NCBI GenBank assembly: GCA_033065855.1
Contig: JAVXUO010000473.1
Coordinates: 124,001-188,000, forward strand
Direction: 5' to 3'
Origin: Escallonia rubra
Taxonomy: Eukaryota > Streptophyta > Magnoliopsida > Escalloniales > Escalloniaceae
Length of the DNA: 64,000 bases
The notes below the pieces were generated by a model. That model ran no database searches and was not told where the DNA came from. It saw nothing but the letters and a program-made list of their open reading frames with translations. Each line of letters begins with the position of its first letter. Positions within the stretch are counted from its first letter, which is position 1. Shown piece after piece: positions 1-64,000 of the stretch. Both the position numbers and the translations under genes were made by a program.

Positions 1-175
1 GACAAGGTAGACGTGTTTGACCCCTATTTTGGTGAAGAGGATAAAGCAATCACTCAAAAAGGATGTTTGGTTCATGGCTGAGCTGAAGGAGATGGTATGA
101 GGAGGACAAGGTAGACGTGTTTGACCCCTATTTTGGTGAAGAGGATAAAGCAATCACTCAAAAAGGCTGTTTGGT
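1..175. repeat. Tandem duplication, ~71-bp core, 104-bp period
   Basis: The first ~71 bases recur from base 105 with a single visible mismatch (GGATG versus GGCTG near the end of the core). The 33 bases between the cores are present once, and the second copy then runs into different sequence, so this is a partial two-copy tandem duplication cut by the window edge. The core reads open in frame 1 (DKVDVFDPYFGEEDKAITQK), but I do not recognise the peptide. High copy identity implies a recent duplication or an array continuing to the left. Confidence 0.85.
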
Positions 176-1212
176 GTCAAGACAATATCTTCCATGTTGG
201 GAATTAATATCTACCTTAGATTTTTGAACTATCAGAATGATGGATAAGGCTCTGGAAATTACTTCGTTGCTTCGTATCTTGTCTAATGGAAATTGGAAAC
301 TTAATAGTAGCTCAGTGTAATAGTCAAATTAGCTACCAGAGATGTCAATTGGGCTAGGTGGCCCGCGGCCCAGCCCGTTTTGGCCCAAAAAAGCCCGGGC
401 CGGCCCAGCTCGGTTATGAATAGTGTAGGCCTGATATGTTAGGGCCTTGGACCTGGGCTTGGACCAGGCCAAGGTTTCAGAAAAAATGGCCCGGCCCTAG
501 CCCTAAAAAGGCCCGAAGCCCCGAAACTGGCCCAAAACTGGCCCTGTTTTGGGTGGCCCACTTTTTTTAAATTTTTTTCCCCCCCCCCCCCCCCACGGCT
601 ATATTCCCCACTAATTCAATAAATTCCACTTTTACGCCCCAACAACTATATAACGGCTAGTTTGGGGGGTATTTTTGTCCAAGTTAACTTTTTTAAATCT
701 TTTAAGATTTTTTACACTTTTACCCTCCCAACAACTATAAACGGCTAGTTGTTAGGGGTATTTTGGTCTTTTGTGAACTTTGAAAATCTATAAATTCAAA
801 CTCTTCCTTTTTAATTTTTCACATCAATCTTCTTACTCTCTCTTATCTAAACATTCTACATTTCTACAAGCTTTGCTACTATTTTCCTCTCCAATTACTA
901 CTCTTGTTAATTACTGTTCTTGTTTATTAATTAGTACTTTTGCTAATTACTACTCCTGTTTATTAATGACTGCTCGTGTTAAATTCTAATTACTAACTAT
1001 TCCTCTGATTCATTTGTTACTCTCTAATTATTTTGTTTACTAATTACTTATTTATTAATTACTATTACAAAGTTATTTTTAATTATTAACTCCGGTCAAT
1101 TTTGAATTACTAAATACTCTTATTCCCTAGTTACTCTTCAATTCTTTTTAATTGTTATTTCTAATTACTTATTACTGCTCTAGTTTTATTTTTTCAATCT
1201 AGTAAAAAAGTT

Positions 1213-2311
1213 GGGTTAATTACACTCATGTCCCTGAGGTTATAGTGAAATTATAGTCAATGACACAATGTTTCAAAAGGTTACAGCCGTATCCTTCCGT
1301 CACTCATCCGTTAATAAAATATACGTATTTACTTAAGTTTTCAATACGTATTTTTTAAATGACAATATTGCCCTCATTTTGTATATGTAAAGTATATACC
1401 ATATTATTTATTTTAAAATTATTTCTAAACCTAATTGATTTTCATACTGTCCAAATTAGGGATTTCAAAAAACCCTTATCTGTCTCTTCAACTCCTCTTT
1501 CCCCGCCGTCGCCCCCCATCCTCCCCCTTACCGGTCACCACCTTCGCTCTTCCCCCAACCCAGTCGCACGGCACCCACCTTCCCCTTAACACAGTTGGCC
1601 TCTACACCCTTCCCCCTCCCTGTCGCGGCACCCACCTTCCCCCCAACACAGTCGACGCCTACACCCTCCCCCAAGGCCATCGCTGCACCCCCATCCCCCC
1701 TCCTCTTCGCGGCACCTACCCACCCTCTCTTATCCCGTCATCGCACCCTCCTAGTCACCGCCATGGTGGGTTCGACAATCCATCGAGAATTATTAATGCC
1801 ATCAGAGTATGTTTTTGTCTAATCCCATTCCCATTCTTCAAACCTGAATGCTCTGAGAATTGTTAATGCCATCAAAGGCTTGAGTTGCTTGTGAAGTGTT
1901 AATCTGTAGTGGCAGGGCAGCAAAGGCATCCGTAGGATCCTTCTTCTCACCAGCGTTAGATACAGGAGGAGGCAAACCCGCTTGAATTCTTTAGACTGTG
2001 TTTGCTATCTAAGGGACTGAATTTGTTCAAACCTAATTTGTTGCTCCCAGCTCCAACAATCTTCTGTGCGCACAATGCCTTCAAGGTTGACTTTCTTGGT
2101 TGGCTCGGTTACCGCAAGGCGGTGGTGGTGGGAGGAGGAATGGCTTTTGAAGAAATACATTTGCAAGGGATGGGCATTCTGGTCATTGCATCTGAACCGT
2201 TATGTATTTTAGTATTCCCGTTAGGTCAAAGGACATAAGTGCCTATTTTCCAAACTTATGGACACGCGTGTAATTTCACCTAAACCTCAGGGATATGAGT
2301 GTAATTAACCC
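1213..2311. mobile_element. Mutator-like non-autonomous TIR element nested in the hAT
   Basis: The left end GGGTTAATTACACTCATGTC and the right end, read inward (GGGTTAATTACACTCATATC), are near-identical, and the inverted similarity continues for about 45 bases. The element is flanked by a perfect 9-bp duplication, AAAAAAGTT, at 1204-1212 and 2312-2320; this length fits Mutator-like elements. The ~1.1 kb interior is C/T-rich and proline-coding on + (1480-1750) and shows no transposase. It could contain captured host sequence, but I recognise none. It inserted after the hAT element was in place. Confidence 0.8.
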
Positions 2312-2614
2312 AAAAAAGTTTAGCGTCAAATATGTCTGGACTACTAAAGAAATTCAGGTGTGGATCATCATCACGAAAAACATCACCACCACGGCCATCA
2401 CGAACACCAATCCAAGCACCACCACAGCCATTCGTTCCTGGACGAATGAGTACGGGTTGTATGATAGATACCCAAGACAATTGAGAATTCAATCAAAACA
2501 TTCCAGATATTGATTACACGCTTTCACAAGATAGTCCGCATTTTAGTCAAGGACGCAGCTCGGTTGGTGAAGTTACTAATCCGTGGCATGATGTTAACCT
2601 GATGAGCAGTCACG

Positions 2615-4573
2615 ATGGAGAAGGGCCGAACAATACTTCTGATAATCATCAAGAAGCCCAAAAAGGTGGAAAAAAAGAAAGCCGAGTGTTGGAATCATTT
2701 TGATCAAATTACGGTGGAAGGCGGCGCCCGAAAAGCTCGATGTAAGTATTGTGCTAAATTATTTGCTACTGGTTGTGGTAATGGACATCTTAACAGGCAT
2801 TACACTCAGTGTGCACCTCGAAGCGGCCACGTCGAACCTACCCAAACACAGTTATCTTTTGACGGTAAGTTGTTTGTTTATAATCAGCGAGAGCAAAGAG
2901 ACGGTCTCGATGAATTTGTTATTCACGATGAACAAGCCTTTAGTTTTGCCGATAGTGCTAAGCACACTAGATATATGAACACCCACGTGCAACCTTTGTA
3001 CAAAAAGGTTCATAGAAACACAACTAGATCCGATGCACTCCGGCAGTATAAGGCTGCTAAAGCACGCCTGATCGATTATTTCGATAATTTTGACAGTAAA
3101 GTTAGCCTTACTTCTGATATTTGGCAATCTCCGTTTACTTTTGTTAGTTATAGTTGTGTGACGGCCCATTGGATTGATACAGATTGGATTATGAACAAGA
3201 GAATCATCGCTTTCGAACTCTTTCCTTTTTCGCATGATGCAATACACGCTGCTACTATTATAATTAATGCATGTACTACGTTTAATTTAAAGAATAAGAT
3301 TATGAGTATTAGTTTTGATAATGCTACTAACAATACAGCTATTGTTGCTGCTTTAAGGGAGAGCCTCAAACCTATAATTTCTGGTAAATTATTTCATGTT
3401 CGTTGTGTTTGTCATGTAATTAATTTAATTGTTCAAGATGGTTTAGCTGTTGCAGGAAATATTCTTGTCAAAATGAGGGGTATGACAACTTTTGTTTCTA
3501 GTTCGGCTTCGAGAACACAACAATTTAAAACGTTGTGTAGTCAGTATAATATGCCTCGCAAAAGACCAGTTACAGATGTGGTCCATAGGTGGAACTCTAC
3601 ATATCATATGCTTTTACATATTCTCGCATACAAAGAAGTATATACGCATTTTCTACTAACCTTGTTCCCAGCCGGCTTGCCAACTCACCTGGAATGGCAG
3701 ATGGCTACACATCTAGCTGAATTTTTGGAGGTATTTTACACGTCTACCAATTTATTGTCTAGTACGTACTATCCCACCTCTCATCTCGCTGTAATAGAAA
3801 TTCTCAAGATGGCTACAATATTAACAAAATGGAGATATATAGGACCCTTTACGGAAATAGTAAAAGTGATGGATGAAAAGTTTAATAAATATTAGAGTGA
3901 ACTGCCTGTTATTTTTGCTGTGGCTACTTGTTTAGATCCTAGGTTAAAGTTGCATGGTGTGAACGTCTCGATAAACGAGATATCAAAATTAATGTGCTAC
4001 TCAGTAGAGGACACAACCAACCTCACAGCGAAAGTGAGCAATACATTTGAGGAACTGTTCAACTTGTATCACAATTCTACTGACGTGCGCAGCTGAGCTT
4101 CATCATCGACTGCTGAGAGGCACTACTCGTCATATCTTAAGGGCTTTAAACATCTAGTAGCAAGACAACTATCAGGTGAAGGTACCTCTAATTCGACAGG
4201 TTCGGCTTCTTTTTCCTCTTTTAATGAGATTGGTGTATATTCTAATACTGATCATTATTCTGATTTAACAGTGGAAGAACAAGTTAATTTTAATTTGTTA
4301 AATTTTTTGAAACAAAACCAAAACATGTATAAAATTTTATCCTAAATTGCACGGGATGTACTGCCGGTGCAAGCCTCCACGGTTGCTTCAGAGTCGGCAT
4401 TTTCAGCGAGTGGGAGGGTTTTGGATGACAGGAGAAGTCGTCTTAACCCCGAGTCACTCGAGCTATGTGTATGTTGGAAGGATTATCTTGATGCGAAATA
4501 CCGCGAGCAAGATATACCGATTGACGATAGGAAGAGCAGTGACTCGGACGTTGAAATACTTCCAGATGATTAG
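2615..4573 (+). pseudogene. hAT transposase (BED zinc finger, RICESLEEPER-like), inactivated
   Basis: This frame would encode the enzyme that excises and integrates the surrounding hAT element. In order: a basic N-terminus; a BED-type zinc finger at residues ~28-66 (C-x2-C ... H-x3-H, seen as CKYC and HLNRH); the central catalytic region with the plant hAT landmarks SFDNATNN and HVRCVCHVINLIVQDGL; then ATCLDPRLKL; and at the C-terminus the dimerisation block ASESAFSASGRVLDDRRS at ~4385. One reading frame runs the whole length without an obvious frameshift, but in-frame stops lie at 3893-3895, 4094-4096 and 4343-4345. The copy is therefore inactive unless it is spliced in an unusual way. The 426-residue open part ends just before the ATCLDPR motif. 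The start at 2615 is the first ATG before the BED finger; an upstream exon is possible. Confidence 0.88.
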
Positions 4574-5417
4574 GTAATTTATTTTTATTTTCCTTTTCTC
4601 AAGTTTTAAGAATAAAATTTTTCACAAAATATAGTTTTTTTAGAAACAAGATAGATATTTTTTCATATATATATAAAAAAATAGGTAACTTCGCCTGTTT
4701 GTTTACAAGCAGCCGGTCCCAAGTCCGGATAAAAGGAGGATGGCATATGAACACATTTATCTTCAATTTAACTTTATCAGTTTGAATATTTGAATGCTAG
4801 AAATATTATTGTTTACATACATATTAATATTTCGAAAAATTTCACATTCGGAAGGTAAAATTTTTGGAAATCAAATGTCTTACATGGTTTATAGCAACCT
4901 CTTTGCAGTGGTCATGGTTTTACAATAAAGATAAGGATGTGTATAGAAAAGGAGGAAGTGGACAAACTAATGAGAGAGTCACCCATGTTTAAATGTTGGT
5001 GCCTCTCTTGTGTAACGGGAACCGTACTACAACGTCAATGAGGAACCTCTTACACTAGTTTCATTTGGCGATTGAGGCTTTTGATGTTGCTCCAAGTCTC
5101 AAAGCATTTAATTTATAAATGTGAATAACAAGGAGTTAAGAATAGGGGAAAAAAACAAAAAAAAATTGGGCCTGGGTCGGCCCAAGCCCAGCCTTAAAAT
5201 ATTGGGCCTAGGGCCAGGGCTTGGACTGGGCCCAAGTATACCAGTTTTCAGACCCGGCCCGGCCCGATTTTCACTTCTTCTGGCCCGCCCCGGCCCGGTT
5301 TCGTTGGAGGCCCGTTGGGCTTGGGCTGGGCCGGCCCATTGACATCTTTATTAGCTACTATCTCAGACTTCTTAAGTTTCACCTTTTACTATTTTCCATT
5401 ACTTAAATCTATGTAGC

Positions 5418-5833
5418 GTTTAAAAACTATTTGGTTTTCTATTTTTTTTCAGTTTTATAAACAGGAGAAAAGAAAAACGTTTGACACACAGTTTTCGTTT
5501 TTTTTTTCTCTTCACTTTTGAAAACTAGTTTTTAAAAGAGGGCAGTTTTTGAAAACTCTAATTTAGGAGTTTTGGATTTTCAGTTTTGATTTTTATTTTG
5601 AAACCACCAACGCCCTCCCACAGCCACTGGCGGCTGTCGCTGACCACCGCCTACCGCCAACCACTGCTGGCCACCGCCACGCCCCACCACCAAAGAAAAA
5701 ACTCAAAAAAAAAAAAAACTGGGTAATCAAACACCCATTTGTTTTTGTAAAAAATAAAAACTAAACTGGTTCTGTTTTTTGTTTTTTAGAAATAGAAAAT
5801 TAAAACTGGAAGTGATTTCAAACAGATCCCTAG
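5418..5833. mobile_element. Candidate MITE with AT-rich inverted ends
   Basis: The left part (GTTTAAAAACTATTTGG, then CAGTTTTATAAACAGG) and the inverted right part (GGGATCTGTTTGAAATCACT, then CAGAACCAGTTTAG) look like diverged copies in opposite orientation around a GC-richer centre coding CCACCGCC-type repeats. I could not find a convincing target duplication, so boundaries and superfamily are uncertain. This could also be low-complexity T-rich sequence. Confidence 0.35.
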
Positions 5834-6966
5834 TTTTCACTTTTCATCATACTATTGCACCAAAAAGAAATAAAAAAGCATACTTAAGAGTCACGTATCT
5901 AGTGTTGATTTAATCGTCTATCTCGTTTAGTCTTTTGCACAAATTAAGTGCTGATATACAAAATTTGCAATGTTTTTCACATATATTGGATACATTGCCA
6001 TGAGACACTTAAAAAGGGCAAGAACTACATGTGTGAACTTTATCCAATGGACCAGTATGACAAATAAACATATTTTAAAAAATCATCCTTTTCATTTGTT
6101 TAAGTGTTCTAACAGTCTTCCAGATCATAAAAGTTATAAGAGTGTGCCCCCCTCGCTGCTATGTTTGTGAGCGTGCTTGATTGCAGTTCCTAGATACATC
6201 TTACTAAATGACCATCAGACCAGCCAATTGAGTTCCACCTGAGCTTCCATAATTGTTGTTTTTGTGACCAATTTGTGCTCATTTTTCTTATGGTGCAATG
6301 CGGAGATTATATTATAAGGGAACACAACATCTTGTGTTGTGTTGTGGTCGAAGTCTGGACTGACCAGAATGAGCTCGTGAACAGACCTGACAGCACAAAC
6401 AAGAAACCGGTGACGCGCTGGAGGGGATTCCGGTGGAGAATCTCCGATGTCTGAGTCAAGAAATGAGCAAAAAAGGTAGCTTTTATGTACCTGGAAATTT
6501 TTGAACGTGCCTAAGTCTAACTTGCTGAGATATAGAACCAGAGACGTTCTTCCATTAGGAGTCGGCTAGCAGTTCCCCATTAGGAGGCTGTTATTTGATG
6601 GTCATCCTGAGAAGGAGGTATGGATAAGGGATGACACTTATCAGATAAAAGGAAAAGTAGCTAGACTCGGCCACAAGTCTGATTCAAGTAGGAGTAGTTA
6701 GAGCCCTTATGTGGTCCCTACGCGACATGTTCTTTCTGGCGAAGATTGTGGAAGGTGGATAGTCTTCTTCTAGGGGTACAATGAAGTCAATTGTTATTGC
6801 CATTGGTTGCTACCCTAATCGACATCAGGATTTGAACCCTAGAGAGGGCGTGTTTCGCGTCGAAAAGATTAAGCCAAGGGTAGCATTGTCCATTCAGTAG
6901 CCGAGTAAAGAGAAATATTTTGAACATGTTACTCGGGCTAATGAACGGAGTCCAAAGGCTTACCGA
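5834..6966. other. No gene seen; repeat-like intergenic DNA
   Basis: No ORF of note and no recognisable domain. From ~6300 the sequence (GGAGAATCTCCGATGTCTGA and neighbours) resembles the kind of text found in LTRs of plant Ty3/gypsy elements, but I see no paired LTR, primer-binding site or coding region. It leads directly into the hairpin array that follows. Confidence 0.4.
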
Positions 6967-7700
6967 GCTCGTCTACTCGGCTTAACGAGTAGAGAGTGAG
7001 AAAACCCATTTATAATGCCTACTCGACTGGACGAGAAGAGAGCCGAAGGGCTATTTTAAGCTTGTCTACTCCACTGGACGAGTAGAGCATAAAGAATTCA
7101 GGAGCTTATCTTCTCGGCTATACGAGCAAATAGCTTGAAGGACACTTTGAGCTCGTCTGCTCGGCTTCGCGAGTAGAGGGCTTGAATGATACTTCAAGCT
7201 CGTCTACACGACTATACGAGCAAAAGGCTTACATGGAATTTGAGCTCGTCTGCTCGGCTAAACGAGCAGAGAGCTTGAATGGTACTTTGAGCTCATCAAC
7301 TTGACTAGACAAAAGCTTGAATGGTATGTTGAGCTTGTCTGCTCGGCTAGACGAGCAGAGGGCTTGATGGGTACATGAACTCAACTGCTCGGCTGGACAA
7401 GCAGAGAGCAGTCCAAAGAAGCTCTTCTGCTTAGTCTGACGAGCAGAGAGATAGGAGTCCACCGTAGCTTTTTTGCTCAGTCTGACGAGTAGAAAACTAG
7501 GGGTCCAAGAGATATGAGTCCATCGTAGCTCTTCTGTACTATTTGACGAGTAAAGAACTAGGAGTCCAAATGAGCTCTTCTGCTTAGTCTGGCGAGGAGA
7601 GAGATATGAGTCCATCGTAGCTCTTGTGCTCGGTCTGTTGAGCAGAGCTAGGAGTCCGAAGGAGCTCTTCTGCTTGGTGTGGCCAGAAGAGGGAGTATTG
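6967..7700. repeat. Array of ~16 degenerate hairpin units, ~46-bp period
   Basis: Units begin (GCTCGTCTGCTCGG-like) near 6967, 7017, 7060, 7104, 7151, 7198, 7243, 7291, 7333, 7379, 7421, 7467, 7528, 7573, 7620 and 7663. Spacing is 42-50 bases except for one gap of 61. Each core is a small inverted repeat: the best copies read TCTGCTCG, a 6-base loop, then CGAGCAGA, with an overlapping CTCGTC/GACGAG pair. Cores are joined by ~18-20 variable bases such as AGCTTGAATGGTACTTTGA on the left half and AGGAGTCCAAATG on the right half, so the array has two sub-families. Copies are 60-90% alike by eye. Reading frames across it are artefacts of the repetition. Function and origin are unknown; it may be an internal repeat of a decayed LTR or other large element. 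Confidence 0.85.
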
Positions 7701-7979
7701 GCTGATTAGAGTTTGACTGTATCCATGAACTCCTTGGTGTGCTTGATCATGTGCGTTTGCTACTGTGCCAAAAGTATAATGAAATAATTTTTGCACCTTT
7801 CCAATATTAATTGTTTTTGTTACAGTGGTAAGCGTTTGATCCTAACAAATACCTTTGTTTTAGAAGAATTATTAGATATGTGTAGCATGAGTCCATATTC
7901 ACAAGAGGAAGGCTTCAAAAATTGAAACCAATAAGAATGGAAAATCAAATTAACCGATCATGTGGTAAATGTAAGAAAA

Positions 7980-9655
7980 GATGATCCATAGATTCTAACA
8001 TGGAGTGATACAATAGACATTCCATTTCATTAGCACAATGTCGACGAATCTACACATCACTAAGAGAAAGTCGATGATGTAAAAACTGCCAAAGGAAGGT
8101 CAATAATTTTAGTTGGTAGAGGTTTTGTCCATAATTTACGCCAAATACTCGATGGAACTTTCCAAGTGGCAAGGCCCATAACCAAGTGAGCTTATCCATA
8201 AGGTAATGAAAAGCTCTAAAGTGATACACACATTGAACATCGAAACCACCATTTGACGTTTGAAATCATTTTTGGGAATCCTTCGCACCCTAAGCTGAAA
8301 AATGCAAACATAAAATGATGCGCACAACATGGGCAGGAAATAGTGCAGTAAGATGACCAGTGTCCCAAAAAAATGGGAAAACGAGATAACTGGCAACTGA
8401 GGTAGAAGCTACAGGCGAGCTGTAAATTGCTAATTGAGCAGGATGAATTTCCATAATCTAGTAATCATATATGTTGCACATTCGCCACTATCCAACATCT
8501 GCTTTGTTTTTTAACAAATTCTGACCTATCTTAAGTACTTTGCCATACCAACAAGAAACTCTATTCCTGGTGGAAGTGAGAAGGCCTCACAAATGGAATA
8601 CATGCCACAGATGACCTGGGTCGATTGAGTTTGAACACGTCACACTTGCTTCGTCAAAAGGCCTCCTTAAGAATTAAGTAGTCTAATAGCCGAGATTGCC
8701 AAGCCAATTAGGAAGACACTGGACATCCCACCCAACCCAATAAATAGATTTTTTTTAATGCTATCTCGAGCCAGCAGAAGCGACTGATGATCTAACAATC
8801 TGTACAAAAACATACTTCCAAAAACTTGTAGATTTTCCTGTAATGCTACAATAGCAACAAAAGAACATAATGGATAAGGGTGACTTGAGAAGCCTTGTTC
8901 CATAGAGCACAATGATATTAGATTCTTTGAATAAGATCTTGATGGGCGATTTGACCATGCCAAATTGAATACCCAAATATTTTTGCCAACCAACTCTTAA
9001 GATGAATTATTAAGGATTTCAGTCATGTACATCCTGAAATCCTAGGATGTATTTGGACTAAAAAATAGAGCTAACTTGTCCTAGTCATTTTCCCGTCGCA
9101 AGCCAACACAATATTGTGCTACATTATGATACATATGAGTAGCGGAGGCATAAAAGAAATGAAAATATAGAAAGATATCATCTGGGTAGATGAAACGAGA
9201 AAGAGCTAGTGATTGTTACGTAGCTTTAATACCTCGAGTCTTGAGTCGGCTTGAGCACGTTGCAGTGCAGCTGATTGGGCTGTAGCACACGTGAAAAATA
9301 AATAGGGGGAGAGAGGATCCCCTTACTGAATGTCACAATGAGGCTAGGAAAGCGCAATAATGCCACCATTAATCAGAATAGAGTACGACACATCATTGGC
9401 ACATTGGTTGTCAACGGGGAAGCCAAATGAACGCATAATAGCTTCCATGAAATCGCATCGGAGTTGATCATGAGCTTTACTTAGGTCAAGTTTCAAAGAG
9501 GCCAAGTGAATGTTGCCTAAGTTCTTTTTCTTAATGAAGTGTGTCAAATCCTGCGCCAGTGTTACATTATGAGAAAGCAAAATATCCGCAATAAACCCAT
9601 TCTGCAAGGGGGAGATAAATAACTTACAACCTAACAATATGCTTACAATCATTTT
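7980..9655 (-). mobile_element. L1-type LINE fragment (reverse transcriptase to zf-RVT), degenerate
   Basis: On the minus strand, 9652-9344 reads SPLQNGFIADILLSHNVTLA, LASLKLDLSKAHDQLRCDF and NDVSYSILINGG. These are the early reverse-transcriptase motifs of plant L1 ORF2. Further along, GDPLSPYLFF (~9330) and FFSPNTSRISG-like text (~9050) follow, and near 8110-8160 WRKLWTKPLPTKII matches the zinc-binding region after the RT. The order is correct for one LINE. Frame changes and stops are numerous, so it is a dead 3' half. The 5' part and endonuclease are not visible to the right, and no poly-A tail or target duplication was identified. Confidence 0.75.
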
Positions 9656-11559
9656 TACTTGGTGAAAAGAATTATGATTAGCTACTTAATCACTTGCTTT
9701 AAGTTTGTAGGATATTTGAGTGGGTTCATTTATTCATAGTCCTTTAAGTTTTTGTAATACTCATGTGTAGCCCTTGTGTTTTCAACGTGGGTTCATGTGA
9801 CACCACTTAACAAGGTGTAGCACTAGCCTTGAATTTGTCGGTAAGGAGCTACGAAATCAGATTTTGTGTTGAATCCAAGAGATGGAGTCATCAATATCTA
9901 ATGAAATACCTTTGTAAATTTAACTAAGAAAAGTAAAATGATATTCCCCGGTTTGAATCCAAAAAATTTATTCCTTTGGCTAAAAAAATAGACAAATTTA
10001 AAAAGAAATGACATAACCACTGCAAAAAAAAAATGAAACCCAGATACTCTCTTATCTCTCTAAAAGCCTCGCTCCCTCCGATGAAGAAATCGACAGACTT
10101 GAATGCAACACAAGAAAAAAAATCACAACTTAAGATTCCGATCACACCTAATACCTACCACAAAGACAAGTCGACCAAAATCCAACTACTGTGTACCACC
10201 GATGTTTGCTCACAACTCAAATAAGAACATATCGAGGAAGAATCAGACATCAAAGATGAGGGTAACATCCCCTACAATCAATCTCGCTAACTAAGAAAAC
10301 GACAAATCCTAGCTCTTTGGCTTCAAACCCTCTTTGTCAAACCTTTTAGCAAAATTTTAGGATTTAAATACTTTGTGATTTGGTAACCATGGAAACTGAT
10401 TGTTTCACATCATCAACCACGACATTGATTTTTCCTAGTTAAATTCAATCTAGAATAAGACTTCAGATGAATCATCGAAGGAGGACCATAGTTCATCATT
10501 TAAAATTACCTCACCATTAAATTTTGGCAAGACAAATTCATATGTTCAAGAGCTACCCCCCACCGCGGCCGCCATGCATTGGAGTCAAATTGGGAATAAG
10601 GATGGCAATGTGGAGGATCAAATGCGGGTTTTGAAAGATCTGTACCTGCCCCACCATCGAATTAGAAGATGTTTATACCATCCCCAATGCAATGAAATAT
10701 GACAAAACCCGACATCGTCTGGCTACGATCTGCTTGATTTGTCATGTCTTGTTGTGTTCAAAGTAATACACCACCAAAAGCATTGATTGGTGCAAAATAA
10801 AGAGAAGAGAACAACATGAATCACGTCGATAGTGTTGCCATTAGTAGTGGTCTGTCGCCAGTGAGTGACGGATCGTGTCACCGATAATAGATGATGAGAC
10901 GCTGGTGCTGTGACTAGATTGAGAAAAATAGAATAAGTGAAGTGGTGATGGATTGCATCGCCGTGGATGCCAAGGTGGTGCAGCGGTTGGCGGCTAGGTT
11001 GAGAACAACATTAAGTGGAATGATAGAAGTGTGGGTAATGTATATATCCTTTTGAACATTTATATACCAACAAGGATGGCTGAGATTAAGTCTGAGATTA
11101 TAAACTAAGGTATCAATGCGGGACGGAGCGGGTAGCGGGCCGGTTACACATAAAACCACACCCGCCCCGCGTCTAGCCGCGATTTATTAAAAAACCCGAT
11201 CAAAGGCAGGAGCAGAACAGGGCGAATATCTACATGTGATTAGTTAAATTTCCATCCCTGACTAGAACACTCCTGAAACTCGGCGCTCACACAACTAACA
11301 ATTAACGGTGGCGATACGCCAAAAATTGCATCCAAATTAACCTCTCTATACACTATGCCAAAAAATAAAATTTGGCAACACACCAACCAATCTGCTATTG
11401 AAGGAATCACATTCTGCTTCAGCTATGGTCTACTCAACCACAACACACAAAGTTATTCCAATAGCTCAACAATACCCCCCACAAATTAGATAACCAGCCA
11501 AAACATCACTCCTTGACTAGTCGCGAGACAACCCATGACAATGAACACTCTCAGACCCA
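9656..11559. other. No gene seen; includes GC-rich hAT-like piece at ~10595-11270
   Basis: No supported coding region. Around 11110-11220 the text GCGGGACGGAGCGGGTAGCGGG resembles the subterminal repeats of the hAT element at 23159-24069. AAGGATGGCAAT (~10601) and the inverted CAGGGATGGAAAT (~11270) could be its ends, but the flanks show no matching 8-bp duplication. Treated as an old or chimeric hAT remnant at best. Confidence 0.35.
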
Positions 11560-13075
11560 TGGCTTCTTCAGCAGCACCAAACCAAATTATGTCCAAACAC
11601 CGAGAATCCATTAATCCCCCTCTATGAGGGACAAATCAACAGATTTTTGGACAGAGTTACAATCCTCTTGTTGTCACCGGCGACATATATAACCTCTGTG
11701 TCATGACCCCTACCCATTCGACAACAGAATCACCTACTGATCCCTTCGTGGACTATATGGTGATCAAATACTTTTAAAGTCACACCAGTCACCACCTTGT
11801 TGGTCAAATCTTAATCAGCATTCAAACTCTCACAAACCCTACCTCGATTTGGATGCACAACCCCCTTACCTTGTCCCTATCAAAACCTAGAACTCTACTA
11901 TCTTGAAGAAAAATCCATCCCAAACCTGACACTAGAAAGCCTGTGATTTTGACTCAAGCCTCCTTCATAGCTTAGTCACGTGATTCTCTTCCTTTGACTA
12001 ATAAGTCCCCTTCTTTCACCCTCTATATTAACACAAGTAAAATAGATAACTGAACCCTCATTTGAACCTAGTTTGTCTAGTCACCCATCCCCATCTATAT
12101 TTGAGCTCTCTTCGAATATTGCAATAGAAAAACTTACGACTGAGTCCCCTTCATCTCCCTTAAAGATTTCAACTGGCATAACCATCATACATATGATTTC
12201 CCTTAAAAAAAAATTAAAAAACAACTCTCATTCACTCCACAACTTGACACTGGTTACTTTCACCCCTAAAAAAATTAACGAAAACACCACCCCTTACTCT
12301 AGTTGGAAAATTCATTCATGCAAAGAAATCACAGCAGCAATAATGGAAGAATCATGAAAAGCTATGAGGCATTGCAAAAACCCTAGATCTTACCGACCTC
12401 ATCAACCTTATGCAAAACTCTATTAGACCCAAACACTACAAGAATCACCACTGGACTCTGAATCAAGCCAGCATTTACCTGACCTCACAACATCTAAATA
12501 ATTGTACTACAACTCCTCAGCATACCACTCCAAAGACCAACCAGGAAAATCAGAACCAATGGGACGAAGCTTGGGAATGCATCACTCAAACTTGGGTGAT
12601 GCTAGACATGGATGCTACAGTAGCGAACACTTAGATGATCTCAAACCCAGCGATGAAGAACACTCCATGTATTTGGAATCCAACTTCAGGTCATCATCTA
12701 ACCTCGAGACATCTATACGCGACAAGCTCGCTATTTCACACATTCAATATTACCTTGCCCGACCTCCTGTAGGAACAATGAATTTTGCAACAATCTCAAT
12801 TAACCATCTCATTCCCTGGATCGGCAAACAATATTTATACCCTGACACCAAATGTCGGAGTAAAAAGCACCCAAATTTTCTTAACTAGACATAGAACACC
12901 CATTTGGGTCAACTAGACTATTCAACCCCCTTCTACCCTCATCAGGATCTGATGGAAGATAATCATCTAGACCCAGGCTGGGTAGGCAGTAACAGCACCA
13001 CATCGATGATGAAGACACCAAAAAACAATCAACTCTTATGAAGATTTTAGCACAGAACACTAGAGGGGCATAATA
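11560..13075 (+). mobile_element. Probable LINE ORF1 end and ORF2 start, degenerate
   Basis: A run of broken + strand reading frames (12073-12357, 12502-12888) is followed at 13037-13070 by MKILAQNTRGA. That resembles the opening of plant L1 ORF2 endonucleases (MKILSWNCRGAG type). The hydrophilic Ser/Thr/Asn-rich text upstream fits the tail of an ORF1, but I see no RNA-binding or CCHC motif. The match is lost just after 13075, where unrelated sequence begins. Orientation is opposite to the LINE at 7980-9655. Confidence 0.4.
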
Positions 13076-14300
13076 TCAGTTTGCTCCTTGAGTATAGGAA
13101 TATAATACATCCGAGAACTATATTTTTTTTCATAGTAACACTTGCATCCTTTGATCAGACCAAATACTGATGGCGTTAACTATTTTATGAAAAGACATGG
13201 TTGCCCCAGAACCACTACCACCATATCCTCTACCATTAACAACCACCACAGCACCATGCCCCCTTTAACTCCAACACTACCACCAACCACCACCAGGGCG
13301 GCACCACCTAAACACCACCAACTACAACCACGATAGCAGTCAAAACCACCACGACACTACCATAATTGACACCACCACTACTAATATATGCAGACAAGCA
13401 CATGCGCACACACGCAGATGCATATTAATTGAACAACAAACCCACCATAGGCAACCCAACCGAGCTCCATGTCCATCTCATTCCTTCTCACCAATTTAAA
13501 CCCACAATCATAAATATGAATTTGTATGTGCATACGCGTGCGCTCGAGCACACATACAAATTTGCACATTCATGTTCACCAACACGCACCACCAGACATC
13601 ATACAAATATAATGTGTCGTGTGTAGCATGTGTGCATGTGTCTGTTATGTGCATGGGTTTCTACATAGTCGTGTATGTGAGTGTGGTGTGTGTGGAAGTG
13701 AGTGGAAGAAAGTGAAGGGAAGATGGGGGCAACCAAATATTATACCTCAAATTACATGTATTTGAAGATTTAGGGGTGTAGTGGCATCTTTGGAATATGA
13801 AATGGTCACATCAGTCAAAATCGTAAGATAGTGTCACGGAACCCTAACCTTGGAGAGATCTAGGAAAGTTTTTTCACATTCGAATACGGATATCCATTTT
13901 TGTCAAAACATCTTCCTCGATTGTATTTTGCCGTTAAACTCAAGGGAAAGAGTGATATTATCCATATTATTTGAGTGGAGAAAATAGTAGGGATGGAAAA
14001 GGAAGACCGTAAAGGTCGAAGATGGGGATTTGGGATTTTAGCTTATGTGCCATCGTGTCATTTTACAGCAAAATTTAACACCGCTTAAAAACCATCGAGT
14101 CAATGAACACAAACGTAACCATGCTAGATACGTGCCTTTTGTTGTAATTATTCAAATATACCAGGAATAAAAGTAATGTTATATTATCCTGTTAATAAAA
14201 GCCAAAACATAAAAGAAATTGGCTAGCATTGGTGGCAAAAGAGTTGAGGGAGAGTAAAAAATTCTAAAGTCGGATGAAAATGGGTGAAGTTGGAAAAGTA
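13076..14300. other. Intergenic; CCACCA-rich and CA/TG-rich simple sequence
   Basis: Contains ACCACCACC-type low-complexity DNA (13200-13385) and alternating CA/TG-rich DNA (13390-13700). No coding signal stands out. The 13800-14100 part is unassigned single-copy-looking DNA. Confidence 0.5.
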
Positions 14301-14388
14301 GGAGCTGCTGCCTTTCAACTTTCAAACCATAGTTGACTAACACAGACAGATTTCTTAAACCTAACGTGCACCATGAGCGCCCCCCCCG

Positions 14389-15051
14389 CACACACACAAA
14401 AACACACACATCTCGAAGTTGGACTGATGCGGCACTTTGCGTATTCAACCCTCTTTTCTCTTTGCGTTAAATCTTCCGTTGACTGTCTTCTCACACACAC
14501 ATACACACAATAAAACCCCCCTCTTCTCTCTCTCTCTCTCTAGAAATATATATTCATGGAAGGTAGATAGATTCATATCTCTCTCTGCGTATATGTATAT
14601 ATATTAATAATCTCGGCGACGGCACCCATTTTCTTACAATCTTTCTGGCCTGTTAACCGCTGCAGCCCTTTCGCCGTGGAGCTTCTCCGGCCACTCGTGT
14701 CCGGTAAACTTTTCTATTTTCACCGAATATTTTGAAATTAGGTCTTCGCAGCTGAATTAGCACTCCTCTGTGCTCTTTTAGGCGACTGGGTTAGTTTTTT
14801 AGTTGTATTTCGTGAATTGGGAATGGAACCATTGAGATCTGTGTATGGTAACGATGGGTATTCCTTATTTGATTCTTACTGGAATTTAGGGCTTTTTTGA
14901 GCTCATTTCGTGAGTCTGATTTAGTGATTCTGATTTGGGGGTTAATCTATCGAAGGGGTGGAGACTAGTTGGAAGAGCTGATCTTTGTTTGGGCTGTAAA
15001 CTTAGGGTTTTGAAGCTGGATAGTCTGTTGTGGGTTTAATGTGCGAAAAGT
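14389..15051 (+). promoter_or_regulatory. Promoter and 5' leader region of the OBE4-like gene
   Basis: Upstream of the start codon are CA-rich tracts (14389-14412, 14490-14508), a CT microsatellite (~14522-14542) and TATATATATTA-type sequence (~14590-14608). A telo-box-like TTAGGGTTT (AAACCCTAA on the other strand) lies at 15002-15010, 42 bases before the ATG. CT-rich 5' leaders are common in plants. A donor-like CCG|GTAAAC at ~14702 raises the possibility of a leader intron, but I could not fix its acceptor. The transcription start is not determined. Confidence 0.45.
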
Positions 15052-18000
15052 ATGAAGAGATTGAAGTCAAGCGAGGATCTTGACTCCCATGGGGAGAAGG
15101 GTGTGATTAAAGATTGGGGAAGGAGGGATGAAGATTTCGGTTTGCATCGTTCGTCGTCTCACAGGAGCTTTTACTACAAGCCTGAAAGTGGGAAGAAGGG
15201 GGTAGCCACTTCTTCGTCGAGATATGACCGGATCGAGGATGATCGAGAGGGTTCTAGATCAATCAGGAAGCGGCCGGATTATGATGTCGATTGTTATGAT
15301 AGGAGAAAGAGCTACGATCGGTACAGGGATGGCGGTGACAGGGCGATAACGAGCTCTTCGCCACGGGGTGGTTACGGTGCGGATCGGATACATCGATCTG
15401 AAAGCTTTTCTGGCCCTAGAAGGGACTTTCCCAAGGGAGTTAGGTCGGAGAGGGATAGGTCACGCCGGGAGGGGAGTGTTTCGTCATGGCGGAGATTTGG
15501 CAGTGGGAAAGATGATGACTTTACCAGGAGCGGTGGTGATTCTGCTAGAGGAAGCAGGGTTGCATCAGATGAATCGGCTAGAGGAAGTAGGGGGCAATCG
15601 GATGACATAGGGAAAGTGAAATCTGCACAGGGATTGAGAGACGCAAAGTCACCGCCCTGTTCAAAGGACTCTGGAAGCGAGCAGTCAAAGAGTGTTGAAG
15701 TGAAGAAGAGTGAAGAGCTGCATGTAAAGACTGGCAATAGCAGTGAAAGGGAAGAAGGGGAGCTTGAACCTGATCCTGAACCAGTTTCTTTACTCAATCC
15801 TGTAGCTGAAGACCATGCTTCTGTTGGTTTGGACCCCAATCTGAAGGAGCGTGGCATTAAGCATCCTATTGAGAATAAACTTTTGGAGGATGGAACAAAT
15901 TCGTTGTGCAAGGAAGAAATGCTGTTTAATCAAGTGCCTGCAAGTGAGGAGAAAGCAGAAGTTGGACAGTTGGAAACTGCTCAAGATGTGGTTAACTGTG
16001 GTGTTGAAGTTCAAGGTTTGCAGAATGAAACAAGCAGCAGTGGAGATGTAACTGAAACCACAGCAGATAATGAAGGTGTTAAGTATGAAGAGTGTGCCAG
16101 GGAAAATGGAATTTGTAAGGAGAAAGAAAGAAATACTTTAGTTAAGGCGTCATTGCATTTGGATGAGAAACCAAAGGAAGACCAGGCTTTGGAGCTTGAA
16201 GTCAAGGCAGAGCAAATTGATTGTCCTGAACCAACTATGGAAACTGGAGTGGTAAAAGGTGCATCTGGGGGTTCTTTGTTGTCTCTTGCAAATGTGGAAA
16301 TAGCCCAAACCTTCATTAACAAGGGCAAAAGTGTGGCTGTTTCACCCTGTAATGATACTTATAGAGCAGAAGATCCAAGTGAATCAAGAGGCGTCCTAAC
16401 TAACAGGGAAAGTGATACGGAAGGACCAAGTAGACGGGGTTTTGAGTTGTTCTTCACAGATACGGTTAAGAAGCCAGAGAAGGTAGACCTATTCGGTGTT
16501 AGTAAGCATAAAGATGAGAATCGTTCTCTTGAACCACTTGAGCTTTCTCTTAGCTTGCCCAATGTTTTGTTACCTATCAATTCCCAGAACACAGTCCAGG
16601 TTCCTGGTTCGCCTAGCCATGCGAGGAGCGTTCAGTCCCTCCCTAGCTCTTATCGTACAAATTCTGATGGATTTACTGCATCAATGTCTTTTTCAGGTTC
16701 TCATCCCTTCAGCCACAACCCAAGCTGTTCATTGACACATAATTCATGTGACAATTATGAGCAATCAGTTGGTAGTCGCCCCCTTTTTCAGGGAGTGGAT
16801 TGGCAAGGTCAGACTTCAGACGAGCATAAGAATAGAGATGTTCCAATGTATGGGATGCTGTCAAATGGGAATGGATTTCATCATCAATCTCCAGCAGCTA
16901 AAAGTATTGCAAATGGTCAAGCTGTGCAAGTCCAACATCTCAGAGTTGCAGAAGGAAGCTGCAGAATGGATGTTGGACTGGATAGGCAGTTAAGTTTCAA
17001 TAAACAGTTAGCAGGAGTACAGTCGAGGCATCCAGATGACGTTAGATCCCCTTCACAGAGTGTTGGATCTCATGAAACTGGAGCAGAATGTAGTAAAGAT
17101 AAGAAACAAGCTATGAGAGAGAAAAATGGTGGTGGTCTACGCAAGAGCAATAGCCAAAATGGAAAAGAGAAATTCTCGATTGGTGGAGTTGAGTTTGTCG
17201 AGTCGATCATAGCTATGATTGTTTCTGAACCACTGCACCTAATGGCTAGGAGGTTTAATGATATGACAACACAATCCTTAGCATGTCTGAAGGACTCAGT
17301 TCGTGATATAATTTTGAATCCGGTTAAGCAATGGCAGCTATCTGCTTTTCAAAAAGCACTGGAAAACAGGTCAGATATAACCTTGGAGGTTCTACTGAAG
17401 TCCCATCGATCTCAATTGGAAATCTTGGTGGCACTAAGAACTGGTCTTCGGGAATTTCTTCAGAGAAATTATGATATATCATCTTCTGACTTGGCAGAGA
17501 TCTTTCTGAACTTAAGATGTCGAAATCTAACTTGTCGGGGTCTTCTACCTGTAGATGAATGTGAGTGCAAAATATGCGTGCAGAAGAAAGGTTTTTGCAG
17601 CGCTTGCATGTGTCTTTTATGTTCGAAGTTTGACATGGCCTCAAATACGTGTAGTTGGGTGGGTTGTGATGTATGTCTTCATTGGTGCCATGCTGATTGT
17701 GGTTTAAGGGAATCTTATATTAGAAATGGGCGTAGTGCATCTGGGGGTCAAGGAATGACAGAGATGCAATTTCATTGTGTTGCGTGTGATCATCCTTCTG
17801 AGATGTTTGGTTTTGTGAAGGAAGTTTTTCAGAATTTTGTGAAGGACTGGACAGCAGAAACGCTCTCCAAGGAACTTGAATATGTCAGAAGAATTTTTTG
17901 TGCCAGTGAAGATTTTAGAGGGAAACGATTGCATGAGCTCGCAATTCAGCTGCAGTCAAGTTTGTCTATCAAGTCTGACCTTCAAGAAGTACAGAATATT

Positions 18001-21000
18001 ATTATCGGTTTTTTCGCCGGTAAGTGCTTTTCTGAATGTGGAACTCGTCTTTTTGTCGAGGTTCCTTTTAGTAATGATTTGAGCTAATTTTTCTATATTG
18101 CACGGGTGAATGACTCTTCAATTCCATGAATTATGACTGGCCTTTTGACATGACTAAGGACATCCTCATGGTCGGAAGCTAATTCCTCTTAGCCGTTCTT
18201 AGGTTTGACTTTTGAGGGCAAAAACTTGAGAAGTCTTGGCCTCAAATTTCAACTGTGGGCCTTTGTGTACATCTAAACAACCCCAGACACTATAAGGGCC
18301 ACCATTTAGGTATGACAGTCATCCTGAGACCTGGGGAGTAATTCGGCCAACCCTAGAGATGTCAAAGGGCCGGGCTTGGGCCGGCCCAGCCCAAGCCCAT
18401 CGGGCCTGTTGTGGGGCCGGGCCGGGGCCGGGCCAGTGGGGCTGCCAACCGGGCCGGGCCGGGCCGGGCCTGCCGAAGGGAAACCTAGGCCCAGTCCAGG
18501 CCCTGGCCCTAGGCCCAATATCTAGGGCCGGGCTTGGGCCGGGCCCGGGCCCAAAAATTTTTTTTTTTTTTTTAAATTTTCCGGTTATTCAAAATAAAAA
18601 CTTTAATTGCGATATTTTCTTGTTATTATGTACACAAATTCTAATTTAATAATGTGTATAAGCAAGTAAAGTAACAACAAATATTCTAATTTAAACCATT
18701 TCGTTAATTACACCTAGAAGAAACATTTTGCTCCAATTACGGCAGTAGAAGAAAATTTTGTTTATTGTTAGTGACATGTAGGTCCATAAATAATTTGTTG
18801 TTACTTAATTGGCATAAGTGTAGACGGATATAACAATAATCATACAGTTGAAGCCAATCTTTCCTTGTTGGATACAAATTGCATTCAATAAAGGAAATTT
18901 ATTTTCTATTTGCGAGAGACCAATATGCAAACAAATTAGCGAAGGCTTGTGTTTTGATTCTTGTCGAACTTTGGATGCTTGACAAACCTCCAACCAGCTT
19001 ACTGGAAGACTTGGATAAAGATGCGCATGGTGAACGGAGGCTAAGGCAGGTTTCTAGTTTTAATTAGTTTTTTTTTTTCAGTACTAATTTGTACCTAAAC
19101 CAAGGGAAAATTTGTTCCAGTCGGCAGGGTTAACAGGAAATAGGAACAACTGAAACCAAGTTTGATAGAGAATACACGCTATATAAGGCTAAACTTGCTG
19201 GGATCTTTGAACTGCTTTTATTGGCAAATTAGACCATCAAGTCAAGTCATGTCGGGTATGCTTGGTTCATGGTTTAAATCATTGCGTCACGGCAATTGGG
19301 AGTGGAAATGGGAGGGAAAAGGGGAGGGCAAGTTTTTTTTTTTGAAAAAGGTGGGGCAGGCCAAAATAGGGCTGATTTTGGGCCAAAATCGGGCCAGATC
19401 CGGGCCGAAAACGGGCCAAATCCGGGCCGAAAACGGGCCAAATCCGGGCCGAAAACGGGCCGGGCCTGTTTCGGGCCAAAACCGGGCCGGGCCGGGCCCG
19501 GGCCATTTTTTTGGAAATCCAGGCCTGGTCCAAGCCTAGGCCCAAGGCCCTATGCCTGCGGGCCTGCACTGTTCACCTGCGGGCCGTGCCGGGCCGGGCT
19601 TTTTTCGGGCCGGGTCGGGCTGGGCCGCGGGCCGCCCGGCCCGTTTGACACCTCTAGCCAACCCTATTCACAAGTAAACAAATAGGATAGGTGCATGGAC
19701 AAGGAAAGGGTTGATTTGGGCAGGGCTGGGTCATGAGGAATCTCTCCCAAGCCCAAGTAAGTTGCATTGGATACACGAAACGTCTCTTCTTTTACTGTTA
19801 ACTTATATTTTTAATATCTATATACAAAATAGACTAGAGAAAAGTCTAGGTAGCCTTGGCGCAACATTAACTTTGCTCCATTATGAACTGGAGGTCACAG
19901 GTTCTAAGTGCGAAACAACTTCTATATAATAGTTGGGGTAAGTTGCAAAACACGGGATTGTGAGTCTAGTGGACTGGGTCGCTCTTTTTCCATCAAGGAA
20001 AAGCTGACCTCAGACCTTGTTTTAGTTTTTTAATGCATACATCACATCTATCTTTGGTTTGAAAGTTTTGTAATATAGTCTTAGGGGCATTTCTAGTCAA
20101 CAAAAGGTTCTACTTTATATGTGATCTTCATAGCCTAAAAGTCATCTCCTCCCTCCCTCCCTCCCACACGAAGGTGATGGTCATAATGGTCAAATGCTGA
20201 TAGGGATTAAAGGTGGGTGGGAGCAAAAGGTTGTGGTGTGGTGAGCTATTGGTTTAGTTCTCCAGGACTCTGTGTTTATACAACAAATGTATATGTAGGA
20301 TGCAAACAAGAAGTAATGGTTATAAGAGTATAGTTATCCTGTTGGTTCTGGTGGAGATGGGTGGTGACACCAACCATAAAAAAGATATGTTGTTGACGCA
20401 TATTGGATTTAATAAAGTAGATGGTGGGCAGAAGACTAATGCATGGTGAACTATTGGATCTCTCTATGAATGGAAAAGGGGTGCTTTGGATTGGGAGTAA
20501 CGACTAGAGATAGGGAAAAAATAGGGGGGAAGAAGAAATGAGCATGGTGAGCTACAGCCACCATGTTTACGTCAATTAGTGATATCATCAAATATAACTT
20601 AAAAGTGAAACTAACAACCGGCCAATGGGCCGGTTGTTATTTTATCAAAAGGAAGAGAGGAATCCATGGATTATATGATGTTTACATCATCACGGCTTGC
20701 AGGAATGAATTTTATAAATGTTAAGGGTTACGGGGTCGAGTTTTGGATTGACAAAGTATATTGGTCCCTTGTTGCCAGCGAATCTGTGTTGTATATGTTT
20801 AAAGAAGTTTTTTTTACTTCTTATGAATGAGAAAGTACTAATGAAATGTCGATAGGCTTGAATCGGCGCGCCGCATTTTAACTATCACAATCCATCTCCC
20901 TCAAATCCTCAGGCAGCTGGTGGCAGGGGAGTCCGAATTGGCGGGGATGGGAATTTGTAGGGTGGATGGTTCTCCCATTAGAGGCAGCATAAGGTGTAAG

Positions 21001-22302
21001 CAAACTAGTGCCGAAGCAGCCTGGTTATTGTACCTAACTACCTATACATTGAGCCCCCATACTCGAGATGACTTTGGCTAAAATACGTTGTAGCTGGTCT
21101 TTTTCTTCTATTGTTACATTCTCCCCATTTCTTAAAGCTGAAATTTTCACTTAACAGAATGCTTAAGCTTTGACCATTCTACATTAGGACTCTGGAGTCA
21201 CGATTTACAGAATACCTACGCGTAGACAGAGCTGAACAGTGCCATGGTAAGATTAAGCTTTATAGGATGGTCGACTATTCAATGTCTTACATTGAATGAG
21301 AATTTGGTTCAGAAATAGTTACTCATTTCTTCAATCTTCATGCATGAGCATGTTGTTACTGTCCGTTTAAACCTATCACAAGCATTACTTTTAGCTACTC
21401 CGTATTAGAGCCCTGAACCGTATCTTCCATCTGACCGTAATTAGCATGATTTTGTTAATGAGGATTTTGAATTACTAGTTGCTGGAAATGTTGGTCGATT
21501 CAGTTTGACAGTTTGTATCTATACTGTAGTACCACACCATAGATTTGGACCACCTATATGTGCTCTTTAAATGTCACTCAAGTTTTGAAAGGGGACGTCT
21601 AATTATAACAGTTCCTAATGTCGAATTACAGATGGCCCTTGAAGGAGGACAATTTCTCCTCGGGGCTCTTCACTTTCCTTTCTGGTACCTAAAGGTTGGT
21701 ACTTACTTTTCCTCCCCTGTTCTGCAGAATGTGATTCCTTCAAGTCTGCCAATACTACCGTTTTGCATGGAAAGGAACTGGCAAGAAAGAATCAAGGAGA
21801 AGCAAAAGATGTGATTGCAGAGTCCAGCCAAATAGGTGCATGGCCAAAATCAGTTTATGTGGAAAAGGCTCCTCGATTAGAAAATCCTGCTGGCTTGCTT
21901 TCTGCCTTTGATTATGACCGGAATGATAAGCACATACTGAGCTCTGATTTACGAAGGAACACTCAGAAGGAACATGTTTTCGACGAATTGGAGAGCATTG
22001 TGAAAATCAAACAGGCAGAAGGTAAAATGTTCCAAGATCGCGCAGATGATGCAAGAAGAGAAGCTGAAGGTCTGAAGCGGATTGCAAATGCTAAAAATGA
22101 AAAAATCGAAGAAGAGTACACAATTCGAATCGCAAAGTTGCATTTAGCCGAGGCGGAGAGAATACGCAAACAAAAATTTGAAGAGCTCCAGGCTATAGAA
22201 AGAGCTCATCAGGAATATTTCACAATGAAGATGAGGATGGAAGCAGATATCAAAGATTTGTTGTTGAAAATGGAAGCTACAAAAAGGAACCTTACAATAT
22301 GA
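15052..22302 (+). CDS. OBE4: OBERON4/TITANIA2-like PHD-finger protein
   Basis: Coding exons are 15052-18019 and 21728-22302, giving 1,180 residues, close to my recollection of ~1,160 for Arabidopsis OBE4. The donor is CCG|GTAAGT; the acceptor is TCTGCAG|AATG; the split codon is G+AA. Order: a Ser/Arg/Lys/Asp-rich N-terminus (MKRLKSSEDLDSHGEKG); a long low-complexity middle; a conserved OBE domain from ~residue 700; a Cys/His PHD finger at ~836-890 (CECKICVQKKGFCSAC, CDVCLHWCHADC); and, mostly in exon 2, a C-terminal coiled coil rich in K/E/R. OBERON proteins are nuclear factors needed for shoot and root meristem establishment and act with PHD-bound chromatin; that role is from the family, not this sequence. 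Reading through the donor would add only ~22 residues before a stop at 18085. The 3.7 kb intron holds two transposons. OBE3-type paralogues are shorter, hence the OBE4 choice. Confidence 0.9.
18354..19656. mobile_element. Non-autonomous hAT element in the OBE4 intron
   Basis: The left end TAGAGATGTCAAAGGGCC and the right end read inward (TAGAGGTGTCAAACGGGCC) match the 337-5350 element. A perfect 8-bp duplication, GCCAACCC, lies at 18346-18353 and 19657-19664. Both arms are packed with GGGCC/GGCCC. The AT-rich centre shows no transposase. The right arm contains a short tandem repeat (19395-19465). It sits entirely within the single coding intron, so it should be removed by splicing. Confidence 0.92.
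19395..19465. repeat. 22-bp tandem repeat (GGGCCGAAAACGGGCCAAAT unit), about 3 copies
   Basis: Three near-identical copies of a unit alternating GGGCCGAAAAC and GGGCCAAATCC lie inside the right subterminal arm of the hAT element. This is an expansion of likely transposase-binding motifs. Its translations (GPKTGQIRAENGPN and the like) are meaningless. Confidence 0.85.
19849..19989 (+). mobile_element. tRNA-derived SINE, Au-type
   Basis: The sequence begins GGTAGCCTTGGCGCAAC, which includes a pol III A-box-like stretch. It continues through CTGGAGGTCACAGGTTCTA, where the B box lies, and ends GGTCGCTCTTTTT. This order and the terminal T-run are those of the Au SINE family found across angiosperms. 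It is diverged. A target duplication was not convincingly seen; an AGAGAAAAG / AAGGAAAAG pair is only suggestive. It lies in the OBE4 intron downstream of the hAT element. Confidence 0.8.
19990..21727 (+). other. Remainder of the OBE4 intron
   Basis: AT-rich intron sequence with a CCCTCCCTCCCTCCC stretch near 20150. No recognised element or internal exon. An open frame at 21545-21814 overlaps the true exon in another frame and is not taken as coding. Confidence 0.6.
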
Positions 22303-23158
22303 TTGATAGATGGGAGTGCATCTCAGGTAGTTTTACCTTTCAACGTCGGGTATGTGAATCCTGTGTTGTAACTTGTTAGTACTCCACACTCTGTTCATCG
22401 AGTAGGTTTGTCTTTCAGTTTAGTTTTCGTTCCATTCTGAGTGTAGTGCTAACCAGAATCTGTACAGTGACGCTCCATCTTAATATTATGAAAATTCTTC
22501 CAGTTCTAAATCTAAAAAAAGAAATCGAAGGTCAAGTTGACATGACTTCAACAATCCAGAATCACCAGAAAAAGGGTGTTGCTGGCTCTCAGTATTATTG
22601 AGGATTGATAAAATAGCTCCAAAATTGAACCGGTCCGCTCCAAACTGTACTATACATGTGACAAGAAAAGGGTGGTTTGGTTCAATTTTGGGGTGGAAAA
22701 CGTATTTCCCAATATTATTATGAAACTTGATCAGCGTGTTATAATTTATTGGCAGAATGGATGCTGACGCTTTGATCTATCAGGCACGCATGCACATTGT
22801 TTAGTGCTTGCAGGTATTCTGAACCTACCGGCAGATAATGACTGATAATTCGAATAAAAAAACTGTATTGGCCGTGACATGATATGGTATATCATGGCCC
22901 CGATGATTTTGACGTTTCTTAATGCGGGATGCCTTGAACAATGAACAACTTGTTTAAGTGGGGTTGTAGGTGAACCGGACTATTCATGAACATACTTGTT
23001 GTAGTTTGGCTCGTGCAGAGCTCGTTCTCATGTTGTCCTCTTCCTAAATGAACGAAGCTTGATCTCAGAGTTAGAGCTCGTTCGGTAAGTGTGCGATTGT
23101 TGCCAAACCATTCATGAGCATGCTCCTTCAGCTTATTTTGATGTACATTCTTATAATC
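22303..23158 (+). other. OBE4 3' flank
   Basis: Follows the OBE4 stop codon. AATAAT/AATATTATGAAA-type signals (~22480) could serve polyadenylation, but no end site can be fixed. No further gene is seen before the next transposon. Confidence 0.4.
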
Positions 23159-24069
23159 TAGGAATGGCAAAGGGGGCGGGTCGAATGCAGATTTCACACG
23201 GTAGCACAAATCTGCCACTCCGCCCCTCCCCGCCATTGGGTCCAAGAATGAGAATATCATCCCCGATCCGATGGACTATAAATAAAAAAAAATTCCGCCC
23301 TCGTCCCGAAGCGAAGAATGACTAGTCTGCACCCAGAATCCCGCACCCGCACCCACACCCCCCATCCCCTTCACCACACACACATCTGCATAGATCCGAA
23401 ACACAAACCACCGGCGCACAAACCAACCACAACCATCGCACAATCCATCAACCACCGCAACGATCAGTCACCAACACAGCACCCACCACACAATTTTGTA
23501 GAAGAGAAGGTCGATCTCCATTCCAAACGCCAGTGATCAGCAATGAAATGAAATAGCATCCTTTTGCGGGTAGGGATGGGGGCAAGGTAAGGAGGGGTGC
23601 GTGTGGAGGGGGCCAAGGAAGAGTGTGGTGCGGCGGACGGTGGACCGGTGGACGTGTTTTGTGGCTGTGGGGGTGGTGATGGTGGGGACGGTGTTCAGTG
23701 GTGAGGTGGAGGCGGTTTGTTTTCTGTGGGGAGGCGACGGTGTTTGGGGGTGACGTGCATGTGGTTTGTGGCCGTGGGGAGGTGATGGTGTGGGGAAGAG
23801 AAGAGGGGCGGCGGCTGAAGAGTCTGAGAGAAGACAGAGGAGAAGAGACTAGAGAGGAAAGGAAGATTTGTGAGCATATATATATACTGCTAGATGGACG
23901 GCTATGATTGCGCATAATTTAGGGTTAAGATTATATTAAGCGGGACGGGTAGGGGTCGGATACCGAGACGGATTAGATAAATACCAAACCCGACTCGTAC
24001 CCGCTGCGGGTTAGTTATATGAATACCATATCCACCCCATAACTCGGTCAAAGTAAATTGTCATCCCTA
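23159..24069. mobile_element. Non-autonomous hAT-type element, second family
   Basis: The ends are TAGGAATGGCAA (left) and, read inward from the right, TAGGGATGACAA, 10 of 12 identical. A perfect 8-bp duplication, TTATAATC, lies at 23151-23158 and 24070-24077. Subterminal regions carry GGGGCGGGT/ACCCGC-type repeats, distinct from the GGGCC repeats of the other hAT family here. The interior is CCACCA-rich on one side with no transposase. Open frames on both strands across it are compositional. Length is 911 bp. Confidence 0.88.
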
Positions 24070-24077
24070 TTATAATC

Positions 24078-24863
24078 GTACTTACTGTGTTACTGTCTCG
24101 AGAATCAAGTTTTGGCTTGAACTCAGTGTGGTATTTTGGAAGTCTTGGTTAATTAAGACCAAGCAAGTTGAACTCAAGCTCATCAACACGGCTTATTAAA
24201 TTAAGAGAGATGGGTATGAACATGAATATTGAGCTCTTCACTACATGGCTCATTTATATCTTGAACCAGAAGAGTCGCAATTATTTTGGGACGCTTTTCT
24301 GCCACAACGAGTGGGGGCGGGGGCTGCAGTCTACTTCAAAGTCCATGCTAGTTGCATTATGTGAGCAGTCTTCGGTCCTAGTACCCAATTCATTCGTGTT
24401 GCACGGGAGAACTAACAACTCGACCCTGAGATGAGTTGCACGGGATTACTCAACAGTTCGACCTCTTTTGATAACTGAAGAAAAGCCATTTTATCAAAGT
24501 AACATAACCTAAACTCCAAAACAGAAAAAGGAAATTCAAGTGAAACCTTTATTTCTGCAAATCCCTTCAATTTTCCCCCTAAATCCTATAGTTTGTCACG
24601 TTAGAAATAGAATGGCATTGTTTGCTAACCACTCGTAATGCCAAAGGGACGAGTAATTACTTCAAAGGTTGCAGTCAATGAGGATTGAAGTGCTGAATGC
24701 ATATTAAACCAACTCAATATGTACAATGCGAATCCAGCACAAGTTTGGTAATTATGTTGAGGAAATCAGCCTTTTAAGAACAATCTCAAATCTAAACACA
24801 GGAAATGAGCTCATATTTCCCATTCACATTAAACTTCAGTTAGTACGACGTCCAAGAAAACAC
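24078..24863. other. Intergenic, including the TOP2 3' flank
   Basis: Sequence between the hAT-type element and the TOP2 stop codon. Its right part should include the TOP2 3' untranslated region (minus strand). Short direct similarity, TTGCACGGGA at ~24397 and ~24434, is present. No gene recognised. Confidence 0.45.
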
Positions 24864-27800
24864 CTACTCTTCGTCTTCATTAAAGTCAGAGTCCTCTGTA
24901 GGTTCATCACTCTCAGAGTCACTGAGAACATATCTTGTTGTATTCCCACGGTTCACCCTCTGTGGTCTAGCTCTTGGAGCTACAATTTCACTAACATCCT
25001 CAGTGCTGTCCAAACTAGAAGCAGAACCACCAGCATTGTCTTCGTATTCCTTGTCCATCCTTCCTAACACAGAACCACTTTTCTTGTGAAATGGAGATAC
25101 CCTCATCTTCCTCACTTTCTTTTCTGGTGATATCCCTACGTTCTCCGCAGGCTTGAAAGCTTCTGTGATCAGCTTCTGACCAATATTCGCTGGCTGCTTG
25201 CTGGCTGGCGCCCTTTTCTTCGTTGCTACAGGGGGTTTAGCTGCCATTGTGGTCGCTTTTGGTTTCCTCCCCCCTTTCTTCTTCTCTTCTGGGGCTTCAA
25301 CCACTTCTAGCTCAAAGTTCTCATCACTAGTTCTGTTCTCGTTTTCATCATCTGAGATTTCAGTGACAGTTGACAGGGGCTTCTTCTTTGCCACAGCTCT
25401 TCTACTGGGTTCTTTCTTCTTAGCAGGCATTTCTGTTTCCATGAATGTAAACGGATAGATTAAGTCAATGAACACAGATTCCATGAAAGAAAAAGGTTAA
25501 TAATGTAAAACCAGTTTCCTTAGTTATAATTAACTTTTTTATAATAGTATATTTGACACAATTCATGAACATCTTTCACATCTGACATAAATCATGTTTC
25601 TGTAGATCCTAAAATTGCAACAAGGCAAAAGCACACCAAATTTCTGGTTAATTCCAGAACGCCAGGAAATACACTTGGCAGATATGCTTTGGTGAAGCTA
25701 CTACAGCAGAAGAGAATATTTACCCTCAGAGTGATCAGGAGAAGAGTCAAGGTTATAAGCAGCAAGCCGGTCTTTCAGCTCAAGCACGTCATCATCGTCG
25801 CTATCTTCTTCTCTCACAACTGAAGAGGATTTTCCCTGCTGTGTTCAACGATGTTAATGGGGGACTGTTTGCGAAATAAAATCTATTATGGAAACGAGGA
25901 GGAGTTTTGTGATACCAAAAAACAAAGTCAGACCTTTTTAGCAGGAGCTTTCTTTGAGCCTGCTCTACCTTTTGGTTTCACCACCTCAGGAACTTTATCT
26001 GATCAAGGAGAGGAGACTATCCAAGCTAAGATACCGATAACCAAAATAAAGCAAAAACTAGGTTATCAGGTATATGAGCTAATTATTCTAAATTTACCTG
26101 TTTCCATTGGAGAACTAGTTGATAATTCCGTTGGTTCAGAAACAGGTTCTGCATTGCTGGCCTTCTTGGCATTCTTCCGTGGTTTAGGTGCTTGTTTGGA
26201 GGCCTTCAGACCAGCTTCACTCATCACCTTGCTTTTCATCTTTTTCCTAGCCTCTTCTGCTTGGACATCACTCTTATCTTGCTCCTGAATATGCACAAAA
26301 AATGAGACAAGAGACCCCAACAGGAACACACCAAAGCTTTACAGAATGTACTGAGCTTTTAAATCATACATCAAGTTCTTTCTCAAGAGCATCAAGATCT
26401 TTATTCCACAGTGACTTTGGAGTTGCCTTCCTTAAATCATCAACCTCCTTGTTGAGCTTATCCCTATCAGCACATAGCCCCTGAACCTTCTCAAGGGTTA
26501 GCGTTCCAATTGCCATTGACAGTAAGTACTCATAATCACTAGCCCGTATTCCTTTGCTGGTGGCCACCTCAGAATTTTCTTCAGTTTCCTCTGCATCATC
26601 AGTTGCCCCAACAACTACTGCTTCAGCTTTGGTTTTCTTTGGGAAAGGTGTGAAACCTTTTTCCTTCAATTCAAGAAACAGATCAGCTCTCTTCCTGTTG
26701 CTCACAATGATCTTTCCTTCCACAACACCTAAGATAAATCTAACTTTGTTTTCAAGCTTCAACAACTCCATTTCAAGATTATCCAGTAGAATTTTCTGCA
26801 AAAAATTAAGTTACCACAGTTAGCTGGCATGTTGCTTATGTCACAAATGGAAGTTTTCAATTTTACTAACTTGCCTTTCTTTTCTCGTAAAATTCAAGCC
26901 TAACATCAAAGAACTCCTCAAGAACTGCATACCAGAAAAACCGAAAGAGTGAGTACATGTCAAATCTCACAAGGTGATCTAAACATACAGCAAAACTGGA
27001 TACGCACTTTGTTCAGGTGTGTCATATTTCTTGATGACGCCTTTTGAGTCAAAAAGATGCATATTACTTGTGCTTATTGTAGTGGTTAGCTTAAATTTCT
27101 TCTGCAACCCCTCTTGCTTTGCTATCATTAAGTTCTCCTCGGACAAGATAACCTCAAAATGTACAGTAGTGTCATCATTATGCTCCCTGTAGTCCTGCAA
27201 AGATCAATTTACATATATAATTCCACCTCTTCTACACACACTTCAAAAACCTTCAACCTAAAGGGGGTTCTACCTTGATAAATGGATCCTTGATCTTATC
27301 GTTCCCTGTCATGATTGACTCAAGGAATTCCTTGTAATCCAGAGTCCACCTTCGGATTGGCAGCTCTGAAATTCTAAGTGTAGTTTCATTGACTTCCTCT
27401 ATAAGTCCAGTGATTGTGTAGCTAACCCCAGATTCCTTTGTTGCTGTTTTCTCAATGGTTCCTCTAAATCCTTTGTACCATGGATCCATAGGTTCCATTA
27501 GCTCATCATTCAGTAAATGCTTCACGTTAGCAACAATGTCCCTTGGGCTATAATTTGGTACATATGAGCTCCAACCTGTCCCTATTCCTTCACTTCCATT
27601 GACTAAAACCATAGGTATAATTGGCATGTACCTGAAAAAGAAAGCTGGGCTATTAATCATCTTGCATATTAGTGCAATACCACGTTACTGACCAGAAGTT
27701 AAAAAAATTACCAAGTAGGCTCAATAGTCTGCCCATCTTCGTTGAGGTAGTCAAGGAGAATATCGTCATCCTTAGGAAACAAAAACCGTGTGATAGGAGA

Positions 27801-30800
27801 AAGCTGAGTATATATGTACCTAGCACTCGCATGATCTTTGCCTCCCTGTAAACAAAAACTTCAAGCATCTTCCACAAAGTACGAGTCATGATTTTTGAAA
27901 ATCATCATGTTATAATTCTCACCTGGTGACGAGTGCCAAACTGGCCATTTGGTTGAAGAACATTTATATTGTTGCTGCCCACAAAATCCTGAGCCATGCC
28001 AATAATTGTACTGGCAAGAGACTGCTCACCATGGTGGTAAGCTGAATGCTCAGATACATAACCAGAAAATTGGGCAACTTTGGCTTCCTTCACAAAGTTC
28101 CTCTTGAAAGAACAGAAAAGAATTTTCCTTTGGCCCGGTTTTAGCCCATCAACCATCGACGGTATGGACCTTTGAAGATCTGCCATTGAGAAGAGTATAA
28201 GCTCCTTGTTGACAAAGTCACTGTACTTAATAAGCTTCTCCTTTTGATCAAGATAGGTGCCAGGCTACAGACAAAATTGAGAAGTTGTCAGAAATCAATT
28301 CAATAAGTGCAGGCATCTTTACTAAAAGCAAGAAGTGGGTAACAAGTGACTGGAAAAAATTGCACCAAAAATATTTCTGAATGTCCAACCTCAAAGTGTC
28401 GGAGCCAATTTTTCCTTGCCTCAATCTTCTTCTTGCTAAAGGCAAGCTCTATTGCATCCCCATCTTGCTCATCCTCCCAGACAAAATCTTTCCTGTGCTT
28501 TTCAAGATCTTGGAAGTATTCCTTACCTTCCTTTGACGTGCTTGTACCCAACCCCTGTCAGGGCAACAAATGAATAGTAAAAATCAAGGTTCATGTCATA
28601 CCCTAAGTTACTCTAACTGGCCCACTGCTTTTACTTTGAACATGCAAACCTTATAGTACTTAATAGACCAACCAGTCGCACTTCCACCGAGACTTTCCTT
28701 CCAGTATTCGTACTCGGGCATAGAATAAAAAGACAGCACCTTCCCATTTCTATGAGTAGCCTGTACGCCAATATATGCAAAAAATTGAAAAATATCCATC
28801 TGTCCGGAATTACAATTTAGACCAGTCCACTAAGCAATACGGACCTTCACAATAGGTGTAATGAACTCTATTAAGAAAGATGGAACTTTCAGCAACGATG
28901 GCCAAAATGAATGAATGAAGTTAATCAATAGCCCTTTGATGTGGGAACCATCATGATCCTGCCCAAATGTTTATTTGTCAACAAAGTGATTCAGAAACAG
29001 ACCACAATTAAATCATCCACCAATGATGATTCAAACTACCTGATCAGTCATTATCATCAGGTGACCATATCTCAATGACTTGACACTCTCATAATCTTTC
29101 CCATGCTGGAGCCCAAGAATCTGCTTGATGTTCTGGATTTCAGCATTGTCCATGATCTGTTTATGGTTTGCTTCCCTCACATTGAGCAGTTTACCTCTCA
29201 ATGGAAACACTCCATAGTAGTTTCGACCCACAACAGAAATTCCAGCCATCTGTATAATTCTTCATTTTAGTTAAAAAGCCCCTACTGCAAACAGAACTTA
29301 TAAGTTGAATCAAGAGTGTGACATCTGACAACTTACTGCAAGAGCTTTAGCCGAGTCTCCTTCTGTCAAAATCAAGGTGCATTTATCAGAATTCTTCCCT
29401 CCAGCGTCATTAGCATCTTCTAGCTTAGTGATCCCAGTAATCCTTTGTCTCTTTGTTCCATCAGTCTTCTTAAGGTCTTTGCTGTGTTTAAAATCTGCCC
29501 ACGAGAGCAGACTTTCAACAACTCCAGACTTGGCCACTGCAAAAGAATTGACCAACAACCATCAAACCAACATCATTAAAGAATTATCAATAAAGAGATT
29601 AATAATGCGGCATAGATCATTACTACAGACCTTTCTTCAGGAAATCCTGTGAGAGTTCACATTTAGAACCGAAACTGCTTTGCCGAATTGTCAAAGTCTC
29701 TTTAGTTTGAGAATCGAAAGCTGGGTTGTCAATAAGAGCATTGACAAATACCCATAGATGGTTCTTCACGTTATGGGCTTTGAGGTTGGCATTTTTGTTC
29801 TTCTTATTTACAACAGTCATGACGTGATTTGTTATCTGGTTAGTGATGTAATCAACATGTGTCCCACCCTTGATTGTCGCAATTGCATTCACAAAACTGA
29901 CCTGGTGACACCAATCATTCCAGATAGCACAAATAAGGTTTAATACTAGAGAATGAATAAGTAGTATAATTTTTGAAGGTCCAATCAATTGTTTTAACCA
30001 CCTGTTGAAACTGCCCCTCACTCAAACTAACGCATACTTCCCACCTCTCATTAACCTTCTCCACAATTCTGTGAAAATTCAAAACCAAGTTAGAATCCAA
30101 AAGGTTGTGATAAAGCTAAGAAGAAACATAGCGTTAGAAGAAACCTTGGGAGGGAATCTGGTCTGGACTTGGAGGCAGATTCTAGATAAAGATTAACATA
30201 GTCAAGAAATGATTTTACAGGAACTCGTTGCCCATTTAATTCAACTTTCACAGTCTTCCCAAGGCAGCCTGCTATATCAATCACCCGCTTTTTCATTAAT
30301 GCAACAACATCTTCTTCCAGATGAGTCATGTTGAACTTTGCTAAGTCAGGCTTAAATGTAACTTTGGTCCAGTTTTCACCCTCCTTGCACTTTGTTATAA
30401 TGGGCTCAGATTTTGTCCCCATGTTGTTAGAGAAAACCTATAAAAAAGCAGACGAAATATACACATTACTAACACAAGTAATTAACCTAGAAGTTGCAAA
30501 AAAAATTAATTTTTCTATTGATATTCACATTCTTAAGATGAGAAGCAAGTAAATATCAGTAAAATAATTGACACTGGCAAATATTTGTCTTTTTTTTGGT
30601 GATACAACTGAAACTGGAAAAAACTGTAAATGGTTGACTGTCAGAAGCTCAAAGCCTAAAATATGTTTACCTAACTACCAAAAGAAACTTCAAATAGTCA
30701 ACGGAAAAGAATCCAATGGAAACCCAAATCGCCCAACCTCAATATGTACCAATAAAATGTTTGCTCTGAGCAGACGTAACAAATAATCAAGACCAATCGG

Positions 30801-32184
30801 CATCCAAAAAGCATGAGATTATAAATCCATCAATGTCTGTAAATGACAAAGTAAACCTTAATTTACACTGCACATATGTTGATACATCATGAACACCTCT
30901 GTTAAGCATCAGCCACGAGAGGAGTATGAAAAACCGGAATTTATGTACGAAGCCTTACCTTAAGTGCTATCAAAAGAACAGTAATCAAGAACATAAATGC
31001 ACAGAAAATGAAACAGGAAAAATGAAGGAAAAAAAAAAGATAAAGATAAACAAATCCAGCACACCATATCAGACTACTCAGAGTATGGAACCCTTGATCA
31101 CCACATAAAATTCCATAAATATCAAAATGTCTTCTTTTATACACAAAAGCCATCAATATAAGCTCATATGAACCCTAATCTAGAACTCAAATCAATAGCA
31201 AATTCCAAGAAATGCACATCAATAATGAATCACTAAAACCCTAATCTAGAGCTGAAACCCTAAATCAACACATTATACCCATAATTTAATCAAAATGTCA
31301 TGATGAATATCACTAAATTCATTAATACAACCACATGAACCCTGATCTAGAAGTCAACTCAACAGAAAAATCCGCAAAATGCACATCTGAAACTGAAAGC
31401 CTAGAACCCTAATCTAGAACTGAAATCGATTGCAGATCCTGGAAATGCACGTAAAAAAAAAAACCGTTAAGAGTCCATACAATCGCTAAATTCATCAATA
31501 AAACCCTAATCTACAACTCAAATCAACAGCAAAATCCACAAAATAGAAAGTAAGATACAAAACAATCGTATCCAACAAAATGAACTCCCTAGTACGAATT
31601 AGACCTCATACCTGCTTGTACTTCTTCTGCCTCTTCCCATCCGCTGTCTCGATCACGAAATCCGTCGAAAAAATGTTCGTCAGCTTAGCCCCGTACCCAT
31701 TCCGCCCACCCGTCGTCTTCTTCTCCTTATCGTCATAGTTACTGCTAGTCAACAAATGCCCAAATATCATCTCGGGCACATAAACCCCCTCCTCCTGGTG
31801 CACCTCAATAGGCACTCCATCCCCACTGTTATAAACACTGATTAGATTCTGGTCCGGGTCAATTACGACTTTGACCCAGTCCATGGAGGGGTCGCGCTGC
31901 TTGTTGTCGGCGGCGTTGACGAGAATCTCGTCGAAGATCTTGTAGAGGCCGGGCACGTAGGTGATGGGGCGGTGGACGATCTGGTTGCCCTCCCAAACCC
32001 ATAGGGATTGTGTGTGCTTCTCGATGGAGCCGATGTAGGTGTCGGGGCGGAGGAGGATGTGCTCGAGCTGGGTCTTCTTCTGGTAGGTCTCTTCGATGGT
32101 CTTCCCCGTGGTGGGGGCGGTGGTGGGTTTGGGGATGTTGGCGGCGGTGCTGGGTTGTAAGGGGAGTTTCTTTTCGGTTGGCAT
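24864..32184 (-). CDS. TOP2: DNA topoisomerase II (type IIA), nuclear
   Basis: ATP-dependent double-strand DNA passage enzyme. Exons on minus: 32184-31612, 30437-30145, 30068-30002, 29901-29631, 29536-29337, 29249-29040, 28958-28845, 28760-28650, 28554-28390, 28264-27923, 27845-27712, 27631-27274, 27194-27008, 26924-26875, 26795-26370, 26284-26098, 25992-25934, 25838-25724, 25432-24864. All phases join, giving 1,476 residues, close to the ~1,470 I recall for Arabidopsis. Seen: GHKL ATPase motifs (VNAADN, GRNGYGAKLTNIFS); TOPRIM EGDSAKALA (~460) and DQDHDGSH across exons 6/7; PLRGKLLNVREA; QPNGQFGTR; catalytic Tyr in SARYIYT (~792); the winged-helix/tower core; and a Lys/Asp/Glu-rich C-terminus ending DSDFNEDEE. 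Intron 14 uses a GC donor (AAG|GCAAGT). Intron 1 is the largest (~1.2 kb) and carries telo-box repeats. The acceptor of exon 18 could shift by 3 bases (CAG|CAG). Confidence 0.95.
26825..26874 (-). other. Non-canonical GC donor (GC-AG intron) in TOP2
   Basis: The exon ending at 26875 (EKRK) is followed on the minus strand by GCAAGTTAG rather than GT. The acceptor of this intron is TTTTGCAG before 26795. Frame stays open and the protein alignment is continuous across it (EFYEKRK to KILLDNLEME). GC-AG introns are a known minor class in plants and often show a strong AG|GCAAGT match, as here. Confidence 0.8.
31171..31509 (-). promoter_or_regulatory. Telo-box cluster in TOP2 intron 1
   Basis: AAACCCTAA occurs at 31236-31244, 31255-31263 and 31501-31509, with AACCCTAA at 31171-31178 and 31405-31412. 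These are within about 450 bases of the first exon's donor. They sit in a degenerate repeat (ACCCTAATCTAGAACTCAAA, then GCAAAATCC and AAATGCACAT) recurring about five times. Telo-boxes near plant transcription starts are known in genes active in dividing cells; TOP2 is such a gene. Function here is inferred. Confidence 0.55.
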
Positions 32185-32559
32185 GGTGGTGAACTGGTTG
32201 TGGCGGTGGACTACTGGTGGTGCTGGTGGCTCAGAGAGAGAGAGAGAGAAGGCGAGATGGGGAAGGGAGGGGGGTGGTGTTTAAAGTGCGAGGGGTAAAC
32301 GGTAAAGCGAAATTTGAAATTTGAATTGGGAGGGATTTTGAGATGGTGGTCTTGTGTGGACGGCTGGGATTGTTCTTGGCCCACGTGAGTGTCAAATTGT
32401 CAAGGGGAGATGATTTTTTTTTTTTCCTTCACTGGTGCAACTGAAATTGAACAAATATAAAAGGTTTACTTAGGTCCTAGTATGGGCAACATTTGCTACA
32501 TCACTAGCTAGCTAACACGGGGATTACCACCTCTAGCAGTTGCATGAAATACAGAAAGG
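32185..32559 (-). promoter_or_regulatory. TOP2 upstream region
   Basis: Immediately upstream of the ATG (minus strand) is a CT/GA microsatellite (GAGAGAGAGAGAGAGA on +, ~32233-32248), likely in the 5' leader. Beyond it lies AT-richer DNA with a T-run at ~32414-32424. No clear TATA box was fixed. It runs into LINE debris. Confidence 0.4.
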
Positions 32560-32962
32560 GTTCACCCTGTAACTTTCTAATTCTAGTCATTCGATATGGC
32601 GCATTAGTTGCCCTCTCTATATACATGGATGCTTGTCGTATTGTTAGTTTTTAATGGAGATCTCGCATCATTGACGAGGCTGCTCAAAGGATACATAGCG
32701 TAATCATTTGCCATAATCAAATCCATAACAATCTTAGAATCCATTTCTAAGGCGACATCGGTGAGTCTTCCTTCTGTCTTTGACAACTTGCAGGCCTTCG
32801 ATTATTCACAGTAACTCAGCATTGGAAAACAGGGATGTTGCCATAAAAAAACCCTAGCCATCCTCTTGGACTATTCTGCAGTATTCCACTGTATTCTTCA
32901 TTCAAGTCAAGGTTTGCACTCCTCTTTTTCTCAAAAGCATTTTCGATTTTTTTGGCACAATA

Positions 32963-33720
32963 GAGGGTGTTTGGGATTGATTAAATCTTGGTCAAACCTG
33001 ATTTAATCTAGATTAAATCAGGTTTGTGGGTGTTTGGCAAAAGAGATTAACAGATTTAATCCATCTCCAAAAGCTAAAAACTGATTTAATCCATAATCCT
33101 CAAAAGTGAGGATTATGAAATAATCACTTTTTCCATAATCAGGTTTGACCATGTAATTTACCATCCTATCCCTATATTTTTTACAAAAAGACCTCTCATA
33201 CCCCTTAATTAATTAGATAATTGCTGGAGTTTATCTCTTCTCTGCTAACCTTTTTTCCATACTAATGTTCGTAATGCTATCTGTGATGCAATTTCTGCTA
33301 TATAATTTTATTTTTTTTTTGCGCAAGATAAACTTTATTTGTAATTTTGGGATGTTATCGTATTATAAGCAATAACGTGAGATTGTTTATATTTTTTAAT
33401 TTAAAATAAAAAGTAACAACTTTTGTAGGACGTGAAAATAATTATTTTCATAATTTATTTGGGCATTATAATTATTTACGAATAAAAGTTATGTTAACGT
33501 TGCATGGATATTATAAAAATTGTTTATTGAATGCCCTCTATGGTCATTTTGTTATAGTGAAACTGATTTAAGTACTTTTTATCCAAACACTTTTTATAAA
33601 TTTAATCTAATTAACAACTACTTTTGCCAAACAGCAAACTGATTCTGATTAAATCAGATTTTGAAAACTGATTAAGATTTAAGCAGAATCTGCTTTTTTT
33701 AATCAATCCCAAACGGGCTC
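32963..33720. mobile_element. Non-autonomous TIR element (MITE) inside the LINE
   Basis: The left end GAGGGTGTTTGGGATTGATT and the right end read inward (GAGCCCGTTTGGGATTGATT) form a ~22-bp terminal inverted repeat with three mismatches. Subterminal GATTTAATC/GATTAAATC motifs repeat many times. Flanking trinucleotides are ATA and TTA: imperfect, but near the TWA duplications of PIF/Harbinger elements. The 758-bp interior is AT-rich and non-coding. Superfamily is tentative. Confidence 0.75.
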
Positions 33721-33845
33721 TTAGTATAGATTTTCCAGTTCCCTTCCACATGGGTGATAGTGCCTTCAATGCTTTCTTTTTGTTCATGGTTTTCCATATT
33801 TGCCATAAAATGGATATGAAATGTAAGTCCACTGAACCTATCTTA

Positions 33846-35980
33846 TCTATTATATATATTTGGATTCGATTGGTAAGCTCGTTTGCCCACCAAAGTACCA
33901 ATCCAATTTTCTAGAATTCTTGAATTTTCTTGATAACTATAATTAGGTGTAAAAAAACTATTGGCTAAAGGAATAAGATAACCGGTTCTCTCTCCTAAGT
34001 TTTAGCCCATGACCTCCTTTTCATTTAGCAAAAAAGGGCATCTGACGGTTTTTATTCCTTGTCAATAAAACTCCCTCCCTCCTCTCTCATATATTCCTTT
34101 CAAACACAATTCCTTCTTAAAAGATATTCCCAGTTCATCCATACCTTAGCTAGCATTTGATCATCTAACGAAAACCTGATCATCTAACAAAAATCTAAAG
34201 GACTGCATACAAACAATCAAGTACTGTCCATGCTTAACTGCCCAATATAGAGCAGCACTATCTATATGCATCAATGATCCTTGAACCACAGAGCTGATGC
34301 AAAAAACAATCAAGTAGTGTCCATGCTTTAATCGTTTTCGTCATTGTTTGTCTCTCTATGCTCATTTTAAACTTGGATGGTTTTAGGCAAAGATGTGGGC
34401 TGATTCTGAATATTACAGCGTAAGCTTCCTGAAAATGTTCACTAGAGGAGCCAATCTTCCATCTAGCATAGAGTGCTAATGGGCTGTTTCAGAATATTAC
34501 AGCACTCTCCATCTAGCCTTCCAAGAGTGCTGTGTTGTGTATAGACCTCCACTCTCCAGTGTTGCAATTTAAGGTTTCTGTACGTCTTATTGTTATCTGA
34601 TTGCAATTAAGATTTTCTTGCCTGTGGTTCAGAATTTAGTCTCATATATATTCTTTGAATAAGTCAAAACCAATCCAGCCAAAAGATTATTCTCCATGCA
34701 ATTAAGTTTTTTGCTTTCAGACGGAGGTTTTGGGAAGCGATGGCCCGACTAATCCTCCATGATATAACGTCCTTGCTATTTCACCGTGGGCATTCACAGT
34801 ACGTGAGTGTCTTGGTGTATCGTCTGTTTGCTTGGTTGTGTGTAGGGGGGGCTAGGGGAGGGGGTGGCTCACATGTAATCACCATATTTAAAAACAATTT
34901 ATTTTAAGTTTCTATTATTATATGCATAGGCATGTTTTACACTAAGAGCAAACTTTGCACCTTATGTAAATGACACATTTGCATTACCAACATAACATTG
35001 ATGAATCACTTAAACACGTGTCCTGGACAGTAAATTGCCATTATTCTTAATCATAAGATGATGTAAGCGAGATATCATTGTTTCTTGGAAGAAAAATATA
35101 TATATATTATATAATAATTAGGTAATGTCAATTTATCTTATGATGTTAGCGTCATATGTCGTGGTGTTCATATAAAAGTCTAAGATTTAAGACTCCAATA
35201 TGTGGTAATACTAAAATACAAGTCTTAGAGTCCCGTGAGAGTTTCTTATTTCTGGGCCCTAAATAGAAAGCGTAAAAGGATTACAAAATGCGAAATGGAA
35301 AAAGAAAATACAAATAGAGCCAATACATGCCCTTACATTTTCTATTACCTTTTGAAAAATTAATTTCCTCAAACAGAAATTACCGTTTTGTGGCCACATT
35401 TGCTCTTGATTTAAACTGAACTCAAATTAGGTTCTTAAGTTTTGCAAAAACTTAAATTTATAAAATAAGGTTCTTAGGTGCTAACTTCATAAAACTGATT
35501 AAATCAATTTCCAAAAACCAAGAACTGATTATAAGAATCATTTTAGAACGAGCTCTTAAAATTGCACCTTTGGAATTAATGTGAAGGATCCAAACTCAAT
35601 TTCTCTTAAGGAGTTTTCACGTTGTTACTTCTTATTTATAATAATGTACTATATGTCACAGCATAAAATAAAACAAGTGTAGAAAATAGAAGATTCCAAG
35701 AATTTTAGGAGCAAGAAAAAAACATGCCTTAGCTATCAAAGATTTTGTTCTTTCTTATGCTCTCCGATTGTTTCAAAAAAAAAATTTGGAATGGTAATTA
35801 CTTACTAAACATGAGTGTCGCGTGTCATTCAGTTAGTGTGTTGTACCAAAACTACTTCTATAGTTAACATGTAATATCATAACTACTTCTATGCTATACA
35901 ATTTTTGTGGGATCGACATTGTGTAATGTAGAAATAAATTTATATTAGATGGCTCGTGCATAGCACGGGATTTTAGCTAG
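33846..35980 (+). mobile_element. Non-autonomous Helitron
   Basis: The 3' end shows the Helitron signature: a hairpin CGTGC-ATA-GCACG at 35955-35967, then nine bases and terminal CTAG, followed by T. The proposed 5' end is TCTATTATATATATTTGG at 33846 preceded by A, fitting insertion between A and T. No Rep/helicase coding sequence is seen in the 2.1 kb interior. The 5' position is supported mainly by similarity to the start of the next copy (ATATTTGGATTCGATTGG versus GTATTTGGATTTGGTTGG) and by LINE sequence ending just before it. Confidence 0.6.
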
Positions 35981-36244
35981 TAATATATGTATTTGGATTT
36001 GGTTGGCATCTTCTATGCCTTCCAAACCCTCAATCCTATTTTCTTCAATTCTTAAAATTTTAAAATAGAGCTTAATATGTGTTAAATTTTGATTAGCCAT
36101 AAAATAACTTCCAACTCCATGAACTCTAACCATCAATCCCCATGACCTCCATTCTTCCATTTCATAATTAATTAATACAATTTCCGTACATAGCATGGGA
36201 TTTTAATTAACACCCTTCCCGTGCATAGCACGGGGTTTAGCTGG
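35981..36244 (+). mobile_element. Second, truncated Helitron copy abutting the first
   Basis: Starts with text resembling the 5' end of the preceding Helitron and ends with a perfect 7-bp stem hairpin, CCCGTGC-ATA-GCACGGG (36218-36234), then GTTTAG and CTGG, followed by T. A degenerate third 3' end (CCGTACATAGCATGGG) lies at 36184-36199. A further scrap (GTAGCACGGGGTTTAACACC) follows at ~36255-36275, so terminal pieces are stacked. Confidence 0.55.
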
Positions 36245-36687
36245 TATTGCAAAAAGTAGCACGGGGTTTAACACCCTTCCCGTGACCTCCATTCTTTGAT
36301 GTTTTTTCGCACCAAGCTCTCTATATCCAAAGTATCTTGTTGTTCCACGATAACTTGAGTCATTTTTTTCAACGGCTCACGGGCCGTATGGCATTCCCTG
36401 ATGATGTGCTCAGTAGTTTCAATCCCATTCCCACAAACTAGTACACCTAGGATCAGTAGTTAAGTTTCTAATAGCCCAAAGGGCTGTTAGAAGCAATTCT
36501 GTTGTTCCAAATTAGGATTTACATTCCTCAATCAAAGTTTAGACAGGAAAGTGATACACCTTCAGGGATGCAAAGGATAACCGATAGTGCACCGGTGTTA
36601 AAAGGGCTCTGTGTGGTTGATCACTTTCCTCTATCTCTCTAAAGTCTTTATTTTCAACCTTACTTCCTCTTTTGTCCATAAGATGTT

Positions 36688-37460
36688 TTTTATTTTTTTT
36701 AAAATTTCACCGAGAGAAATTTGTTAGAACTGCAATTCATATATATAATCCGCCGATAAGGGGAATTGAACTCGGGACCTCGAGGCCCCTTGTCATCTCC
36801 ACCACCTAGAGATGTCAAAAGGGTCGGGCCGCCCGCGGGCCGGCCTGGCCCGGGCCCAAACGTGAATAGTGCTGGCCCTAACCTGTAGGGCCAGGCCCGG
36901 CCCTTGGCCGGCCCGTTTCTGACCCTCTTTTCGGCCTTATTTTGGCCCAGTCCTTTGGCCCTAAACCATTTTGAGTCATTTTTTTTTTCTTTTCCCCTTC
37001 TTTCTCCCACATCATTCTCTCTACACCTCATATTTTACTCTTTTATTTTAACTTTTTGGACATGCACATTACTTTATATTTATTCATGTGAAAATATTGT
37101 CTTTTTGCGAACAAAATTACTCTTTGTTGCTAATCACTATTCTCAAATAGAGTAAACGTAAAGCTCTAAGACACTTCATTAGTCACGAGAGAGATATTGA
37201 ATGATTTAGGGCCTATCAATTGTATTTATTTTGTGAATTAGTATTTTTGCAACACAAAAAAGAAAAAAAAAGCCCTGGGCCGGCCCTAAAGTTAGGGCCT
37301 AGGGCAAGCTTGGACATGGCCTCCATTTCCAAGATTTGGGCCCGGCCCGGTTTATAAGGCCCGAATCCCTAAATGGCCCGGCCCTTTTTCTGGCCCGCTG
37401 GGCCCGGGCTGGGCCGGCCCAAGCCCGGCCCATTGACACCTCTACCACCACCCCTTTGGA
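36688..37460 (-). mobile_element. tRNA-derived SINE interrupted by a hAT element
   Basis: A 16-bp direct repeat, TTGTCCATAAGATGTT, at 36672-36687 and 37461-37476 flanks the segment, as expected for a retroposon target duplication. Between them on the minus strand the sequence starts TCCAAAGGGGTGGTGG. It has an A-box-like GGTGGAGATGACAAGG and a B-box-like GAGTTCAATTCCC, and ends in an A-rich tail (AAAAAAAATAAAAA) just before the duplication. Removing the hAT element and its 8-bp duplication leaves ~127 bp, a normal SINE size. Family not identified. Confidence 0.75.
36807..37444. mobile_element. Short non-autonomous hAT element inside the SINE
   Basis: The ends are TAGAGATGTCAAAAGGG (left) and, read inward from the right, TAGAGGTGTCAATGGGCC: the same family as 337-5350 and 18354-19656. 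A perfect 8-bp duplication, CCACCACC, lies at 36799-36806 and 37445-37452. GGCCC-rich arms flank an AT-rich core; length 638 bp, no transposase. Confidence 0.92.
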
Positions 37461-37476
37461 TTGTCCATAAGATGTT

Positions 37477-39893
37477 GAATATGTGAATTTCCTCTGTCTG
37501 CACTTGTATAGGTTGGGCTAAGGTTTCTCAGAGGAGATAATGGATTAAAAAGGTCAACATTGACATTTTTCAAAAGGTTCATTGGCCTACCACAACCAGA
37601 AGGAGGATGAGGGGTGGGAGGGATGGAAATGAAGCAAGGTTTGGGGGTTGGGGCGGGACTCTACTGTCGAGACAACGGAGATAGTAGCGGGAAGGCAAAT
37701 TTCATCAGCTTTATAATGGTTTGCACGTATGGTTTTTTCCTCTTCCTCCTTATCCACCGTTGATTCGTCTTTTATTTCCATCTCAGCCATTCGTTGGCTG
37801 TTGGACCACAACTTCTTGTTTAGAGGGATACCCGAAGTGGCCTGATGGGCTTGTATGCTAATAAATTCCTCTGGATCACTTACTGAAACTAGGACTGGTA
37901 TACGATTTTCCAGCCATTTGTTCATTGTGCCATTCTTTCCGGTGTCCGATCCTATCACCGAGAAAGCAAATATTGTTGGTATATTCATACTTTATTTAAT
38001 ATTTTCTTTTTCTTAAATAAAAAGCAGTAATCAAAGGCTTGGCTTGATCAATTTCAACACAAATTTGAGCATATTTACCTCTTGTTGATGTGGATGTGTT
38101 GATATCAATCTTTAGCGGTTTCCTAATCTACTTTCCAATTTGAAACAAAGCTTTTTCTTCATAATATTCAATAGGAAGTTCTGAAAATCGTAGCCAAATT
38201 GCTGTTTTGATTGTTGCAAATAATTCAAACAAAACAACTTTTTTCTGTTAGTAAGCTCGTAAATAATGAAGTAACAAAAATTCACGTGTACCATTATTTC
38301 CCTTACCAAGGGTATGAAAAGTATATTTACCTCGAGGTCTCTTTGATAATGCGATGGTTTTTTTACCGACCAAACGGAGTACTATTCTTAGTACGAAAAA
38401 TCTCGCTTGAACCACATATAAAGAAGTACTTTTCAGCTAGCTAGGTTAAGGTGCAGATTAGGTCGCTCTCTTTAAGACGGTTCGTCCCCCTACGATATAT
38501 ACCCAGTGCAATAGGCCTCAGCACGCCGCCTCCAGGATACAACAACCCAACTTGTCTACACTTACTGGAGCTTCTCTTAGCTTGCACAACTAGAGAAGCG
38601 GAAGCTTCACACAACACCATTCTTGCTCAAAAAATTGCATATTGCTATCATTGTTTTAAGATAACAAAATACTATGCACATGTCATCCACATTTTATCTC
38701 AGCAATGCAGATTGCAGGGTGTGCATGAGAGATGACACCCAAACATTCATTGAAATATGCAAGCTGACCCAAAAAAAAAAAATCTTGTTCTAAAAATAGT
38801 TGGACATATTCTTGAACCCAAGCCTTACACATAGGATTTGGAAAAATGCGACAGATTGGCTACTGAGAGTCGTCTCTTTTTTAGGAGAAAATATTTTGTG
38901 GTTGTCTTACACCACCTCATATGCTGAGGCGGTATATAACAACCAATATTACTATAACATATCGGCAAAAATGTCAATTGTGGGCCACGTCACCAGCTGA
39001 ACTTAAACATATAGGCAAAAATCACCTTCAACCACCTCTCTGTCGCTCTTGGACCACGACTTTGACTGTCGACTGCCGGCCCTGTTCGTCGTCGCCCTGC
39101 CTCCACAGCATTGCCAGCCCTCGCGGCCTGTCTGGGGAGCCTTGCTCTCAGCCCTTACTCCATCCTTGCTGTCTCTCACTTTGCATACTTGGAAACTGAC
39201 TCGGACTGCAGCCTTTGTGGCACCTCCACATAGATACGAACCCACTTTCCTTGGCATCAACAGTTATTTTCATCCACCCTTTAACAGTGATATGAAGCTT
39301 CACCATATACCATGAAAATCACATTCTAAGTCTCCGTTCATTAGAGACATATTAAGGCGCATAGATTAATTTTTTTTCTTTATCTTCATAATTTTGCATC
39401 ATTAAAGAGAGCATCTCTTACTAAGCAATTCTTTGATTAAGAGTGAACATTTTTTTTATAAGTCATCAATTATCTTATCTCTCTATAATACTACAACTTC
39501 ATTTGCACCCATTTCCTTTCAATGGAGTTTCTTTATACACAATTAATTTTTACTAAAAGATTGTGATCACGACTTGGTTTTGTCAAGTCTTGGGTAAGCT
39601 TTGTGGATTCAAGGCTTGTGTTTAGTGTGGAAATATCACCAGGTTCTAAGGTTTTGATCTTGACATAGAAGAATGTTGTTGCTCATGGATTCTAGTGCTC
39701 TTGTAAGGAACTTTCCTGAAGAGGTAAATATAGGCCTAAAGACAATTCAAGCCAAATCATTTAAATTTTCTTGCCAACTATCTCTAATTCAATCTCTTTA
39801 CTTATTGTTCTATATTTGTTTGAAATTGTGTAGTTAGCATCTTGATTGAGATGTTCATTAGTTTGATTGAAATTCATGATTGTATTTATTTTA
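37477..39893. other. No gene recognised
   Basis: Contains short unassigned frames, including one on - at 37587-37988 that could belong to the neighbouring LINE but shows no diagnostic motif. AT-rich stretches lie at 38100-38420 and 39340-39890. Nothing else is supportable. Confidence 0.4.
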
Positions 39894-40179
39894 AGGGCAA
39901 ATCCCAAAACTGTACCCTGAAGTTTACATTTTGTACAGCTTTAATATCCAAGTTTGAAGGTGCGTCAAAGAAGTATCCAATTTTGAAAAAGCGTACCAAA
40001 TTAGTACCTCGGCTGACGGAAAAATGGATGCCTTTAAAAAGTCTGAGGGATAGGACCGTCAATCACAGAAAAATATATCTAAAAAACACGCCGATTTTCA
40101 AAGAAATACCTAACTTTAAAAAAGCGTACCAAATCAGTACCTCGCTTTTTTGTCTTCCTTAATTTAATCAAATAAAAAA

Positions 40180-40211
<32 letters not shown>

Positions 40212-41402
40212 GTATGATCAATTTATACCTGTTACTTAATTAATCATTAAAATATATCAACACGTGGCATTATCTTAACAATTTGTACTTTTTATCTTCC
40301 TTAATTAATCATTAAAAAACATTCAATTTTTGTATATTCCTTAATTAATCATTAAAAAAAAACACACACACACACACACACACTCTCTCTCTCCATATAA
40401 GCCACCGTCTCCCTGTCATCTTGGAGCCACCGCCGTAATCATTTGTCATCCTCATCGTCCACACCAGCGACCCACCCCATCACCACTGATCTGGCCAATG
40501 TAACCTCCCACACCAGTGAACATACCACAGTCATCACCGATCTAGTGACCATCATTACTTACCGACCAGTTTACCACCATCGTCCCTAACCACTGACGTC
40601 CAGATCAATCTTCAATCACCGTCGGCGCTCACATCCACGACCCAAGACCAACCGTCGCCGGCGTAGCCAACACCACCATAACCTGGCATCACCACCACCA
40701 TAACTCCTATGCAATGACATCATCACCGCCGGTTGACTGAGCACCAATTTTCAAAAACTGGGTACTCGTGATAACACGACATTTCTACACAATCTTCTCC
40801 TTTCGGGTGACACAGTTCTGTAGAATCCGTGGCTTGGTTGTAGGGAGAGTTTGAATGGACTAATTGAGCTGATTTGGGGATTTCGAAGAACCTTAATAAT
40901 GGAGTGAATGCGGGGGAGACCATACACATACCAATTCATTCCAAGGTTCATGTATTTTGCTTCAAGCCTCTTATTGTGTGCATTTGTGTTGGTAGTGTGA
41001 GGTGGTCGATGGTGTTGGGGTTGAGGCGACAACTTTGGGTTTTGTGACAACGGTGGCCACATGGGTGTTGGGTTTGTGACGATGGTGGCCACACGGGTGT
41101 TGGGCTGATGACGACGGTGTTGGTTTTGTGATGGTGGTGGTGACATGTAGTGGTCGACGGTGGTGCTAGGCGACGATAATGGTGGTGGTGGTGGTCAGGT
41201 GGTTTTGGTGGGTGATGGTGGTAATGGGGGTGTTAAGTAATAGGTATAAATTGGTCAGAGAGAGAGTGTGTGTGTGTTTTGATTAAATTAAGGAAGACAA
41301 AAAATTGAGGTATTGATTTGGCACGCTTTTTCAAAGTTAGGTACTTATTTAAAAATCGGCGTGTTTTTTAGATATATTTTTCTGTTATTGATGGTCCTAA
41401 TT
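39894..41402. mobile_element. Long-TIR non-autonomous DNA element, right end truncated
   Basis: An inverted repeat of ~180 bp pairs 40048-40236 with 41222-41402. Shared text includes AGAAAAATATATCTAAAAAA, ACACGCCGATTTT, AAAGCGTACCAAATCA and TTTATACCTGTTACTTAA with mismatches. The left arm extends outward to ~39894 (GGGCAAATCCCAAAACTGTA) without a partner on the right, so the right end is cut. Within the left arm, AAAGCGTACCAAAT...AGTACCTCG occurs twice, ~131 bp apart. CT and AC microsatellites (40177-40210, 40363-40395; mirrored at 41257-41277) lie inside. The interior is CCACCA-rich with no transposase. Long TIRs fit a Mutator-like origin, unproven. Confidence 0.7.
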
Positions 41403-42500
41403 TTTGAAACCCTATTCACCACCCCACCCCCTCCCCCTAGGGTTGTTTTATAGGTTTCTATTATAATCTTTCATCTGGAATTTTTCCATGAGAATTGTTA
41501 AATGATGACTCGACCTTAGATCGACTCAAGGTGTTCCCCCGACTAAAGTATATGTCATCACTTATTTTAGAACTCTTATAATTTGCTTTTGGTCGAAAGT
41601 TCTAGCGCTTTGCTCAATGAAACATAAGTGGCCCAAGAGTTACGGTGTACACAAAGTCACGAACCATATATCTCGTTCCAAATTTTTTCAAACTCTTTCT
41701 GAGTTCATTTTCAAGCAAGCATCATACTTGGAAAAAAAAGTTTAATTATTTTGCTCAAGCATCTTGAAGATTCACATGCGAAATCACATTCGCGTACGTC
41801 AAGTGAAAAAATCACGTAAGTCATCGCCTCACCTGCAGAGTATCAATCTATCTATAGAGCGTTTCAGTTTCAATCCACCTTGCAAGAAGGTTTTTCATTG
41901 TAAACTTTGTTCCATATTTGTAATTGGTGGATATATCACATTATTGTTGATTGATTCTGGTGTCGACAAGAATCAGAGCATCTATTGTCGTGTTCCTCAG
42001 GTCATTGCTATACTGAAGTTTAACCATGTTAGTGCAATTTGCACTTCATTTGTTTGCCCACTTGGTATTAGTGCAGCATTTTTCAATTTTTTATTGATCA
42101 TTGACATGTTTCTCCATGAGCGATATAATTCCTTTTAAGCTTAAAGTTTTAGAGCAACCATTGACAATAAAGCCCAAGAAGCATCAAGTCTTAAGTCCTT
42201 AACCTACCCTCAATTGATTGACTAAAAGAATATGCTTGGATGGAACAATTTTTTTTTGTGGAAAGTCAACGCTATCAACACGACTCCATCATACAAGGTG
42301 TTTTTGGTCAACGTTTATGCTAACTTCAGAGTATGTTAATGTATATCCCAACATCCAAATACTAAAACTTCCTGTGCTATAGAAGACAATTATAACAACG
42401 GTCAGAAGGTTCCGTGTAAGATGCAGAATTGATCTACCTGAAATTACATGAGTTGGGTCTCTGAATAGCAGTTGCAGTTTCCTCATAAATTTCATGCTCT
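41403..42500. other. No gene recognised
   Basis: A 124-codon open frame on + (41764-42138) has no recognisable motif and ordinary composition. It is not called as a gene. Otherwise AT-rich intergenic DNA. Confidence 0.4.
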
Positions 42501-42739
42501 CAGGTTATGTGCTCCTGCTGCTAGGTCCGACCAACTGTGTATTCCCTTCAACCTGCCCACCAGAGTGCCCACCATTACCACCGGCATTAATAACCACTTG
42601 GTTGGGAATCAAAGTCATTTCTTCTTTGTAATCATAAACCCCACCAGTTTTGCTAATAACGCCAATCTGGTCATCGTGATGCCCACCGTAAACAGCATTG
42701 ACAACCTCCATTCATGTAGAAGAACTTGCCTTCTACTGG

Positions 42740-43740
42740 TTGTCAGAAGCTCCACCATTGTCACTACTTTCGGCATTCTGCTCACTGTGGTCCCCACCAG
42801 TACTAATACTCCCATTAATTTGCTCACCCTCATGCCCAACATTACCAGTATCTATTACTTCTTGTTCCATAGATGAAGCAACATCATCTTGCTTATTATG
42901 AGTCCCCCTAGTATAATTAATCCAATTGATTAGCTCGTGGTGATCCATGCTATTAATAACACCAATAACCTTATTCTCTGTCAAAGAGTCTGCATTTTCA
43001 CGGCTGTTATAAGCCTCAATTGTATCACTCGTATGATCTGTCTGACGCCCACCATACATAAAAGAATATGAATCGTATTGTCCATTCTCTTGAGAACTAC
43101 GACTTCTGTGACAAAATCTCTTCAGAATCGGAATCCTCTTGCTTCTGATCAGCCCCACCAGTGAAGATAAGTGTCCCCTTGCCTAAAGAAGCATAACCCA
43201 TCTCTTGCAATGTCAGTGCACACTCAAGCCTTACCAACACCTCAGCCATTGTAGGCCGCTTTTCTGGACGAGCCTGGACGCATCGCCTTGCAACCTGCGC
43301 AAAAACCCTCAAACAATCCAGCAAGATGTGAACATCCAACTGGGATCAATTATCCGCTCTAATATTCCTTCATTAATGCAGTACAAAGCCCATCGGGCTA
43401 AACCCTACCGCTCTTGATCCAAGCTCGAATTTACCAACGGTGGCCTCCTGCACAACACTTCCAACAAAACAACCCCAAAAGCATATACATCCGACTTAAA
43501 ACTAACTTTGTTGATTTTAACACAGGCTGGATCCAGTTATCCTAATGTACCTACAATATTGGCTGTAACATTTTACCACGACTGATCCACTGGAACCATT
43601 GAGTGCGGCCTAAATTCAGGCCCTAATTTCGCCACACCAAAATCAATAATCTTGGCCGTCAAATTGTCATCCAGCAATATGTTCGAACTCTTTAAATCGC
43701 GATGTATGACATTACATTGCAGGCTCGTACTGCTGTGTGA
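42740..43740 (-). pseudogene. Receptor-like kinase remnant (CrRLK1L/FERONIA-type kinase domain)
   Basis: On the minus strand from ~43710: [17 protein letters not shown] (catalytic loop) and [14 protein letters not shown] (DFG). Then, across frame changes, NIVGTLG-LDP, SFKSDVYAFGVVLLEVLCRR, GILERIIDPSW, and at 43339-43097 RCVQARPEKRPTMAEVLVRLECALTLQE. That last block is the end of a CrRLK1L-type kinase domain. In-frame stops follow DQSW, fall inside GTLG-LDP and after DQER; a frame change precedes the last block. Another overlapping frame continues as a Ser/Asn-rich tail to ~42740. The ATP-binding lobe, transmembrane and malectin-like regions are absent from the adjacent sequence. The remnant therefore cannot encode a kinase. 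Confidence 0.8.
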
Positions 43741-43924
43741 TGGAGGCTAGAGACAATGAAGTTATATGTCAGCCTCAAGCAGCTGCAGGGCAACATCAAC
43801 CTCAATCAACACCCCAACAGTACCAGCGTCCATTGAAAATCAAAGTGAAAATTTACTTTACATTCGTTGTATAACTCAAAGAAAGCAACATTTTAGTGCA
43901 TTTCACCTATTCACCCTAAAAGAG

Positions 43925-44125
43925 TGACGATGGCAATACGGTTTTAACAATTTTAATCCTTCTAAAAAGAGAAATGTCAGTTTGGTACAAGAACAATATA
44001 ATGTTGAACGCAAGCCCTATGGCCACCTATAGAGTGTGGTGGCATTAAGGTTTCAACAATTTGAAGCCCTTTAAGAAGGAAAAAAAAATGATTAGTGTAG
44101 GACAAGAACAACTAATGTTTAAGGT
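43925..44125. repeat. Degenerate two-copy tandem duplication, ~110-bp period
   Basis: The text around 43925-44010 (GGTTTTAACAATTTTAATCC, then GTACAAGAACAA and AATGTT) recurs at 44036-44125 (GGTTTCAACAATTTGAAGCC, then GGACAAGAACAA and AATGTT). Divergence is substantial. No function seen. Confidence 0.55.
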
Positions 44126-44819
44126 AAGCAATAAAGCTTTTGTGGGAGCAGCCATCGGTTTTTTTCTTCCAATTTTCAGAAATGAAGGACGTTTCCTCCC
44201 TTCGACTAGAAAATATTCCAACCATCTAAAACTATTATTTAGATATTGTAAAATGATTTTCTGTCTCTTTTTACTCCGTTTTTTGTCACATTAGCTCCTT
44301 CCGATCCAACGGTTCTAAATCATATAGACCTGTAAGATTAATAGTGTCTACTCATCTTCAACCATCCATTTGTCTTAGTAAGGAAAAAACCCGAGATATA
44401 AAAATATCACCATAGAGGTTCGATGGATGCGAAAATATTGCCAGAGGTATTAAGATCGCTAACAGTGTTTCGATCTTATTAAACTTTTCTACACATCGAA
44501 ACCTCAATGTTACGTCTATTCTATGCTAATTTACATTCCTATTTGACAATTTGATGTACGAATTAACATTTGATGCGCTAACTAACATTTTCTTTATGTT
44601 TGGATAACATTTTCTACGTATTTGTAACTCTAGATGATTCAATTTGGTGTTTTCAGAAGCAAAATCTCAAAATGATGACTAAATAAGAAGATCTCAAGGA
44701 CATTCATGAAATTGAAAACAGAAAAGGCAATAATAAAATTTTATTCAGGTATATAATAATAATAATAGGATAAATAGAGAAATTAGAGGATAAGCAAGTG
44801 CAATCCCTTTGTCAAATTG

Positions 44820-44975
44820 TTGGCCATATAAAATTTGGAAGCAGACCTTACAACTCCCTTCCCACCATGTCATAGGCTCATAGCCAAGCCAAGTGGATAA
44901 AATCCACACAGCACCGGACAAGAGACCGTAAAGCAAACACACACACACACACGCACGCCTACCTGAAAAACGCAA
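44820..44975 (+). promoter_or_regulatory. Probable promoter and leader of the FTR variable-chain gene
   Basis: CATATAAAATT at ~44824 and GGATAAAATCC at ~44896 are TATA-like, 70-150 bases before the ATG. An AC microsatellite (~44937-44955) lies in the presumed leader. Which TATA-like site is used cannot be told from the sequence. Confidence 0.4.
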
Positions 44976-45539
44976 ATGACATCTCCGGCATTCTTCTCCG
45001 CGGCCCCGCCGATGAATCACCACCACCATAACTACCGCATCCACCACCTCACAACGAGAAATGACTCCTCTCACTTAATTTCGTTTCGAACTTGTACAGC
45101 TAGTGCCTCCGCTTCAGCTTGTGCGTGTGCCAGTGCCAGCTCATCACCGCTCCGAAAAACACGGAGAACAATATCCCCTTCACCAATCAGAGCTTCGACG
45201 AATTCCACGGCAACCGTCGACGATCCGTCGGTGGCATCCTCGTCGGCGACGGCGTCGCTGTACTCCGAGGAGGACGAGGCGGCGGCGGCGGCGGCCGCGA
45301 AGATCGGGGCTCGGGTTAGGGTTAAGGGGCCGTTGAAAGTGTACCACGTCCCGAAGGTACCGGAACTGGAATTGACCGGAATGGAGGGGGTGTTGAAGCA
45401 GTACGTAGGGGAGTGGAAGGGCAAGCGCATTTCGGCGAACCTGCCGTACAAAATTGCATTCGTGGCGGACATCGGAGGGCGCGAGGGCGTCAAGTTCGTC
45501 GCGCATCTCAAGGAAGACGAGTTCGAGTACCTCGAGTGA
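44976..45539 (+). CDS. FTRA: Ferredoxin-thioredoxin reductase, variable (A) chain, chloroplast
   Basis: Small structural subunit of the chloroplast heterodimer that passes electrons from photosystem-reduced ferredoxin, through the [4Fe-4S] catalytic chain, to thioredoxins. This chain has no catalytic residues; it clamps and stabilises the catalytic subunit and helps dock ferredoxin. 187 residues, intronless. Residues ~1-75 are a Ser/Thr/Ala/Arg-rich transit peptide; ~100-187 form the SH3-like barrel with family-typical text IGARVRVKGPLKVYHVPKVP, LTGMEGVLKQYVGEWKGKR, ISANLPYKIAFV and FVAHLKEDEFEYLE. The ATG chosen is the first, and it gives a full transit peptide; a second ATG lies 11 codons on. 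GC-rich 5' coding half. Long open frames on the opposite strand are shadows. Confidence 0.95.
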   Translation: MTSPAFFSAAPPMNHHHHNYRIHHLTTRNDSSHLISFRTCTASASASACACASASSSPLRKTRRTISPSPIRASTNSTATVDDPSVASSSATASLYSEEDEAAAAAAAKIGARVRVKGPLKVYHVPKVPELELTGMEGVLKQYVGEWKGKRISANLPYKIAFVADIGGREGVKFVAHLKEDEFEYLE

Positions 45540-46339
45540 GTCGTTTGGTTGATTGTATTCACAGTTTAAGTTTGGTTCCGCTTTTGTGTTGCTATATTTA
45601 ACATGACTGCCACCGGATATTATATGTTTGTACAACATACAAGTAGATAATTCAGGTATATATCGTTTTGAATTTGCATTGCGGTCTTGTCTCTCAATGA
45701 CCATATATTTTTGATAAATGGGATACGATGAAGTCTTGCCTTTTAATGTAATGGCTGGTTTCGGATGTGATCCATGTTTTGCTAGACGGTGCGAAAAATT
45801 GTTGGTATTTGGGCACTTACATATGGGTGCGATTAGGCACATGTGATGTTATTGTGTGTCTTGCTCCTGTGCCGCTATTTAAGGTTCCGTTATACTAGGG
45901 TGTTATTTACAGAGGTTGGCTACTTTTTAGTCTTACTGCTACTATACTGCATAAAAGAAGGCCGACTGGATGCTACCTTTCATATGGTTTGTTACTTTAC
46001 CTTTTGAGCAGAACTTGGAGAAGCTTAGTGGCAGCTTTGATGTAAGTTGGTTTATAAGTTCAGTGTCGTATGGTATCTAATATCCAGACGTTTAAACTCA
46101 CTAACTTACTAGTACTGAGTACGTCTTGTTTAGCAACTTCTACTCCTCCCTCACTAGATTATGTCTGCATTAGCAGTTCCAAATACTCGCTGAACAAAAT
46201 GTATTTGGTTGCTTTCGTGATATAGTAAAAGCCATTTGGGATGGGGTGGTTGTCTTTAAAAGAGGTTGACTAGATGGACTTTGAAGAACAAATACAGATA
46301 TTTGGGTGGGAGACACACTTAAATTCATTAGGCGTTATC
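45540..46339 (+). other. FTRA 3' flank
   Basis: AT-richer DNA after the FTRA stop codon, presumed to include its 3' untranslated region. No separate gene recognised before the LINE debris begins. Confidence 0.45.
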
Positions 46340-48330
46340 TAGATAAGATTTCATATTTTTCCCGATGTCTAGATGGGTGGAGATGGCTTTATGGATGAGT
46401 TTGTCCCTTAGGTGTAGGCTCCTACTTATTTTGGTTAAGTGGTTATGGCCCTTGGTACGTGGTACAGATTTTATGAGAGTATTAGAAAAGGGCTGGATAA
46501 ACTTTTCCAAAACTATCCTTCTGTCTTTCCGTGATGAAGTACATTTTATGCCTTGGGAGTGTTGCTCACAGAAATATATTAACCAAGATTTTTTCTAGGG
46601 GGACTGGGTATCATAGACCTTTGATCTTTCATCTTGGTTATCATTAGCAAATGGTTGGTGAGATTTATGGTGGATAGAGATGCTCTTTGGAGGCGATTGA
46701 TAGTAGGCAAGTTTGGGGTGGGCGAAGAGTTTTGGGAACTCAAGGTGCCTCGGCATTCTCATGGCTTGAGCTTGTGGATTGGTATCAGCAGGCGGTGGGA
46801 TGTTTTAGAAACTTTTACCGATTTGAAGTGGGAAATGGAGGCCGGGTTAGATTTTTATTGAACAAACGGTGCGGTACGGAGGTCTGTGCAAGCCTTATAT
46901 CTCTCTCTCTTGCTTAGCCACCCATAAGGAGGCATTAGTGGCTTATGTTCTCGCCCTTAGTGATGATGGCATGCATTGGAACCCCATCCCTCGGTGTAAT
47001 TTCCAAGACTGGGAGTTCGATTCTGTGGCCTGCTTCTTAGAGCTCCTTTGCTCTTCGGACAGTGTTACTGGAGGGAGGACAAAAGTGTTGTAGAGAAATG
47101 GTGGCAGTGGCGTTTTCCCGGTAAAATCCCTTTACTTCTTGTTATCTGCGAAGGAGAATGTTTCTGTTCCTTGGAAGGAGGTGCCATATTCTTTTGCTCC
47201 ACTTCACCATTGTTTCTTCTTTTGGGAGGCAGCTAGAAATTCCATCGTAACGGGTGAAAACTTGAGAAAAGGCGGAAAGTTTATGTTAGTTGGTGTTACA
47301 TGTGTAAGGTGGATGGGGAGTTCGTTGGCCATTTACTTTATACACTGCGCGGCCCCTAATGCACTACGAGATTTTTTTTTTCCGCTTGGTGGGTATTATT
47401 GGGTAATGCCCTGCTTGGTGGTGGACCTGTTAAGGAATTGTTCTTTACTCAAGAGTCGGAAATGAAGGCAGAAGCTGTGTCTCTGATCCCCCTGTGTTAG
47501 TTATGGTGTGTTTAGACGGTGTGAACTTGAGAGCCTTAGAAGGAGTTTAACGGCCCATTGATAGTTTGAAGCCCCTGTTGTTCTCGACTTTGTTTTGTAG
47601 AGTGGAGGACTTTGCGATTTCCAGTGAGACCTACTTAACTTTTTTGGATAGTTTTTCTCAGTGTTTTGGTATTTGACAGTATTTTCCTAATGTAGAGAGG
47701 TTTCACCCTTTTTGCGAATAGTACTTCTTTTCTTCATGAAAAAACTGAATATTTCAATGGACTGTGATATAGAATGTACCTTTTACTATGTCTTCTCAAT
47801 GAGGAGCCTTTCCGGATCCCTTTCTAGAAGACAAGTCCATCGTGGGAACTTAAGTTGTTTGTTCAATTCTTGGCTTTTAGGCGTTAAAAAGCTCTTTTTT
47901 GAGCTCTTATTGGCTCTTTTACTTGTAGGGGTATTTAGAAGACAAAACCGCTCAACAGATGTTTCCTACGAAACTAATTTGCATGGTGTGCTTGAAAGTA
48001 TTCTTACACTGTACAATTTGAAGAATAGGAAGAAGATCATTATTAATGATTGCCACCTATGTTTTCTGGCGGAGGAACTATTAATCATTTTTCACTCAAT
48101 GCCCCCTTGTGCTGTCTTCTTGTTCTCAATTGGTGGGATGGTTAGGATTTTGGAATATGCTTAATTATAATCACTTGGCTTGTTCATCTTGAGTATGTGT
48201 CAAAGGTGAAGAACACTCCTCTGTCTGTAGTGCTGTTTATGGTGGAGGGAAATAAAAGCTTGTCAAGTTCCACGCTAGATGTGAAGCAGATATTTTGTGG
48301 TCTTTAATTCTAGCTTGGAAAGAATCTCTT
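46340..48330 (+). mobile_element. L1-type LINE, 3' part of ORF2, degenerate
   Basis: Text in several + frames matches the region after the reverse transcriptase of plant L1s: RVLEKGWINFSKTILLSF, SKWLVRFMVDRDALWRRL, VGKFGVGEEFW, FEVGNGGRVRF, DWEFDSVACFLELL. Near 47200-47450 there are FFFWEAARNSIVTGENLRK and CVRWMGSSLAIYFIHC, corresponding to the zf-RVT (FFAWEA... LL.HC) block. The order is right for a single element; it needs many frame changes and stops, so it is dead. Its 5' RT portion is missing, and it begins ~800 bases after the FTRA stop. Confidence 0.75.
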
Positions 48331-51300
48331 TGGGTTCCATGTTGGTTTATTTATTGTCTTTATTAATTTCTTCTAGGGCCGGGGGTGCTTTTTTGTTGCC
48401 GTTATAGTCTTGGTTAGTTTCTTTTGGGCCTTGTTTGGGGGTTGGGGGAAGGGAGGTGGGTGCATGTGTTGATTGGCTGCTTTAAAGCACGTCGCGTGCA
48501 TGTGTTGACCCCTCTTTTGCTGTACATATTTGTCTAGGATAATTTTACTTGTCTAAGAAATCTGTTATTCGTTTTTCGTGAATTAGTACTTCAATTCATA
48601 TTTATTAGCTCTGTTACATGGACCCTTCACTTGGCGTGAATTTGGTGACAGGCACGTGGCAGTAGAGGGTACTCACTTACGTACCTATGGAAAAAATTGG
48701 TTATTGGTTATTGCTTATTGGTGTTTGGGTTGCTATTTGTAAGTCGTATCTTCGATTTCAATAGGACATTGTCAACCCTTACACTTGTTGAAGCCTGAAG
48801 GTCATTGTAAGTAGTGACGATTGGCCAATCTAAATGTTCATCATGGCTCATGGGCTTAAACCATTGCAACCGAATTTCTAAGGCCATTTGTCACTACTAT
48901 CTGGGTCTCTAATTGTGTGTGTGGTACGGTCGACATCAGTAGGAGATTTAACCCTTAATGGGGCTAAGTTGCCAAAATTTAAATGTTCACAATGGGCTTA
49001 AACCATTGGGACCGGGTTGTTGTTGCTGTAAGTAGAAAAGTTTCAAAGCCATCGGTTATTTCTTTTTTGAGATTGTCAACCCCTACATACACCTGTTGAA
49101 GGTTTTTGTTGGTAACTTATGAGTTATGACTGCCATATCGGGAAGTTCTGATTATTATTTCACGGCCATTGGGCAATACTTGTAGTGTAATTAGAGAAAG
49201 TTTCGAGGTCCAGCTAGGAAGAAAATAGAAAAGGTTGTAAATAATGATTTATAAGTCATCCTGTACCAATTTTAGGCTGTCCAAAGCAAGCGGGTGAGAG
49301 GTGTGGATCTACCTCGCATGATAATCTTCGCCAACTTTTGTGTTTGGTTATGAGGTGATGGGGGCTGTAAATCAATCGGTTTGGACTAGTAGAGTTCGAT
49401 CCTCTGATCTCCTGGAAGAAGATCAGATCGAATACGATCCTTTAATCTAATTGATCCGTGAGACTTGAATCTGAATATGGATTTGCTATGAATAGTACCT
49501 CTGACGAGCGAATCTAATGAGGGATAACAACTCTCTTGGAATTTTGACACTGTTACTCTTTATATCAGTAATAATTTGATTGTTTTGCATATTGGAAGAG
49601 GTGATACAGACTATTCATCTATGTATTCGTCTTACATGCATTTATGTCTACACTGTTTTATTGTCATCTACGAAGAGGCAATCAAAGAGAGAATTTATGG
49701 AAAGAGATATGTGCAGGGCTTGGGGGAGGGAGGGATGGCTTTACCCTTACCTCTGGTTTTATTCATATGTTTACAGTATGAACACTCAAATCCTATCCTA
49801 TTATAGTATAAAACGCTGCAGATATATATGTAATGTTTGCTCAGGTCAACCTTTATCCTAGTCCCTAATCAACTGCTGCTGTTTTGAAACCTATACAAAA
49901 TATAATGTTACAAGTATGTATGTAATGTTAGCTCAGATCAACCTTAATCCTAATTGGATTTGTTAAGTTACCAGATTGACATGTGGATCGCAGCCACATC
50001 ATAGGATCATGCACACTAGCGATATCTGGATTGTCGGATTGGTATAAGATTATATTTACTCATTCACAGCCTTTGGGTTCGTTCACAAAGGAGGTGGCTG
50101 CTTGCGGGCGAGACAGAGCTGGGATTGCTGGGGGAGGAGGGGCTCTATGGATGATCGGAGCTTGAGGGTGGATTTGGACAGTCGTGTATGCCACCTACTG
50201 TGATTGTTCTTCGACAACCATGAAGCAGAATTAAAGGTGCTAGATGTGGTTCAGAGCCTCTAATGAGTCAGTAAGTGTGAAAACAGGTAGATAAATGGGA
50301 CTGGTCACTGGTGGGCATCAGTAGGGGGATCTGAGGGGTTTGCGGGTTGCCTCGTAGGTGGTTGTTGAGTGGGAGCTTGGGCTAGGCAATTGTCGAATGG
50401 TGGTGGTCCTCTGTTTGCGAGTGAAATCTGGGTTGGGTATTCTCCTCCGTGGAGGTTATTAGGGTCGATACAGTGTCTTGCATGGTAGTATCAGGTACTG
50501 GGGAGGACACGTCCGTGAGACTACCATATGAGAGAGTAGGGTTGAGGTTATGATGGTATTGACGACCAAACGTGATTCCCCAGTAGCGGGTCGGTCGGTG
50601 GTGTAATCATGTCCTTTCTTGGTAAAGTTTTAAGTTTTGGGTTTCAGGATTATGCTCAGCTAGGACGTGGAACCGGGAGAGAGCCTTGAAAATAGGATAG
50701 AACTCTCCAATTGTATGATGGGAGGTGGAATTGGACCAATGTTTGTTCATTTAATGAAGGGGGGTCTGTGATGATGGTTTCTTAGTGGGGGATTTGCAGA
50801 GGAGTTCTCGGATGATGTTTGATGACCATCGTCCGTGGCCTGGAGATTACGGCGGTAGATTGGTGGTATCATCGGGGTGTCGTGCCATGTAAAAGGGTGG
50901 TCGTTACGGGGACGACGAGGATAGTCAAAGGTTTTAGCAGCCGGCGTTGGTGTGGCCTAAGCACACCCACGGATGAAGCACAACATGTGTAAATTTTCAC
51001 ATGTTATTTGTTGGATGATTTTCCAATTTTAATGCACTTTGTGATAGGTTCATTGATATTGAGTTGAATGCGCTATCTAGCAAATTGCCGCCTCGTGACT
51101 TATGAGGTGATGGTCTCAACTCTAATATGTATAGCTATATTGAATCCAACTTGGGTTGGGATCTCTTTGAATCCGGATGATCATGATGGTGAATTTAGCA
51201 GTTTTAAGGGTTGAGATCCACACGCGAAGCAGAAGGTAATTTTCCCCAACAAAGCATGGTTCTTGCTCCTGGGCTTTACTTAGATCGTCGGTGGAAGTAC

Positions 51301-51336
51301 ATTATAAGAGGAAGAAGTTATTACCTAATTCCATTA
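48331..51336. other. No gene recognised; minor direct repeats
   Basis: Degenerate duplications are visible: TTGTCAACCC...CTTGTTGAAG near 48770 and again near 49075, with GGGCTTAAACCATTG at 48853 and 48994. TGTAATGTTTGCTCAGGTCA at ~49830 recurs as TGTAATGTTAGCTCAGATCA at ~49920. The GC-richer 50090-50950 part has no recognisable protein. No RNA gene seen. Confidence 0.4.
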
Positions 51337-51904
51337 GGGTCCGATTGGTAAATGGAATTGGAATTGAAATTGGGAATTGCAATTCAATTCCAATTCTCAA
51401 GGAATTGGAATTAACTTGGAATTGAATAGAATTTGTAATTCTATTGATTGGTTAGCACAGAAAATTAGGTTGAGAATTGAAAATTGCTAAAGGAAGAAAA
51501 AAAAAACATAAAAATTGTTAAAAAATTGTAAAAAAGTGAAATTGCTTAACTAAAAATTACATTTTAAATTACTAAAGTAAAATTTGTAATTCCATTAAAT
51601 TCAAATTGCTAAAGCAAAAAATATATTTTGATCACAATAGCCACAACTAATTTTATTAAGTTGCACAACAACCATTTATAGATATAAAAATATGAAATTT
51701 TTCCGAAGAAAGTCAATAAAAATCTTCACAGCACCAATTAAAATGCGAGTCACAATTTTTTCAATTCCCATAGATCAACATCCAGTAAAAAGAACAGTTT
51801 CAAAATAGCTCCTAAAGGAATAACATCTCATATAGACAATAACAAAAAAATAGCTCCTAAAGAAATAATATTTCTGATAGGTGATTAGTCAATCATATCA
51901 AATT

Positions 51905-52030
51905 TGTCGTCCACGCCTAGCTTGATATTCAGCTAACATGCCCTTAACTAAATTCTCTTTAAATGTGGTCCTTTCAGTCGTAAGTCGAACAGATCTTATC
52001 ACTTCCTTATCGCTCGTGTCATCTGAATTG
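51905..52030 (-). pseudogene. Unassigned C-terminal coding scrap in the Harbinger-like element
   Basis: The minus strand reads DDTSDKEVIRSVRLTTERTT, then KENLVKGMLAEYQARRGRQI and a stop. The clean end and charged composition look like the C-terminus of a real protein. It could be from an element-encoded protein or a third captured host gene; no motif decides. Confidence 0.35.
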
Positions 52031-52189
52031 GAGCAGCTGCTTATTTTGCATCAACCTCGACCAAATAGTTCTACCAAATAATTCTGCACATAAGAGCAAA
52101 TATATTTACCGCTACATAAAAATAGAAACTGATTTATAGAGTATAACTAAAATGAAAAAAACCAATTAACCAACATTCTCAAATTTTCC

Positions 52190-52440
52190 TACAGCAATGT
52201 TTTAGCATCATGCAAGAATAATGATCCAATCTAGGTTGAACCCTGTAAACACTAGACATGATCTCAAAGTATCTCCTTCCCTCCTCTACAAGTCCTGAAT
52301 GACTACAAGCGCTTAACAAATGAGTGAAAGTGACATGATCAGGCTCCTGATCGTTGCTAACCATGAGCTCAAATTACTCGATCCATTTTCTATAAAAAAA
52401 AGCATGCACAGCAAAACCTGCAAGCATAGCTGTCCAAGCT
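52190..52440 (-). pseudogene. Captured PPR gene fragment, C-terminal repeats
   Basis: The minus strand reads NSIAWTA-LAGFAVHAFF and then, after a frame change, PDHVTFTHLLSACSHSGLVE and GRRYFEIMSSVYRVQPRLDH. These are the typical last repeats of a PLS-class pentatricopeptide protein, a family acting in organelle RNA processing. The text stops matching after HYSCM, where the usual VDLLGRAG continuation is absent. No start, no targeting peptide, no E/DYW domain. Confidence 0.85.
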
Positions 52441-52459
52441 ATCAATCCGGGTTTTTAAT

Positions 52460-52483
52460 CCCAACCCCTTCCTACCACAACCA
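52460..52483. repeat. 24-bp direct repeat, copy 1 (partner at 53831-53854)
   Basis: CCCAACCCCTTCCTACCACA and the next four bases recur exactly at 53831-53854. On the minus strand both copies read GCGRKGLG in PPR frame, so both are PPR sequence. The ALDH3 block lies between them. The pair looks like a target duplication or template-switch scar made when the ALDH3 piece entered the PPR piece. Confidence 0.85.
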
Positions 52484-52587
52484 CTTTGAACATGAACAGT
52501 AATAATAGTATAGATGATGCAGTGCGCTTTGAACATGAACAGTAATAATAGTATAGCTGTCCAAGCTATACTATTATTACTGTTCAT
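52484..52587. repeat. 30-bp direct repeat plus 23-bp perfect palindrome arm
   Basis: CTTTGAACATGAACAGTAAT and the next ten bases occur at 52484-52513 and 52527-52556. ATGAACAGTAATAATAGTAT and three further bases (52535-52557) pair perfectly with 52565-52587 across a 7-base spacer, so the single strand would fold into a 23-bp hairpin. This sits next to the PPR/ALDH3 junction. Confidence 0.9.
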
Positions 52588-52699
52588 ATATATAGCACGT
52601 TCCTACTGTAGTCTATTATTATCCTTCCTATCACTGCATTTCTTCTCCAAGAGAATAACAAAGCCTTAAAAGAAAGTTGAATGCAATGGATTTCTAGGA

Positions 52700-53505
52700 T
52701 TTTACCGTTAGAATAGGGAGTAAAGGACCAAAAATTTCCTCAGACATGATCAAAGAGTCTTCTGGGACATCCAGTAAAATGGTAGGAGCTATCTTTCTGC
52801 CAAGTGTGGAAAGAAGCAAAAAATGACATGAAGTGCTTATCCCACTTAAATTACCCCCTTGAGGAACTACGCACATGCAGTAAACTAAAACTTACAGGTT
52901 GCTTTCATCTCTTTGACCTCCATGAACTATCTTACCAGAAACCTTATCGTCATCCAATAGCTTTGTCAAACGAGCAAAGTGGTTGGAACTCACAATGCGA
53001 GACAAGTCTTTTGAATTTAACTGATCATCCCCATAAAAATTCTTCAACTCAGTTTTTAAAGCATCTACCTGGAGAAGAGGTGGACAAGAAAATGGATCAC
53101 CATTTACGTGTCAGAAGATAAGTTGCTTCGTATGCAGGGAACCTTACCAACTTTGGAGCATAATCTTTTGTTGTTATAATGTAATCAGGAGAAACGCAGG
53201 CTTGTCCATTGTTGCCCCCCCACTTGCCTGCAATGATACGCCTTGTTGCAACCTTTAGAATATGAGGTGATCACATAAGATAAAATGGCAGTGATGGCAC
53301 CATATGTATGAAACCATTACTAAGTTTGACAAAGGAAAAACTCTCTTTACTTGTAACTTGTAAGTTTATGTTTGAATCCACAATAACAGGAGATTTTCCT
53401 CCAAGCTCCAACACTACAGGTGTAAGATGCTTTGCAGCGGCAGCCAACACAACCCGTCCCACTTTCCCGTTCCCTGCAAAAGTTATTTCTTCGTTATAAA
53501 TCACG
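52700..53505 (-). pseudogene. Captured ALDH3 (aldehyde dehydrogenase) gene fragment with introns
   Basis: On the minus strand, in order: EEITFAGNGKVGRVVLAAAA then AKHLTPVVLELGGKSPVIVD (53504-53390); TRRIIAGKWGGNNGQACVSP then DYIITTKDYAPKL (53255-53145), which includes the catalytic Cys; DALKTELKNFYGDDQLNSKD and LSRIVSSNHFARLTKLLDDD (~53070-52930); IAPTILLDVPEDSLIMSEEI and FGPLLPILTV (52805-52700). This is the class 3 ALDH core, i.e. oxidation of aliphatic aldehydes with NAD(P)+. Non-coding gaps between blocks sit where introns would, so capture was at the DNA level. The N-terminal third and C-terminus are missing; no independent start. Confidence 0.88.
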
Positions 53506-53859
53506 ACTTAGGGATCAAGTATGAATAGTCACAGTGTTTTAAGCCAATGCCTACTACAGCTAACTTGCTATTTTAACTGGCAAAGCTTATTTCAGGTAAT
53601 TGACGAAATTAAAAAATAAGTCTCTTAAGTAACCACACTTTGGGGTGTCCCTTGTCATAGGAATCTCTTCCTACCTGTGGACATATACATCCAATAACAA
53701 AATCTCTGACCATCCAACACTATCCAACAAGAAAAAATAAAAGGTGTGAGAACCCATGAAATTTACGGGGCATCGACATGCATTCTACTCCCCCACAATT
53801 TATTCTAGACCATTTCATATATTTAAAAAGCCCAACCCCTTCCTACCACAACCAGTAGC

Positions 53860-54125
53860 ACAAGCTGAAATTATACAAGTAAGGGTAACTTCATTTGGTT
53901 CGAAAATTGTCTTTAATCTCATGCTATTACTAAAACACTGATTTCACGAAAATGCGGAAGTTAACGAATTCCTGGATACCAAATCTTTGTCAGGCATTTC
54001 GTCGAACAGTTGGTGTGCATCTTTAGAGCATCCCTCTTTGGCATAAAGAGACACTAAACGGTCACCAATGAACCCATCTCTGTAATTCGATGACTTCACT
54101 ATTTTGGCATGAACGACCACCATAA
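53860..54125 (-). pseudogene. Captured PPR gene fragment, N-terminal repeats
   Basis: The minus strand from ~54122 reads VHAKIVKSSNYRDGFIGDRL, then VSLYAKEGCSKDAHQLFDEM and PDKDLVSRNSLTSAFS. After a frame change come FEPNEVTLTCIISACATG and GCGRKGLGF. These are PLS-class PPR repeats; the last motif overlaps the 24-bp repeat and is continued, beyond the ALDH3 block, by the fragment at 52190-52440. Together they suggest one PPR gene fragment split by the ALDH3 piece. Confidence 0.85.
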
Positions 54126-55014
54126 CAAACTATCACTTCAAAATCCAAAGAGTCCACTAAATCACACTTATCCAAACACTTTGAATTTCTGCCAGTGCCA
54201 GGCAACCAAAAAGAGCAGCTCTACAATCTTTAACCCAAACTACAATCTCTGTAATTCGATGACTACACTACAATCTTTAACCCAAACTCAAAATCAAAAT
54301 CAATAACTGCTCCGGCCACACTACCAAGTAACATCACCCAAACTCAAAATCAATATCAATAACAAAGTTAAGATTTGAAATACATAGATACATACCACAA
54401 CAGCCAAATTACCGTCGCTGCCGTCAAAAAGAGTAGATCGTTGCCGCCGTCAAAGCAGCAGATCGTTGCCGCCGTCGCCGTCAAATTAGTTGATCGTAGC
54501 CACCACCGTATGCACAGTAGATTTCCGCTTCCATGGTGAGGTACAATCATAGAGAAGAGAGAATGAAGAGAAGAACTGCCGAGGTTGAATCAGAAGAACG
54601 AAGGAAAAGAAGAAGAAGGAAGAGAATGTCGGGCAGAGGCTTTGAGTGGAGACGGAGAAACGGTGACAAAAATATAATGGACTGGAATTATAACTTTGAG
54701 GTTGGGCCTTAAGAATTGGACTGTGGGCCTTAAGGTATGTTTTTAATTTCATGGAATTGGGTATGAATTGTAATTCCAATTCCAAAAAAGTCGTCCAATC
54801 AGCAGAATTGTAATTCATAAGGTCCAATTCCGAAATCTAATTCAATTCCAAGGTTAATTCCGTGATCCAATCGGACCCTTAGGGAAAAGCAACTTTGAAA
54901 TTAACAGTTTATGTAATTGAACAGTGGTGGAAGTGTAGTGTTAATTTTTTCACAAAAAGAAGTAATGCGAGTTATTATTATGTATCTTAGCTAACATGGA
55001 CATATATTAATTAG

Positions 55015-55733
55015 TAGGGAAAATCACAAATGACCCCCTCGTCTATTTAAATTTTTTGGATTGACCCCTCTGATATTAATTTCGATAATTGATCCCCTCA
55101 TCGATCAATTTGGACAAATTAAGAACAATTGGTTGTACATCACCCCCACAACCTTCGCCAAAATTGTCAACTGCCATCATAACTACAATAATTATCACTA
55201 TACAGACCACCACCACTACCATGCTCACACTATCGATACAAAAACCCATCAGTACCGCCACCAAGCCTTCATTATACTTATTGCTGCCGACACCAAACAC
55301 CAAACCTATACCACCATACCCACAACAACCAAACCCTAACACTGCATGTCTTAAAAAATAAAACCACCACCATACCCACATATTTGTGATTAGCCAACAA
55401 ACCCTCCATTGCACACCGCCGCCACATCCAATCACCACAACCCTTATACGAGCCACAAAAAACAATCCAGATCCCGAGGGGAGAGAGGGAGGGGGGGGGG
55501 GGGGGGGGTCAATGATGGCTTTTAGGGTTTTCCTGTTTTGTTTTCACACGGAAGCATTGATATCTTGGCGCTTAGAGAATGATAGGAGCAACTTTAGAGT
55601 TTCACGTCTAAATTTATCTCAGTTGATAGTTGAGAGGGGTTGAGTTTCGAAATTAATATTTGAGGGGGGCGACCGAAAAATCCAAAATAAGGGGTGGGTG
55701 GGTGGGGGGGTGATATGTCATTTCATAGAATCA
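55015..55733. mobile_element. Non-autonomous TIR element with CCCCTC-rich ends
   Basis: The left GGGAAAATCACAAATGACCC, then GGATTGACCCCTCTGATATT and TTTCGATAATTGATCCCCTC, is mirrored at the right: GTGATATGTCATTTCATA, TTTGAGGGGGGCGACC, GGGTTGAGTTTCGAAATTAA. Similarity is moderate over ~100 bases. No clear target duplication. It contains an 18-base G tract (55491-55508). No transposase. Confidence 0.55.
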
Positions 55734-55980
55734 ATAAATATCAGTTTGATGTTCGTATCATCCTACTGAAAGCTGTATATTTGGAAGCGAACAACATATT
55801 TGTTGAAAGATTTGTCACTGTTATGCTTCAACATGGTTGCTGTAAAGAAGCACGCACTATAAGGGCTTGCAGTCCGATTTCTCGTAACAATTTAGTTTTT
55901 CAAAATTATTAAAACGTGCAAATCTCAAGCCATAGACACTCTTACCTTTGGTCCTTAAGAAGCCTTAGGCCAAACATAAA

Positions 55981-58900
55981 AGAGCTAACTACTCGGTTGA
56001 CTATTGAACTGTTAGACAAATTTAACTTTACGTCACTGGATATAGATTTCTGTTAAAGGGACCATTAGACTCATTAAGTTGTTTAATTAAGTCATTCTGT
56101 TAAGTTTTGTCAAGCTTATTGATTTAATTTAGGGGCAAATATGTCACTATATTTTTCTTTTTTCTCCCTCCTTGGTGAGAAATCGGAAAAGTTCAACGAA
56201 AATGACTTTATGTACTTGTGCAATGGAGAAACCGCCGAGGCGTACTTGTGCAGAAAACAACTACTAGTACGCGGCAGACCCGGCGAACCAAAACAATGCA
56301 GAATTCTTTCTTTTACGACACGTAGACTCAGAAAAACGAAGAGCATAATTTCGGGAGAAGGAAAAAAAAATTATGTTATGTTTTTCAGACTTGGACACCG
56401 TATATATATACAACACAGCACTAAAGGGTGCAACTCTTTACTGAAGAGTGCAATTGTTGGCAAAGGTTACAACTTTCTTTATGGTAATTTTTTTTAAATA
56501 ATTTAAATTTATATATTTAAAATATTTTTGTCCCAAAACGAATAAAGCCTGATGGGCCACAACCACGGACCGGACGGAAGGCGAGCCCGTGTGTTGTGGA
56601 CGTTTAGTCAACCTAGATCCTCCTTCCTTACAAAACTTGGGTACCCCCAAGGGGTCCAACCTTTAGCTCAAGGCTAGAGCTTATAAAGAGACCACATATA
56701 CTTTATCTCTTCTATGTGTAATTTTTCTTTTTCCTACAAGTTGAACTATCAACTTCAACTTTAATTTTCTCATTCACTTTTCATTTGTTTTAAATTTGTG
56801 AATATACTATGGTCATCTACTTCGATAGATGAGCATAAGTCAGTTTGTTCCCAACCAAATTATGGTGTGGAACCCATTTGAAAATTGAGTCAAAGATGGC
56901 TTCTCAATAATGAGTTTAAAACCTAGATTCCAACAATCCCCCACATGAATAGAAAATTGACTGGACACTATACGCAAAGAAACGCTGACACTAGAAAGTG
57001 TTCAATTAGAACGACACTGGATCGGGATAGGTTGCCGATGGCTTTGAACCTTCCCTAGTGAGAACTATCAGATTTACTGGTTAACCAATAAACATGATGT
57101 TTTGAACTGTTCAACCTTTAGTGTAAATCGAGACAATAAAACTTCACGCAATATCGCTCAAACATTGTTTTGAGGTTCTCATTGTTGTGTTCATTTTGGC
57201 CCTAAACAACTCCTGGTTTTTCATGAGTACTCTCTGAGAATTCAGCCTTGCAATTCTCATAGAATGGCCCACTTCTTACTCACATAGGCGATTTCTTATT
57301 AGGAGGTTCCTACTGCACCCCTACTAGGATTTCCAAGATATAAGAGTTATTAAAAGCATAGTTTAACCTAAGCTTTTGTAGGTGGCACTGTCTGCTCATC
57401 ATAGGAATGGATATGAGGGTTATAACCCCCCTTCCCCGCCCCACAGTGCTTCATCTGAGTCGTATTTACATAATTCGATTTTTCCTTTGAACCTAGATCT
57501 TGGGATCTCCAGTCAGCTAGGCAGGATTTCCATTATAGCAACTCTTTAGTTCATAGGCTTAAGACCCATTCCCCTCAATGACGTATTTACTTTCTCTCTA
57601 GTCAAAGCTTTTGTTAACGGATCCACAATGTTATCCTTTGACTTCACATAGTCAATAGAGATAATTCCACTACAGAGTAATTGTTTAATGGTATTGTGTC
57701 TGTGACATATGTGTCTAGACTTACTGTTATACATACTGTTTTGTACTCTTCCAATTGCAGATTGGCTATCACAATGTATGCAAATTGGCGGCACAAGCTT
57801 AGGCCAATTTGGAATATCCTCCAAGAAATTAAGAAGCTACTCTGCTTCTTCTCTCGCTTTATGTAAAACAATGAATTCAAATTCCATAGTGGATCTGGCA
57901 ATGCATGTCTGCTTTGAGGATTTACAAGAAATACCTGCTCCTCCTAATGTAAACAAATCTCCACTTGTGGACTTTGTTTCATTACAAACTGATATCCAAT
58001 TAACATCACTGTATACTTCTAATACAGCTAGATATCTGGCATAATGCAGCCCAAAATTTAAGGTATATTTTAAGTACCTTAAAACTCCTATAATAACTAT
58101 CCAGTGATTCTTCCCGGATTGCTAGAACATCTGCTTAATTTACTGACAACATATGCTATATCTGGTCTTGTGCAATTCATGACATACATTAGACTACCAA
58201 TTGTTAAATGTAAATTTACATTTAGTGGTATCTTCACAGGACTAGCATCATAACATTTAAATTTGTCTAGCACTTTCTCAATATAATGAGATTGTGACAA
58301 GACTAATCAATTTGATGTTTTGATAATTTTCATACCAAGTATAACATCAGCCACACTTAAATCTTTCATATCAAATTTACTGGTTAACATTTTCTTTGTA
58401 GCCTTAATGAATTCATTATTGCTCCCGATAATGAGCATGTCATCAACGTAAAGACAAATAATGACAAATCCTTTTTTAGTGCCTTTAACGTAGACACATT
58501 TATCACATTCGTTAATTCTAAAGCTATTTTTAATAATGACTTTATCAAACTTTTTATGATATTGTTTCAGAGCATGTTTTAGTCCATAAAGTGACTTAAC
58601 AAGCTTACACGCCTTCCTCTTTTGATCAGTCGCTACAAACCCCTCGGGTTGCTCCATATAGATCTCTTCATTTAGATCTCCATTTAAGAAGGTAGTTTTC
58701 ACATCCATTTGGTGTATCTCAAGATTATTAATAGCTGCAATAGCTATCAATATTAGAATGGATGTTATTCTAGTAATTGGTAAGTATGTATCAAAATAAT
58801 CAAGACCTTCATTTTGTCTGTATCTCTTAACAGCCAACCTGGCCTTATACTTTTCGATCGTTCCATCAACTTTCATCTTTCTCTTGAAAATCCATTTACA

Positions 58901-61900
58901 CCCTAAGAGTTTATTTTCAGGAGGAAGATCCATCAATTCGCACGCATGATTTTGCATGATGAATCTTATTTCACTATTAATTGCCTCTTTCTAATGTGGA
59001 GCTTCAGGACTTTACATTGCTTCACTGTAGATACAAGGCTCATTTTCTAATAAATATGTCAAAAAATCAGGACCAAAAAATGTAGACGTTCTTGCTCTCT
59101 TGCTATGTCTTGGTTCATCTTCCCTTGTGAGGGTTCTTGGTCCATATTAGTTCTTTCTAATGAATTCCGTTCTTGTGCAACTCTATAAGGAAATATTTCT
59201 TCAAAGAAATGTGCATTCCTTGTCTCTATTATGGTGTTGACGTGTATGTCATCAACTTCAAATTTATGCACCAAGAACCGATATGCAGAACTATGGTTTG
59301 CATATCCAATAAAAATCCCATCAAGAGTTTTAGGTCCTGTTTTGACCATTTTAGAAGGTGGAATTGTTACCTTTGCTAGACACTCCCACACTCTGAGATA
59401 TTTGAAAGAAGGAGGACGTCCTTTCCATAACTCATATGGTGTCTTGTTCAACTTCTTGTGGGGTACTTTATTAAGAATGTGATTTGCAGTTAAGACTGCC
59501 TCCCACACAAGTTATCCGATAGTCCGGAATTTATCAACAAAGCATTCATCAGTTCCTTTAAAGTACAATTCTTTCGCTCAACAATTCCATTTGACTGAGG
59601 CATAAATGGTGCGGTGGTTTCACGAATAATTCCATGATTGACACAATATTTTTCAAGAGGGAAACACCTCTATCACTTCTTAGTACTTTGATTTTTCTGC
59701 TAAGTTGATTTTCGACTTCAATTTTGTATTGCATAAATGCTTCTAAGGCTGGATCCTTGCTTCTAAGCAAATATACATAACAAAATCTTGTACAGCCATC
59801 AATAAAAGTAACGCAATACTTTTTTTCTCATGTAGATTGTACCACCATTAAGTCACAAATATCACTATAAATTAGACTTAAAGGTTCCGTACTTCTTTCA
59901 GTTGACTTGAAAGACGTTTTTGCTTAATTGCTTCAACACAAATTTCACATGCTTTGTGTGAGTCAAAATCCATTTTAGGCAATAAACCATTTTTCACAAG
60001 CTTTTGTATAGAATCATAATTCACATGACCTAATCTAAGATGCCACAATTAGGAATTTTAGCATGTAAGCAGGAAAAATATTATTATTAATCTCAAAATT
60101 CGGTACAACTTAGGTACGATGATCATTACATTTAACTAAAATATACCATTACAAATGTACTCTTTTCCTACAAACATGTCACTCTTAGTGAGTACAAACT
60201 TGTCACTCTCAAGTACTAGCTTAAAACATTTTTTACTAAACAATGAGCCTGAAACTAGATTTTTTCGAATGTCCGGCACATGAAGAACATTGTTGAGACT
60301 TAACTCCTTTTCCGATGTCATCTTCAAGACCACTTTTCCCATTTCTTGCACTTTTGAAGAGGAAGAGTTTCCCCTAAATCGATTCTCGTTATTGGCACTT
60401 CAATATGTAGTAAACATACTTCACTTAGAGAATACATGTCGAGTAGCACCAGTGTTTACCCACCACTGCTTGGAATTTCCAACCAAGTTGATTTCGGATG
60501 CCACCGCAGACAAATTCAGATCTGTAACATCCTCGGTGATTTTTGTAACTTCCGTCATGTTGGCTTGAGATTGCTTTCCGTTCTTTGAGTTTCCTTTATT
60601 TTTGCGACTGTAAAAATCCTTAGCACGATGGCTAGCTTTGTTGCACACATAGCAATAACCACTAAACTTCCTATTTTTCTCACTGCCATTGGAAATTGAG
60701 CCGCTCGCTCTATTTGGACCATGTGAAGCGGAATGTTTCCTTTCTTTGATGGACCTTGCTCGACAACATTTGCCTTGGCCTTTTGATGATAATTACCGGC
60801 CTTCTCTCTAACTGATGATTATCCTATTCAATCCTCAATCTCACAATTAAGTTTTCAAGCTTCATTTCCTTGCGCTTGTGCTGCAAGCAATTCTTAAATT
60901 CTTTTCAAGTATGAGGCAATTTTTCAATCAATGCAGCCACTTAAAAAGATTCTCGAAGCACCATACCTTCCGCATGAATGTCATGCAGTATTAGTTGAAA
61001 CTCTTGGACTTGACTAATCACAGTCTTGGAATCCATTATCTTGAAATCAAGGAATTTACCAATTACAAATTTCTTGGAGCCGACATCTTTGGTCTTGTAT
61101 TTCTTTTCCAAGGATTCCCACAATGCTCTCACATCTTTCATTGGACTATATATGTTCTACAACGCCTTGTCTAATCCATTTAGGATATAATTCTTGCATA
61201 AGAAATCATAATGCTTCCAAGCATCCACGACAACCACTTTATGGCTGTCAAGATTCTCACCAAGTTCTTGTGTATTCTCTTGCAAGAATCTTGCCAAGTT
61301 CAAGGTGGTCAAATAGAACAACATCTTTTGTTGCCACCTTTTCAAGTCCTTTCCATTGAACTTTTCCAGTTTCTCACCAAGTCCAACGGATCCATGACCA
61401 GGTGCTACATAAGGCGTTGCATACACAATCCCGCCACCATGTTGTTCATTGGGATTAATCGGTCCACTTTCGGGAATGGTTTCACTAGTAGCCATTGTTA
61501 TATCTATTAAAAGATTATAACAACAATTAAGTTAAAATCCAGTCTAAACCAAACTTATAACCAAAGCAGATTCTAGGAACACTAAAATTAAATTCAGAAA
61601 CTGAAAATAACTTTAGAATAATGATTGATATAATCAAATAACAAAATGAAATTTGAAAACAGTTTTTCTCCACATGTAACACTAAGTGCAAGAATAAAGT
61701 CTTAAAATTGTTGGAAAAAATGCTTTGTGTACTTGTGCAGAAAACAACTACTAGAAATGATGCAGTATAGCAAGCTGAACGAACATGATTAGACAAGAAT
61801 TGTATTAAAAAAACTCACTGCAGAATTACAGAAACAACAATGGAGAAATCGAGGCATGAATTTGATTCATTGTCCTTAAGACTTTATTCGTCCCGCAACG

Positions 61901-62959
61901 GTATTAACGATCTGTTGACGAAAGTATCTCAGGATATAACAACAACAATGTTTGAGAATAAGAGCACTCCAAATTCGCAGACCAGACGAACCAAAAGAAT
62001 GCACAATTCTTTCTTTTACGACACGCAAAATCAAAAAAAATGAAGAGCCGAATTTCCGGAGAAGAAAAAAAAATCCGGTTACGTTTTTCAGACTTGGACA
62101 TTGTATATATATACATCACCTCACTAAAGGGTGCAACTCTTCACTGAAGAGTGCAACTTTTGACAAAGGTTGCAACTTTCTGAAAAAGAATTTAAATAAA
62201 TAAAATTTATTTATGAAAAATATTTTTGTCCCAAAAAGAATAAAGTCTGATGGGCCACAGCCGAACTGAAAGGTGGCGGGCGCGCGTGTGTTGTGGACCT
62301 TGGGTTAACTTAGGTGTCCTTACAAAACTTGGGTACCCCCAAGGGGTCCAACCCTTAGCCCAAGGCTAGAACTTATAAAGAGACCGCATTTGCTTTATCT
62401 CTTCTATGTGAGATTCTCTTTTTCCTTACAAGTTGAACCACCAACTTCAACTTCAATTTTCTCATTCACTTCTCATTTGTTTTAAACTTGTGAGTATACT
62501 ATGATAATTTACTCCACTAGAGGAACATAAGTCAATTTGTTCCTAACCAAATTATGATGTAGAACCCATTTGAAAATTGAGTCAAATATGACTTCTTAAT
62601 AATGAGTTTAAAACCCAAATGCCAACATGATTTGGGTTAGACCCGAGTATGGGTCGAAGGTGTTGTGGTTGTGATGGTGGTGTTAGAAGTAATGGTTGGT
62701 GGTGACAGTGTAGCTGGGTCGGGCATGGTGGTGGTAGGTAGGTGGGCAACGGAGGAAGAAGAAGAAATATAGGAGAAAAATAAAAGAAAATATTGAGAGT
62801 TTCTCTGTTTTGACGATTTTGCCTCCAAATTAAAGGGCACTTAACGGGTATCTTGTTAACTGAACCTAATGCAATGACTTAATTGAAAAAATTGACAAGT
62901 AATAGTGACCAAAATTGAATTTATGTTATAATACAGTGGTTAACCGAGTAATTAACTCT
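55981..62959. mobile_element. Long-TIR DNA element split by a Ty1/copia insertion
   Basis: The left arm from 55981 (AGAGCTAACTACTCGGTT, later TTTAATTAAGTCATT and GGGGCAAATATG) matches, in inverted orientation, the right arm ending at 62959 (AGAGTTAATTACTCGGTT, later TTCAATTAAGTCATTG and GGAGGCAAAATCG). The arms are ~150 bp and roughly two-thirds alike. Between them lie ~200 bp of GGTGGTG-rich interior (62628-62820) and the copia element. No target duplication was found, so superfamily is open. Confidence 0.6.
56195..62627 (-). mobile_element. Ty1/copia LTR retrotransposon, old and broken
   Basis: A fossil element on the minus strand. The 5' LTR is 61709-62627 (TGTTGG ... CCAACA) and the 3' LTR ~56195-56935; a GTGGGGGAT polypurine tract adjoins the 3' LTR. 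The coding interior runs gag (from ~61495) with a CCHC knuckle, protease, integrase (~59770-59060), reverse transcriptase (~58957-58300) and RNase H (~57900-57546). The order protease-integrase-RT marks it as Ty1/copia; lineage not assigned. It is broken in many places (of the order of ten or more). The two LTRs differ in length and are clearly diverged, so the insertion is old. It lies inside the TIR element spanning 55981-62959. Confidence 0.9.
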
Positions 62960-64000
62960 CTAGTTTTTCATTCCTTCGGTGTTGAAACTACGGACTTATT
63001 ATTCTTAGTTGTTTCCCCCAGAACTTCGACCCTAGCCTGGGCTAATGCGATTGAATAGCTCCGTCGTGATGACTTTTCTTCTGTCAATTAGGCAACTCTC
63101 TGGCACACTACCTTGGGGTGTCTCCTAGTCTTTCGGCACAAAATACGTCAAGAGATAGGCGACTCTCTCAGGATACTATCTCTAGAAGGAAGTTCCGAGT
63201 GCTCCGGCATGAGGAGTCCTTTTTTGCCAAGTTGACGACTCGTCCAGGAGACTAACTCGCTGTGCAAGCGACTCTTTTGGGCTAGTGCCTTAGCCCGCCG
63301 GGTAGACAACTCTTCCTGAATACCACCTTGGCGCACTTCTGCATAATCACTCGCACGAGAGGTTACTTTATCCCGGAAATTATGTCCGCCAAGGTGTATG
63401 CTTGACTAGTTCGGCACTAGGGGCTCTTTATCGACACCCCAAAGACCATGACCCAAGGATTATTGTAAGATGGGAGCCAGTCTCCAAAGGGCATCGAACC
63501 TAGCAGTCCTACTAGTTGAGCGTCGAGTCTTCAACAATGCTATCAGGTTCTCTACATCTCACTGACTCCCCATGTGGGACTTAATAAGGGTTTTGCACTG
63601 GTGGCTAGATCAAGGGCATCATCTAGCTACACGTTGTGTGAGTCAGTCTTCCGGGATAGACAATACGAAACAGTGCGAGGCAAGCCGAGTGAAGATACAA
63701 TTTAATATATAGTCCGTGGAGCACTGGCATTTGTGAACCCCCCCCCCCCCCCCCCCAAAAAAAAAAAAACAAGGTGTCACTCCTAAGAAGTGCCATGTGG
63801 CGTTTAATTACATGGCTTTTCCAGCGCAAACTAATAGTAGATGTGAGAAATCATTTTTCAGCATAACAAAACTCATTTGCACATTTTCACTTTCTTACTC
63901 TAGAACTTCAGTGCTAAAAGATTTCCGAAAGAGATAAAATGGACTTAAGCATTATATTATTTGCTGTCATAAAGTATTCACTCCACGTTATTGCCCGCAT
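62960..64000. repeat. Unassigned repeat-like DNA with a degenerate short repeat
   Basis: Between ~63090 and ~63330 a motif of the form GGCGACTCTCTCAGGATACT recurs about five times (63091, 63157, 63234, ~63268, ~63303) with irregular spacing and low identity. A C-run followed by an A-run lies at 63738-63769. No gene, tRNA or LTR pair recognised; the window ends here. Confidence 0.4.

Follow-up and report, generated by a model that had tools for sequence, protein, structure and literature searches.

A DNA transposon of 3,542 bp lies at positions 51337-54878 of the window, that is, the whole stretch of 64,000 nucleotides from Escallonia rubra that was analysed. Read from the sequence, it has a TTA target duplication and perfect 12-bp terminal inverted repeats (TIRs), both legible at its two ends as a preliminary description of this DNA had claimed, and a wider inverted repeat of 44 nt with 75% identity. 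Its cargo comes from two host genes: PPR pieces on the minus strand (Pfam PPR_2, E 1.2e-7, in the ORF 52179-52373; PPR, E 1e-4) flank exons of an ALDH gene (Pfam Aldedh, E 1.2e-9 and 8.6e-8), which we take to be ALDH3 where Pfam says Aldedh. Taken singly, two of the four exon frames remained without an Aldedh match in Pfam and were placed by their identity with the donor gene. The features are listed in Table 1.

Table 1 Features of the element, its cargo and its borders, in window positions.
Feature	Position	Strand	Basis
Left target-site duplication TTA	51334..51336	.	read directly
Left TIR GGGTCCGATTGG	51337..51348	+	perfect over 12 bp
Transposase-gene 3' end remnant	51832..52058	-	85.5% to C645 L060:777-1003, following DDE_Tnp_4 exons
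Remnant of stretch just upstream of transposase ORF	52062..52135	-	80% to L060:2389-2460
Captured PPR piece, gene 3' part	52209..52462	-	87% to C2177 L059:1812-2063
Further PPR patch	52460..52506	-	47/47 bp to C3195 L038:3032-3078
Patchwork filler, 92 bp, left ALDH3 junction	52507..52598	.	PPR-piece and donor copies, both orientations
Captured ALDH3 piece, intron to intron	52599..53816	-	alignment to donor C1005 (L045, 1,206 bp)
ALDH3 exons	about 53358-53486, 53145-53252, 52895-53068, 52706-52798	-	four exons, three introns between
Right junction	53815..53854	-	2-bp overlap TC, then PPR piece with 27-bp repeat copy 2
Captured PPR piece, gene 5' part	53856..54113	-	83% to C2177 L059:2510-2785
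Right end common with transposase-bearing relative C645	54415..54878	-	71.5% to L060:5256-5681
Right TIR CCAATCGGACCC	54867..54878	-	perfect over 12 bp
Right target-site duplication TTA	54879..54881	.	read directly

The TIR 12-mer has two exact matches within the window, both element ends alone, and four matches at up to two mismatches (2.8 expected); because 31 of 100 shuffles reach four, the 12-mers alone are little proof of an element. The element is nevertheless real, since the whole end-to-end unit recurs at four other sites with different flanks. In its own genome (566 Mb), the same PPR and ALDH3 cargo occurs at seven sites, the window included: five complete copies, one copy without the left end and a half copy adjoining a run of N. 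The complete copies measure 3,530-3,543 bp, and the TIR GGGTCCGATTGG is perfect at both ends of the window element and of the four others. Their 30-bp flanks all differ, which also speaks against reading them as one segmental duplication. The target duplication is TTA or TAA and identical on both sides in four of the five, the window counted, while the fifth (C2520) has an imperfect one, TAA/TAG; among the relatives, eight of ten have identical TTA or TAA on both sides, the exceptions being C2464 and C3029. A genome search for other copies, as suggested in the preliminary description, gave a first-look list of 215 family candidates, 40 of which were scored with the first 101 bp of the element, and six of these, window included, matched at 100%. 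Judged by the copies, the cargo spread with the element, as that description had proposed. Both ends stand together at five sites, so the TIR pair does not represent two separate insertions, and the PPR and ALDH3 sequences end inside the TIRs instead of running beyond 51337 or 54878. That two ordinary host genes decayed between unrelated TIR-like words has a practically negligible probability. Although 12-mers with up to two mismatches do arise by chance in such a window, the 3.5-kb unit is found complete with its two ends at four further sites, and at three of these the TTA/TAA duplications are identical; its ALDH3 piece is 99.3% identical (substitutions only) to an intact gene elsewhere, and the other complete copies refute a chance TIR pair. 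The 300 bp left of the element matched only itself in the genome, and this search with the left flank found no empty allele.

The element is a non-autonomous PIF/Harbinger element of the Pack-TYPE kind, in line with the Harbinger-like character proposed earlier. TIRs of PIF/Harbinger elements are short, conserved and start with G, and so does the short TIR seen here. The 3-bp TTA/TAA duplication of this superfamily was found in most of the complete copies and relatives, and its DDE_Tnp_4-type transposase in the relative C645, which has the same ends. C645 is 5,444 bp long, with TTA on both sides, perfect 12-bp TIRs and DDE_Tnp_4 exons (Pfam, E about 3e-10 each); its transposase match contains one TGA and one TAG within the domain when read without an intron model. 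Another relative, C1369, has a Myb/SANT-like ORF (Pfam Myb_DNA-bind_3, E 1e-16), and no element among those fetched carried the transposase and this ORF together. The host-gene pieces with parents elsewhere (ALDH3 donor C1005 and PPR parent candidate C2177), together with the mobility with cargo that the copies imply, agree with the Pack-TYPE definition. Transcribed cargo features in many accounts of such elements, though it is no strict part of that definition. A Pack-MULE, with its 9-bp target duplication and long Mutator TIRs, is ruled out by the 3-bp duplication and the 12-bp TIRs, and a Helitron, which has neither TIRs nor target duplication, by the presence of both. Inside the window element, the ORF 51898-52050 encodes a peptide similar to the tail of the C645 transposase; a Pfam search of this tail (51832-52058) found no domain, and the transposase core is absent between the remnants 51832-52058 and 52062-52135. 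The element is best explained as a deletion derivative of a transposase-coding family, probably moved in trans by that family's transposase.

The PPR cargo amounts to ~970 bp of a DYW-class PPR gene and is 86% identical to the best parent candidate, C2177. In the relative C2681 the PPR piece follows 974 bp of the parent candidate without interruption (85.7%), so the arrangement PPR-ALDH3-PPR represents a single PPR piece split by a later capture. The order and minus-strand layout given in the preliminary description hold, while its two PPR parts are one piece. The sequence of the acceptor, the putative progenitor, was deduced from relatives, which show 96-99% identity in several stretches. The 5' part of the piece (53856-54113) contains an in-frame TGA at 53944-53946, which is also present in the six other cargo copies and in eight of 13 relatives, whereas the parent candidate has CGA; at this site C239 has CAA, C2392 and C645 have no coverage, and C1610 and C3029 have no match. 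This TGA is an inherited stop. Over a 134-bp stretch, C645 and the window share eight bases that differ from the parent candidate, with four differences only in the window, seven only in C645 and one three-way; the shared bases suit a single capture, and equally a shared unseen PPR paralogue.

For the ALDH3 cargo, the donor gene is still in place at C1005, and the parental mapping proposed earlier thereby yielded a donor for one piece and a parent candidate for the other. The match to the donor spans four exons and three introns; the introns had been described as kept, and because they are, the capture was from DNA, in agreement with the earlier view that DNA of two host genes was transduplicated. 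Over 1,206 bp, the majority sequence of the copies differs from the donor by eight substitutions and five gap events (99.3% identity, counting substitutions only). ALDH exons lie on both sides of the captured stretch in the donor, and no TIR (up to one mismatch) was found in the 10 kb fetched there. The ALDH3 piece occurs only in the element family and the donor, among 11 candidates. Judged from these sequence comparisons, the entry of ALDH3 is later than the PPR capture. The five complete copies differ pairwise by 8-17 substitutions; across all seven copies, there are 52 departures from the majority, of which 48 occur in one copy only. Of these 52, 20 are C>T or G>A, for which cytosine decay by methylation was considered.

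The two ALDH3 junctions differ in structure. On the left, the 52460-52506 patch is joined over a 3-bp match (CCC) and skips about 220-236 bp of the PPR piece, a size taken from C2681 and C3195. The filler that follows contains a snap-back hairpin, and 73 of its 92 bp are covered by 11-mers of the two templates, a value reached by none of 5,000 control stretches (largest 23); of the remaining 19 bases, 11 (52588-52598) have no template. The patches from the two templates are 47, 17, 23, 11, 12, 11 and 15 bp long (the 12-bp patch being 17 bp in C2681 and C1610) and are joined at 2-4-base matches, most overlaps being 3-4 bp. The two 11-bp donor patches are weak singly and could be self-copied, and an extra 11-mer (donor at 4948) inside a PPR patch was taken as chance. 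One donor patch, spanning L045:4089 to about 4117, is inverted and is situated just past L045:4128, where the captured stretch has its right edge; because the patch adjoins this edge, a single spot of the donor may have served both broken ends. Right of the ALDH3 piece, the PPR sequence lost 202 bp relative to C2681 and C2464, or 199 relative to C1503. A 27-bp repeat is present at 52457-52483 (copy 1) and 53828-53854 (copy 2), with 26 of 27 bases identical. The left-junction patchwork reads as the kind of scar that template-switching repair would write.

We hold with high confidence that the locus is a non-autonomous Pack-TYPE PIF/Harbinger element with a two-step cargo, a repair-made ALDH3 capture and subsequent spread. 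Long ago, an ancestor element would have acquired a stretch of about 1 kb from a DYW-class PPR gene. Much later, when the PPR piece had probably suffered a break or was in the course of being copied again, the repair synthesis would have moved over to ALDH3 intron-exon DNA and copied about 1.2 kb of it; after repeated switches between element and donor, the repair would have ended with small deletions and the 27-bp duplication. Thereafter the chimeric element spread, over a brief period, to at least seven sites. It is very improbable that a second transposon, such as a nested Pack-MULE or Helitron, imported the ALDH3 piece: members of this family can be nested, as C2464 shows with its MULE-like insert of 909 bp that carries a histone piece, and the 27-bp repeat flanks the ALDH3 insert, but no terminal repeats were seen at the ALDH3 edges, the piece is confined to the element family and donor among those 11 candidates, and a patchwork of element and donor on the left, a 2-bp overlap on the right and PPR loss on both sides speak against such an import. 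As to the route of the repair-made capture, entry through a break or stalled fork while the element was resident, by transposition-independent gap filling or FoSTeST, rather than abortive gap repair after excision, has somewhat under an even chance. The capture is interior, and the losses beside it are limited to about 220-236 bp on the left and 199-202 bp on the right, and small-gap interior captures in animals are read as transposition-independent (PMC8277862); however, Medicago PIF elements are described as generally arising via abortive gap repair (PMC2213677), which the deletions on both sides of the filler would also suit. The scar itself does not discriminate between the two.

Gene capture by PIF elements is already known from grapevine (2008, PMC2528002) and from rice and maize (2022, PMC8903248), so the type is less exotic than the "less common" of the preliminary description, and the window element adds an unusually complete case. 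Like it, Pifvine-3 of grapevine carries host pieces with exons and introns, some in multiple copies, and its duplications are mostly TAA or TTA; its pieces, however, occupy the elements' 5' region, and the passages on Pifvine-3 describe neither a two-step capture nor a junction patchwork (PMC2528002). The Pack-TYPE elements of maize and rice, PIF included, are likewise non-autonomous TIR elements with host pieces, but the report is a genome-wide catalogue whose main text lacks the terms 'gap repair', 'chimeric' and 'microhomology' (PMC8903248). The animal Pack-TIRs (2021) resemble the present case in gap filling or fork switching at short microhomologies, with multicopy captures read as fork switching followed by transposition, although the word Harbinger is absent from that main text (PMC8277862). 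Maize Ds2 and Ds-l4 (2011) contain filler DNA, a few pieces of it from genes and one with its intron kept, for which errors in break repair were suggested, but they belong to the hAT superfamily (PMC3260210). In grapevine, the DNA transposon family Cactavine-5 likewise carries part of a PPR gene, yet it belongs to CACTA, with PPR opposite to the transposase ORF, unlike the same-sense arrangement here (PMC2528002). The way in which cut-and-paste elements acquire genes is still under debate, and here one genome holds most of the pieces: a relative with the transposase, others that lack the second cargo, the donor in place, a scar whose template switches can be read, and fresh copies. The element can be used as a worked example for excision repair versus fork switching.

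The cargo lies on the strand of the C645 transposase exons and of the transposase remnant inside the window element, so a promoter of the element would yield sense transcripts, and the antisense transcript proposed earlier does not fit. The right end, 54415-54878, looks promoter-like by eye, with two GGCCCA motifs, TATATT and a CT-rich leader, which we presume to be putative promoter signals; a transcript from there, if made, would be a sense chimera. A coding function was rejected, as the longest unspliced frame has at most 116 aa and the PPR frame is stopped by the inherited TGA, and the cargo is most likely a passenger. It is unlikely that the seven copies, through transcripts or siRNAs, lower the activity of the donor ALDH3 gene in trans: the 99.3% identity to the donor by substitutions, over 1.2 kb with introns, the number of copies and the promoter-like end would favour such an effect, but the cargo is sense, not antisense, and the fetched copies contain no inverted repeat of the ALDH3 part. 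We also consider it unlikely that capture and spread made a multicopy source of sense transcripts or siRNAs that would tie an ALDH gene to genome-wide transposon silencing within about the last few hundred thousand generations. Young cargo with its donor in place provides a ready test of whether cargo silences its donor.

There are 45 variants outside the ALDH3 part, 43 of which could be compared, two having no aligned relative. Because 21 of the 43 are also seen in relatives, where matching by base and CpG context gives an expectation of 6.5, we attribute the variant excess outside ALDH3 preferably to conversion with older members, both over purifying selection on the ALDH3 part, which was considered as the reason for its low variation, and over site-specific mutability, a conceivable cause as well. 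When C871 was left out, 14 of 30 outside variants were found in relatives, against 5.0 expected.

The element at 51337-54878 is a single mobile unit, a real and recently amplified Pack-PIF with one old and one young cargo and a legible capture scar. As the preliminary description had stated, perfect 12-bp TIRs stand at 51337 and 54878 with a TTA duplication outside each, and they enclose aldehyde dehydrogenase (ALDH3) exons between PPR pieces, all on the minus strand. When the 566-Mb genome was searched with the left end, its first 101 bp were found at 100% in at least six places, the window included, among the 40 scored of 215 candidate places. A genome search with the ALDH3 stretch 52694-53500 gave 12 matches: seven were elements with the PPR/ALDH3 cargo (the window and contigs C1389, C2700, C2520, C857, C871 and, in part, C1417), one was the donor gene on C1005, and four rows came from three loci (C2861, C2300 and C1393; 65-77%). 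The five complete copies measured 3,542, 3,540, 3,530, 3,541 and 3,543 bp, had unlike flanks over the 30 bp compared on each side and, in four cases, were bounded by a matching pair of TTA or TAA (C2520, TAA/TAG). The C871 copy (L033:2291-6552) is truncated by 45 bp on the left and adjoins, head-to-head, an inverted left portion from another relative (80%), and a search of the 8 kb fetched found no left TIR; the C1417 copy ends at a run of N.

The Harbinger-like identity first proposed from sequence was borne out by the TIRs, the TTA/TAA duplications and a 5,444-bp relative on C645, whose same perfect TIRs, TTA on each side and DDE_Tnp_4 exons are marks of PIF/Harbinger and which also holds a PPR piece. 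Identical TTA/TAA flanked eight of ten relatives without the ALDH3 cargo, those on C2464 and C3029 being the exceptions. Remnants of the C645-type transposase region persist in the window element (table). The relative on C1369 (L044) carries a Myb/SANT-like ORF and a PPR piece, and is 99.2% identical over 4.3 kb to that on C1570 (L043), translation having been done for C1369 alone; transposase and Myb-like ORF did not occur together in any fetched element. The C2392 (L035) and C645 (L060) relatives are 99.6% alike over 1,179 bp that include transposase exons, so the coding lineage was likewise copied recently. Nested within the C2464 relative, itself a Pack-PIF, is a 909-bp Pack-MULE-like insert (L037:2837-3745) with ends matching inversely at 38 of 40 bases (GGGTTAATTACTCACGG...), a 9-bp duplication (AATAATATT) and a fragment of a histone gene, H2B-like on inspection (Pfam Histone, E 9e-19).

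The right end of the window element, shared with C645 (71.5%), shows by eye GGCCCA twice, TATATT and a CT-rich leader, which we take to be promoter-like features of a putative promoter. Read from this end, the cargo and the transposase gene have the same sense, and the strand therefore speaks against the antisense transcript that had been suggested.

The PPR capture is the first and old one. In the C2681 relative the PPR piece is uninterrupted and shows 85.7% identity over 974 bp to a 633-aa DYW-class PPR frame on C2177, the best parent candidate found. A query of 53780-54450, which takes in some of the PPR piece and the sequence to its right, gave at least 51 matches (40 scored of 158 candidates), not all of which need belong to this family. 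An in-frame TGA occupies the same position in all seven cargo copies and eight relatives (CGA in C2177, CAA in C239; the position is outside the coverage of C2392 and C645, and no match to it exists in C1610 or C3029), so the element is not maintaining a PPR protein.

The ALDH3 capture is the second and recent. The donor on C1005 has ALDH exons both before and after the captured stretch, and no TIR was found in the 10 kb fetched there. Because the piece spans intron to intron with three introns matching the donor, as the claim of retained introns held, it was captured from DNA. Over 1,206 bp, 8 substitutions and 5 gap events separate the donor from the copies' majority sequence. One gap is a 7-bp tandem duplication at an ALDH3 exon edge (53349-53362), absent in the donor and invariant among the copies covering the site; as a result the 5' splice-site region is present twice.

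The scar left of the ALDH3 piece, read rightwards, is a patchwork of PPR and donor sequence (table), in which most adjacent patches share 3-4 bases at their borders. The 11-mers from the two templates account for 73 of the 92 filler bases, a value reached by none of 5,000 window stretches and none of 2,000 shuffles (maximum 23 in each set). The filler also forms a hairpin of the kind produced when a strand folds back on AGCTAT, and the short 11-bp donor patches may therefore be self-copied. The inverted patch from the donor (L045:4089 to about 4117) lies just beyond the captured stretch's right edge (L045:4128), as though a single site in the donor had served the two broken ends. At the right junction, the donor end TC is also in the PPR piece, and 199-202 bp of PPR sequence are lost. 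A 27-bp PPR repeat (left 52457-52483, right 53828-53854) is alike at 26 of 27 bases. Whatever the initiating break, such a patchwork is the product expected of repeated template switching during repair synthesis; switching between the element and the ALDH3 donor would have written the scar.

Coordinates of scar patches (element coordinates, window minus 51336) and of other features (window coordinates)
Feature	Coordinates	Remark
Scar: PPR	up to 1126	
Scar: PPR again	1124-1170	skip of about 220-236 bp before it, varying with relative used
Scar: donor, inverted	1167-1183	extends to about 1195 with one mismatch
Scar: PPR	1191-1213	
Scar: donor, inverted	1210-1220	
Scar: left PPR	1222-1233	starts at 1217 in C2681 and C1610
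Scar: donor	1230-1240	
Scar: PPR, inverted	1237-1251	
Scar: 11 bases	between 1251 and 1263	no template found
Scar: donor	from 1263	
Window: transposase-gene tail (C645-type)	51832-52058	in the element
Window: bit of stretch upstream of transposase gene	52062-52135	in the element
Window: Oberon-type PHD protein	15040-18087	
Window: topoisomerase II-like exons	27253-32280	HATPase_c, DNA_topoisoIV
Window: ferredoxin-thioredoxin reductase alpha chain	44967-45539	
Window: Copia-like reverse transcriptase	58307-59511	RVT_2

The copies differ from their majority by 2 (window), 6, 7, 10, 9, 14 and, in the half copy, 4 substitutions. Of these 52, 48 are private to one copy, a pattern as expected after a burst of copying. 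Variation amounts to 7 of 7,777 sites in the ALDH3 part (52599-53816) versus 45 of 14,940 outside it (51337-52598 and 53817-54878; Fisher p 0.0011), about threefold denser outside. An aligned relative was available for 43 of the outside variants, and 21 of these also occur in relatives (6.5 expected), which suggests conversion with older members and makes the ALDH3 part the better clock. At a substitution rate of 7e-9 per site per generation, the burst is roughly dated to 0.13 million and the ALDH3 capture to 0.5 million generations ago.

The element is known in kind, and its worth is the completeness of the case. Grapevine Pifvine-3 is reported as likewise a PIF with captured introns and several copies (PMC2528002), and Pack-PIFs have been counted in maize and rice (PMC8903248). 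Gap filling and fork switching were proposed for animal Pack-TIRs (PMC8277862), abortive gap repair was the proposal for PIF elements of Medicago (PMC2213677), and gene-derived filler was described for Ds elements (PMC3260210). The word Harbinger is absent from the main text of a 2026 review on plant gene capture (PMC13317346). No report of 'Pack-Harbinger' or of PIF 'sequential acquisition' was found in the literature searched, most subscription papers lying outside it.

Elsewhere in the window, a 429-aa frame at 2606-3895 has by eye the look of a BED/hAT-type transposase and matched no Pfam family at E 0.001. The four neighbours in the table are ordinary.
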